Source: Lachnospiraceae bacterium
GTDB lineage: Bacteria > Bacillota > Clostridia > Lachnospirales > Lachnospiraceae
DNA: 38,457 nucleotides
Direction: 5' to 3'
Assembly (NCBI GenBank): GCA_021770245.1
Contig: JAETRI010000036.1
Span: 1 to 38,457, forward strand
The position numbers and the translations under genes are program-made. Positions 1 to 38,457 of this stretch are shown one piece after another; within the stretch, counting starts at the first letter, position 1, and every line of letters begins with the position of its first letter. The notes beneath the pieces are model-generated. The model ran no database searches, was not told the origin of the DNA, and saw only the letters and a list, made by a program, of their open reading frames with translations.

Positions 1-148
1 TTTATTCCCGCGAGCAATGAGCCAAGTGCCGCGCTTGCGCGAGCATAAAGCCAATTTCATTGGCTTGGCGAATGCCGCGAGGGTCAATACCCCGCCCCTT
101 GGGGCGTTTCAAATTCTATGCCCCGCTGCTTGCGGCGGGGTTATTGAC
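1..148. repeat. Palindromic repeat cluster
   Basis: Several nested inverted repeats occupy the window start: AAGCCAAT/ATTGGCTT (48-66), CGCCCC/GGGGCG (93-106), CCCCGC/GCGGGG (121-140) and an outer pair GTCAATACCCCGCC (83-96) against GGCGGGGTTATTGAC (134-148). The cluster runs into the 3' end of the aldo/keto reductase gene and supplies its last codons. It looks like an interspersed palindromic element and may also end transcription. Only part may be inside the window. Confidence 0.7.
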
Positions 149-1134
149 TTGCCGCTGTGACCGCCGAAAACCTCAAAATCCATGGTGTCCAGTTTGGAAT
201 CGATCCTGGCAATCTCATCCTTGGTCAAAATGACATTACCTGCTTCAAAGTTTTCTTTCAGGCGTTCCGGCTTGCGGGAACCCGGTATGGGCACAATATA
301 AGGCTTCTTGTTTAACATCCATGCAAGGGATAACTGTCCCATAGTTGCATTTTTCTCTGCCGCCATTCTTGTCAGCATATCCAAAAGTTCCCTTGCTTTC
401 GCATAACCTTTTTCGGTATATTGCGGCATGGACGCGCGGTAATCCTGACTGCCTTCAAATTTAGTGGCAGGGCTGTATTTTCCCGTAAGGAAACCGTTTG
501 CCATTGGAGAGAACGCAACATAGGCAATCTTCAACTCTTCACATACGGGAAAAATCGTTTCATGCCATCGTGCCATCATGGAATAGCGGTTCTCGATCGC
601 GGTAACGGGGCAGACGGAATCTGCCCGCCGCAGATATTCTTCCGTTGCCTCCGAAATTCCCCAGTAACGGATTTTTCCCTCTTTTATCAATGCCGCCATG
701 GTTTGGGCAACGGTTTCCGGCTCTACTTTGGGGTCAATCCGGTGCTGGTAATACAGATCAATGTAATCTGTTCCCAGTTTTTGCAGGCTGCCCTCCACAC
801 TTTTCCTGATGGTTTCCGGGCTGCTGTCCAGCCTCAAAGAGCGGTCGGCATTGTGGCTGACCCCCATCTTCGTGGCGATTACCACCTTATCCCGAATCCC
901 TTTGACTGCTTCTCCTACAAGTTCTTCATTGTAGGAGACTGTCCCGTCGGCGCTGACGCCGGTATAGGCTTCCGCCGTGTCAAAAAAGTCATACCCGATT
1001 TCATAGGCTTCCCTGAGTATTTTAACTGCTTCGCCTTTTTCCGTCGGGTCGCCGGACGCATGGGAAAATCCCATGCAGCCCAACCCAACAGGGTTGATAT
1101 ACAATTCGCTGCTTCCGAGTTTCCTTTTTTCCAT
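109..1134 (-). CDS. Aldo/keto reductase
   Basis: Predicted cytosolic NADPH-dependent aldo/keto reductase of the YakC/AKR13-like group, 341 residues, a normal length. The catalytic tetrad is visible: Asp52 and Tyr57 in FFDTAEAYTG, Lys89 in VIATKMG and His131 in YYQHRID. The nucleotide-binding end shows IPGSRKPERLKEN. The start is supported by AAAGGAGG eight bases upstream. The last 12 or so residues (SITPPQAAGHRI) are encoded by the palindromic repeat at 83-148, so the natural C-terminus was probably replaced or extended. A perfect 9-base inverted repeat lies about 70-90 bases upstream and may be its operator. The physiological substrate cannot be read from sequence. Confidence 0.93.
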   Translation of the reverse strand: MEKRKLGSSELYINPVGLGCMGFSHASGDPTEKGEAVKILREAYEIGYDFFDTAEAYTGVSADGTVSYNEELVGEAVKGIRDKVVIATKMGVSHNADRSLRLDSSPETIRKSVEGSLQKLGTDYIDLYYQHRIDPKVEPETVAQTMAALIKEGKIRYWGISEATEEYLRRADSVCPVTAIENRYSMMARWHETIFPVCEELKIAYVAFSPMANGFLTGKYSPATKFEGSQDYRASMPQYTEKGYAKARELLDMLTRMAAEKNATMGQLSLAWMLNKKPYIVPIPGSRKPERLKENFEAGNVILTKDEIARIDSKLDTMDFEVFGGHSGKSITPPQAAGHRI

Positions 1135-1204
1135 TTCTAAGGCCTCCTTTTTCTTTCATGATAGCCTGCCGGGGGAAAAATCGGAAGTCTCTTTTCGGAA
1201 GCTG

Positions 1205-1226
1205 GTTTATACCATTTGGTATAAAC
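1205..1226. promoter_or_regulatory. Perfect inverted repeat, candidate operator
   Basis: GTTTATACC and GGTATAAAC flank a 4-base spacer (ATTT), a perfect 9+9 dyad. It sits 71-92 bases upstream of the aldo/keto reductase start codon. The size fits a dimeric repressor or activator site (HxlR-, TetR- or MerR-like), but no regulator gene lies next to it, so the binding protein is unknown. Confidence 0.55.
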
Positions 1227-1700
1227 TGCCGCTGTATAAATTCCGGAACGGTTTTGCGACACCCTATTTGCATTCTCCAAATGATATTTGACCCTATATC
1301 TTTTATAAAACAGCCAGCCGCCGCGTGTTCCCGGGATAATCAACGTGAGACCGGACACCGGCGATACGCAGGAGATCCATAGATAACCTGCCCACTCCTC
1401 CCGGAACTGACTGTTTTTATTATTATATCTTTACAGGGAATGGAATGCAAGAAAAACCGGATGCAGATCCAGGATAAACGCATAGCAAGCGGAAAAATAA
1501 AAAAGCCGGAAAATCGCTTGTGGCGTCCGACATTTCCTGATAATATATTCACATGGGGTACTGCCATAACGGGTAGGCGGTCAGTTTTCCGATGCAAACG
1601 CAGAGGGGACTGCCCCTCTGACTACGGGTAAAACCGGGAAAGGGGGGATGCTTGATGAGCTTGGGATCATCGTGTCAATCCTGCTTGCTTACATAAATCA
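1227..1700. other. Intergenic stretch without a recognisable gene
   Basis: No supported coding region. Short open frames on both strands lack ribosome sites and family resemblance. The only clear structure is a hairpin CAGAGGGG/CCCCTCTG at 1601-1620 with an ACTG loop and no T-tract. Confidence 0.6.
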
Positions 1701-1795
1701 CACAAAAAAGTAACCGCCCTTTGGTCGAGGAACGCGGTTACTTTTTTGTAACTAACTTTCGGAACTGACCGTCTATCGGCAGTATTCCCTTTTGT
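1698..1795 (-). ncRNA. Candidate small structured RNA
   Basis: A complete short transcription unit on the minus strand. A consensus promoter (TTGACA, 17 bases, TACAAT) predicts a start near 1795, and a 16-base-pair terminator hairpin ends near 1700, giving about 95-100 nucleotides. The 5' half can fold by itself around CTGCCG/CGGTCAG with a GGAA/TTCC extension. No ribosome site followed by a plausible reading frame is seen. Two tandem Spo0A-type boxes lie about 100 bases upstream of the predicted start. The RNA family is not recognised; a remnant of a mobile-element leader is an alternative. Confidence 0.5.
1702..1749. terminator. Strong bidirectional terminator hairpin
   Basis: A perfect 16-base inverted repeat (ACAAAAAAGTAACCGC at 1702-1717, complement at 1734-1749) with a 16-base loop. 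The A-run and T-run at the stem base make it usable in both directions. Confidence 0.8.
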
Positions 1796-1801
1796 GCTTT
1801 T

Positions 1802-1830
1802 ATTGTAGCAGATTTCCCTGCGCCTGTCAA
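1802..1830 (-). promoter_or_regulatory. Sigma-A promoter of the candidate small RNA
   Basis: Read on the minus strand: TTGACA (1830-1825), a 17-base spacer, TACAAT (1807-1802). This is one of the best consensus promoters in the window, yet no gene follows, only the terminator about 50 bases beyond the predicted start. Confidence 0.75.
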
Positions 1831-1893
1831 ACGCTGTGGAGCGTTCCGCTGAAATCATTTTATAGCGGATTCCGCATAAAAGCAAAGGCTTTT

Positions 1894-1907
1894 TGTCGAA
1901 TGTCGAA
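1894..1907 (+). promoter_or_regulatory. Two tandem Spo0A boxes
   Basis: TGTCGAA occurs twice back to back (1894-1900 and 1901-1907), each a perfect match to the known 0A box. Reading leftward they precede the small-RNA promoter by about 65-80 bases. A regulated target is inferred, not shown. Confidence 0.5.
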
Positions 1908-2043
1908 TTGGGTGGAGTAAAGAGGGGTAAAAGTCATCAAAATCTAACAGCGGCACAGGCGGCTATCCGGTTTTACGTTTGCCACGATCCTACAGACCGG
2001 AAGCTGTCAATTAAAAATATCTCTGATTATCATTTCGACGGTA

Positions 2044-2220
2044 TCAGATAAACTGATATCTTGTGAAATGATCTGCCCCATCTTTTACCCGTAATATGTC
2101 TCTGCGGATAACATCTTGAGAAATAACCATGATGTTATGACCTAATTTGTGTTGCAGCGCTTTGGCAACTGTTGTCTTGCCGCTTCCTGAATTTCCCCGT
2201 ATAATAACCAATTTTGACAA
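2044..2220 (-). pseudogene. Truncated P-loop kinase/AAA ATPase fragment
   Basis: A 58-codon frame starting at TTG (2220-2218) behind GGGGAGGAAAACAG. It opens with a Walker A loop, IIRGNSGSGKTT, followed by a DVIRRDILRVKDG stretch, as in small nucleoside-kinase-like P-loop proteins of about 170 residues. The frame stops right after this, so most of the protein (Walker B, lid) is missing. The break lies in an imperfect inverted repeat (2030-2071). It is downstream of, and in the same direction as, the hydrolase gene, 22 bases away, so the pair was probably co-transcribed. Confidence 0.7.
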
Positions 2221-2242
2221 ACTGTTTTCCTCCCCGAATTTG

Positions 2243-2866
2243 TCAGATACTTTTATAAAATTCCCGCAGTAAAGATGCTAATTTTTCCGGAGACTCCAGA
2301 TTTACTTCATGACCTGTTTTCGGGATTTCTTTGAATTGGGAATGCTTCAGAATATCTGCGAGTTCGATTGCCGCTTTTTTGTTAGTATTGTCCCTTTCTC
2401 CACACACAACCAATACCGGACAGGAGATTTGGTTCAATGAATCACTAAAATCAAGTTCTGCCATGGTACTGCACAGACTTATAAAATCAGGTTTTCCAAA
2501 GCCGGTTTGCCGAAACATCGACTGCGGCATAAAACGAAACAGCGTATTTTGCAGTTTTAATAATCGCGCCGGCATCTTATACTGTGCTGCAATCAAAACT
2601 AATGCCTTTACTTTTTGGGGATAGTCTATAGCATAGTTAAGTGCCAATACACCACCCAAAGAGAGGCCACATAAAATGATGTCTTCATTTTCTGCGTTAC
2701 ACATTTCTGAAAAAACGGAGTAGAGTGTGGGATATGTTGCCGCTTTGCCGTTGACCATTTCTGCCAAATCCAGGCACACACTATGATCCAACACCTCTGT
2801 TGCTTCTGTCACCTTATTCCAACTGTCAGCATTTTGTCCCAATCCATGCAGGTATAAGTATTTCAT
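2243..2866 (-). CDS. Alpha/beta hydrolase
   Basis: A 207-residue alpha/beta-hydrolase fold protein, probably cytosolic. The oxyanion region is YLHGLGQNADSW near the N-terminus. The nucleophile elbow is CGLSLGG with Ser69; Asp159 follows VVCGERD and His186 is in KTGHEV, completing the triad in the normal order. The start ATG at 2866 was preferred over an upstream in-frame codon because GAGGAGA lies just before it and family members begin with this strand. The substrate is unknown (esterase, lipase or C-C hydrolase). A possible AT-rich promoter lies 40-70 bases upstream. Confidence 0.88.
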   Translation of the reverse strand: MKYLYLHGLGQNADSWNKVTEATEVLDHSVCLDLAEMVNGKAATYPTLYSVFSEMCNAENEDIILCGLSLGGVLALNYAIDYPQKVKALVLIAAQYKMPARLLKLQNTLFRFMPQSMFRQTGFGKPDFISLCSTMAELDFSDSLNQISCPVLVVCGERDNTNKKAAIELADILKHSQFKEIPKTGHEVNLESPEKLASLLREFYKSI

Positions 2867-2905
2867 CCGTTCTCTCCTCAAACCCCGATTTGCCGTTGCT
2901 TTATT

Positions 2906-2937
2906 ATTATATATCTGCTTTCCCCAAAATGAAAGCA
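2906..2937 (-). promoter_or_regulatory. Possible promoter and operator of the hydrolase gene
   Basis: Minus-strand TATAAT (2911-2906) has only a weak -35 (TTTCAT) at 17 bases. A 7-base inverted repeat, TGCTTTC/GAAAGCA (2916-2922, 2931-2937), covers the -35 region and could bind a regulator. Confidence 0.35.
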
Positions 2938-2975
2938 AATTGTCTGACCGCAGTTCCTAACGGGTAAAACTTTTT

Positions 2976-3051
2976 TGTCGAAATCCCACGGCGGATACCC
3001 GTACTATCCTGCACCGTTCGACAGAAAAAACAAGGGGCAGGCCTTTATAAT
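2976..3051 (+). promoter_or_regulatory. Spo0A-type promoter of the spoIIG operon
   Basis: A 0A box TGTCGAA at 2976-2982 and an inverted one (TTCGACA) at 3017-3023 precede a perfect TATAAT at 3046-3051. The second box occupies the place of the -35 element, and the gap to the -10 is 22-23 bases rather than 17. This is the same unusual spacing known for the Spo0A-activated spoIIG promoter of Bacillus subtilis. Confidence 0.75.
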
Positions 3052-3077
3052 GAACCCATACCTACAGGAGGTGAGAG

Positions 3078-3885
3078 GTGAGGTACATTATATATATAGA
3101 CCGCCTGTTTGCGCTTCAGGCGGCACAGACCCTGGCGCTCCTCCTCTTAACAGGCATGTTTCTGCGCGGCTATGGAGCGACGGCGCCCGGGCCCCTTTGG
3201 CGGATGATCCTGTATTCAGGGGTGGAGGCGCTGTTTTTTTGCGGCGTATTCCTTCTGCCGGGGATGGACGGCAGGATCAAGAACCTGCTGTTCGCGGCGG
3301 GGACGCTGCGCCATCCTCTTCCATGGGGCTGCATTCCTGCTGGGAGGGATGATGTACGCCTGGTCGGGCATGGTGGGCAGCCGCCTCATGGCCCACACGT
3401 TTCCGGCCGCCGTCTGCGCCATGGTGAGCGCAGCCGTTATTGTACTGGTGTGGAATTGGGAGAAAGAGAGAAGGGAAAAACTGCTTGCCACGGTGGAGAT
3501 TCTGGAAGGAAACGTACGGGTGGTGACGCTGGCGCTCATTGACAGCGGAAACAGCCTGTATGATCCCTTAAGCGCCAGGCCAGTGAGCGTGGTGGAACGG
3601 TCGGTGCTTGAGGGCAGAATCCCTCTGAACCGGCCGGAGAAGTTCCGCCTGGTTCCGTATCATACCCTGGGAGGCCGGGGCGTGATGCAGGCGATCGAGG
3701 TCGCGGAAATGAGAGTAAAAAGAGAAGGACAGGATATCCTGATTGAAAAAGCACTGCTGGGGCTGTATGACGGCGAGATTACCAGGGAAGGGACCTACCG
3801 CATGATCCTGCATCCCGCAATGCTGAAAACCGGAGGAATGAGACATGATATTAAAAGTAGCAATACCCGGAAAAATACAGTTTAA
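3078..3885 (+). pseudogene. spoIIGA: SpoIIGA pro-sigma-E protease, with one frameshift
   Basis: The membrane-bound aspartic protease that cleaves the pro-sequence of sigma-E in the mother cell. It starts at GTG 3078 behind AGGAGG. The N-terminal half has hydrophobic segments (for example LALLLLTGMFL); the C-terminal half has the protease motif LALIDSGNSLYDP and ends near YRMILHP. The two halves are in different frames. The switch falls around 3299-3320, and removing one G from the GGGG run at 3299-3302 restores a continuous protein of about 268 residues (AAGRCAILFHGAAFLLGG). The end overlaps sigE by 41 bases. It is either a sequencing or assembly error or a real inactivating indel. As everything else in the block is intact, I lean to the former. 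Confidence 0.85.
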
Positions 3886-4582
3886 AATGATACGCAGGGA
3901 GCCGGGCTTCCTTCTGTCCGGCCAGGGGGATATCCACTATATCGGCGGGGCGGAAGTACTCCCGCCGCCTCTGGAGGCGGATAAGGAAAGCGAGATCATA
4001 GGGGATCTGGGGACGGAATACGGGGATGAGGCCAGGAGTATCCTGATCGAACATAACCTGCGTCTGGTGGTATACATAGCGAAGAAATTTGATAATACCG
4101 GCGTGGGGGTGGAGGACCTGATTTCGATAGGGACCATAGGGCTGATCAAATCCATCAATACCTTTAAACCGGACCGGAACATCAAACTGGCCACCTATGC
4201 TTCCCGGTGCATCGAGAACGAGATTCTCATGTATCTGCGCAGAAACAACAAAACCCGTATGGAGGTATCCATTGACGAACCGCTGAATGTGGACTGGGAC
4301 GGAAACGAGCTGCTCCTTTCCGATATTCTGGGAACGGACGAGGACGTGATCTCCAGGGATCTGGAAAATGAGGTGGAACGCCGGCTTTTGATGAAAGCCA
4401 TCGGAAAGCTCTCCGAGCGGGAAAAGACGATTATCAACTTAAGGTTCGGTCTGAACACCCCGGACGGTCGGGAAATGACGCAGAAGGAGGTCGCCACCCT
4501 TTTGGGAATATCCCAATCCTATATATCCAGGCTGGAAAAAAAGATCATGAAGCGTCTGAAACGGGAAATGGTGAAAGAATGA
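3845..4582 (+). CDS. sigE: RNA polymerase sigma-E factor, pro-form
   Basis: Early mother-cell sporulation sigma factor, 245 residues, made inactive and activated by SpoIIGA. The N-terminal pro-sequence precedes [12 protein letters not shown], which matches the cleavage region of known pro-sigma-E. Region 2 includes [26 protein letters not shown] and [17 protein letters not shown]. Region 4 ends with an HTH around [20 protein letters not shown]. The ATG lies inside the end of spoIIGA and follows a GGAGG-like site, so translation is coupled. The gene is complete. Confidence 0.97.
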
Positions 4583-4673
4583 AGCTCACCAGATTTTACC
4601 TTTTCCGGTGAGGTATATTTGGACGGGAATGTGAGAACTCTCTAAAGTAGTAAATCCAAGGAGGGTTCCGGCA

Positions 4674-5453
4674 ATGGCATTGAACAAGGTGGAAATCTGC
4701 GGCGTAAATACTTCAAAGCTGGCGGTGCTTACGAATGAGGAAAAAACGCAGCTGTTTGAACGGATCAATGCGGGGGATGAGGAAGCGAGGCAGCAATACA
4801 TCAAAGGCAATCTGCGTCTGGTGCTCAGCGTGATCAAACGCTTTTCCAACAGCAACGAAAATGTGGATGACCTGTTCCAGATCGGATGCATCGGCCTGAT
4901 TAAAGCGATCGATAATTTTGATTCCACTCTAAACGTGAAATTCAGTACCTATGCGGTGCCCATGATCATCGGAGAGATCCGCCGGTTCCTTCGGGACAAT
5001 AACGCCATACGGGTGAGCCGTTCCCTGAAGGATACGGCCTATAAAGCCATCTATGCCAAGGAAAACCTGATGAAAAAAAATCAGAAGGAACCCACCATCG
5101 CGGAGGTGGCGTCGGAGATCGGCATTTCCAAGGAAGACGTGGTATATGCCCTGGACGCCATCCAGAACCCCATGAGCCTGTATGAGCCGGTCTATACGGA
5201 CGGCGGCGATACGCTCTATGTGATGGATCAGATCAGCGATAAAAAAAATAAGGAAGAGACCTGGGTGGAAAACCTTTCCCTCAGCGAGGCCATGAAGCGC
5301 CTGAACGAGCGGGAACACGAAATCATTTCCCTGCGCTTCTTCGAGGGGAAGACCCAGATGGAGGTGGCGGAGATCATCGGTATTTCCCAGGCCCAGGTAT
5401 CCAGGCTGGAAAAAAATGCCCTAAAGGTGATGAAGAACTATTTAACGGCGTAA
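4674..5453 (+). CDS. sigG: RNA polymerase sigma-G factor
   Basis: Late forespore sigma factor, 259 residues. The N-terminus NKVEICGVNTSKL is typical for sigma-G and includes the region bound by anti-sigma factors. Region 2 shows NLRLVLSVIKRF and FSTYAVPMIIGEIRRFLRD; region 4 ends with the HTH around GISQAQVSRLEK. It starts at ATG behind AAGGAGGG. A 91-base gap after sigE holds a CTCACC/GGTGAG hairpin and a GTATA that may be the -35 of a forespore (sigma-F/G) promoter, consistent with separate timing. Position directly after sigE is the standard order in spore-formers. Confidence 0.97.
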   Translation: MALNKVEICGVNTSKLAVLTNEEKTQLFERINAGDEEARQQYIKGNLRLVLSVIKRFSNSNENVDDLFQIGCIGLIKAIDNFDSTLNVKFSTYAVPMIIGEIRRFLRDNNAIRVSRSLKDTAYKAIYAKENLMKKNQKEPTIAEVASEIGISKEDVVYALDAIQNPMSLYEPVYTDGGDTLYVMDQISDKKNKEETWVENLSLSEAMKRLNEREHEIISLRFFEGKTQMEVAEIIGISQAQVSRLEKNALKVMKNYLTA

Positions 5454-5482
5454 AAGGAACATGCGCTTATCGCGGCGACAGG

Positions 5483-5511
5483 TTGACATGCGCGGAGGAA
5501 TCGGGTATATT
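5483..5511 (+). promoter_or_regulatory. Sigma-A promoter of the ATPase gene
   Basis: TTGACA (5483-5488), 17-base spacer, TATATT (5506-5511). It implies a transcription start near 5518, which rules out the TTG at 5483 as the ATPase start codon and favours ATG 5543. Confidence 0.7.
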
Positions 5512-5542
5512 TTGGGAAAAAGAAATCCGAGGACGGCTGCGC

Positions 5543-6403
5543 ATGATTTATTTATCCGGTTTTCACTTTCCCCATGAAGAGCAGGAGTACGACTTTTCCC
5601 TGGGACAGAAGCGGACCTGCTATGATACCTATTATCCTTTCTTCATCCTGTCCCGCCACCATCTTACCGTGCTGGATTTTGAACCGGTCACCATCCTTTA
5701 CGGAGGGAACGGCTCGGGCAAAACCACGGCGCTGAACGTGATCGCCGAAAAACTGGGCCTGGCCCGGGACACGCTCTATAACCGATCCAATTTTTTTGAA
5801 GCATACACGGAAAGGTGCAGCTGTGAGATTCGGACGCCGATCCCGAAGAACAGCAGGATCATCACCAGCGACGACGTATTCGATTTCATGCTGAATCTCC
5901 GGAGCATCAACGAGGGGATCGACAGGAAGCGGGAAGAGCTGCTGGAGGACTATCTGGATGCCAAATATAAGAATTTCCGCATGCAGTCTCTGGCAGATTA
6001 CGAACGGCTCAAAAAGGTGAACTTAGCCCGGAGCAATACGCAGTCGCGCTTTGTACGCAAGAGCCTTCCGGACAACGTGCGGGAACACTCCAACGGGGAA
6101 AGCGCTTTCCTGTATTTCTCGGAAAAAATACAGGAAAACGGCCTGTATCTGCTCGACGAGCCCGAGAACAGCCTTTCGCCCGAAAAACAGCAGGAACTGC
6201 TGAGATTTCTGGAGGATTCGGCGCGTTTCTTCGCTTGTCAGTTCGTCATCGCCACCCATTCCCCATTCCTTTTATCCATGCGAGGGGCGAAAATCTACGA
6301 CCTGGACGAGGAAACGGCGGATGTGAAGCGATGGACTGAACTTCCCAACGTGCGGGCCTACTATGAGTTTTTCAAAAAATACGGAGATCAATTTGAAAGC
6401 TGA
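5543..6403 (+). CDS. AAA family ATPase (SMC/RecF-like)
   Basis: A 286-residue P-loop ATPase of the ABC/RecF-type class. The Walker A motif is LYGGNGSGKTT near residue 56. The signature is weak, around SNGESAFLYFSE. Walker B is GLYLLDEPENSLSPE, and the switch histidine is in FVIATHSPFLLS. A lid or coiled segment (about residues 110-180) separates the halves. There are no membrane segments, so it is a soluble standalone ATPase of unknown role; related proteins are common in Clostridia. The ATG at 5543 has only a GAGGA at 10 bases. It has its own promoter and is separate from sigG. Confidence 0.85.
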   Translation: MIYLSGFHFPHEEQEYDFSLGQKRTCYDTYYPFFILSRHHLTVLDFEPVTILYGGNGSGKTTALNVIAEKLGLARDTLYNRSNFFEAYTERCSCEIRTPIPKNSRIITSDDVFDFMLNLRSINEGIDRKREELLEDYLDAKYKNFRMQSLADYERLKKVNLARSNTQSRFVRKSLPDNVREHSNGESAFLYFSEKIQENGLYLLDEPENSLSPEKQQELLRFLEDSARFFACQFVIATHSPFLLSMRGAKIYDLDEETADVKRWTELPNVRAYYEFFKKYGDQFES

Positions 6404-6498
6404 CGGCTTTTCCCGTACCCGGAAACCATTTGAATTTCCGGCATATGATACGAATAAGAAAAGAATGCCGGATAAACCCGGCGGAGTACGAGGAAAGG

Positions 6499-6735
6499 AT
6501 GCTTTACTCCGAACTGAAATGTAAGGAAGTCATCAACCTTAGGGACTGCAGGAAACTGGGGCGGGTGAGCGACTTTGAATTTGACCAATGCTCCGGCTGC
6601 ATCTGCAAGCTGATGGTGGGCGGAGGCGCGAAGTGGAAGAATCTGTTTGGCTGCGATGACGAATATACGATCTGCTATAAAGATATCAAGCAGATCGGTC
6701 CGGATATCATAATCGTGGATTTGGTTTGTGACTGA
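6499..6735 (+). CDS. ymxH: YlmC/YmxH family sporulation protein
   Basis: A 78-residue PRC-barrel protein. It begins MLYSELKCKEVINLRDCRK and continues with GRVSDFEFD and a terminal IIIVDLV strand, the usual pattern of the YlmC/YmxH family. It is often encoded close to sigE and sigG and is linked to sporulation, but its biochemical role is not known. ATG 6499 was chosen over upstream in-frame codons because GAGG lies five bases before it and the family starts here. Four cysteines in the middle (DQCSGCICK and FGCDD) are more than usual. Confidence 0.85.
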   Translation: MLYSELKCKEVINLRDCRKLGRVSDFEFDQCSGCICKLMVGGGAKWKNLFGCDDEYTICYKDIKQIGPDIIIVDLVCD

Positions 6736-6786
6736 GAAGCGGTATCTGCCGGCCTTTTCTCTTCGCTTTTTCCATGGCAAATATAA

Positions 6787-6887
6787 GAATGGCCCTGCGC
6801 TGTCCCTGCCCGATCCTGCGGCCCTCTGCGCCATCCCATGCCCGGCCCCGCGGAGCGTGGTGATCACAGAGGGCCGCAGGGCCATTC
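6787..6887. repeat. Long inverted repeat, short copy
   Basis: GAATGGCCCTGCG followed by GCCCTCTG on the left matches CAGAGGGCCGCAGGGCCATTC on the right, interrupted by a 21-base insertion in the left arm that repeats CCTGCG. Interior and right flank (CATTCATGCG, then TTGTC) match the 210-base hairpin at 13315-13524, so both belong to one family. It follows ymxH by 50 bases and may end its transcript. Confidence 0.75.
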
Positions 6888-6949
6888 ATGCGTTTGTCCT
6901 GATTTTTTCCTCCCTTCGGTTGACTTCTTTGGCGGTTTCTAGTATATTT

Positions 6950-7345
6950 GGAAAAGAGGCTGCATCCCATACGAACCATCATGCCGCGTCCTTTGCGGCT
7001 GCGCGATCTGAAATTCGCGAATGCATTATGAAAGAGGAAGATGCGGACAGGAAAGGAAACAGTTTGAAACCGCGTTTCAAGATCTTTACTGGTGGCAGTA
7101 TCGCAAGTTCCGCTTGCGATATGCAGGGGGATAAGGACGAAAAATTTTTCAAATCTTTCACTCCCCCTGATTTGTCTGCGCGCCAAGGCGCGCAGATGGG
7201 AGCCAAGTATGAAAGAAGTGCGCTTTCATACTATTGAATTTGTGCCCGCTTTAGCGGGCATGGGATGTAAAGATTGAAAATTAAAATTTTCAATCTTACG
7301 AATTTGGGCCTATTCCCGTTTTGGGAAGACCCAAAACGGGAAAGG
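6950..7345. repeat. Run of different hairpin modules, no gene
   Basis: About 400 bases without a supported gene, densely packed with short inverted repeats: CCGCGTCCTTTGCGG (6984-6998), TTGAAACCGCGTTTCAA (7063-7079), ATCGCAAG/CTTGCGAT (7099-7119), TCTGCGCGCC/GGCGCGCAGA (7175-7196) followed by TGGGAG, AGTATGAAAG/CTTTCATACT, TGCCCGCTTTAGCGGGCA, AAGATTGAAAAT/ATTTTCAATCTT and CCCGTTTTGGG/CCCAAAACGGG (up to about 7341). The 19 bases at 6981-6999 are the exact reverse complement of 18486-18504. The run leads into the gene at 7360. Confidence 0.75.
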
Positions 7346-7359
7346 CATGGGGATAAAAG

Positions 7360-8019
7360 ATGAAACTTCCGCAGAAATTCCCTCTCCGATTGGCTATGAC
7401 CGTCGGCGGGGTTGTTCTTTGTGCGTTGGCCGTGGGTTTTTTTAAGTGTTCCCTTTTCGGCGTTGACCCGTTCCAGTGCCTGGCACAGGGAAGCTGGGGC
7501 CGCTTTTTCGGCGGGATGTCCTATGGGAGCTATTATACGATCCTGTGTTTGATCATGCTGGCGGCCGATCTGTTCCTGGATCGGCATTACATAGGCATTG
7601 CCACTTTTATCAACCTCTTTCTGACGGGTTATATTGCGGATTTTTCCCAGGCTGCGATCAATCGCCTCCTGCCTTCCCCATCGCTGGTCGTGCGTGTGGC
7701 GCTTCTTCTCATCGGGGTAGTGGTGATGTGTTTTGCCGCTTCGCTGTATATGACCTCCGATCTGGGCGTATCCGTTTATGACGCGCTTCCCATCATCATT
7801 TCCAACCGGAGCGGGAAGCCCTTCCGGTTCTGCCGGATCGGCAGTGACTTAATCTGCGTAATCGTCGGGACGCTCTGCGGGCTCCTTCCGGGACTGGGGA
7901 CCCTGGTTACGGCGTTTTTTATGGGGCCCATGATTGAATTTTTTAACAATGTGTTTTCCAGGCCGCTTCTGTACGGAAAGCGGGCGGCGGAAAATGACGG
8001 GAGCAAGATTGATTTCTGA
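7360..8019 (+). CDS. YczE/YitT-like integral membrane protein
   Basis: A 219-residue membrane protein of the YczE/YyaS/YitT type. Hydrophobic helices are visible around LAMTVGGVVLCALAVGFF, YTILCLIMLAADLFL, ATFINLFLTGYIADF, VALLLIGVVVMCFAASLYM and LICVIVGTLCGLLPGLG. Known relatives have five or six helices; the function is unclear (some are linked to transport or surfactin production). It starts at ATG behind GGGGATAAAAG. Its last residues (GSKIDF) are encoded at the edge of the repeat array that follows. Confidence 0.85.
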   Translation: MKLPQKFPLRLAMTVGGVVLCALAVGFFKCSLFGVDPFQCLAQGSWGRFFGGMSYGSYYTILCLIMLAADLFLDRHYIGIATFINLFLTGYIADFSQAAINRLLPSPSLVVRVALLLIGVVVMCFAASLYMTSDLGVSVYDALPIIISNRSGKPFRFCRIGSDLICVIVGTLCGLLPGLGTLVTAFFMGPMIEFFNNVFSRPLLYGKRAAENDGSKIDF

Positions 8020-8024
8020 TTGGA

Positions 8025-8189
8025 ATGCGCGCTAAAGCGCGCGGACGGGATCAAGATTGAAAATCAAGATTTTCAATCTCCCTGATTAGGATGCGCGCTA
8101 AAGCGCGCAGACGGGAGCAAGATTGAAAATCAAGATTTTCAATCTCCCTGATTAGAATGCGCGCCAAAGCGCGCAGACGGGAGCCAGGT
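8025..8189. repeat. Tandem 66-base palindromic units ending at the nrdR ribosome site
   Basis: Three copies start at 8025, 8091 and 8157 with an exact 66-base period; the third is cut after its first half. Each unit is a GC hairpin (TGCGCGC, YAAA, GCGCGC), then GACGGGA(G), then an AT-rich hairpin AGATTGAAAAT/ATTTTCAATCT (8054-8079 in the first), then CTCCCTGATTAG. The last unit ends with GGGAGCCAGGT directly before the nrdR ATG, so its GGGAG is the Shine-Dalgarno. Confidence 0.9.
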
Positions 8190-8654
8190 ATGAAGTGTCC
8201 CTTTTGCAGTCATGAGAATACGAGGGTGATAGATTCCCGTCCCGCGGATGAGAATAATTCCATCCGGCGCCGCCGGGTGTGCGACGAGTGCGGCAAACGG
8301 TTTACCACCTATGAGAAAATCGAGACGATTCCCCTGATCGTTATTAAAAAGGACGACAACAGGGAGAGCTATGATCGTACGAAGATCGAAGCGGGTGTAC
8401 TGCGCGCCTGCCATAAACGTCCGGTGAGCGCCAATCAGATTTCCAGGCTGGTGGACGAGGTGGAGACGGATATTTTCAGCAGGGAAGAAAAGGAGATCCC
8501 CAGCCAGGTGATCGGTGAGCTGGTGATGGACCGCATGAAGGATCTGGACGCGGTGGCCTATGTGCGTTTCGCGTCGGTGTACCGGGAATTCAAGGATATC
8601 AATACCTTCATGGACGAGCTGAAAAAGGTGATGGGGGCGAAGGAGTCGGTTTGA
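8190..8654 (+). CDS. nrdR: Transcriptional repressor NrdR
   Basis: The zinc-ribbon/ATP-cone repressor of ribonucleotide reductase genes, 154 residues, typical length. The zinc ribbon uses Cys3 and Cys6 (MKCPFCSH) and Cys31 and Cys34 (VCDECGKRF); the ATP cone covers about residues 46-136 (IVIKKDDNRESYDRTKI onward). Start ATG 8190 was chosen because the conserved family N-terminus begins here and GGGAG precedes it; a longer frame from 8157 only translates the repeat. The stop overlaps the next gene's TTG start. Confidence 0.97.
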   Translation: MKCPFCSHENTRVIDSRPADENNSIRRRRVCDECGKRFTTYEKIETIPLIVIKKDDNRESYDRTKIEAGVLRACHKRPVSANQISRLVDEVETDIFSREEKEIPSQVIGELVMDRMKDLDAVAYVRFASVYREFKDINTFMDELKKVMGAKESV

Positions 8655-10069
8655 ATAATAGGGAAAAACTGGATTGGAAGGTCTTCTTTCAGGCGGTGGT
8701 CACCATCGCACTGCCTATCGCGTTTCAGAATTTTCTGTCCACCACCGCGAGTATGGTGGATACAATCATGATCGGGAGCCAGGGCGAATTGTCGGTGGCG
8801 GCGGTGGGAATCTGTTCCCAGATCACGTCCCTGTTTTTTTCCTGCTATTTCGGATTCGCCGGAGGAGCGCTGCTCTTCTTTTCCCAATATTGGGGCGCGG
8901 ACAACAGCAAAGGGATTAACAGGACCTTTGGCCTGTCCCTGGCCTGTATGCTGGTGGTGGCGCTGGCGTTCGGCGGGGTGGCGGTGAGCCATCCCGGCTT
9001 TCTGTTGCGGATCTATACGGACAAAGAGAATATCATTGCGGTGGGGATCCCCTATATACGGATTGTAGGTTTCGCCTATCCTCTCCAGGTAATGGCGCTG
9101 ATCATCAGTTTCCTGATGCGCTCCACGGAACGGGTGAAGGCCCCGCTTGTATGTTCCGTTCTGGCGCTTCTGACCAATTTCGTGCTGAACTGGATCCTGA
9201 TCTACGGAAGGTTTGGGATGCCCCGGATGGGTGCGGCCGGCGCAGCCGTGGGAACCCTGGTTTCCGGCATGGTGAATCTGGCCGGGCTTTTGTTGTTTTT
9301 GTGCAGAGACAAAAGCGCCGTGACGATTCGGCTTCGGGATATGTTCTCCTGGGGCGAGGGGTTCTCGGTGACTTATCTGAAGAAATGCCTGCCGATCATC
9401 TGCAACGAATTGTTTTACGGGATCGGGCAGATGCTGATCAATATCGTAATTGGCCATCAGGCGGAGGCGGCCATCGCTGCCATGGCGGCTTTCCGGGTGC
9501 TGGAGGGATTCGTGTTCGCTTTCTTCGGCGGCTTGGCGGATGCCAGTTCCGTTGTGGTAGGAAAGGAAGTGGGCGCGGGAAATCATATGAGAGGGTATCA
9601 GTATGTGAAGGGATTTGCCCTGTTATGCCCGGCCATTACCTTCTGCATCACCGGCGTGGGATTTTTGTTCAACCGGCCGCTCCTGGGGCTGTTCGGGCTG
9701 GGGGCGGAAGCCATGTATTACGGAAAATATATGATCCTGATCTACCTGGCGGCCGGAACGATCCGTACCTGCAATTACATCATGAACAGTTGCTACCGGG
9801 CTGGGGGAGAAGCCGTATTCGGGACCGTACTGGAAATCGTATGTCTGTTTTCCATCAGCGTGCCGGCCACCTGGATTGCTGGAATGGTCCTGCACCTTCC
9901 GTTTTTGGCCGTATTTTCCTTCCTGTATACGGACGAGCTGATCCGGCTGGCTTTTGAGATATGGTATACCGCAGGGGGCAAATGGGTGAAACCTGTGACG
10001 GAAGAGGGGCGGCGGGCGCTGCCTGCTTTCCGGGAGGAACTGGCCGGCAGGAGAAAGAAGCAGGCCTGA
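8651..10069 (+). CDS. MATE family efflux transporter
   Basis: A 472-residue multidrug and toxin extrusion transporter, cation-coupled, in the cytoplasmic membrane. Two six-helix bundles are visible, from IALPIAFQNFLSTTASMVD at the start to VPATWIAGMVLHLPFLAVF near the end. The first helix carries the MVDTIMIG sequence usual in the family. It starts at TTG overlapping the nrdR stop codon by four bases, so translation is coupled. The hydrophilic tail ends in RRKKQA. The substrate is unknown. Confidence 0.92.
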   Translation: MNNREKLDWKVFFQAVVTIALPIAFQNFLSTTASMVDTIMIGSQGELSVAAVGICSQITSLFFSCYFGFAGGALLFFSQYWGADNSKGINRTFGLSLACMLVVALAFGGVAVSHPGFLLRIYTDKENIIAVGIPYIRIVGFAYPLQVMALIISFLMRSTERVKAPLVCSVLALLTNFVLNWILIYGRFGMPRMGAAGAAVGTLVSGMVNLAGLLLFLCRDKSAVTIRLRDMFSWGEGFSVTYLKKCLPIICNELFYGIGQMLINIVIGHQAEAAIAAMAAFRVLEGFVFAFFGGLADASSVVVGKEVGAGNHMRGYQYVKGFALLCPAITFCITGVGFLFNRPLLGLFGLGAEAMYYGKYMILIYLAAGTIRTCNYIMNSCYRAGGEAVFGTVLEIVCLFSISVPATWIAGMVLHLPFLAVFSFLYTDELIRLAFEIWYTAGGKWVKPVTEEGRRALPAFREELAGRRKKQA

Positions 10070-10105
10070 GGATTAGGGCTTCGGAAAGAAAAGGAGACGG
10101 ATAAA

Positions 10106-10150
10106 ATGGCTGCACCCATCCGGCAGGCGCAGCCGAAAGGCAGGACTTGA
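10106..10150 (+). CDS. Possible 14-residue leader peptide
   Basis: ATG behind AAGGAGACGG encodes MAAPIRQAQPKGRT and stops 32 bases before the ferredoxin-type reductase gene. A GGCTGC/GCAGCC hairpin overlaps it. It could be an attenuation leader or chance; no amino-acid bias points to a signal. Confidence 0.25.
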   Translation: MAAPIRQAQPKGRT

Positions 10151-10182
10151 TAAGCATTTTCGGAGAGGGAAAGGAGGCTGTC

Positions 10183-11343
10183 ATGAGATACAGGGAATTG
10201 GGAAAAACGGGCTTGAAGGTGAGCGAAATCGGACTGGGAGGAGAGTGGCTGGAGCGTCATAATACCGAAGAGGTGAAAGCGGTCGTCGATCGCTGCGCCC
10301 GGGCGGGAATCAATATCCTGGACTGCTGGATGTCGGAGCCGAATGTACGTTCCAATATCGGGGCGGCGCTGGAGGGCCGGCGGGAAAACTGGATCATCCA
10401 GGGGCATATCGGTTCCACCTGGCAGGGCGGCCAGTATGTGCGTACCCGCGACCTGAAGAAGGCGGAGGAGGCGTTTTCGGATCTGCTGGTCCGCATGCGC
10501 ACAGACTATATCGATCTGGGGATGATCCACTTCGTGGACGAGAAGGCGGAACTCTCCGCGATCCTGGAGGGGGAATTCCTGGAGTATGTGAAAGACTTAA
10601 AGAGGCAGGGGCGTATCCGTCATATCGGGCTGAGCACCCACAATCCGGATGTGGCAAGGCTGGCGGCCTTAAGCGGCGAGGTGGAAATGATCCTTTTTTC
10701 CGTAAATCCGGCCTTTGACATGCTTCCGGCCAGCGAAAACATCGACGAATACTTCAAGGAAGAATACGATGAGTTCATCGGCGGCATCACGCCGGAGCGC
10801 GCGCAGCTCTACCGGATCTGCGAGCGGCAGGGCGTGGGGATCACGGTGATGAAGGGATATATGGGTGGCCGGCTGTTTACGGCGGAGGCCTCGCCCTTTG
10901 GCGTGGCGCTAAGCCCGGTGCAGTGCCTGCATTATGCCCTAACCCGCCCCGCGGTGGCCAGTGTTATGGCGGGCTTCGATACGCCGGAGCACGTGGATGC
11001 GGCCGTGGCCTATGAGACGGCTTCCGAGGAAGAGAAAGACTATGCCAGCATTCTGGCCGGCGCGCCCAGGCATGCTTATTCCGGCCAGTGTACCTACTGC
11101 GGGCATTGTGCGCCCTGTCCCTCCGGCATTGATATCGCCATGGTGAACAAGCTCTATGACCTGGCGCAGATGCAGGAGGAGATCCCGGCTACCATCCGTG
11201 CCCATTATGAAGGGCTGTCTGCCAATGCCTCCCATTGCGTGGGATGCGGCGGATGCGAGACGCGATGTCCCTTCGGCGTGCATGTGGTAGAACGGATGGC
11301 CCAAACGGCGGAGCTGTTTGGGCGCGGCGAAAAGGAGGCCTGA
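10183..11343 (+). CDS. Aldo/keto reductase with C-terminal 4Fe-4S ferredoxin domain
   Basis: A 386-residue predicted oxidoreductase (COG1453-like): an aldo/keto reductase barrel (about residues 1-285) joined to a bacterial ferredoxin-type domain. The cysteine pattern is Cys303, 306, 309, 312 and Cys352, 355, 358, 362, enough for two 4Fe-4S clusters. In the barrel Asp47 and His116 of the usual tetrad are present, but where Tyr and Lys are expected there are Glu52 and QGH, so classic carbonyl reduction is doubtful. ATG 10183 has AAGGAGG in front; an upstream in-frame codon at 10147 is less likely. The HicB-like gene follows by 38 bases. Confidence 0.9.
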   Translation: MRYRELGKTGLKVSEIGLGGEWLERHNTEEVKAVVDRCARAGINILDCWMSEPNVRSNIGAALEGRRENWIIQGHIGSTWQGGQYVRTRDLKKAEEAFSDLLVRMRTDYIDLGMIHFVDEKAELSAILEGEFLEYVKDLKRQGRIRHIGLSTHNPDVARLAALSGEVEMILFSVNPAFDMLPASENIDEYFKEEYDEFIGGITPERAQLYRICERQGVGITVMKGYMGGRLFTAEASPFGVALSPVQCLHYALTRPAVASVMAGFDTPEHVDAAVAYETASEEEKDYASILAGAPRHAYSGQCTYCGHCAPCPSGIDIAMVNKLYDLAQMQEEIPATIRAHYEGLSANASHCVGCGGCETRCPFGVHVVERMAQTAELFGRGEKEA

Positions 11344-11381
11344 ATTGTCAGCCGCAGGCCGGCGGCAGAAGGTGAGGAGAG

Positions 11382-11660
11382 ATGACGTTTGTATACCCGG
11401 CGGTTTTTACGCCTGACGAGGACAAGAAAGGATATCGTGTGAGCTTCCCGGATCTGGCCTGCTGCACCGCATACGGAGCCGATCTGGAGGATGCGGTGGA
11501 TAACGCCGCGGACGCGGCTTATAACTGGATCCTGTCGGAGATGGAAGAGGAGGACTGCAGTCTGCCGTCTCAGACAGCGCCGGAGCATATCGAGTTAAAG
11601 GAAGGGGAGACGGTCCGCCAGATCATGGTGCGGGTCAAGCTTCTTCCCGATAACGATTAA
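11382..11660 (+). CDS. HicB-like protein, without HicA
   Basis: A 92-residue protein with the HicB partial RNase H-like fold: MTFVYPAVFTPDEDKKGY, then VSFPDLACCTAYGADLEDA and the helix AADAAYNWILSEMEEE. HicB proteins neutralise HicA mRNA interferases. No HicA-sized gene with a conserved GSHH-type motif lies beside it, so this is an orphan antitoxin or a housekeeping relative, which is common in this group. It has a good AGGTGAGGAGAG site. It lies 42 bases before the carboxypeptidase gene and is probably co-transcribed. Confidence 0.82.
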   Translation: MTFVYPAVFTPDEDKKGYRVSFPDLACCTAYGADLEDAVDNAADAAYNWILSEMEEEDCSLPSQTAPEHIELKEGETVRQIMVRVKLLPDND

Positions 11661-11702
11661 GAAGCCATGTCGATACAACAAATGAGGCGAGGAGATTTAC
11701 CG

Positions 11703-13277
11703 ATGAAACACAGGTTCAGGATGACAGGGACGGCGCTGGCTTTGTCGGCTGCGCTTTTGGTACTGTCCCTTCCGACGAGAATTTGGGCGGTGGAGAGCGG
11801 CAGCCCTCCGGTACAGGGAGAGGAAGCCGGAGAAGGGCAGGAAGCACAGCAGACCGGAGAGGACGGTGGGGAGGAAACGTCTCCTTCTGACGAGATGCAG
11901 GATCAGAGCTGGCCTGTCGGGCCGGGCATCGAGGGGGAGTCAGGGATCCTGATGGAGGTATCCACCGGTACGATTCTCTACAGCAAGAATATCCACGCCC
12001 AATACTATCCGGCCAGCATCACGAAGATCCTGACGTCCCTGCTCGTCATAGAAAACTGCGACATGGACGAAATCGTGACGATTCCCCACGAAGCGGTGTA
12101 CATGGACGAGGATAAGGGTTCCCATATTGCGCTGGACGAGGGAGAGGAACTGACGGTAAAGGACTGCCTGTACGGCGTACTGCTGGCCTCTGCCAACGAT
12201 GCGGCCTATGCCCTGGCGATCCATGTATCGGGCAGTATAGAAGGCTTTGCAGCCCTGATGAACAGCCGGGCGCAGGAGCTTGGATGTACGGACAGCCACT
12301 TCATGAATCCCCACGGTCTTCCCAATGAACAGCATCTAACCAGCGCCTACGATATGGCGCTGATCACCAGGGAGGCGCTCAAACATGAGGTTTTCCGGGA
12401 GATCTCCGGAACCGTATTTTATGAAATCCCTCCCTCCGAGAAGCAGCCGGACCAGATTCCCCTGTCCAACCATCACAAGATGCTTACGTCCGGCCCCTAT
12501 CATTATGACGGCGTATTTGCAGGAAAACCGGGATATACGGTGGTTGCGAAGAATACGCTGGTTACCTGTGCGGCCAGGGACGGGATGGAACTGATCTGCG
12601 TGACCATGAAAACCCAGGGGAAGCAGGTCTATGTGGACACTGCAGCCCTCTTCGACTTCGGTTTTGATTCCTTCCATAAACTGGACGTGGGGGAGAACCT
12701 GGCCGGTCTGGCTTCCGTACGCGTCCACGCAAGGACGGAGGGAGAAAAGGACGGTGAGCCTTCCTTAAAACGTCTGCCCCTGAAAGTGGCGCAGGACGGT
12801 TGTGCGGTGGTTCCTGCTCAGGTTACCTTTGCGGATCTGGATCTGGATCTGTACTATGATACGCAGAATGCCGCGCCGGGAGAGGAAGCCCTGCTGGAAT
12901 GCAGCTATGGCGGCCGGCCGGTGGGAAGCACCATGATCGCACTGGCGCTGCCCCTGACTTCGCCGGAGAGGACGCGGCCGGAGGACGCACAAAAAGCGGC
13001 TTCCCGGGTAGAGGCGGGCGAAGGGACGCAGGGGCCCGAAAGGGCGGAAAAGCCTGAAAGGGTGGAACGGAAATGGGAACTGGGCTGGCAGTATGTTGTG
13101 GCCGGGGCCGCCTTGGCAGCCGCACTGGCAGCGGCCGCTTTTCTGGCGGGCCGCAGGATGGTCTGGAAAAACCGATGGCGGAGGCGGAGCGAAAGCTTCT
13201 CTTCTTATTCCGGCTTCGGTTTCAGCTCCGGCCACAGAAGACGCAGACGAAGGAGCGGATGGCGCAGACGAAGATAA
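11703..13277 (+). CDS. D-alanyl-D-alanine carboxypeptidase, DacF type
   Basis: A 524-residue low-molecular-weight penicillin-binding protein that trims peptidoglycan stem peptides outside the membrane. Signal peptide about 1-29 (cut near RIWA/VES), then an acidic Glu/Gly-rich linker (30-75), then the peptidase domain with Ser105-x-x-Lys108 (PASITK) and Ser163-Ala-Asn165. The third motif is Lys275-Pro-Gly (AGKPGYT) instead of the usual Lys-Thr-Gly. A C5-type beta domain follows, then one membrane helix (WQYVVAGAALAAALAAAAFLA) and a very arginine-rich tail. ATG 11703 has AGGAG upstream; an earlier in-frame ATG (11667) would add 12 residues before the signal peptide. DacF-type enzymes often act in spore cortex formation. 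Confidence 0.93.
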   Translation: MKHRFRMTGTALALSAALLVLSLPTRIWAVESGSPPVQGEEAGEGQEAQQTGEDGGEETSPSDEMQDQSWPVGPGIEGESGILMEVSTGTILYSKNIHAQYYPASITKILTSLLVIENCDMDEIVTIPHEAVYMDEDKGSHIALDEGEELTVKDCLYGVLLASANDAAYALAIHVSGSIEGFAALMNSRAQELGCTDSHFMNPHGLPNEQHLTSAYDMALITREALKHEVFREISGTVFYEIPPSEKQPDQIPLSNHHKMLTSGPYHYDGVFAGKPGYTVVAKNTLVTCAARDGMELICVTMKTQGKQVYVDTAALFDFGFDSFHKLDVGENLAGLASVRVHARTEGEKDGEPSLKRLPLKVAQDGCAVVPAQVTFADLDLDLYYDTQNAAPGEEALLECSYGGRPVGSTMIALALPLTSPERTRPEDAQKAASRVEAGEGTQGPERAEKPERVERKWELGWQYVVAGAALAAALAAAAFLAGRRMVWKNRWRRRSESFSSYSGFGFSSGHRRRRRRSGWRRRR

Positions 13278-13314
13278 CGCATAGGGGTTTCCGGTCGCCG
13301 GGCCGCACGATAAC

Positions 13315-13524
13315 CGCATGAATGGCCCTGCGGCCTCTGCGACACCCCGGCCCTGCGGAGCGTGATGATCCATCGGGGACCCGCTTTCGCTCAGCCAAAA
13401 ACGCAGCGGTACTAAGCTCGCAAAGGACATGCTCGCTAAGTGCCGGCGTTTTTGGATGGTCCCCGATGGATCATCACGCTCCGCAGGGCCGGGGTGTCAC
13501 AGAGGCCGCAGGGCCATTCATGCG
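13315..13524. repeat. Near-perfect 210-base hairpin element
   Basis: Two 67-base arms (13315-13381 and 13458-13524) are complementary at 66 of 67 positions; the only mismatch is near 13340. The 76-base centre folds on through CCAAAAACGC/GCGTTTTTGG (13395-13404, 13446-13455) and CGGTACT/AGTGCCG. It lies 38 bases after the carboxypeptidase gene; a shorter relative is at 6787-6887. No open frame of interest is inside. It is likely a non-autonomous repeat element that may also act as terminator. The rest of 13278-13754 has no gene, only the promoter and operator of gntR. Confidence 0.9.
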
Positions 13525-13603
13525 CTTGTCGTACGGCTCCAAAGGGATTCGAATTTGTGTAAAACTACCAGATCGATCGAGAAAAGATTAGTGAATTGTG
13601 CTA

Positions 13604-13632
13604 TTGCAAGAAAGAGAAGATTGTGTAACAAT
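13604..13632 (+). promoter_or_regulatory. Probable promoter of the gntR gene
   Basis: TTGCAA (13604-13609), 17-base spacer, AACAAT (13627-13632). The FadR-type operator begins four bases beyond the -10, where a bound repressor would block initiation. Confidence 0.5.
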
Positions 13633-13636
13633 TAAC

Positions 13637-13647
13637 TTGTCGGACAA
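13637..13647. promoter_or_regulatory. FadR/GntR-type operator upstream of gntR
   Basis: TTGTCGGACAA is a perfect palindrome that fits the known TNGTNNNACNA pattern of FadR-subfamily GntR regulators. The core GTCGGACAACC recurs at 14579 before the binding-protein gene. Confidence 0.65.
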
Positions 13648-13754
13648 CCGATGAATTGCACTCCGAAGAAATCAATCGTAGGTTCTGTCAGAAGACCTCC
13701 GGACGGGCCGGTTACGGCGGGAGAACAGCCTTTATAGAAAAGAGACCAGGCAGA

Positions 13755-14456
13755 ATGATAAATCAGATCAGGAAAAACAACGTATCGGATCAGATCTATC
13801 AACAGATGATGGAGATGATTATCAACGGAACATGGAAAGAAGGACAGATGATTCCTTCGGAAAACGTGCTGAGTGAAGAGTTCGGCGTCAGCCGGGATTC
13901 GGTCAGGCAGTCTATCCATAAGCTGAGCGCCCTGGGCCTGTTAAAATCGAGGCAGGGGAAGGGAACCTATGTGCAGAGAGTGGATATCAGTTTCTATATG
14001 AATCTGCTGGTGCCCTCCCTTTTGCTGAACGAGAGCGACAGCATCACGGTATTGTCCTTTGCGAAGAGTATCCAGGTGGAAAGTACCAGGCTGGTGTGTC
14101 GGAACGCCACGCAGGAAGAGATATTGAATCTTCATTCCTATCTGGATCAGATGGAAGCGGAGAAGGATTATGAGGCCTATTTTAACGAGGATATGGGATA
14201 CCACAAATATCTGTCCTTCCTGACGGGCAATGTGCTCTTCATCAAGGCGATGGAGATCACAGCGGTGCTGCTGCATGAATATCTGCGGGATATCGTGGCG
14301 GTACACGGCAGTAAGAGGAGTATCGAACAGCATATGAAATGTTATCAGGCCCTGCTGGACCGGGACGAGGACAGGGCGATCAGAGTGATGGGGGAGCATT
14401 ATGATATGCTGATAGACAGAGTCATGCACTTTTTACATAAAACAGAAACGACATAA
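13755..14456 (+). CDS. GntR family regulator, FadR subfamily
   Basis: A 233-residue transcription factor. The N-terminal winged helix (about 1-75) contains NNVSDQIYQQMMEMI, MIPSENVLSEEFGVSRDSVRQSIHKL and the wing SRQGKGTYV. The C-terminal part (about 85-230) is an all-helical FCD-type ligand domain, with a DMGYHKYL motif that may carry metal-binding residues. It heads the sugar operon and has a matching operator at its own promoter and another before the binding-protein gene, so it is probably an autoregulated repressor released by a sugar or sugar phosphate. ATG 13755 was chosen because the HTH begins shortly after and AGG lies upstream; the longer frame lacks support. Confidence 0.93.
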   Translation: MINQIRKNNVSDQIYQQMMEMIINGTWKEGQMIPSENVLSEEFGVSRDSVRQSIHKLSALGLLKSRQGKGTYVQRVDISFYMNLLVPSLLLNESDSITVLSFAKSIQVESTRLVCRNATQEEILNLHSYLDQMEAEKDYEAYFNEDMGYHKYLSFLTGNVLFIKAMEITAVLLHEYLRDIVAVHGSKRSIEQHMKCYQALLDRDEDRAIRVMGEHYDMLIDRVMHFLHKTETT

Positions 14457-14576
14457 ACGGGATGCGGGAAAGGAGGGGAGGCCGCGGATGCGGAGACCGC
14501 GATGCCGTATGGCAGCAGGCGGATTTCGCACCGCGCCGCCGCAAGGGGTGCGGTAAGGGTATCATTACGCATCAAG

Positions 14577-14587
14577 ATGTCGGACAA
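14577..14587. promoter_or_regulatory. Second GntR-type operator, before the ABC genes
   Basis: ATGTCGGACAA, ten of eleven positions identical to the site at 13637-13647, with the same following bases (CC). It lies 89 bases upstream of the binding-protein start codon. A nearby ACAAGTTAA (14591-14599) is the reverse complement of TTAACTTGT at 13632-13640. Confidence 0.55.
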
Positions 14588-14644
14588 CCAACAAGTTAAG
14601 GGCCCGGATGCATATGAGGGCAGGACGGGAGAACCCCGGATTTG

Positions 14645-14671
14645 TACGCGCCAAAGTGCGCAGATGGGAGG
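14645..14671. repeat. Palindromic unit with Shine-Dalgarno, before the binding-protein gene
   Basis: ACGCGCCAAAGTGCGCAGA followed by TGGGAGG, one truncated unit of the same family as the nrdR array. Its GGGAGG is the ribosome site of the gene at 14676. A CCGCA/TGCGG hairpin (about 14539-14553) lies further upstream. Confidence 0.75.
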
Positions 14672-14675
14672 AAAA

Positions 14676-16076
14676 ATGATCAGAAAAGGATTTTCGACGC
14701 CAGCAGCGATACTGATGATCGCGGCATTGACACTGACGGGCTGCGGAGGTGGCAAGACGGCAGAGAATACTCCGGCAGCGGAAACATCCCAGGAGACGGA
14801 AGCGTCGGAACGGGAAGCGACGCAGGAAGAAAGCCAGGCGTCGGACGATGCGGCGGAGAAAGAAGGGACGCAGGACAAGGTATACGGCAAGCTGACCATC
14901 TCCGGTGTAACCGGTAATCCGGATCAGTATTTGGTGGATGCGGCGGCCATGGTGACGGCCGCGCATCCCGAAGTAGAGGCGGAATATCCGCCCTGTGACA
15001 CCAATACCAGAGAGCAGGTGATTAAGACCGCCATTTCCGCGGGTGATCCGCCCACTCTGGGATATTATTGGGGAACCCGGGTAAACTCTTTCTATGACAA
15101 CGGGATGTGTCTGGATCTGGCGGATCTGATCGATCCCGAACTGCTTGCGGGAATCAATGACCAGATGCTGGCGCCCTGTAAAGGGGATAACGGCGAAATC
15201 TATGCAGTTCCGCTTAAGTGTGTCTATCATACCTGTTATTACAATAAGGAAATCTTTGACAAGTACGGCTTTGAAGAACCCAGGACCTGGAACGATCTGA
15301 CGGAGATCTTCAAGAGGCTGAAGGAGGACGATATCTTCGGTTTCTCCACCAATTCTGCCTCCATGCAGGACTGCCTGTATGGGATCACCTACGGGGAGCT
15401 GGATGCGAAGGTGGGGCCCGGGACGGCCTATGGCGTTGCCAACGGAGACGTTTCCGTGGCGCCCGGTACGGATGCGGGCAATGTGATCGCGGACTGTATT
15501 AAACAGGTACAGGAATGGTACGAGGCGGGCTACTGGTATCCCGGGGACGGAGGCATCAACTGTTCGCCGGATGATGCGAATGCGGCCTTTGCCCAGGGCA
15601 GATGCGCGGTGATCTTCAATTTCAGCGGTTCCCTCGGAACCCTGGTCCCTTCCTGCGACTTTGAGATCGGCACCTTCTTAAAGCCCACCTCGGATGCGTC
15701 CATAGAATCGGAGGAAAACACGGAGCCCGATGTGTTTTTCATCCCTTCCAATGCCACTCCGGAGCAGGTCAACACGGGTGTTGCTTTTATTGAAGCGCTT
15801 TTGAGCCAGGAGATCCAGCAGGCGGTAGTGGAGGGAAACCAGATCCCGTCCATGACCATCTATGAATATACGGACATGAGCCCGATCCTGGCGGAGGTAA
15901 TCGATATTTTCAATACGAGTAAGATCGAAGCCGGCCTGAATCCCACCAGGACCAGTTCGGAAATGCAGACCTTCATCAAGCAGCAGATCTTCGCTGCGCC
16001 CTGCAGCGGTCAGATGACGATCGATCAGACGCTGGAGGAGATGGAGCGGATCCGTCTGGCGGCCGGCGGACAATAG
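14676..16076 (+). CDS. ABC transporter sugar-binding lipoprotein
   Basis: A family 1 extracellular solute-binding protein, 466 residues, lipid-anchored outside the membrane. The signal peptide ends in the lipobox LTLTGCGGG, with Cys23 as lipidation site, followed by a Glu/Ala-rich linker. The mature part has the usual two-lobed binding-protein features, for example YAVPLKCVYHTCYYNKEIFD and FAQGRCAVIFNFSGS. ATG 14676 follows GGGAGG. It probably delivers a mono- or oligosaccharide to the two permeases encoded next; from the downstream enzymes, a deoxyhexose or pentose (or a glycoside of one) is likely. Confidence 0.93.
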   Translation: MIRKGFSTPAAILMIAALTLTGCGGGKTAENTPAAETSQETEASEREATQEESQASDDAAEKEGTQDKVYGKLTISGVTGNPDQYLVDAAAMVTAAHPEVEAEYPPCDTNTREQVIKTAISAGDPPTLGYYWGTRVNSFYDNGMCLDLADLIDPELLAGINDQMLAPCKGDNGEIYAVPLKCVYHTCYYNKEIFDKYGFEEPRTWNDLTEIFKRLKEDDIFGFSTNSASMQDCLYGITYGELDAKVGPGTAYGVANGDVSVAPGTDAGNVIADCIKQVQEWYEAGYWYPGDGGINCSPDDANAAFAQGRCAVIFNFSGSLGTLVPSCDFEIGTFLKPTSDASIESEENTEPDVFFIPSNATPEQVNTGVAFIEALLSQEIQQAVVEGNQIPSMTIYEYTDMSPILAEVIDIFNTSKIEAGLNPTRTSSEMQTFIKQQIFAAPCSGQMTIDQTLEEMERIRLAAGGQ

Positions 16077-16085
16077 GACGGGGAT

Positions 16086-16118
16086 TTTACCGGGAAGCGG
16101 AAGGCGCTTCCCGGTAAA
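16086..16118 (+). promoter_or_regulatory. Intercistronic hairpin
   Basis: A perfect 14-base inverted repeat (TTTACCGGGAAGCG, complement at 16105-16118) with a GAAGG loop and no T-tract, between the binding-protein and permease genes. Such stems are known to protect the upstream mRNA and give excess binding protein; that role is inferred here. Confidence 0.7.
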
Positions 16119-16137
16119 TCAGAATAGGAGGACAAAT

Positions 16138-17034
16138 TTGCGGGAAAAAGCAAAAAGAATACCCAAAAGTATGCTGATAGGATGGGCCTTCCTGCTTCCC
16201 TCCATCCTTCTGTATGTGGTTTTTATGATCTATCCGCTGCTTAGGACATTCTATTTGTCTTTAACCAGCTGGAGCGGCTTCGGTGAGGCGGAATATATCG
16301 GCTTTTCTAACTTCCTTTCCTTGTTTACGGATACGATGTTTCTGCGGGCGCTGAAGAACACGCTGTATTTTGCGGTCGTATCAGGCATTCTGAGCGTGCT
16401 GGCGGGTATCCTCATGGCCTGGCTGAATCTCTTTATCAGGAGACTGGAAGGACAGGTCACGCGGACAATCCTCTTCGTCCCCAATATGATCGCACCCACC
16501 ATTACGGGCCTTTTGTTTATGTTTATTTTCACGGAGGATATCGGCCTGCTGAATAATATCCTCCGGGCCGTGGGGCTGGACCGTCTGGCCACGGCCTGGC
16601 TGGTCAATCCGAAGACCGTGGGCCCTTCCATTGTCGCGGCACAGATATGGAGACAGTTCGGCCTGACTATGATCCTGTGCTTTGCCGGGTTCCAGGGAAT
16701 CCCGGCCGGGCTGATCGAAGCGGCGCGGATCGACGGGGCGGGTGTCTTCAAGGTTTTCACCCGGGTCATGCTCCCTCTGATCAAGCCGCAGATCGAACTG
16801 GCGACCATGTTCACGCTGTTGGGCGGGCTGAAAATCTATGATTCCGTGGTGTCCCTCACGGGGGGCGGCCCGGCCCGGCAGACAGTGGTCCTGCCCATGT
16901 ATATCATAGAAAACGCATTTACCTATTCCAAGTTCGGATATGCCAGCGCGATGTGTGTGGCGTTTCTTTTCATCGTGCTTGTGTTCATCATCCTGTTACG
17001 ATTCGTATTCAGAGGAGAAAACTATGAATATTGA
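16138..17034 (+). CDS. ABC transporter permease, MalF/UgpA type
   Basis: A 298-residue sugar permease with about six membrane helices, from SMLIGWAFLLPSILLYVVFM to CVAFLFIVLVFIILL. The EAA loop that contacts the ATPase is EAARIDGAGVFKVFTRVMLP. It starts at TTG behind AGGAGG (six-base spacing). It overlaps the next permease gene by 11 bases. No ATPase is encoded nearby, so a shared MsmK/UgpC-type ATPase elsewhere must power it. Confidence 0.94.
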   Translation: MREKAKRIPKSMLIGWAFLLPSILLYVVFMIYPLLRTFYLSLTSWSGFGEAEYIGFSNFLSLFTDTMFLRALKNTLYFAVVSGILSVLAGILMAWLNLFIRRLEGQVTRTILFVPNMIAPTITGLLFMFIFTEDIGLLNNILRAVGLDRLATAWLVNPKTVGPSIVAAQIWRQFGLTMILCFAGFQGIPAGLIEAARIDGAGVFKVFTRVMLPLIKPQIELATMFTLLGGLKIYDSVVSLTGGGPARQTVVLPMYIIENAFTYSKFGYASAMCVAFLFIVLVFIILLRFVFRGENYEY

Positions 17035-17887
17035 ATACAAGAAAGAAGAGAAAGGCATGTTTTCCAACCGTTATGTCAGGCTCCTCTCCAGGATATTTAC
17101 CGTGCTTCTGTGCCTGGTGGTGGTCTATCCGCTGGTCTTTACGATTCTGGTTTCTTTTAAAAACAATCAGGAATTCTACTCAAATATCTGGGGGCTTCCC
17201 CGGATATGGAGATGGGAAAACTACAGCTATGCATGGACGGAAGGAAAGATCGGGCAGTATGCCATAAACAGTGTGATCGTCACGCTGAGCGCGGTGACCG
17301 GGTCGGTTCTCGTTACGGCCTTTGGCGGATATGCGCTTTCCAAGATGAGGATTCCAAAGGCCAATCTGATCCTTTCCGCATTCATGGTGTTTAACTTCGT
17401 ACCCGGGGTTGCCTATTATATCCCGCTCTACTCGCAGATGATCGGGCTCCGTCTCAGCGGGACGCTGTTCATGCTGATCCTGCCCTATCTGGCATGGCAG
17501 ATCCCGTTCAGCGTCTATATTTTTAAAAACTTTTTCGATTCCATCCCCTCCGAACTGACGGAGGCGGCGAGGATGGACGGGGCGGCGGAACTTCAGGTTT
17601 TCTTTCAGATCATGCTGCCGCTGGTGACGCCGGCGCTGGCCACCGTCACGGTGTTCAACTTTATCAGTATCTGGGGGGAATATATGTGGGCCAGCATTTC
17701 GGCGACGTCCTCCGCGAAGATACAGACCATCCCTGTGGGGCTGCTCTATTTCCGGGGGGAATACGGGATCGAATGGGGCCCTTTCGCGGCGGCGATTACG
17801 ATCATTGTTGTTCCGCTGATCGTTGTTTTCATCTATTTTCAGAAGTATTTCGTTCAGGGGATCACGTCCGGTGCCGTAAAGGGATGA
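17024..17887 (+). CDS. ABC transporter permease, MalG type
   Basis: A 287-residue partner permease of the CUT1 class, about six helices (first around VLLCLVVVYPLVFTILVSF). The EAA loop reads EAARMDGAAELQVFFQIMLP. It starts at ATG inside the end of the previous gene behind AGAGGAGA, so translation is coupled. It ends with YFVQGITSGAVKG, the normal C-terminus of the family. Confidence 0.94.
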   Translation: MNIEYKKEEKGMFSNRYVRLLSRIFTVLLCLVVVYPLVFTILVSFKNNQEFYSNIWGLPRIWRWENYSYAWTEGKIGQYAINSVIVTLSAVTGSVLVTAFGGYALSKMRIPKANLILSAFMVFNFVPGVAYYIPLYSQMIGLRLSGTLFMLILPYLAWQIPFSVYIFKNFFDSIPSELTEAARMDGAAELQVFFQIMLPLVTPALATVTVFNFISIWGEYMWASISATSSAKIQTIPVGLLYFRGEYGIEWGPFAAAITIIVVPLIVVFIYFQKYFVQGITSGAVKG

Positions 17888-17934
17888 GAGTATACGAAAA
17901 AAGGCCGCCTGAGAGCGGCGGAAAGGAAGGCAGA

Positions 17935-18365
17935 ATGTATCTGGCGGGAAGAAGTCATATCATACAGGATCGTTCTCTGATCGATACCATGAGGATGTTC
18001 CATGGGATGGGCTATGGCGGCCTGGAGTTGAGCCTGCAGCACGGCATGGGAAAATGGCTTGATACGAATTATCTGGAAGACTATGTGACGTGGGCCATTT
18101 CTACCTGTCGGAAAAGGATCTCTATGCGGCCATGGAGAGGGCAAAGGATTATATCTGCTATTCCCACATCGACAATATGTGCATGGGAGAGCATTGCCAT
18201 AAGCTGCCCTGGGAAGGGGACATCGACCTGCCGGCAGCATACAGGAAGCTGAAATCCCTGGGATATGACGGGCCGGTTTCCCTGGATATCTATATTCAGG
18301 ATTATGCGGCCGTGGCGCCGCAGTGCCTGTCGTATATTAATGAGAATGTATTCGGGCTTTTATAG
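17935..18365 (+). pseudogene. Sugar phosphate isomerase/epimerase, internally deleted
   Basis: The remnant of a xylose-isomerase-like TIM-barrel protein. ATG 17935 behind AGGAAGG opens about 50 residues typical of the N-terminus (FHGMGYGGLELSLQHGMG). At about 18085-18092 this joins, in another frame, a good C-terminal part: DVGHFYLSEKDLYAAMERAK, then YICYSHIDN, ending YINENVFGLL. Family members have about 260-290 residues, so roughly 130-150 middle codons, with most active-site residues, are gone. The join has GTGAC beside GACGTG, a possible microhomology. It lies between the permease and flavin oxidoreductase genes. Confidence 0.85.
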
Positions 18366-18392
18366 ATAAGGATGCAAAAGAAGATCCTGAGT

Positions 18393-18508
18393 TGAGTGCC
18401 CGCCAGGGCGGGCGGATGGGAGAATCGCAGATGAGAAACCGTATTCGCGATTTCTCAGACATGAATCAAAGATTCATGTTGCGTTGCCGCAAAGGACGCG
18501 GCATGAAA
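18393..18508. repeat. Cluster of hairpin modules before the flavin oxidoreductase gene
   Basis: In order: GCCCGCCAGGGCGGGC followed by GGATGGGAG, GAGAAA/TTTCTC around CGTATTCGCG, ATGAATCAAAGATTCAT, and GCCGCAAAGGACGCGGCAT (18486-18504). The last is the exact reverse complement of 6981-6999. The first module is a divergent form of the GGGAG unit seen before nrdR, but here the start codon lies about 95 bases on and uses another ribosome site. Confidence 0.75.
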
Positions 18509-18517
18509 GGGGTTAAC

Positions 18518-19885
18518 ATGAAAAAAGTTTTAAAGCCATATCAATTCCGGGAGTATGCGTCTTCCGGGGAATTTGCGGCGGCCATGGCGGCGGACGGGCT
18601 GGAGTTTCCGGTGTCCGATGATCTGGGGATCTTATTTGAACCTCTGGTGATCGGGAACAAGGTGATTCCTAACCGCCTCTGTTCCCAGCCCTGCGAGGGA
18701 TTTGACGGAGAACCGGACGGTTCCCCGTCCGACCTGGATTTCAGGAGATACATAAGGATAGCCGGGGGCGGCGTAGGCCTGCTGTGGTGGGAATCGATTG
18801 CCATTTCCGAGGACGGCAGGTGTAATCCGCTGCAGATGGTGATACGGCCTTCTACGGTGGGTAAGATCGGGGAAATGGTGGATGCGGCGAACGCGGAGGC
18901 AAGGAAGAATTTCGGCAGGAGACCTTATAACGTGCTGCAGCTGACCCATTCGGGAAGGCGCAGCAACAATAAAAACTGGGAATCCACCCCGCTGGCGGTC
19001 TGCGAGAACCCCTATATGGATTCCCATACGAGTATTGACGGCAGCAGGGGAGAGATCCAAATTGCCACGGACGATAAGATTGAGGAGATTGTGAGAGGCT
19101 TTATCGACGGGGCGATTCTGGCCGCGCAGGCCGGATTTGATGCGGTGGATATCAAGATCTGCCACGAATACATCCTGCGGGAACTTTTGTCCGCATTCAC
19201 CCGCCCGGGTAAATACGGCGGAAGCTTCGAAAACAGGACCAGGGCTGTTTTTGAAATTATTGACGGCATCCGTGAACAGCTGGGGGATTCCCTGGACGTC
19301 TGTGTGCGGCTGAACGCCTATGACTGTGTGCCGTATCCGTATGGATGGGGCATGAAGATGGAAGAGGGCGTGGTGGAGCCGGATCTCACCGAGCCGATCC
19401 GGTTATGTAAGATGCTGGTGGAGAGAGGCGTACGGATTATCGATATCACTACGATGATGCCCAGGTACAAGCCCTTCGGAAGGGGCTTGATGGCGGAACA
19501 TGAGGAGGGGCCGGAGGCGCAGATCAATCCCTATGAGGGTGTATATGAGCTGATGAAGGCGACCAGGACGATTAAAGAAGCCGTGCCCGAGGCATTCTTT
19601 GTGAGCACCGGCATGACCTGGCTGGAGCAGTTCGGCGGGCATGTCACCGCCGGAGCGATCCGGGACGGCTGGTTCGATATCGGCGGTTTCGGCAGACAGT
19701 TCATGGCGTATCCGGATTTCCCGACGGATCTGAAGAGGGAAGGCGTTATGCACAGAGAAAAATGCTGCATGCTCTGTGATAAGTGCTATGACCTGATCCA
19801 GAAAGGCCATTGTCAGACCGGCTGCGTCATGAGGGATCAGGAGATTTATTTGAAGTTGCTGCGGGAAAAGGTACTGGGCAGGTAA
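18518..19885 (+). CDS. Old yellow enzyme-like NADH:flavin oxidoreductase with Fe-S site
   Basis: A 455-residue FMN-dependent oxidoreductase of the OYE/2,4-dienoyl-CoA reductase family. The barrel has GDLGILFEPLVIG-like entry residues (DDLGILFEPLVIGNKVIPNR), the flavin/substrate motif QLTHSGRRS with His144, and DAVDIKICHEYILRELLS. The C-terminus carries a cysteine cluster, CCMLCDKC and then HCQTGC, in the position of the 4Fe-4S site of the larger family members, but the second flavin/NAD domain is absent. ATG 18518 has AAAGGGG upstream. Its place inside a sugar operon suggests it reduces or oxidises a keto- or unsaturated sugar derivative; this is inference. Confidence 0.88.
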   Translation: MKKVLKPYQFREYASSGEFAAAMAADGLEFPVSDDLGILFEPLVIGNKVIPNRLCSQPCEGFDGEPDGSPSDLDFRRYIRIAGGGVGLLWWESIAISEDGRCNPLQMVIRPSTVGKIGEMVDAANAEARKNFGRRPYNVLQLTHSGRRSNNKNWESTPLAVCENPYMDSHTSIDGSRGEIQIATDDKIEEIVRGFIDGAILAAQAGFDAVDIKICHEYILRELLSAFTRPGKYGGSFENRTRAVFEIIDGIREQLGDSLDVCVRLNAYDCVPYPYGWGMKMEEGVVEPDLTEPIRLCKMLVERGVRIIDITTMMPRYKPFGRGLMAEHEEGPEAQINPYEGVYELMKATRTIKEAVPEAFFVSTGMTWLEQFGGHVTAGAIRDGWFDIGGFGRQFMAYPDFPTDLKREGVMHREKCCMLCDKCYDLIQKGHCQTGCVMRDQEIYLKLLREKVLGR

Positions 19886-19914
19886 AACCGGCGAAGGGAG
19901 GTAAAACGAGAGGG

Positions 19915-21150
19915 ATGATGGACAGGATCGACCGTGGATATGAAATCGCCAGGGAAATGTATGCCGAGATCGGTGTGGACACTGACCTGGCGATGAAAAA
20001 GCTGGACGAGATACCGGTCAGCATGCATTGCTGGCAGATCGATGACCTGAGCGGATTTGAGAATCCGGATAAAGGACTGACCGGCGGGATAGCGGCTACA
20101 GGAAGGGATCCCAGCAAGGCGAAGAACAAAGACGAATTTTACAGGAACCTGGAAAAAGCGCTGTCCCTGGTTCCCGGAAAGAAAAAGGTGGCGCTCCATG
20201 CGATCTACCTGGATAATTTCGGCAGCTTTGTGGAGCGGGATGTGATCGAGCCGGCCCATTTTGCACCCTGGGCGGATTGGGCGCAGGCCCATGGCGTGGG
20301 GCTGGATTTCAATCCCACCTATTTCAGCCACGAAAGGGCGGATACGGATTTCACCCTGTCGAGCTATGATCCCCGGATCCGGGCGTTCTGGATCGAGCAC
20401 GGAAAACGCTGCAGGAGGATCAGCGCATACCTGGGAGAGCGGCTGGGAGAGACCTGCATCGATAATCACTGGATCCCGGACGGCTACAAGGATCTGACGG
20501 TGGACAGACAGGCGCACAGGGAACTGCTGATAGACAGCATGGACCAGGTCATGGCGGAGGAGTATGACGCAGGATATACCATTGACAGCTGGGAGAGCAA
20601 GCTTTTCGGACTGGGACTGGAGAGCTACACGGTGGGCTCCCATGAATTCTATACCAACTATGCCATGACCCATAAAAACTGTATGGTATGTATGGATATG
20701 GGGCATTTCCATCCCACGGAACAGGTCGCGGACAAGCTGACGTCCTACCTGGCCTTCGGGAAAGAGGTGATGCTTCATGTGAGCCGTCCGGTACGATGGG
20801 ATTCGGATCATGTGGTGATCCTCAGCGATGAGGTAAGAGACGTGATGGCGGAGATCTGCAGGCAGGATGCCTTCGCACGGGTACATATCGGCACGGATTA
20901 TTTTGATGCCTCGATCAACAGGATCGCTGCACAGGCTCTGGGCGCCAGGAGCATTAAGCAGGCGCTGCTGTACGGCCTGCTGGAGCCTGCAGGCCGACTG
21001 AAGGAATATGAGAGGGAAGGGGATTATACCCGCCGGCTGGCCTATCTGGAGAGCCAGAAGGCGATGCCCTTCGGCCTGGTTTGGGATATGTACTGTCAGA
21101 AAAACGGCGTGCCGGCAAGGGACTGGGTGGAAAGCGCCCTGCGCGGATAA
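19915..21150 (+). CDS. rhaA: L-rhamnose isomerase family protein (RhaA type)
   Basis: A 411-residue metal-dependent aldose-ketose isomerase. Strong family blocks: IPVSMHCWQIDDLSGFENP, LTGGIAATG, LGLDFNPTYFSH-like (VGLDFNPTYFSHERAD), WIPDGYKDLTVDR, GLESYTVGSHEFY, MDMGHFHPTEQ, HVSRPVRWDSDHV and DYFDASINRIAA. Known RhaA enzymes interconvert L-rhamnose and L-rhamnulose and also L-lyxose and L-xylulose. Here the neighbouring kinase resembles L-xylulokinase and no rhamnulose-1-phosphate aldolase is present, so L-lyxose or a similar sugar may be the true substrate. The start is ATG 19915 or 19918 after GGGAGG. Confidence 0.94.
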   Translation: MMDRIDRGYEIAREMYAEIGVDTDLAMKKLDEIPVSMHCWQIDDLSGFENPDKGLTGGIAATGRDPSKAKNKDEFYRNLEKALSLVPGKKKVALHAIYLDNFGSFVERDVIEPAHFAPWADWAQAHGVGLDFNPTYFSHERADTDFTLSSYDPRIRAFWIEHGKRCRRISAYLGERLGETCIDNHWIPDGYKDLTVDRQAHRELLIDSMDQVMAEEYDAGYTIDSWESKLFGLGLESYTVGSHEFYTNYAMTHKNCMVCMDMGHFHPTEQVADKLTSYLAFGKEVMLHVSRPVRWDSDHVVILSDEVRDVMAEICRQDAFARVHIGTDYFDASINRIAAQALGARSIKQALLYGLLEPAGRLKEYEREGDYTRRLAYLESQKAMPFGLVWDMYCQKNGVPARDWVESALRG

Positions 21151-21159
21151 AACGGGATC

Positions 21160-21255
21160 AGAGAGCGCCAAGGCGCGCAGAGGGGAGCAAGGTTGAAAGA
21201 AGGACGCTTTCAACCTCCCTGATTAGAGAGCGCGCCAAGGCGCGCGGAGGGGAGC
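21160..21255. repeat. Two palindromic units ending at the reductase ribosome site
   Basis: Unit one: AGCGCCAAGGCGCGCAGAGG, GGAGCAAGGTTGAAAG and complement CTTTCAACC, CTCCCTGATTAG. Unit two: GCGCGCCAAGGCGCGC, GGAGGGGAGCAAAAC, then the ATG at 21261. Same architecture as the nrdR array, with compensating changes in the AT hairpin (GGTTGAAAG/CTTTCAACC), and again the final unit supplies the Shine-Dalgarno. Confidence 0.88.
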
Positions 21256-21260
21256 AAAAC

Positions 21261-22244
21261 ATGGATAAAAGGATACGGATTCGGGATACGGAGCTGTCGG
21301 TTTTTCCGATCGGGCTGGGAACGGTGGATGCGGGCCTGCTCTGGGACGGGAAAGAGGCGGATGCCGTCTTTGAGACCTATTTGTCACAGGGAGGAAACCT
21401 GGTGGACTGCGCCCACGTCTATTCCGACTGGGTTCCCGGGGAGACCGCACGGGCGGAACGGGTGGTGGGCGACTGGCTTCAAAGAAGCGGTAAGCGCAAT
21501 GAAATCATCCTGGTCACCAAGGGCGGCCATCCGGATATGAAGGGAGAGAAGGTGGATCTGCATCGCAGCCGTATGTCCCATGAGGACATGGTGAAGGATC
21601 TGGATGAGTCTTTGGCACAGCTGCGGACGGATTACATCGATCTATATTTCTATCACCGGGACGATCTGTCCCAGCCGGTGGAGGAGGAGATCGAGACGAT
21701 GGAGGAATTCGTGAAAAAGGGCAAGATCCGTTATTATGGCTGCTCCAACTGGACGGCAGAACGGATGCGCGCCGCCGATGCGTACTGCGCCGGGAAGGGT
21801 TACCGGGGGTTCGTGGCGGATCAGAGCCTTTTGAACCTGGGTATGAAATATTTCAAAGGGCTGGCGGACGATACCCTTGCCTATACCCGGGGCGATGCAT
21901 GGGATTACCATGTGGAAAACCTTCGGAATCTGGAAATGCCCTATATGGGAAACTGCAGCGGTTTCTTTCATATTTATGCTCAAAAAGGGGAAGAGGGCGT
22001 GAAGGACAGCCCCTATTATACGCAGGGCAATGTCAGGGTGGCGGAAAGGATGCGCATCCTGTGCCAGAGGTACGGATGTACGATCACACAGTGCGTACTG
22101 GGCTTCTTTTATCATCAGCCCTTCCCGTGCGTGCCGCTCTATGGCCCGGCCGTTCCGGAACATGTGACGGACGCTTGCGGGACGCTGGATATACCGTTTA
22201 CGGATGCGGACTATGAATGGCTGCTGGAACCGGATACCCCGTGA
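21261..22244 (+). CDS. Aldo/keto reductase
   Basis: A 327-residue NAD(P)H-dependent aldo/keto reductase with an intact tetrad: Asp49 and Tyr54 (LVDCAHVYSDW), Lys87 (LVTKGGH) and His132 (FYHRDD). It is predicted cytosolic. Position between the RhaA-type isomerase and the kinase suggests a sugar or sugar-derived aldehyde substrate, similar to L-glyceraldehyde or keto-sugar reductases; this is inferred from context. ATG 21261 follows GGGGAG from the repeat unit; a longer frame from 21081 only reads through the end of the isomerase gene. Confidence 0.92.
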   Translation: MDKRIRIRDTELSVFPIGLGTVDAGLLWDGKEADAVFETYLSQGGNLVDCAHVYSDWVPGETARAERVVGDWLQRSGKRNEIILVTKGGHPDMKGEKVDLHRSRMSHEDMVKDLDESLAQLRTDYIDLYFYHRDDLSQPVEEEIETMEEFVKKGKIRYYGCSNWTAERMRAADAYCAGKGYRGFVADQSLLNLGMKYFKGLADDTLAYTRGDAWDYHVENLRNLEMPYMGNCSGFFHIYAQKGEEGVKDSPYYTQGNVRVAERMRILCQRYGCTITQCVLGFFYHQPFPCVPLYGPAVPEHVTDACGTLDIPFTDADYEWLLEPDTP

Positions 22245-22416
22245 ACGGGGCGCGGCGGAAGTAATAGGAAGGGGCTGCTGCAGGGCAGGGAGCCGATGCC
22301 ATATAGGACGTCCATGTACCTCCATGACCGACCCTGCCTTGTAACCGATCTGTGTTTTGCAGCGGTTCCTGTCCGAAACGGAAAGCCGTCTGTCGGCGGC
22401 GGAATGAGAGAAAAGG

Positions 22417-22770
22417 ATGAAATATTGTATACCGGACTGCTTCTGGCCCCCGGTCGATCAAGGGCGTTATCTGGGACATGAGGCAATCAGCATTTTGAAC
22501 AGATCGGATCATGATATTGTGGCACATATGACGCTCTATTTCGAAGACCGGGAGAAGCTGGAGGGTTTCCGGCTGTCCGTACCGGCGGAACGGACGATCC
22601 ATTTCCATACCTGTGATCTGAAAAACGAACAGAACATCTCCGTTCCCAGAGGAGTCGGATACGCGGCGGTGATCGAATGTGACGAACCGGTGGTGGTACA
22701 GTATACCCGTGTGGATACCACACAGAGTGAGCTGGGACTGGCGACCACCATGGCCGTCGCCATAGACTGA
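22417..22770 (+). CDS. ASRT-family (sensory rhodopsin transducer-like) small protein
   Basis: A 117-residue beta-sandwich protein resembling Anabaena sensory rhodopsin transducer (PF07100). Matching features: an N-terminal GHEAISILNRSDHDIVAHM strand pair, LYFEDRE, FRLSVPAERTIHFHTCDL and VVVQYTRVDTTQSELGL near the end. The family has been predicted to bind small molecules, possibly sugars; there is no rhodopsin here, and the place between sugar enzymes fits a sugar-binding or mutarotase-like helper. The gap of 172 bases before it has no gene but can form a CAGGG-type stem. The ribosome site is modest (GAGAAAAGG). Confidence 0.82.
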   Translation: MKYCIPDCFWPPVDQGRYLGHEAISILNRSDHDIVAHMTLYFEDREKLEGFRLSVPAERTIHFHTCDLKNEQNISVPRGVGYAAVIECDEPVVVQYTRVDTTQSELGLATTMAVAID

Positions 22771-22820
22771 GAGAAACGGATGATCGGACGCCTGGGGAAA
22801 CGGGCAGGAAGTGTGCGACT

Positions 22821-24344
22821 ATGAAGTATTTTTTAGGATTGGATAATGGGGGAACGAAGACCAAGGCGGCCCTGTTTGACAGATGCGGAAAAGAGATCGC
22901 CTGCTGCAGCGCTTCTTCGGATGCCGTTATGGACAGGCCGGATTTCGTGGAGCGGGACATGGAGGAAATGTGGCGGTCAAACTGTGCGGTGATCCGGGAG
23001 GTATTGGAAAAGAGCCGGGCTGCGGCCGGGGACATCGGCGGCGTGGGTATCTGCGGGCATGGGAAGGGGCTTTACCTGTGGGGAAAGGACGGGAAGCCGA
23101 ACGGTCCCGGGATCCTATCTGCAGATAACCGTGCCGTCTCCTATCTGGAGAAATGGAGAGCGGACGGGACCGAACGCGAGGCGTTCAAACGTTCCTGCCA
23201 GCATGTCATGGCCTGCCAGCCCGTAACCCTGCTGGCATGGATCCGGGACCGGGAACCGGAAAGATACGCAAATATCCGCTGGGTCTTTGAATGTAAGGAT
23301 TATGTGCGTTTCCGCATGACGGGTGAGGCCAGGGCGGAGATTACGGATTACTCCGGGACAGGCCTGATGGATCTACATACCAGACGGTTTTCTTCCGACC
23401 TTCTTCGGCTCTTCGGGATCCCGGAGGTAAAAGAGGCGCTTCCTCCCCTGTGCCATGCCATGGAGATTGCGGGCCGGGTCACGGAGGAAGCGGCGCGGCA
23501 ATGCGGCTTAGAGGCAGGGACACCCGTGATCGGCGGCATGTTTGACATCAACGCCTGCGCGATGGCGGCGGGGATCCTGGATTCCTCCCGGATCTGTATG
23601 ATAGCGGGGACCTGGTCCATCAACGAGTACATCAGGAGGGAACCGGTTCTGGACGGCAGCGTGTTGATGAATTCCCTGTACTGCCTGCCCGGATACTATC
23701 TGGTGGAGGAGTCCAGCGCCACGTCCGCGGGAAACAACGAGTGGTTCGTCCGGGAGCTTCTGCCCGAGGCGGTAAGAGAAGCAAAAGCGGCGGGCAGGGA
23801 TATCTATCGGGTGGTGGATGAGTGGGTGGAGGAGATCCCGCCGGAGGAATACGTGCCGGTTTTCCTGCCGTTTCTGATGGCATCCAATGTGAACCCCAGG
23901 GCGCAGTCCTGCTTTATCGGGCTGAAAGCGAGCCATACCAGGAAGCATCTGGCTAGAAGCGTGTTCGAGGGGATCACCTTCGGACACAGATACCATTTGG
24001 AGAAGCTTCTCGCCACGAGGGCGCAGAGGCCGGAGGCGGTCCGTCTGGTGGGCGGGGCCGCCAGGGCCAGGGTATGGGCGCAGATGTTTGCCGACGTGAT
24101 GCAGCTTCCGGTGGAGGTGATCCCTGCCGGGGAGGCGGGGGCGCTGGGCTGTGCCATCCTGGCCGCCTGCGCGGCGGGAGAATACCCTTCCGTGGAGAGC
24201 GCGGCCGCAAATATGACGAGGGTTGCGGAAATCTTCCGGCCGGATCCCGGACGGAAGGCTGTGTATGATGCGAAATACAGAGCTTATCTGGATGCGGTCG
24301 GAGCGTTGGACGGCCTGTGGGACCGGATGGGAACGTCGGGATGA
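22821..24344 (+). CDS. FGGY-family carbohydrate kinase, L-xylulokinase-like
   Basis: A 507-residue sugar kinase of the FGGY fold. ATP/phosphate motif FLGLDNGGTKTKAALFD at the N-terminus, then FVERDMEEMW, GICGHGKGLYLWGKDGKPNG, WVFECKDYVRFRMTGE, GTPVIGGMFDINACAMAAG, AGTWSINEY and VRLVGGAARARVWAQMFADV. The overall pattern, especially GKGLYLW-DKD-like and the MFD block, follows E. coli LyxK/SgbK rather than rhamnulokinase RhaB. It is expected to phosphorylate L-xylulose or a close ketose at C5. It lies 50 bases after the ASRT gene, with AGGAAG as ribosome site. Confidence 0.9.
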   Translation: MKYFLGLDNGGTKTKAALFDRCGKEIACCSASSDAVMDRPDFVERDMEEMWRSNCAVIREVLEKSRAAAGDIGGVGICGHGKGLYLWGKDGKPNGPGILSADNRAVSYLEKWRADGTEREAFKRSCQHVMACQPVTLLAWIRDREPERYANIRWVFECKDYVRFRMTGEARAEITDYSGTGLMDLHTRRFSSDLLRLFGIPEVKEALPPLCHAMEIAGRVTEEAARQCGLEAGTPVIGGMFDINACAMAAGILDSSRICMIAGTWSINEYIRREPVLDGSVLMNSLYCLPGYYLVEESSATSAGNNEWFVRELLPEAVREAKAAGRDIYRVVDEWVEEIPPEEYVPVFLPFLMASNVNPRAQSCFIGLKASHTRKHLARSVFEGITFGHRYHLEKLLATRAQRPEAVRLVGGAARARVWAQMFADVMQLPVEVIPAGEAGALGCAILAACAAGEYPSVESAAANMTRVAEIFRPDPGRKAVYDAKYRAYLDAVGALDGLWDRMGTSG

Positions 24345-24406
24345 ATCCGGGGAAGGATGTATTTTCCAAAGGGACAAGACGGCGTGGGACGGAAAGGGAA
24401 TCTGCC

Positions 24407-25267
24407 ATGAAAGAATATGCCATCGGATTGTACGAAAAGGCGATGCCCGCCCGATTGAGCTGGAAGGAAAAGCTCCGGGCAGCCGGAAGGGCGGGATACG
24501 ATTACGTGGAAATCAGTATAGACGAGACGGAGGAGAAGATCCGGCGGATCGATATGAGCCGGGAGGAACGTCTATCCCTGATCCGTGACATGTACGAAAC
24601 GGGCACGCCGATCCGTTCCATGTGCGTCAGCGCCCTGACCAAATATTCCCTGGGAAACAGTGACCAAAAGCTGCGGGAGAGAGGGATGGAAATCGCCCGG
24701 GGGGCCATACAGCTCGCTGAGGATCTGGGAGTACGGATCGTAATGATTCCCGGATACGATATTTATTACGGAGAGTCCACATCGCAGACCAGACGGTTTT
24801 TCGAGGAAAATCTGGAGAAGGTCGCCCTGTTTGCAGCCAGGGCGGGGGTGTTGGTGGAAATGGAAACGATGGAAAATGCCTTTATGAACACGGTATGGAA
24901 GGCAATGTACCATGTAAGCCGGATCAATTCGGTCTATCTGGGCATTTATCCGGATTCCGGGAATATCACCAATGCGGCCGTGGCCTACGGATCGGACGAG
25001 GCGCAGGATCTCCTTTCCGGCAGAGGGCATATCAGCTCCCTTCACCTGAAAGAAACCCGCCCGGGAAAGTTCCGGGAAATCCCTTACGGGGACGGGCATG
25101 TGGACTTCGAGAAGATCATCCGGGCCGCCTGGAGCATTGGGGTGCGCAAGTATGTGACGGAATTCTGGTATCAGGGAAGCGGGGAATGGGAAAAGGAACT
25201 CAGCCAGGTCAACGGGAGAATGCGGCGGATTTTGGACAGACAGGATTGTTTTTTCGAAATAAAGTGA
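24407..25267 (+). CDS. L-xylulose/L-ribulose 5-phosphate 3-epimerase, UlaE/SgbU type
   Basis: A 286-residue TIM-barrel epimerase. Family blocks: YAIGLYEKAMPARLSWKEKL, YDYVEISIDETEEKI, MSREERLSLI, SMCVSALTKYSLGN, VRIVMIPGYDIYYGES, LGIYPDSGNITN, HLKETRPGKFREIPYGDGHVDF and YVTEFW. UlaE and SgbU convert L-xylulose 5-phosphate to L-ribulose 5-phosphate. With the isomerase and kinase upstream this completes three consecutive steps. The next enzyme, L-ribulose-5-phosphate 4-epimerase, is not in the window. ATG 24407 was chosen from the conserved N-terminus; the ribosome site is weak (AAAGGGA). Confidence 0.93.
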   Translation: MKEYAIGLYEKAMPARLSWKEKLRAAGRAGYDYVEISIDETEEKIRRIDMSREERLSLIRDMYETGTPIRSMCVSALTKYSLGNSDQKLRERGMEIARGAIQLAEDLGVRIVMIPGYDIYYGESTSQTRRFFEENLEKVALFAARAGVLVEMETMENAFMNTVWKAMYHVSRINSVYLGIYPDSGNITNAAVAYGSDEAQDLLSGRGHISSLHLKETRPGKFREIPYGDGHVDFEKIIRAAWSIGVRKYVTEFWYQGSGEWEKELSQVNGRMRRILDRQDCFFEIK

Positions 25268-25273
25268 TATAAT
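25246..25273 (+). promoter_or_regulatory. Sigma-A promoter of the secreted-protein gene
   Basis: TTGTTT (25246-25251), 16-base spacer, TATAAT (25268-25273). It overlaps the end of the epimerase gene, so the secreted protein has its own promoter and marks the end of the sugar operon. Confidence 0.65.
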
Positions 25274-25327
25274 CATTTTATAGGCGGATAGGCCGGAACG
25301 ATTCTGAAAGAAACGGAGGAAAGGCGG

Positions 25328-26056
25328 ATGAGATTAAAGGGTTTTGTGAAAATGGCGGCGGCAGTGGCCGCGACGCTTGTATTGATGGCCCCGGTAAAGG
25401 CGGATGCTTCGGAGATCATCGACTCCACGGAATTCGGCACCGTAGTGGTGCTGGAGGTGGAAGATATGAAGGGGATCGTTTTCGTTAACGAGAGCGACGA
25501 AGCGAAGCAGTTCATCAAGGAAGCGGCGGCGGATCCCTATTTTGTCAGATACAATTATATGGATGCCACGCTTGCGCGCCTGAAAGCGGGAGCCACGAGC
25601 ATTACGGTGTTGGATGATGACGGAAACGTGATCGGAGTCAAGGATGCGGAGGCGATCCGACAGGACGTGATGAACCATCTCGCCATTGTGGGGACTCTGA
25701 ACGCCATGTCTTCGGAGGAAATCCAGGCGATGGAGAAGTATCAGCTCGCCCTGATCGACGAGCAGGAAGAGATGCTGGATTATATCCGGGAGGAGATGGA
25801 AGCGGATCTGAAGGACATGATCAAAAACAAGGATGAGGAAGCCGAAGGCGCCAGGATTCTGCTGGATATCTTCAAGGAGCTCCAGAAGGTACTGGATGCG
25901 AAGCGCCAGACCGTGCTTTACTATCAACAGCAGGCGGCTCCGGAGAAGACGCAGCTTTCCCTGCTGGAGGTGCAGGATCATGCATCGAAGGTACAGCAGG
26001 CCCTGCTGGATTTCTGCAAACTCTATGAGGCGGATTTACAGGAGCTTTTCTTTTAG
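25328..26056 (+). CDS. Secreted protein of unknown function
   Basis: A 242-residue protein with a clear signal peptide (MRLKGFVKMAAAVAATLVLM, cut probably after KADA at residue 27). The mature part starts with a beta-rich segment (GTVVVLEVEDMKGIVFVNES) and then becomes strongly helical and charged, with coiled-coil-like stretches from about residue 125 to 205 (SEEEIQAMEKYQL-like, EEMLDYIREEMEADLKDMI). There are no cysteines after the signal and no anchor, so it is likely exported or periplasm-like. The family is not recognised. Start behind ACGGAGGAAAGGCGG. Confidence 0.85.
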   Translation: MRLKGFVKMAAAVAATLVLMAPVKADASEIIDSTEFGTVVVLEVEDMKGIVFVNESDEAKQFIKEAAADPYFVRYNYMDATLARLKAGATSITVLDDDGNVIGVKDAEAIRQDVMNHLAIVGTLNAMSSEEIQAMEKYQLALIDEQEEMLDYIREEMEADLKDMIKNKDEEAEGARILLDIFKELQKVLDAKRQTVLYYQQQAAPEKTQLSLLEVQDHASKVQQALLDFCKLYEADLQELFF

Positions 26057-26139
26057 GGGAAAACGTCCGGGCGGCGATTTTGGGCGTCAAAGCGTCTTGC
26101 CGCCGGCGGCGTTATAACGGATTTATTAAAATTGAACCT

Positions 26140-26168
26140 TGACTTTTTGTTTTACAGAGTGCTATATT
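26140..26168 (+). promoter_or_regulatory. Sigma-A promoter upstream of the twin hairpins
   Basis: TTGACT (26140-26145), 17-base spacer, TATATT (26163-26168). The first terminator-like hairpin starts at 26176, nearly at the predicted transcription start, so the transcript would begin with regulatory structure. Apart from this and the structures listed next, 26057-26466 has no gene. Confidence 0.75.
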
Positions 26169-26175
26169 AACAATG

Positions 26176-26229
26176 CAACGTGTAGCGTTACCGCATAAAT
26201 CCGGTTGATTGCTGCACGTTGTTTTTGTT
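26176..26229 (+). terminator. Hairpin 1, attenuator-like
   Basis: CAACGTGTAGC (26176-26186) pairs with GCTGCACGTTG (26211-26221) with one G-U pair, followed by TTTTTGTTT. The 24-base loop contains CCGCATAAATCCGG, itself a small hairpin. It is placed directly after the promoter, so it would terminate a 55-60-base RNA unless antiterminated. Confidence 0.6.
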
Positions 26230-26255
26230 TATTGTATGAAAATAGGGAAGAAAGC

Positions 26256-26316
26256 CAAAAACAGTGTGTGGCCCGTGCGGTATAAATCCAACTGCATGGG
26301 CCACACGCCGTTTTTG
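26256..26316 (+). terminator. Hairpin 2, attenuator-like
   Basis: GTGTGGCCCGTGC (26266-26278) pairs with GCATGGGCCACAC (26294-26306), one G-U pair, extended by CAAAAAC/GTTTTTG around it and followed by a T-tract. The loop again contains ATAAATCC (26282-26289), the same octamer as in hairpin 1 (26195-26202). Confidence 0.65.
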
Positions 26317-26334
26317 CGTATGGAGACAGGTTGA

Positions 26335-26463
26335 TTGAAGATTAACATTTTCGATCTATCTGATTCGTATGCGCGCCAAAGTGCGCGGATGGGAGCAAGA
26401 TTGAAAATCAGCATTTTCAATCTCTCTGATTTGTATGCGCGCCAGAGCGCGCAGATGGGAGGA
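26335..26463. repeat. Two palindromic units ending at the second MATE gene
   Basis: A partial unit (GAAGATTAACATTTTCGATC) is followed by unit one, GCGCGCCAAAGTGCGCGGAT, GGGAGCAAGATTGAAAATC and its complement, then CTCTCTGATTTG, and by unit two, GCGCGCCAGAGCGCGCAGAT, GGGAGGA, then ATG ATG. Same family and same end point as before nrdR. Confidence 0.88.
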
Positions 26464-26466
26464 ATG

Positions 26467-27909
26467 ATGGAAACAAAATCGAAAGCAAACTCATTTTTGG
26501 AAACGGAACGGTTGGGCAAATTGATGGTAAAATACGCCGTTCCCTGTGTGATCTCGCTGCTGGTGGCAGCACTCTACAATATCGTGGATCAGATCTTCAT
26601 CGCAAATGCGGACTATCTCGGCTCTTATGGAAATGCCGCCAATACGGTAGTCTTTCCGCTGACGGTGGTGGCTCTGGCAGTTGCGGTCATGATCGGTGAC
26701 GGATGCTGCGCTTTCGTCAGCATCAGCCTGGGGGCAGGAAACAAAGAGGCAGCTCACAAAAGTATCGGCAGCGCAGTCCTGCTGTGCATCGCCTCCAGCC
26801 TGATCCTGACGGCGCTCTATTTGGCTTTCCGGGATCCGATCCTGACCTTGTTCGGCGGACAGGTCAATGCGGAGACCTGTCATCACGCAAGGGAATACTT
26901 TTTCTGGATCACACTGGGTATCCCGTTTTATATGTTTGGCCAGGCGCTGAATCCGATCATACGCTCGGACGGAAGTCCGAAGTTTGCCATGGCCTCCACC
27001 CTGGCGGGGGCGCTCGTCAATATCGTTCTGGATCCCGTCTTTATTTTTGTGTTCCGCTGGGGCATGATGGGGGCGGCGGTGGCCACGGTGCTGGGCCAGG
27101 TGCTCACCGCCGCTCTGGCGGTCCGGTATCTGTGCCACATGAAGGCCGTCCGTCTGGAACGGGCCAGCTTCCGGCTGCACGGCGCTTGGGCCAAAAAATA
27201 TCTGCCTCTTGGGATCTGCAGCTTTTTGTCCCAGATCTCCCTGGTCATGGCAATGGCAGCGATTCAGAACATGACGCTGAAATACAGCGCCATTGACCCC
27301 GTTTTCGGACAGACGCAGTATACGCAGATTCCCATGGCAGTGCTGGGCATTGTGATGAAGTTCTTCCAGATCGTGATTTCCGTTGCCGTGGGGCTGGCTG
27401 CAGGCTGTATCCCGGTGGCAGGCTACAATATGGGAGCGGGACGAAAGGACCGCGCAAAAGCACTGTTTACCCGTCTGTTGGCGGCGGAGGCTGTCGTTGG
27501 AGCTGTGGCACTGTTGATCGTGGAGCTGTTTCCCCGGCAGCTCATCGGTATTTTCGGCGCGGCCAACGAGAGTGTGTACTATACGGAATACGCGGTAAAG
27601 TGCTTCCGGGTCTACCTGTGCATGATGGTTCTGGCTACCGTGAATAAAGGCACTTTCATCTATCTGCAGTCTCTGGGAAAGGCCTTTGCGTCCACTGCCA
27701 TTTCTATGGTGAGGGAGGTGTTGTTCGGCGTGGGATTTGCCCTGCTGCTTCCCTTGTGGTTTGGATTGGACGGGGTACTGTATTCCATGCCGGTTTCCGA
27801 TCTGCTCACATTTCTGATCTGCGCCATTGTGATCCGATACACCTGCAGGACTTTAAGTTCTGAAACGCAAGGAAAAGCACGTTGCTATGTGGACGGTGGT
27901 TTGGTATAA
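26467..27909 (+). CDS. MATE family efflux transporter
   Basis: A 480-residue multidrug and toxin extrusion transporter, a different branch from the one at 8651. It begins ETERLGKLMVKYAVPCVISLLV and YNIVDQIFIA, the pattern of the MepA/NorM-like branch. About twelve helices, with a duplicated motif near GYNMGAGRKDRAK that corresponds to SLGAGNKEAAHK in the first half. ATG 26467 is preferred over ATG 26464 because GGGAGG stands four to five bases before it. Expression may be controlled by the twin hairpins upstream. Confidence 0.93.
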   Translation: METKSKANSFLETERLGKLMVKYAVPCVISLLVAALYNIVDQIFIANADYLGSYGNAANTVVFPLTVVALAVAVMIGDGCCAFVSISLGAGNKEAAHKSIGSAVLLCIASSLILTALYLAFRDPILTLFGGQVNAETCHHAREYFFWITLGIPFYMFGQALNPIIRSDGSPKFAMASTLAGALVNIVLDPVFIFVFRWGMMGAAVATVLGQVLTAALAVRYLCHMKAVRLERASFRLHGAWAKKYLPLGICSFLSQISLVMAMAAIQNMTLKYSAIDPVFGQTQYTQIPMAVLGIVMKFFQIVISVAVGLAAGCIPVAGYNMGAGRKDRAKALFTRLLAAEAVVGAVALLIVELFPRQLIGIFGAANESVYYTEYAVKCFRVYLCMMVLATVNKGTFIYLQSLGKAFASTAISMVREVLFGVGFALLLPLWFGLDGVLYSMPVSDLLTFLICAIVIRYTCRTLSSETQGKARCYVDGGLV

Positions 27910-27910
27910 T
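27882..27910 (+). promoter_or_regulatory. Probable promoter of the AlkZ-related gene
   Basis: TTGCTA (27882-27887), 17-base spacer, TATAAT (27905-27910), overlapping the end of the MATE gene and 114 bases before the next start codon. Confidence 0.55.
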
Positions 27911-28023
27911 CAAAAATATATTTTACCGGCCTAACGGACATATGGGGTGAGCTGCCCGATGGTTCGAATGCCATTGGATGATGCGATGTGCAAAAAGGCG
28001 GGTATCCAGAGGAGTGATGCTAT

Positions 28024-28791
28024 ATGGAAAACGAAGGCGGCGAGTGGATCATGCGCGGCATGGACTGGTATGATCCGCGTCGGATACGCACATGGAAGGA
28101 GCTGGTAAACCGGATAAAGGAAGTGGGATTCCTTCCGTTTTTTGCAAACGGGGTAGAGGGATTTTCTGCGGAAGAGCATGTCGCTCAAAATTCCTGGTGG
28201 ACAGGCGACCGCGAGCAGGATCCGTGGGAATGGCGTGAGATCATCGCCGCAGGCCATGAGGTCGCTTATGGGAAGTTTTTTGACAAGAAGGCCGGATTCA
28301 TCAGCGTGGAGTGGCTGCCGTACTTCGTAAACGCCCGCAGGAACGGCTATGACTTCGATGCACGATGGGAGGACGGACGGGCAGGCCATCGGGAAAAGAA
28401 GATCATGGATTTCTTTATGGAGGAAGACGAGGATGGCGATACGGTATTTAAAACGGATCAGATACTTTCGACTGACCTGAAAAAACAAGCCGGATTCGGG
28501 AAAGGCGGAGAGAAGAACTATTCGGGAATCGTAACGCACCTTCAAATGGAAACATATCTTGTCATATCTGATTTTCGCAGACGCGGGAATAAGCGTGGCA
28601 GGGAATACGGGATGCCGGTGTCCGCGTTCCTGCCGCCGGAGAGCATTTGGGGTTATGATACGGTGACATCGGCTTATTCGGAGAAACCGAAAGAATCGTG
28701 GGAACGTCTTATAAACCGGGTGAAGGATCTCTATCCCCATGCGGACGGAAGAGAAATCCTTCATCTGATCGGGAAAGAACCGGAAGAATAG
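28024..28791 (+). CDS. AlkZ-related protein
   Basis: A 255-residue protein of the group annotated as AlkZ-related in Clostridia, distant from the HTH_42 DNA glycosylases. Recognised by MDWYDPRRIRTWKELVNRIKEV, WWTGDREQDPWEWREI, GKFFDKKAGFIS, WEDGRAGHREKKIMD, LKKQAGFGKGGEKN and SIWGYDTVT. A DNA-repair role is only suggested by that distant link. It starts at ATG behind AGAGGAG; residues 10 or 13 are alternative starts. It is followed by the TIGR04076 gene after 15 bases. Confidence 0.75.
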   Translation: MENEGGEWIMRGMDWYDPRRIRTWKELVNRIKEVGFLPFFANGVEGFSAEEHVAQNSWWTGDREQDPWEWREIIAAGHEVAYGKFFDKKAGFISVEWLPYFVNARRNGYDFDARWEDGRAGHREKKIMDFFMEEDEDGDTVFKTDQILSTDLKKQAGFGKGGEKNYSGIVTHLQMETYLVISDFRRRGNKRGREYGMPVSAFLPPESIWGYDTVTSAYSEKPKESWERLINRVKDLYPHADGREILHLIGKEPEE

Positions 28792-28806
28792 TAGGAGGAT
28801 CAGGGT

Positions 28807-29205
28807 ATGAAGCACAAGGTAAGACTGACAGTGATAGATAAAAAACTGTTCCCGAAGCTGCAGGAGCAGTACTGTGAAAATCCGGATTCCGGAATGTGCC
28901 CCTGCTACAACGTTGGGGACGAGTTCATCTTTGAGAGGGATGGGGATACCGATCATTTCTGGCATGGCGGCCTGAATACGCTGGTCAAAACCTCTGCCGA
29001 TCCGGACACGGTTGCGGGCGGACCGAAGATGCCGCACTGCTCCGAAGCATGGGATGCCATTTCAAGGTATATTTACACGGGCTTGCAGGGCGGATCTATC
29101 ATGAAGGGCTGGATGAAAGAGGAGAATACGATGATTGCCTGCTGCTCCGATGGCACAAGGCCCGTCATTTTTAAGATTGAGCGAATCGATTATGAAGAAG
29201 GGTGA
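28807..29205 (+). CDS. TIGR04076 family protein
   Basis: A 132-residue small protein with the pattern of TIGR04076: VRLTVIDKKLFPKLQEQYC, CPCYNVGDEFIFE, a PHCSEAWDAISRYIYTGLQGG block and the conserved end MIACCSDGTRPVIFKIERI. Function unknown; members are common in anaerobes, often near redox or reductase genes. The cysteines (CPC, CC) suggest metal or redox chemistry. Good AGGAGG site; probably co-transcribed with the AlkZ-related gene. Confidence 0.85.
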   Translation: MKHKVRLTVIDKKLFPKLQEQYCENPDSGMCPCYNVGDEFIFERDGDTDHFWHGGLNTLVKTSADPDTVAGGPKMPHCSEAWDAISRYIYTGLQGGSIMKGWMKEENTMIACCSDGTRPVIFKIERIDYEEG

Positions 29206-29272
29206 ACGGCCGGATGGCCTATTGATCATGCGCGGATTTGTGCCGCAGGAGGTCGAAATCAGAATCGCAGAC

Positions 29273-29368
29273 GCGAAACCGCATTCACGGGTTTCGCTTT
29301 ACCAAGCCGCAGAAGATGCGGCATAGAGGCTGGGAAAAGGCGGCATAGCCCGCAGGCTATGCCGTTTT
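29273..29368. terminator. Hairpin modules and convergent terminator
   Basis: GCGAAACC/GGTTTCGC (29273-29297) and GCCGC/GCGGC (29306-29322) are followed by a strong stem GGCATAGCC/GGCTATGCC (29342-29363) with a CGCA loop, flanked by AAAA and GTTTT, so it can stop transcription from both convergent sides. The first two stems resemble the hairpin modules elsewhere in the window. Confidence 0.75.
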
Positions 29369-29375
29369 CCTGCGG

Positions 29376-29618
29376 TTACATGCTGTGCGAGAGCTCTTTG
29401 AGTTCCTCCATGAGACGGATATCCTCCGCCGAGAGCTTTAGATTGGAACTGTATTTTTTGCCGTCAGCCGTGGAGACGGTCACTTCTATGACGGTACCCT
29501 CCCTCAAAGCGCCGGCGGACACGGCGCCGAGAAAAGGAGAAAGCCTGGGATGGCGAATCTTGAACTGTTCCCAGGAGGCTTTTAACTGCAGTAACTTCAT
29601 TGGATTGAGCTGGCTCAT
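29376..29618 (-). CDS. Small conserved protein of unknown function
   Basis: An 80-residue protein beginning MSQLNPMKLLQLKASWEQFK, continuing with HPRLSPFLGAVSAGALREGT, then a beta strand pair (VIEVTVSTADGKKYSSNLKL) and a C-terminal helix. Similar short proteins occur in Lachnospiraceae; no function is known to me. ATG 29618 was chosen because AAGGA lies eight bases upstream and the conserved part begins here; a longer frame to 29792 would cross the promoter. Confidence 0.75.
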   Translation of the reverse strand: MSQLNPMKLLQLKASWEQFKIRHPRLSPFLGAVSAGALREGTVIEVTVSTADGKKYSSNLKLSAEDIRLMEELKELSHSM

Positions 29619-29709
29619 GTCGATGATTCCTTTCTCAAAAGATACCGGGGGCCTTCCCGCTTCCGCGATCCGTCCCGCCACGTCGGATTTCCCTATCTTT
29701 CTTAAAGTC

Positions 29710-29738
29710 AGTGTAATTAAATTATGAAAAAAAGTCAA
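29710..29738 (-). promoter_or_regulatory. Promoter of the small conserved gene
   Basis: Minus strand: TTGACT (29738-29733), 17-base spacer, TACACT (29715-29710), 92 bases before the start codon at 29618. From here to 29932 no gene is seen. Confidence 0.65.
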
Positions 29739-29932
29739 CCGGCCTCTTTTCGGCAGCACGACAAACGCAGGAATGAATAATTTTGGAAACAAATCTCAAA
29801 TCTATGGTACGATCGATCTAAGGAAACGCTGATTAATGAATTGACCAACACATCCAATTACTCTATGGGCATGTTTTATAGCGATATTGGCATCAGTACC
29901 GTGTAGGTGCCTGCCTGAATTCCCATTTCCGT

Positions 29933-30665
29933 ATGGTAATCTTTAAAATTGGGCGTACTTATGCCCCGCAGAATTCCCTGCTCCGCCCGGCCCTGGCACA
30001 CATGACCAGATTGGCGCCTGCGAACAGGATATGGAACCGGTTCATGTTCTTGTATATTGACTGGCTTTCTGTGGAAAACAACGCCGCGCCTGCTACGCGC
30101 AACAACAGGCTGGCAGCCATCTGGGTATTTATTTCCTTTGCCGCAGCCTGCCGTCCGGAATATATCAGTATAGTGAGCGCACTGACAGCTATCGGGGTTC
30201 AGAAGAATGACCTCTTTGCGAAAGTGGATTATATGTCAGAAGAAGCAGTGAAAACGCTTCTTGTAGAGCCAGACACCAGAACCGAGATCGGTGTGCGGGA
30301 CCAGTTCCTGATGATTTTCCTGTATGATACCGGGTTACGTATTCAGGAAGTTCTTGATGTGAAAATCTGCGATATTAGGGTTGACAGGACGCCAACCGTA
30401 ACGCTCCATGGGAAAGGAAAGAAAACCAGGATCGTTCCGCTAATGAAAGATACCGTAAAATATTTGCAGAATTACATGGAGATATTCCATCCGGGCGAAA
30501 CATGGCTGTCATCTGAATGGCTCTTTTATGTAGAACGTAAAGGAATCTGTAAGGAAAAGGAAAGCAATCACGGACGCGATGGCTTCAGACCCTTTCCTTG
30601 GATCAGAATCCGTTATTTATACTGTCGGTGATGAAGAAATCTTAAAACGGCTTTACGGTTTATGA
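29933..30665 (+). pseudogene. Tyrosine recombinase remnant, catalytic core deleted
   Basis: The N-terminal and early catalytic parts of an integrase are readable: FMFLYIDWLSVENNAAPATRNNRLAAI, DYMSEEAVKTLL, DQFLMIFLYDTGLRIQEVLDV (the first catalytic Arg region) and GKGKKTRIVPL. After SSEWLFYV the frame is lost. A different frame then gives the usual tail of such enzymes, RKAITDAMASDPFLGSES, and DEEILKRLYGL to the stop at 30663-30665. The HxxR, second His and Tyr motifs are missing, so it is an inactive remnant. Upstream (29793-29932) nothing is recognisable. Confidence 0.82.
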
Positions 30666-30673
30666 TATGCCAA

Positions 30674-30743
30674 AGATTATCCCGAATATTTCTTAAAGAA
30701 ATGCCTCTGTTGCTGGCTTCCTTAGAAGTATTCGGGATAATCT
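30674..30743. repeat. Inverted repeat beside the recombinase remnant
   Basis: AGATTATCCCGAATA (30674-30688) and its exact complement TATTCGGGATAATCT (30729-30743), 40 bases apart, start nine bases after the remnant's stop codon. This resembles the end of an element moved by the recombinase, or its terminator. Confidence 0.75.
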
Positions 30744-30830
30744 GACCTTCGGTATAACAACTTTGGTAAAAGCCCTGAAAGGGCAGGTATCCCTACTGTA
30801 TCTCAAATGAAAAGCGGAAATCGCCTGCTA

Positions 30831-30859
30831 TTGAATTTCAAAAGACCTTATGATATAAT
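30831..30859 (+). promoter_or_regulatory. Sigma-A promoter of the restriction operon
   Basis: TTGAAT (30831-30836), 17-base spacer, TATAAT (30854-30859), about 100 bases before hsdR. The rest of 30744-30959 shows no gene. Confidence 0.75.
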
Positions 30860-30959
30860 TCAATATGGGTTTTTATAGGCTTGCCTGAACGAGACGACCG
30901 TTATTTAAGCCCGCTAACTTCCGATAATTTTGTATTATAGGAACCAAGGAGGGGTGGAT

Positions 30960-33329
30960 ATGAGTACCATCCTGGACAAGAAACAAATGACAGAAGAAGA
31001 TATTAAGCTTCACTACATCACCCCGGCCATTCAAGCCTCTTGGGGATTGGAACGTATTACAATGGAGACAAGGATCACAGATGGGCGAATCAATTTGAGA
31101 GGAAACCTTGTCGCTCGCGGGACACCCAAGAAAGCGGATTATATTTTATATCTTGCGCCCAATAAGCCCATCGCAATCATCGAGGCAAAGGACAATAACC
31201 ACTCTGTTTCTTACGGATTGCAGCAGGCAAAAACTTACGCTGCCATGATGGATATTCTTTTTGCCTACAGTTCCAATGGCGATGGTTTTCAAGAATATGA
31301 TTTTTTAACCGGAGAGGAGCGCACACTGCCCATGGACGGATTTCCTTCCCCCGAAGAACTGACAGCCCGATGGGAAAGCGGAACAAACAATGGTAGCGGT
31401 GTATCTGTTAATGAAAAGAAGGTCATTCATCAGCCTTACTATTCCAGCCAAAGCACTTATCCGCCCCGCTATTATCAGCAAAATGCTATCAACCGAACGG
31501 TTGAAGCGGTTGCAAGAGGTCAGGAGCGGATTTTGCTGGTAATGGCCACTGGAACAGGCAAAACCTACACCGCTTTCCAGATCGTTTACCGCCTTTTGAA
31601 AAGCGGGTTAAAACGAAAAGTCCTGTATCTTGCAGACCGCAACAATTTGGTAGATCAGTCCATTGACCAGGACTTCAAGTCATTGGAGAAAACAATTCAT
31701 AAGGTCAACTTCTCCAAGGACAATCCCACTACCATCACTTCCTACGAGGTGTATTTTTCACTGTACCAACAGCTTGCCGGTTCTTCGGACGACAGCGGTG
31801 ATTCCGAACCGGATGATGATGCGGTATCCCGTTTGGCAGAACTGTTTCATCCGAACTTTTTTGATCTTATTATTGTTGACGAGTGCCATAGAGGGTCAGC
31901 CAAGAAGGACAGCAACTGGCGCAAAATCCTGGACTACTTTTGCACCGCAACACAAATCGGCATGACGGCAACGCCAAAGGAAACGAAGTATATCTCCAAT
32001 ATTGATTATTTCGGTGAACCAATTTACACATACAGCCTGCGCGAAGGGATCGATGACGGGTTCCTGGCTCCGTTTAAGGTCATCAATGTAAAAACAAATA
32101 TCGGAGAAGGCTGGCGCCCCTGTAAAGGGCAGCTTGATAAATTTGGACAGCCTATTGAGGACAGGATATACACCAATAGCGATTTTGATTATACGATTAT
32201 TTTGGAGGACCGGGTTTATGAGGTGGCACGGGAAATTACGGAATATCTGAAAAGCACTGACCGGATGCAGAAAACGATTGTCTTTTGTGCTAATGAGGAT
32301 CATGCTGAGCGCATGAGGACGGCCCTGACAAACTTAAACGCCGATATGTGCCAGGTGAATCCGGATTATGTGGTGAGAATTACTGGCTCTGACATCTATG
32401 GAAAGAGCAAGCTGGACTACTTTATTTCTGTTTCCGTTCCCTACCCGGTAATCGCCACTACCTCCAAGCTTTTATCAACCGGGGCCGATTGCAAGATGAC
32501 AAAGCTGATAGTTCTGGATGAGATGATTGGTTCCATGACCGAGTTCAAGCAGATCATCGGTCGTGGCACCCGTCTGCGCGAGATGGATGGCAAAACACAT
32601 TTCACCGTCATGGATTTCCGCAATGTGACCCGTCTGTTTGCCGACCCGGATTGGGATGGGCCGATTGAGATTGATGATGGATATGATCCGGAGCATTCCA
32701 CAGGGGCAAAGGGTACGGGCTATGCTCCGCCGACAGACCCGCCTACGCCCGGCGCTTTAAAGTGCATTGTTGATGAAAGCGGATGCCGGGTACAGATTCT
32801 TGGGAAAATCGTTTCCATTTATGATATTGACGGAAAACTTCTGCGGCAGGAGAGCATTGTGGACTATACAAAATCAAATATTCTTGGGCAATACGCATCT
32901 CTAGATAATTTCGTTCAGCGTTGGTCTGCTGAGGATAAAAAGGCCGCGATCCGCGAACTGCTGAACAGACAGGGAATCGATTTGGAACAGATGAAGGCAG
33001 CGCAAGCTATGAGTGATGTGGATGATTTTGACTTCATCTGTCACGTGGCCTTTGACCAAAAGCCATTGACCCGCCGGGAGCGGGCCGACAATGTAAAAAA
33101 GCGCGATTTTCTGAGCAAATACGGCGGGGTGGCAAGAGATATTCTGGAAGCCTTGCTGGAAAAATATATGAACACCGGTATATATGAAATTGAAAAGACG
33201 GAGATTCTTCAGATTGACCCCTTTAAAAAATTTGGAAAACCGTCGAAGATTGCCTCCTACTTTGGCGGCAAAGCGGGATATCTTCGGGCAGTAAAGGAAC
33301 TGGAAGAAGAACTCTATAGGACGGGTTGA
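30960..33329 (+). CDS. hsdR: Type I restriction enzyme R subunit
   Basis: A 789-residue motor/nuclease subunit that cuts DNA lacking the host methylation. The PD-(D/E)xK nuclease is near the N-terminus (DYILYLAPNKPIAIIEAKDNN, Glu and Lys about residues 74-76). The helicase part has Walker A MATGTGKTYTA (about 196), DECH box IIVDECHRGS (about 306), MTATP, and the motif VI region FKQIIGRGTRLRE. A C-terminal helical domain follows, as needed for binding HsdM. ATG 30960 is behind AAGGAGGGG. The stop is next to the hsdM start (same operon). Confidence 0.96.
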   Translation: MSTILDKKQMTEEDIKLHYITPAIQASWGLERITMETRITDGRINLRGNLVARGTPKKADYILYLAPNKPIAIIEAKDNNHSVSYGLQQAKTYAAMMDILFAYSSNGDGFQEYDFLTGEERTLPMDGFPSPEELTARWESGTNNGSGVSVNEKKVIHQPYYSSQSTYPPRYYQQNAINRTVEAVARGQERILLVMATGTGKTYTAFQIVYRLLKSGLKRKVLYLADRNNLVDQSIDQDFKSLEKTIHKVNFSKDNPTTITSYEVYFSLYQQLAGSSDDSGDSEPDDDAVSRLAELFHPNFFDLIIVDECHRGSAKKDSNWRKILDYFCTATQIGMTATPKETKYISNIDYFGEPIYTYSLREGIDDGFLAPFKVINVKTNIGEGWRPCKGQLDKFGQPIEDRIYTNSDFDYTIILEDRVYEVAREITEYLKSTDRMQKTIVFCANEDHAERMRTALTNLNADMCQVNPDYVVRITGSDIYGKSKLDYFISVSVPYPVIATTSKLLSTGADCKMTKLIVLDEMIGSMTEFKQIIGRGTRLREMDGKTHFTVMDFRNVTRLFADPDWDGPIEIDDGYDPEHSTGAKGTGYAPPTDPPTPGALKCIVDESGCRVQILGKIVSIYDIDGKLLRQESIVDYTKSNILGQYASLDNFVQRWSAEDKKAAIRELLNRQGIDLEQMKAAQAMSDVDDFDFICHVAFDQKPLTRRERADNVKKRDFLSKYGGVARDILEALLEKYMNTGIYEIEKTEILQIDPFKKFGKPSKIASYFGGKAGYLRAVKELEEELYRTG

Positions 33330-33334
33330 TAAAC

Positions 33335-34861
33335 ATGGGAAATTTATCAGGATTTGTAAAGCGGCTGCGGGATATTATGCGGAACGATGCCGGCATTAAC
33401 GGCGATGCCCAGCGTATTGAGCAGATCGCGTGGCTGCTGTTTTTGAAGGTATATGACGCCAAAGAACAGGACTGGGAAATGGATGATAGTAGTTATTGCT
33501 CCATCATCCCCGCGCCCTGCTGCTGGTCCAATTGGGCTCACGATGATAAATCCGGCTCGGTCATGACGGGGGACAATCTGTTGAACTTTGTCAATAACAC
33601 CCTCTTTCCGGTTTTGAAAGGAACGGATATCAAGGGTGAAGACGGCGCGGTCAAGATTGAGGGCATTCGCGTGACCGCTGACACGCCAATCAAAAAAGCC
33701 ATCGTTCAAACCGCCTTTGCCGATGCAAACAACTATATGAAGGATGGCGTTCTACTTCGCCAGTGCATCAATGTGATTGACGATTTGGACCTGAGCGATT
33801 ATGATGAAATTCACGCCTTTGGTGAAATCTATGAATCCATTTTGAGAGAACTGCAAAGTGCCGGATCCGCTGGAGAATATTACACGCCTCGTGCCGTCAC
33901 TGATTTTATGGCTCGGATGATCCAACCAAAAATTGGGGAACAGATGGCTGATTTTGCTTGTGGTACCGGCGGTTTCCTTACCAGCTGGCTCAAGGAGTTG
34001 GAAACGCAGGTCAGGACAACGGATGACCGAACCGCCTACAGCAATTCGGTTTACGGGATTGAGAAAAAGCAGTTCCCTTACATTCTCTGTATCACGAATA
34101 TGCTGCTTCATGACCTGGATGTGCCGCAGGTGTATCACGGGAACTCTCTGCTACGGAATATCCTGGACTATACGGAATCCGACCAGTTTGACGTGGTGTT
34201 GATGAATCCCCCTTACGGTGGGAATGAGAAAGCGGATGTAAAAAATCACTTCCCGACTGACCTTGCCAGCAGCGAGACTGCCGACCTCTTTATGTCAGTT
34301 ATCATGTACAGGCTGAAGAAAAACGGCCGGTCGGCGGTAATCCTGCCGGATGGCTTTCTATTTGGAACAGATAACGCGAAAGTGGCGATCAAGAAAAAAC
34401 TGCTGTCAGAATTCAATCTCCATACTGTGATCCGTATGCCGCACAGCGTATTTTCTCCCTATACGTCCATCACGACCAACATCCTATTCTTTGACCGCAC
34501 AGGCCCTACCAAAGAAACATGGTTCTACCGACTGGATATGCCGGAGGGGTATAAAAATTTCTCCAAAACCAAGCCCATGAAGTTGGAGCACTTTGCCCCG
34601 GCGGTGGATTGGTGGAGCCATCGCGAAGAAATTACCATTGACGGGTTTGACAAAGCAAAAAAATACACGGCAGACGAACTTCAATCAAGGAATTATAACA
34701 TCGATCTCTGCGGTTATCCTCATGAGGAGGAAGAAATTCTTCCGCCAAAGGAATTGATCCAGCAGTATCAGGAAAGGCGGGCCAGCCTGAATGCGGACAT
34801 TGACCGGATTCTTGCTCAGATCACAGAGATACTTGGAATTGATTTGACGGAGGATGAATGA
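33335..34861 (+). CDS. hsdM: Type I restriction-modification M subunit
   Basis: A 508-residue N6-adenine DNA methyltransferase. The N-terminal helical domain (RIEQIAWLLFLKVYDAKEQ) is followed by GEYYTPRAVTDFMARMI, the AdoMet site DFACGTGGF (about residue 205) and the catalytic NPPYGG (about 291). The C-terminal part ends in a coiled helix (IQQYQERRASLNADIDRILAQ) that contacts HsdS. ATG 33335 is preferred; a TTG at 33326 overlapping the hsdR stop is an alternative. It overlaps the next gene by 8 bases. Confidence 0.96.
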   Translation: MGNLSGFVKRLRDIMRNDAGINGDAQRIEQIAWLLFLKVYDAKEQDWEMDDSSYCSIIPAPCCWSNWAHDDKSGSVMTGDNLLNFVNNTLFPVLKGTDIKGEDGAVKIEGIRVTADTPIKKAIVQTAFADANNYMKDGVLLRQCINVIDDLDLSDYDEIHAFGEIYESILRELQSAGSAGEYYTPRAVTDFMARMIQPKIGEQMADFACGTGGFLTSWLKELETQVRTTDDRTAYSNSVYGIEKKQFPYILCITNMLLHDLDVPQVYHGNSLLRNILDYTESDQFDVVLMNPPYGGNEKADVKNHFPTDLASSETADLFMSVIMYRLKKNGRSAVILPDGFLFGTDNAKVAIKKKLLSEFNLHTVIRMPHSVFSPYTSITTNILFFDRTGPTKETWFYRLDMPEGYKNFSKTKPMKLEHFAPAVDWWSHREEITIDGFDKAKKYTADELQSRNYNIDLCGYPHEEEEILPPKELIQQYQERRASLNADIDRILAQITEILGIDLTEDE

Positions 34862-35870
34862 ATTGATGGATACCCGGTTTTATGAACAGATAAGGTTGAT
34901 ACTGGAAACCGCCCGGAATCAGGCGTATTCCGCAGCCAATTCCGCGATGGTACAGGCTTACTGGAGCATCGGAAAAAGCATTGTCGAGCAGCAGGGCAAA
35001 TCGGAACGTGCGGAATACGGCAGGAAGTTATTGCAGGAGCTTTCAACGCAATTGACTCGTGATTTTGGCAAAGGCTTTACGGCCTCCAATCTACGGAATA
35101 TGCGCCAGTTCTATTTGACGTTTCCGAATTGCTACGCACTGCGTAGCAATTTAAGCTGGACGCATTACCGTATGCTGATGCGTGTCGAAAATGAGAAAGC
35201 ACGTAATTTTTATCTGGAAGAATGTGAAAAGGCAAACTGGAGTACCCGTCAGTTGGAGCGGCAGATCGACAGTTTTTTCTATGAGCGGCTTCTCTCGTCA
35301 CAGGATAAGGAAGCGGTGGGCAGCGAAATCCACTCATTGGAACCCGCCCAAAGGCCGGAAGATGTGATCCATGACCCTTATGTCCTTGAATTTCTGGGTA
35401 TGAAGCAAAGCGCGGATTTCTATGAAAAAGATTTGGAAAGCGCGCTGATTGGAGAGCTTCAGAACTTTCTGCTTGAACTTGGCCGCGGCTTTTCATTCGT
35501 TGCCAGACAAAAACACATTGATCTGGACGGGGAGCATTTTTATATTGACTTGGTTTTTTACAATTATATCCTGAAATGCTTTGTGTTGATCGATCTGAAA
35601 ACGGGCAGGCTGACCCATCAGGATATTGGGCAGATGGACAGCTATATCCGCATTTTTGACGAACTGCAAAAGGGTGAGGACGACAATCCCACCATCGGTA
35701 TCATTTTGTGTTCTGAGAAAAATGAGGCGATTGCGAAGTATTCCGTCTTGAACGAGGGGAAACAACTCTTTGCCTCCAAGTATCAGTTAACGCTTCCAAC
35801 GGCGGAGGAACTGGAACGATATATTGAAAACGAGCGCCGCAAGTACGAGGAACGGGAGGATATTTTATGA
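34854..35870 (+). CDS. yhcG: YhcG-like PD-(D/E)xK nuclease (DUF1016)
   Basis: A 338-residue protein of the YhcG/RpnC-like DUF1016 family. The N-terminal DNA-binding half has AYWSIGKSIVEQQGK, LTRDFGKGFTASNLRNMRQF and LSWTHYRMLMRV. The C-terminal half is a nuclease domain with HFYIDLVFYNYILKCFVLIDLKTG (Asp and DLK residues) and GIILCSEKNE. It sits inside the type I operon between hsdM and hsdS, with overlaps at both ends (8 and 4 bases), a known but variable position; it may be a second nuclease of the system. ATG 34854 touches GGAGG; ATG 34866 is a possible start. Confidence 0.92.
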   Translation: MNELMDTRFYEQIRLILETARNQAYSAANSAMVQAYWSIGKSIVEQQGKSERAEYGRKLLQELSTQLTRDFGKGFTASNLRNMRQFYLTFPNCYALRSNLSWTHYRMLMRVENEKARNFYLEECEKANWSTRQLERQIDSFFYERLLSSQDKEAVGSEIHSLEPAQRPEDVIHDPYVLEFLGMKQSADFYEKDLESALIGELQNFLLELGRGFSFVARQKHIDLDGEHFYIDLVFYNYILKCFVLIDLKTGRLTHQDIGQMDSYIRIFDELQKGEDDNPTIGIILCSEKNEAIAKYSVLNEGKQLFASKYQLTLPTAEELERYIENERRKYEEREDIL

Positions 35871-37459
35871 CCGCACAGCAATTGAAAAATTCTATTCTGC
35901 AAATGGCTGTGCAGGGTAAGCTGGTTCCCCAGGACCCGAACGATGAACCTGCCAGTACGCTGCTGGAGCGTATCCGTGCCGAGAAGGAGCGACTGATCCG
36001 GGAGAAGAAAATCAAGCGGGAAAAGAACCCTTTCGTCATCTTCCGGGGAGCCGATAATATCCCTTATGAGAAAGTGGGGGATACCGTCACGCCGCTGGAG
36101 GTGCCGTTTGAGATCCCGGAGAGTTGGGAGTGGGTACGGCTTGTTGATGTTTGCGAATACATCCAACGTGGTAAATCTCCCAAATACTCACCAATAAAAA
36201 GGTATCCTGTAATTGCCCAAAAATGCAATCAGTGGAGTGGTTTTTCCATTGAGAAGGCACAATTTATTGAACCTGACTCATTGACATCCTATGGTCCTGA
36301 GCGTATACTGCAAGACAACGATTTGATGTGGAACTCTACCGGCCTTGGAACGTTGGGACGGATGGCAATTTATAAGATTGAAGCTAACCCGTATGGCCTA
36401 GCTGTTGCAGACAGTCATGTCACTGTAATTCGCCCGTTCAAGCAACTTGTTCTGCCAGAGTATTTATATTTCTATTTTTCTAACCCGACAGTCCAAAGCG
36501 TAATTGAAAAACAGGCTGATGGAACTACTAAGCAAAAAGAATTGGCAACAGCAATGATTAAGGCATATTTGACACCGATTCCACCATTAGAGGAGCAACG
36601 CCGAATTTTAACAAAATTATCTGAGGTACTTCCCATAGTCCAGAACTACAGTAAAATATATGACGAGTCCAAAGCAATGCAGAATGCCTTCCCCAATCGT
36701 CTCAAGAAATCCATTCTTCATCAGGCTGTCCAAGGCAAGCTTGTGCCGCAAGACCCCGCAGATGAACCGGCAAAGGCTCTGCTGGAGCGCATCCGGGCGG
36801 AGAAACAGCGGCTCATCCGGGAGGGCAAGATCAGGAAGGACAAGCACGAATCCGTCATTTTCAGGCGGGATAATTCCCATTATGAGCTGGTGGACGGCGT
36901 GGAGAGGTGTATTGATGAGAAATTGCCGTTTGAAATTCCGGAAAGTTGGGCGTGGTGCAGGCTTTGTAACCTGTGTGAAGCAATTTTTGATATAGATCAC
37001 AATATGCCTAAAGAAGACCCGGACGGTGTGTTGTTTTTATCAGCTAAGGATTTGCTTGATGATGGAACCATAAACACAACTCATAATATAAAACATATTA
37101 GCAAGGCCGATTATGAGCGATTATCACGCAAAGGGACTCCTATACATGGAGATATACTATATTCGCGTATTGGAGCTTGCCTTGGTAAAGCTCGTATTGT
37201 CGATTTTGATACACGATTTCTTGTTTCATACTCATGTTGTACGATTCGGCCTCTTCAGATTAACACCGAATATTTGCAAATGTTATTAGATGGCGGTTTT
37301 GTATTACAACAAGCAAAGGAAAAAACACAATCAATCGGAGTGCCGGATTTAGGAATACAGATGATTAAAAATTTTCTCATACCACTTCCGCCAGTCAATG
37401 AGCAGCGCCGTATAGTAAAGAAAACTCATGGATTATTTTTGATCTGTAATCAACTATAA
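35867..37459 (+). CDS. hsdS: Type I specificity subunit, two target domains
   Basis: A 530-residue DNA-recognition subunit. Two conserved helical repeats are nearly the same: LKNSILQMAVQGKLVPQDP near the start and LKKSILHQAVQGKLVPQDP near residue 283, each followed by LLERIRAEK. Each precedes a target domain (about 80-255 and 340-515), both ending in IPLPP/IPPLEEQRRI-type sequence. The target domains are visibly more AT-rich than the conserved parts, as expected when they are exchanged by recombination. The protein ends early after VNEQRRIVKKTHGLFLICNQL-like residues, close to the convergent recombinase gene. It overlaps yhcG by four bases. Confidence 0.93.
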   Translation: MTAQQLKNSILQMAVQGKLVPQDPNDEPASTLLERIRAEKERLIREKKIKREKNPFVIFRGADNIPYEKVGDTVTPLEVPFEIPESWEWVRLVDVCEYIQRGKSPKYSPIKRYPVIAQKCNQWSGFSIEKAQFIEPDSLTSYGPERILQDNDLMWNSTGLGTLGRMAIYKIEANPYGLAVADSHVTVIRPFKQLVLPEYLYFYFSNPTVQSVIEKQADGTTKQKELATAMIKAYLTPIPPLEEQRRILTKLSEVLPIVQNYSKIYDESKAMQNAFPNRLKKSILHQAVQGKLVPQDPADEPAKALLERIRAEKQRLIREGKIRKDKHESVIFRRDNSHYELVDGVERCIDEKLPFEIPESWAWCRLCNLCEAIFDIDHNMPKEDPDGVLFLSAKDLLDDGTINTTHNIKHISKADYERLSRKGTPIHGDILYSRIGACLGKARIVDFDTRFLVSYSCCTIRPLQINTEYLQMLLDGGFVLQQAKEKTQSIGVPDLGIQMIKNFLIPLPPVNEQRRIVKKTHGLFLICNQL

Positions 37460-37463
37460 AACC

Positions 37464-37493
37464 GGGGCATACGTTGCTTCTGGTGTATGCCCC
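37464..37493. terminator. Convergent stem between hsdS and the recombinase gene
   Basis: GGGGCATAC (37464-37472) pairs with GTATGCCCC (37485-37493), loop 12 bases, between two convergent stop codons. There is no clear T-tract, so it may be a weak terminator or a recombination landmark. Confidence 0.55.
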
Positions 37494-37499
37494 ATGCTC

Positions 37500-38309
37500 T
37501 TACCAATCAATAACTGTGTCCACAATCTCCCGCTGTTCCGTAGCGGTCTTGCGAAGATAGATGCGGGTTGTTTCAATGCTCTCGTGGCCCATCAAATCCG
37601 CAAGAAAGGCGATATCGTTGCATTTTTCCAAGAAATTCTTTGCAAAGCGGTGGCGGAACGAGTGTGGATAAACAACGGCAGTGTCGATGCCATAGCGCTC
37701 CGCCAGCTTTTTCAACTGCCCGGAAATCCCCCGCGTTGTGATTCTCTCCCCGAAGCGGTTTAAAAAAATGAAGCCGCTTTTCTGCCGTTTTTCATCAAGC
37801 CAGGAAAGGGCTTCATTTTGCAATGACTTAGGGATGTAGATGCGCCGCAGTTTGCCGCCCTTGGAGTAGAGGTCGAGATGGCCCAGCCGGACATGTTCCA
37901 CTTTGATTTGGATCAGTTCGCTGACTCGTGCTCCGGTGGCCGCAAGGAAGCGGATCACGAAATACCAGAGCAGTTCATCGTCCCGCTTCAAGCAAGTTTT
38001 GAAGTATTCGTAGTCGGCCTCGCTGATGACATTTTCCAGAAACGCTTTCTGCTGTACCCGGACGAAGGGCTGCTTCCACTTTTCCCTGCCGATGCTCTCC
38101 AGATAGCAGTTGACGGCCCGGAGGCGCAGGTTTACCGTCTGCGGCTTGTAGCTGTCAATCAGCCACGACTTATAGACTCGAAGGTTCTTCTGCGTGACCG
38201 AGCCATACTGGGTGCTGAACTGCCGGACGGCGAAAAGGTAAGACGAAATGGTGTTTTCTGAGAGGTTGGAGCCCCTTAAGTGTCTTTCAAAGTTTTCATA
38301 ATCAATCAT
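37500..38309 (-). CDS. Tyrosine recombinase, probable hsdS invertase
   Basis: A complete 269-residue XerC/D-like tyrosine recombinase. The N-terminal SAM-like domain runs to about residue 85. The catalytic residues are Arg128 (ATGARVSEL), Lys153 region (SKGGKLRR), His216/Arg219 (YPHSFRHRF), His242 (LMGHES) and Tyr251 (TTRIYLR). Encoded convergently beside hsdS, it matches the recombinases that flip hsdS fragments in phase-variable type I systems; a second, partial hsdS is expected beyond the window edge. ATG 38309 was chosen because AAAGGAGG lies in front; a longer frame to 38456 has no support. The ribosome site is inside a 14-base inverted repeat. Confidence 0.92.
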   Translation of the reverse strand: MIDYENFERHLRGSNLSENTISSYLFAVRQFSTQYGSVTQKNLRVYKSWLIDSYKPQTVNLRLRAVNCYLESIGREKWKQPFVRVQQKAFLENVISEADYEYFKTCLKRDDELLWYFVIRFLAATGARVSELIQIKVEHVRLGHLDLYSKGGKLRRIYIPKSLQNEALSWLDEKRQKSGFIFLNRFGERITTRGISGQLKKLAERYGIDTAVVYPHSFRHRFAKNFLEKCNDIAFLADLMGHESIETTRIYLRKTATEQREIVDTVIDW

Positions 38310-38336
38310 GGTGAAAGACCTCCTTTCACCATGATT
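38304..38336 (-). promoter_or_regulatory. Hairpin over the recombinase ribosome site and start codon
   Basis: AATCATGGTGAAAG (38304-38317) and CTTTCACCATGATT (38323-38336) are perfectly complementary with a 5-base loop. On the mRNA the Shine-Dalgarno AAAGGAGG lies across arm and loop, and the start ATG is in the other arm, so folding would block translation. As DNA the dyad could be an operator or a recombinase site. Confidence 0.7.
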
Positions 38337-38457
38337 ATACTTAGGCAATTGCGAAACGCCAGAACCCGCATAAATACGGGATTCTTTTTGGTACAAAATA
38401 AAACATCTCCTCAATGGTTTATGGTAAAATAGAATTGTCCAGAAACTATCAGCCAAT
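38337..38457. other. Window end: leader region of the recombinase gene
   Basis: Contains a minus-strand TATAAT (38341-38336) without a convincing -35, and a small stem CCCG/CGGG around CATAAATA (about 38368-38383) followed by T-rich sequence on the plus strand. No gene is seen; a further hsdS part may begin beyond the edge. Confidence 0.4.

Follow-up and report, generated by a model that had tools for sequence, protein, structure and literature searches.

This locus raises the question of why a gene such as nrdR should be preceded by a tandem series of palindromes whose last member ends in a Shine-Dalgarno (SD) sequence. The DNA analysed here (the window) is the 38,457-nt contig JAETRI010000036.1, positions 1-38,457, from Lachnospiraceae bacterium GCA_021770245.1, whose genome we call G000 (4,281,116 bases in 237 contigs), and the repeat modules, nrdR and the empty site located below lie on its forward strand. 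The nrdR leader contains 2.6 tandem copies of a 66-base unit at 8016-8184 (94% matches), where a sequence-only reading of this DNA had reported tandem units of about 66 bases. Each unit runs in the order GC hairpin, AGACGGGAG, 26-nt AT palindrome, CTCCCTGATT. The left end of the array (7999-8019) is made up of GGGAG, a remnant of the AT hairpin, and CTGATT, the TGA of which (8017-8019) terminates the upstream gene at 7360-8019, and the first unit overlaps the end of that gene. Unit 1 comprises a GC hairpin with a decayed SD (8027-8051; GGGAT, at 8047) and an AT hairpin formed by a 26-nt palindrome (8054-8079) and followed by CTCCCTGATT; unit 2 comprises a GC hairpin with GGGAG (8093-8117) and an AT hairpin (8120-8145), again followed by CTCCCTGATT. 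The terminal GC hairpin and its GGGAG (8159-8183), the presumed nrdR SD, then lie 6 nt before the ATG of nrdR itself (8190-8654, encoding Zn_ribbon_NrdR and ATP-cone domains).

Related units had been proposed at three other places in the window, and they are found at 14644-14670, at about 21164-21254 and at 26332-26473. The first is a solo module preceding the gene for a solute-binding protein (ATG 14676); the congener G011 has it too, with a changed stem. The second is an array before an aldo/keto reductase gene (ATG 21261), with a first GC module at 21164-21187, an AT hairpin with the arms GGTTGAAAG and CTTTCAACC at 21191-21215, and a terminal GC hairpin with GGGAG at 21230-21254. The third, of 2.1 tandem units with 82% matches, precedes a MatE gene (ATG 26467) and has its first GC module at 26371-26395, its AT hairpin at 26398-26423 and its terminal GC hairpin with GGGAG at 26437-26461; an additional ATG is seen at 26464, 2 nt past the GGGAG. 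At all four places, nrdR included, the last unit ends in GGGAG and the start codon (8190, 14676, 21261, 26467) follows 5-6 nt on. Two window copies had been overlooked. One, a GC hairpin with a AGATGGGAG module at 7178-7202, sits in a 214-nt repeat mosaic ahead of the gene at 7360, which is probably the next start used; this mosaic is an insertion missing from G011. The other, at 18398-18422, is followed by another palindrome (AATCGCAGATGAG family) and is not clearly at a start codon, and probably not in contact with it. Pfam matches for five window genes point to unrelated functions (NrdR, solute binding, FMN oxidoreductase, aldo/keto reductase and MatE). We also see that the region 7060-7360 is a mosaic leader with four different hairpin+SD-like palindromes in series.

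A pattern describing the GC hairpin plus GGAG gave 210 matches in G000 (109 forward and 101 reverse) and 246 in G011 (119 and 127), whereas the same pattern read backwards gave none in either genome. The contrast of 210 with zero in G000 excludes chance, and the palindromic repeat is real and genome-wide. Several G000 contigs open within an array (at base 2 for C63 and C91, at base 22 for C187), so the assembly probably understates array length. In the remaining 11 genomes of the genus that were searched, 0-12 matches each were counted. Outside the genus, one of 28 genomes gave a single match, and in a wider draw from the family 35 of 397 genomes had a match, G000 and G011 included, mostly with one or two copies, some of them chance-like. 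Forms that have the AGAYGGGAG tail in full are clear for G291 (23 matches), G341 (19), G376 (11) and G115 (5). An exact-pattern scan of named genomes, which may omit records of our own genome or one very near it, returned two contigs, both from one uncultured Lachnospiraceae MAG. A phage origin was rejected, as the strict form had no exact match in viral_contigs. No description of such repeats in Lachnospiraceae was found in the open-licence PMC literature.

The relationship to start codons was assessed with 112 readable distinct modules from G000 and 91 from G011, drawn from the surroundings of matches and from a further 400 kb and 335 kb, respectively, and leaving aside modules with less than 150 nt downstream. 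In G000, 65 modules reach a start codon with a long ORF, 31 have an AT hairpin next, 2 have both and 14 neither; the corresponding numbers for G011 are 51, 22, 3 and 15. Among terminal modules, meaning those with no AT hairpin after them, 65/79 in G000 and 51/66 in G011 therefore lead to a start codon and long ORF, against 423/2327 (18%) and 366/1902 (19%) of the other RGGAG sites in contiguous samples (Fisher p 2e-33 and 4e-23). The expected strong preference of copies for ending at start codons, compared with other such sites, is clearly borne out. The automatic rule leaves 14/79 and 15/66 terminal modules with no long ORF, and by eye some of these precede short genes or other palindromes. 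One of the successes counted, the module at 18398, is questionable, as the homologous start is situated further downstream. The start follows GGAG at a distance of 5-6 nt in 91/116 cases, with a range of 4-11 nt. A co-directional ORF lies within 300 nt upstream of 58/61 and 46/51 terminal modules, compared to a baseline of 79/101. We infer that the terminal GGGAG serves as the SD of the downstream gene.

Looking across copies, the element can be described as an AT hairpin about 4 nt past an existing SD, a linker (C)CTGATTTGNAT, a GC hairpin and the tail AGAYRGGAG. To assess covariation, modules were matched with no requirement for complementarity of the two middle stem pairs, and only these were tested, the outer GC pairs being fixed. 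Both middle pairs are Watson-Crick in 95/104 modules of G000, 78/89 of G011 and 21/21 from other genera, compared to shuffle means of 34.7, 22.4 and 8.8 (maxima 48, 34 and 17). This version of the test allows loops of 3 and 4, and was adopted after a weak result with fixed 4-nt loops (0.580 in G000 vs a shuffle mean of 0.540 and maximum of 0.602), where the contrast was weak because loops of 3 were misaligned. The AT hairpin likewise has compensated arms (GATTGAAAAT vs GGTTGAAAG), as had been stated. In the array at 21164-21254, both AT hairpins shown for G011 are identical, with arms GATGAAAG and CTTTCATC, at the position where G000 has GGTTGAAAG and CTTTCAACC; judged from these arms, the difference is a paired change plus homogenisation. 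The covariation of the GC hairpin and the paired AT-hairpin change between species together agree with the proposal that structure is kept by compensated changes.

The same core recurs outside the genus, where we see 21 modules in 20 stretches from seven genomes, 13 of them leading straight into an ORF of 146 codons or more. Both the linker ATCCTGATTTGTAT and the tail AGATGGGAG are found in other genera, and the AT hairpins there include GTGTGAAAT../..ATTTCACAC, GGTTGAA../..TTCAACC and others. At locus L338 of G341, a module lies about 10 nt before an ORF that we take, by eye, to be rplP (ribosomal protein L16). A search of the window with Rfam covariance models gave no match at the gathering score and two irrelevant sub-threshold matches.

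Conserved linkers and covarying hairpins could also belong to a regulatory 5′ leader RNA, in which the hairpins and GGGAG act as a switch or as a protein site, for example for CsrA, which binds GGA motifs, and in which tandem copies strengthen the effect. In complete units the GGGAG (or the decayed GGGAT at 8047) does lie opposite CTCCC or CTCTC, on the other side of the AT hairpin, and could pair with it; the sequence-only reading had noted GGGAG against CTCCC. When segments of only 170 nt were folded, the mean unpaired probability of GGGAG was 0.35 (n=33) in G000 and 0.30 (n=19) in G011 for interior copies, and 0.40 (n=65) and 0.45 (n=53) for terminal copies, with ordinary SDs at 0.42 (n=80). 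The suggested masking of interior GGGAG holds weakly, in that these are slightly less open than the terminal ones, but the difference is small and CTCCC is not universal: the second subtype and most other-genus copies lack it, having GATCC or ATCC instead. For these reasons, masking across the AT hairpin was rejected as a general switch. CsrA was found in 9/10 genomes tested, including G000 and G011, but does not follow copy number, being present in G012 (8 pattern matches) and G001 (7) and missing in G010 (9). Given in addition the unrelated functions of the five Pfam-matched window genes, the absence of an Rfam match, and the fact that only 5/15 sites are common to the sister species, as detailed below, we consider a regulatory leader improbable.

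A start-like codon, NTGAA, follows the SD in 76/93 distinct AT-hairpin cores (N being T in 54, G in 15, A in 5 and C in 2). It is in frame with the TGA of CTGATT, which lies ahead of the GC hairpin, in 42/76 cores where one third is expected (binomial p 7e-5, for cores that are related by descent). A mini-ORF encoding a leader peptide was rejected as the main function, because 17/93 cores have no NTGAA and some have lost it via paired changes that preserve the hairpin. As an accessory feature it is possible.

Turnover of the repeat was followed by aligning syntenic blocks of G000 and G011: window 6900-26899 against contig C36 (85% identity), L184 against C56 (84%) and L192 against C19 (82%). 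Fifteen comparable module sites were counted from the pattern and the listed indels, with the site at 26371 uncounted as it falls outside synteny; 5 are shared, 5 are found only in G000 and 5 only in G011. The shared sites are nrdR (array vs single diverged hairpin), 14644, 21164, L184 column 16465 (decayed in G011) and L192 column 6471. Those specific to G000 are 7178, 18398 (poorly alignable), L184 column 8130, L184 minus-strand column 5922 (dtd-like) and L192 column 3500, and those specific to G011 are window 17022, L184 2020, L184 13338 (decayed), L192 column 16200 and L192 minus-strand column 4283. A separate ortholog search, judged by eye, found 4/9 sites shared, and no module was seen at the 8 orthologs located in G012. 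Copy number and presence therefore vary between related species, which fits a leader element that is mobile or expanding.

Three of these differences are clean empty/filled pairs, all filled in G011, for which the G000 allele is a plain SD plus start codon. The inserts are 45-93 nt long and lie within about 10 nt past the native SD. At the first site (window 17012-17026, a native GAGGAG SD plus ATG), 93 nt with a module lie between SD and ATG in G011, giving the arrangement GAGGAGAAAA / 93 nt / CTATG; the other two read GGAGGGAG.. / 45 nt / ..ATG and GGAGGTA.. / 71 nt / TATG. The 45- and 71-nt inserts finish in a new GGGAG beside the start. The 93-nt insert carries a module with GGCGGGAG, but its start-adjacent SD is GCAGGGGG, which forms the tail of a different repeat family. 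In the opposite direction, the 214-nt mosaic of G000 is flanked by an SD-bearing repeat on one side and, on the other, by the start used nearby in G011. The polarity of insertion is read from three clean sites and one mosaic, and the alignment places the exact joint only to within a few nt. By eye, the clean 71- and 93-nt insertions show no duplication beyond the SD itself. The dtd joint is not clean, as the native TTGAAAG there belongs to a hairpin arm. At L184 2020 and L192 column 3500, a hairpin+SD from a different sequence family occupies the site in the other species, which suggests repeated overwriting of leaders. An SD-like 4-mer is found within 16 nt to the left of 23/41 left-end units compared to 9/41 control positions, which is suggestive only.

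The repeat has a fixed position and orientation, covarying hairpins and tandem arrays, and it is present or absent at sites whose empty allele is a native SD plus start. We propose, with a probability of roughly 0.6 and on the strength of sequence comparison, that it is a palindromic intercistronic repeat family that carries a ribosome-binding site, spreads 3′ of SDs, re-supplies the SD and so hardly disturbs translation. A new copy would enter just 3′ of an existing SD and end in a new GGGAG. With this GGGAG at the end of the insert, the downstream gene would keep an SD at normal spacing, and the insertion would be nearly neutral for translation. Because each insertion would leave a new SD, further copies could land and build arrays, while selection would keep only the last GGGAG and upstream units would decay. 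The best reading of these comparisons is that the repeat moves or has moved recently, and it looks more like a translation-preserving mobile repeat than a regulator. That it is a mobile element using the SD as a landing site and regenerating it at its 3′ end, possibly by single-strand transposition with GGAG cleaved at both ends, is a tentative refinement that we hold at a little under even odds. CTCCC and GGGAG could also act as short inverted ends, in the fashion of a MITE.

A generic element at mRNA 5′ ends could produce some of the same features if a stable hairpin upstream of an SD were favoured, stabilising or separating cistrons, and if copies arose by tandem duplication and gene conversion with no mobility. 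Modules are indeed intercistronic above baseline, and array units are homogenised within a species and different between species. Three sequence-unrelated hairpin+SD families in the G000 and G011 samples are start-associated (7/10, 4/5 and 2/3 copies), so a hairpin ahead of an SD could be advantageous in general; a fourth is not (0/4), and none of these other families was seen in 400 kb of G012. However, a mere hairpin needs neither the linker CTGATTTGNAT nor the tail AGAYRGGAG, both of which are conserved in sequence across genera, and clean insertions occur where the other species has no hairpin. In the same 400 kb of G012, hairpins with a stem of at least 6 precede 8/852 GGGAG sites, which is not clearly commoner than before other 5-mers. 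A genus-wide habit of placing hairpins before SDs was rejected on this result, and the enrichment belongs to G000 and G011. Such a processing element is in our view an unlikely source of the family, about as unlikely as a regulatory leader.

If the spreading repeat family that we favour is mobile, a mover might be expected, and one candidate is a Y1 transposase of the IS200/IS605 or RAYT type acting on a REP/BIME- or PATE-like element. The ends of IS200/IS605 elements have subterminal hairpins, short fixed flanks and no obvious target duplication. Our repeat similarly has two subterminal hairpins and short fixed flanks, with no obvious target duplication except GGAG, and Y1_Tnp is present in 6/13 genomes of the genus. 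But Y1_Tnp (PF01797) gave no match, even at E 10, in G000 and G011, which hold the most copies, or in G341, G376 and G115, although with assemblies 96-97% complete for G000 and G011 this absence is not absolute. A strict module scan of 30 Y1 loci, fetched from among more Y1 matches listed, found no module in the flanks of any. We rejected a Y1/RAYT transposase as the mover, since it was not found in module-rich genomes, and a Y1-moved element is the least probable of the explanations weighed here.

Other repeats lie nearby in the window. At 13302-13537, 80-nt arms that are 95% complementary stand 76 nt apart, and the structure is missing at the G011 counterpart; relatives of the stretch 13367-13464 occur elsewhere in G011 and at many places in the congener G001. 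This looks like a separate palindromic mobile repeat. The 34-nt inverted copies at 6979-7012 and 18473-18506 carry a CGCAAAGGACGCGGCATGA-type palindrome and represent another intergenic repeat family. Two 162-nt direct repeats, 72% alike, are found at 35885-36046 and 36704-36865 within one long ORF.

Intergenic repeats are usually thought to survive by avoiding gene starts. The family described here does the reverse and takes up ribosome-binding sites; apparently it evades selection because it replaces the site that it hits. If this is true, then the leaders of hundreds of genes, housekeeping genes like nrdR included, have been rewritten in a lineage-specific manner, in a genome that absorbs hundreds of gene-start insertions, stacks them in tandem and still translates every gene. 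The family would then serve as a natural collection of translation-initiation regions, modular and open to comparison, and as a clear test of how mobile DNA spares its host.

Several known repeats share parts of this behaviour. The TAACTGA direct repeats of Beggiatoaceae, as described in part of PMC4679880, form arrays several nt upstream of starts, have a suspected translational role and, like our repeat, precede genes with no common function; they are seven-base repeats with no hairpins in genomes where canonical ribosome sites are rare, whereas the Lachnospiraceae repeat carries the SD. The sections of PMC3049150 on pneumococcal BOX, RUP and SPRITE describe modular structured repeats with a variable number of modules, again as here, and the 3′ end of a gene is in some cases provided by a BOX copy, as CTGATT provides it for the gene upstream of nrdR. 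Unlike our repeat, these three are over-represented between convergent genes and not at SDs. The resemblance to REP, BIME and REPIN lies in small palindromic extragenic repeats with more than 100 copies per genome, compensated stems, and both singletons and clusters. The REPs treated in the relevant part of PMC3733652 have GTAG or CGTC tags, and many lie near the 3′ ends of genes. No GTAG or CGTC tag was found at the foot of our palindrome, which has the tail AGAYRGGAG and, on the 5′ side, CTGATTTGNAT; its copies share one orientation and are located at gene starts, and the two genomes richest in them gave no Y1 transposase match. MIRU, as outlined in part of a 2025 review (PMC12548453), appear to be mobile and insert at start codons, where expression is maintained through an internal ORF that is coupled to the gene, with an overlap of -4 nt. 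The Lachnospiraceae repeat is likewise short, tandem-prone and placed between, and oriented with, co-directional genes, and the little effect on expression at start codons that is a feature of MIRU would apply to it also. It differs in that the start lies 4-11 nt past a fresh GGGAG, the possible AT-hairpin mini-ORF ends well upstream, each unit has two covarying hairpins, and the phylum is different. As it shows no such coupling of an internal ORF, it is not a MIRU. On our best reading REP/RAYT fits badly, and MIRU represent the nearest known strategy.
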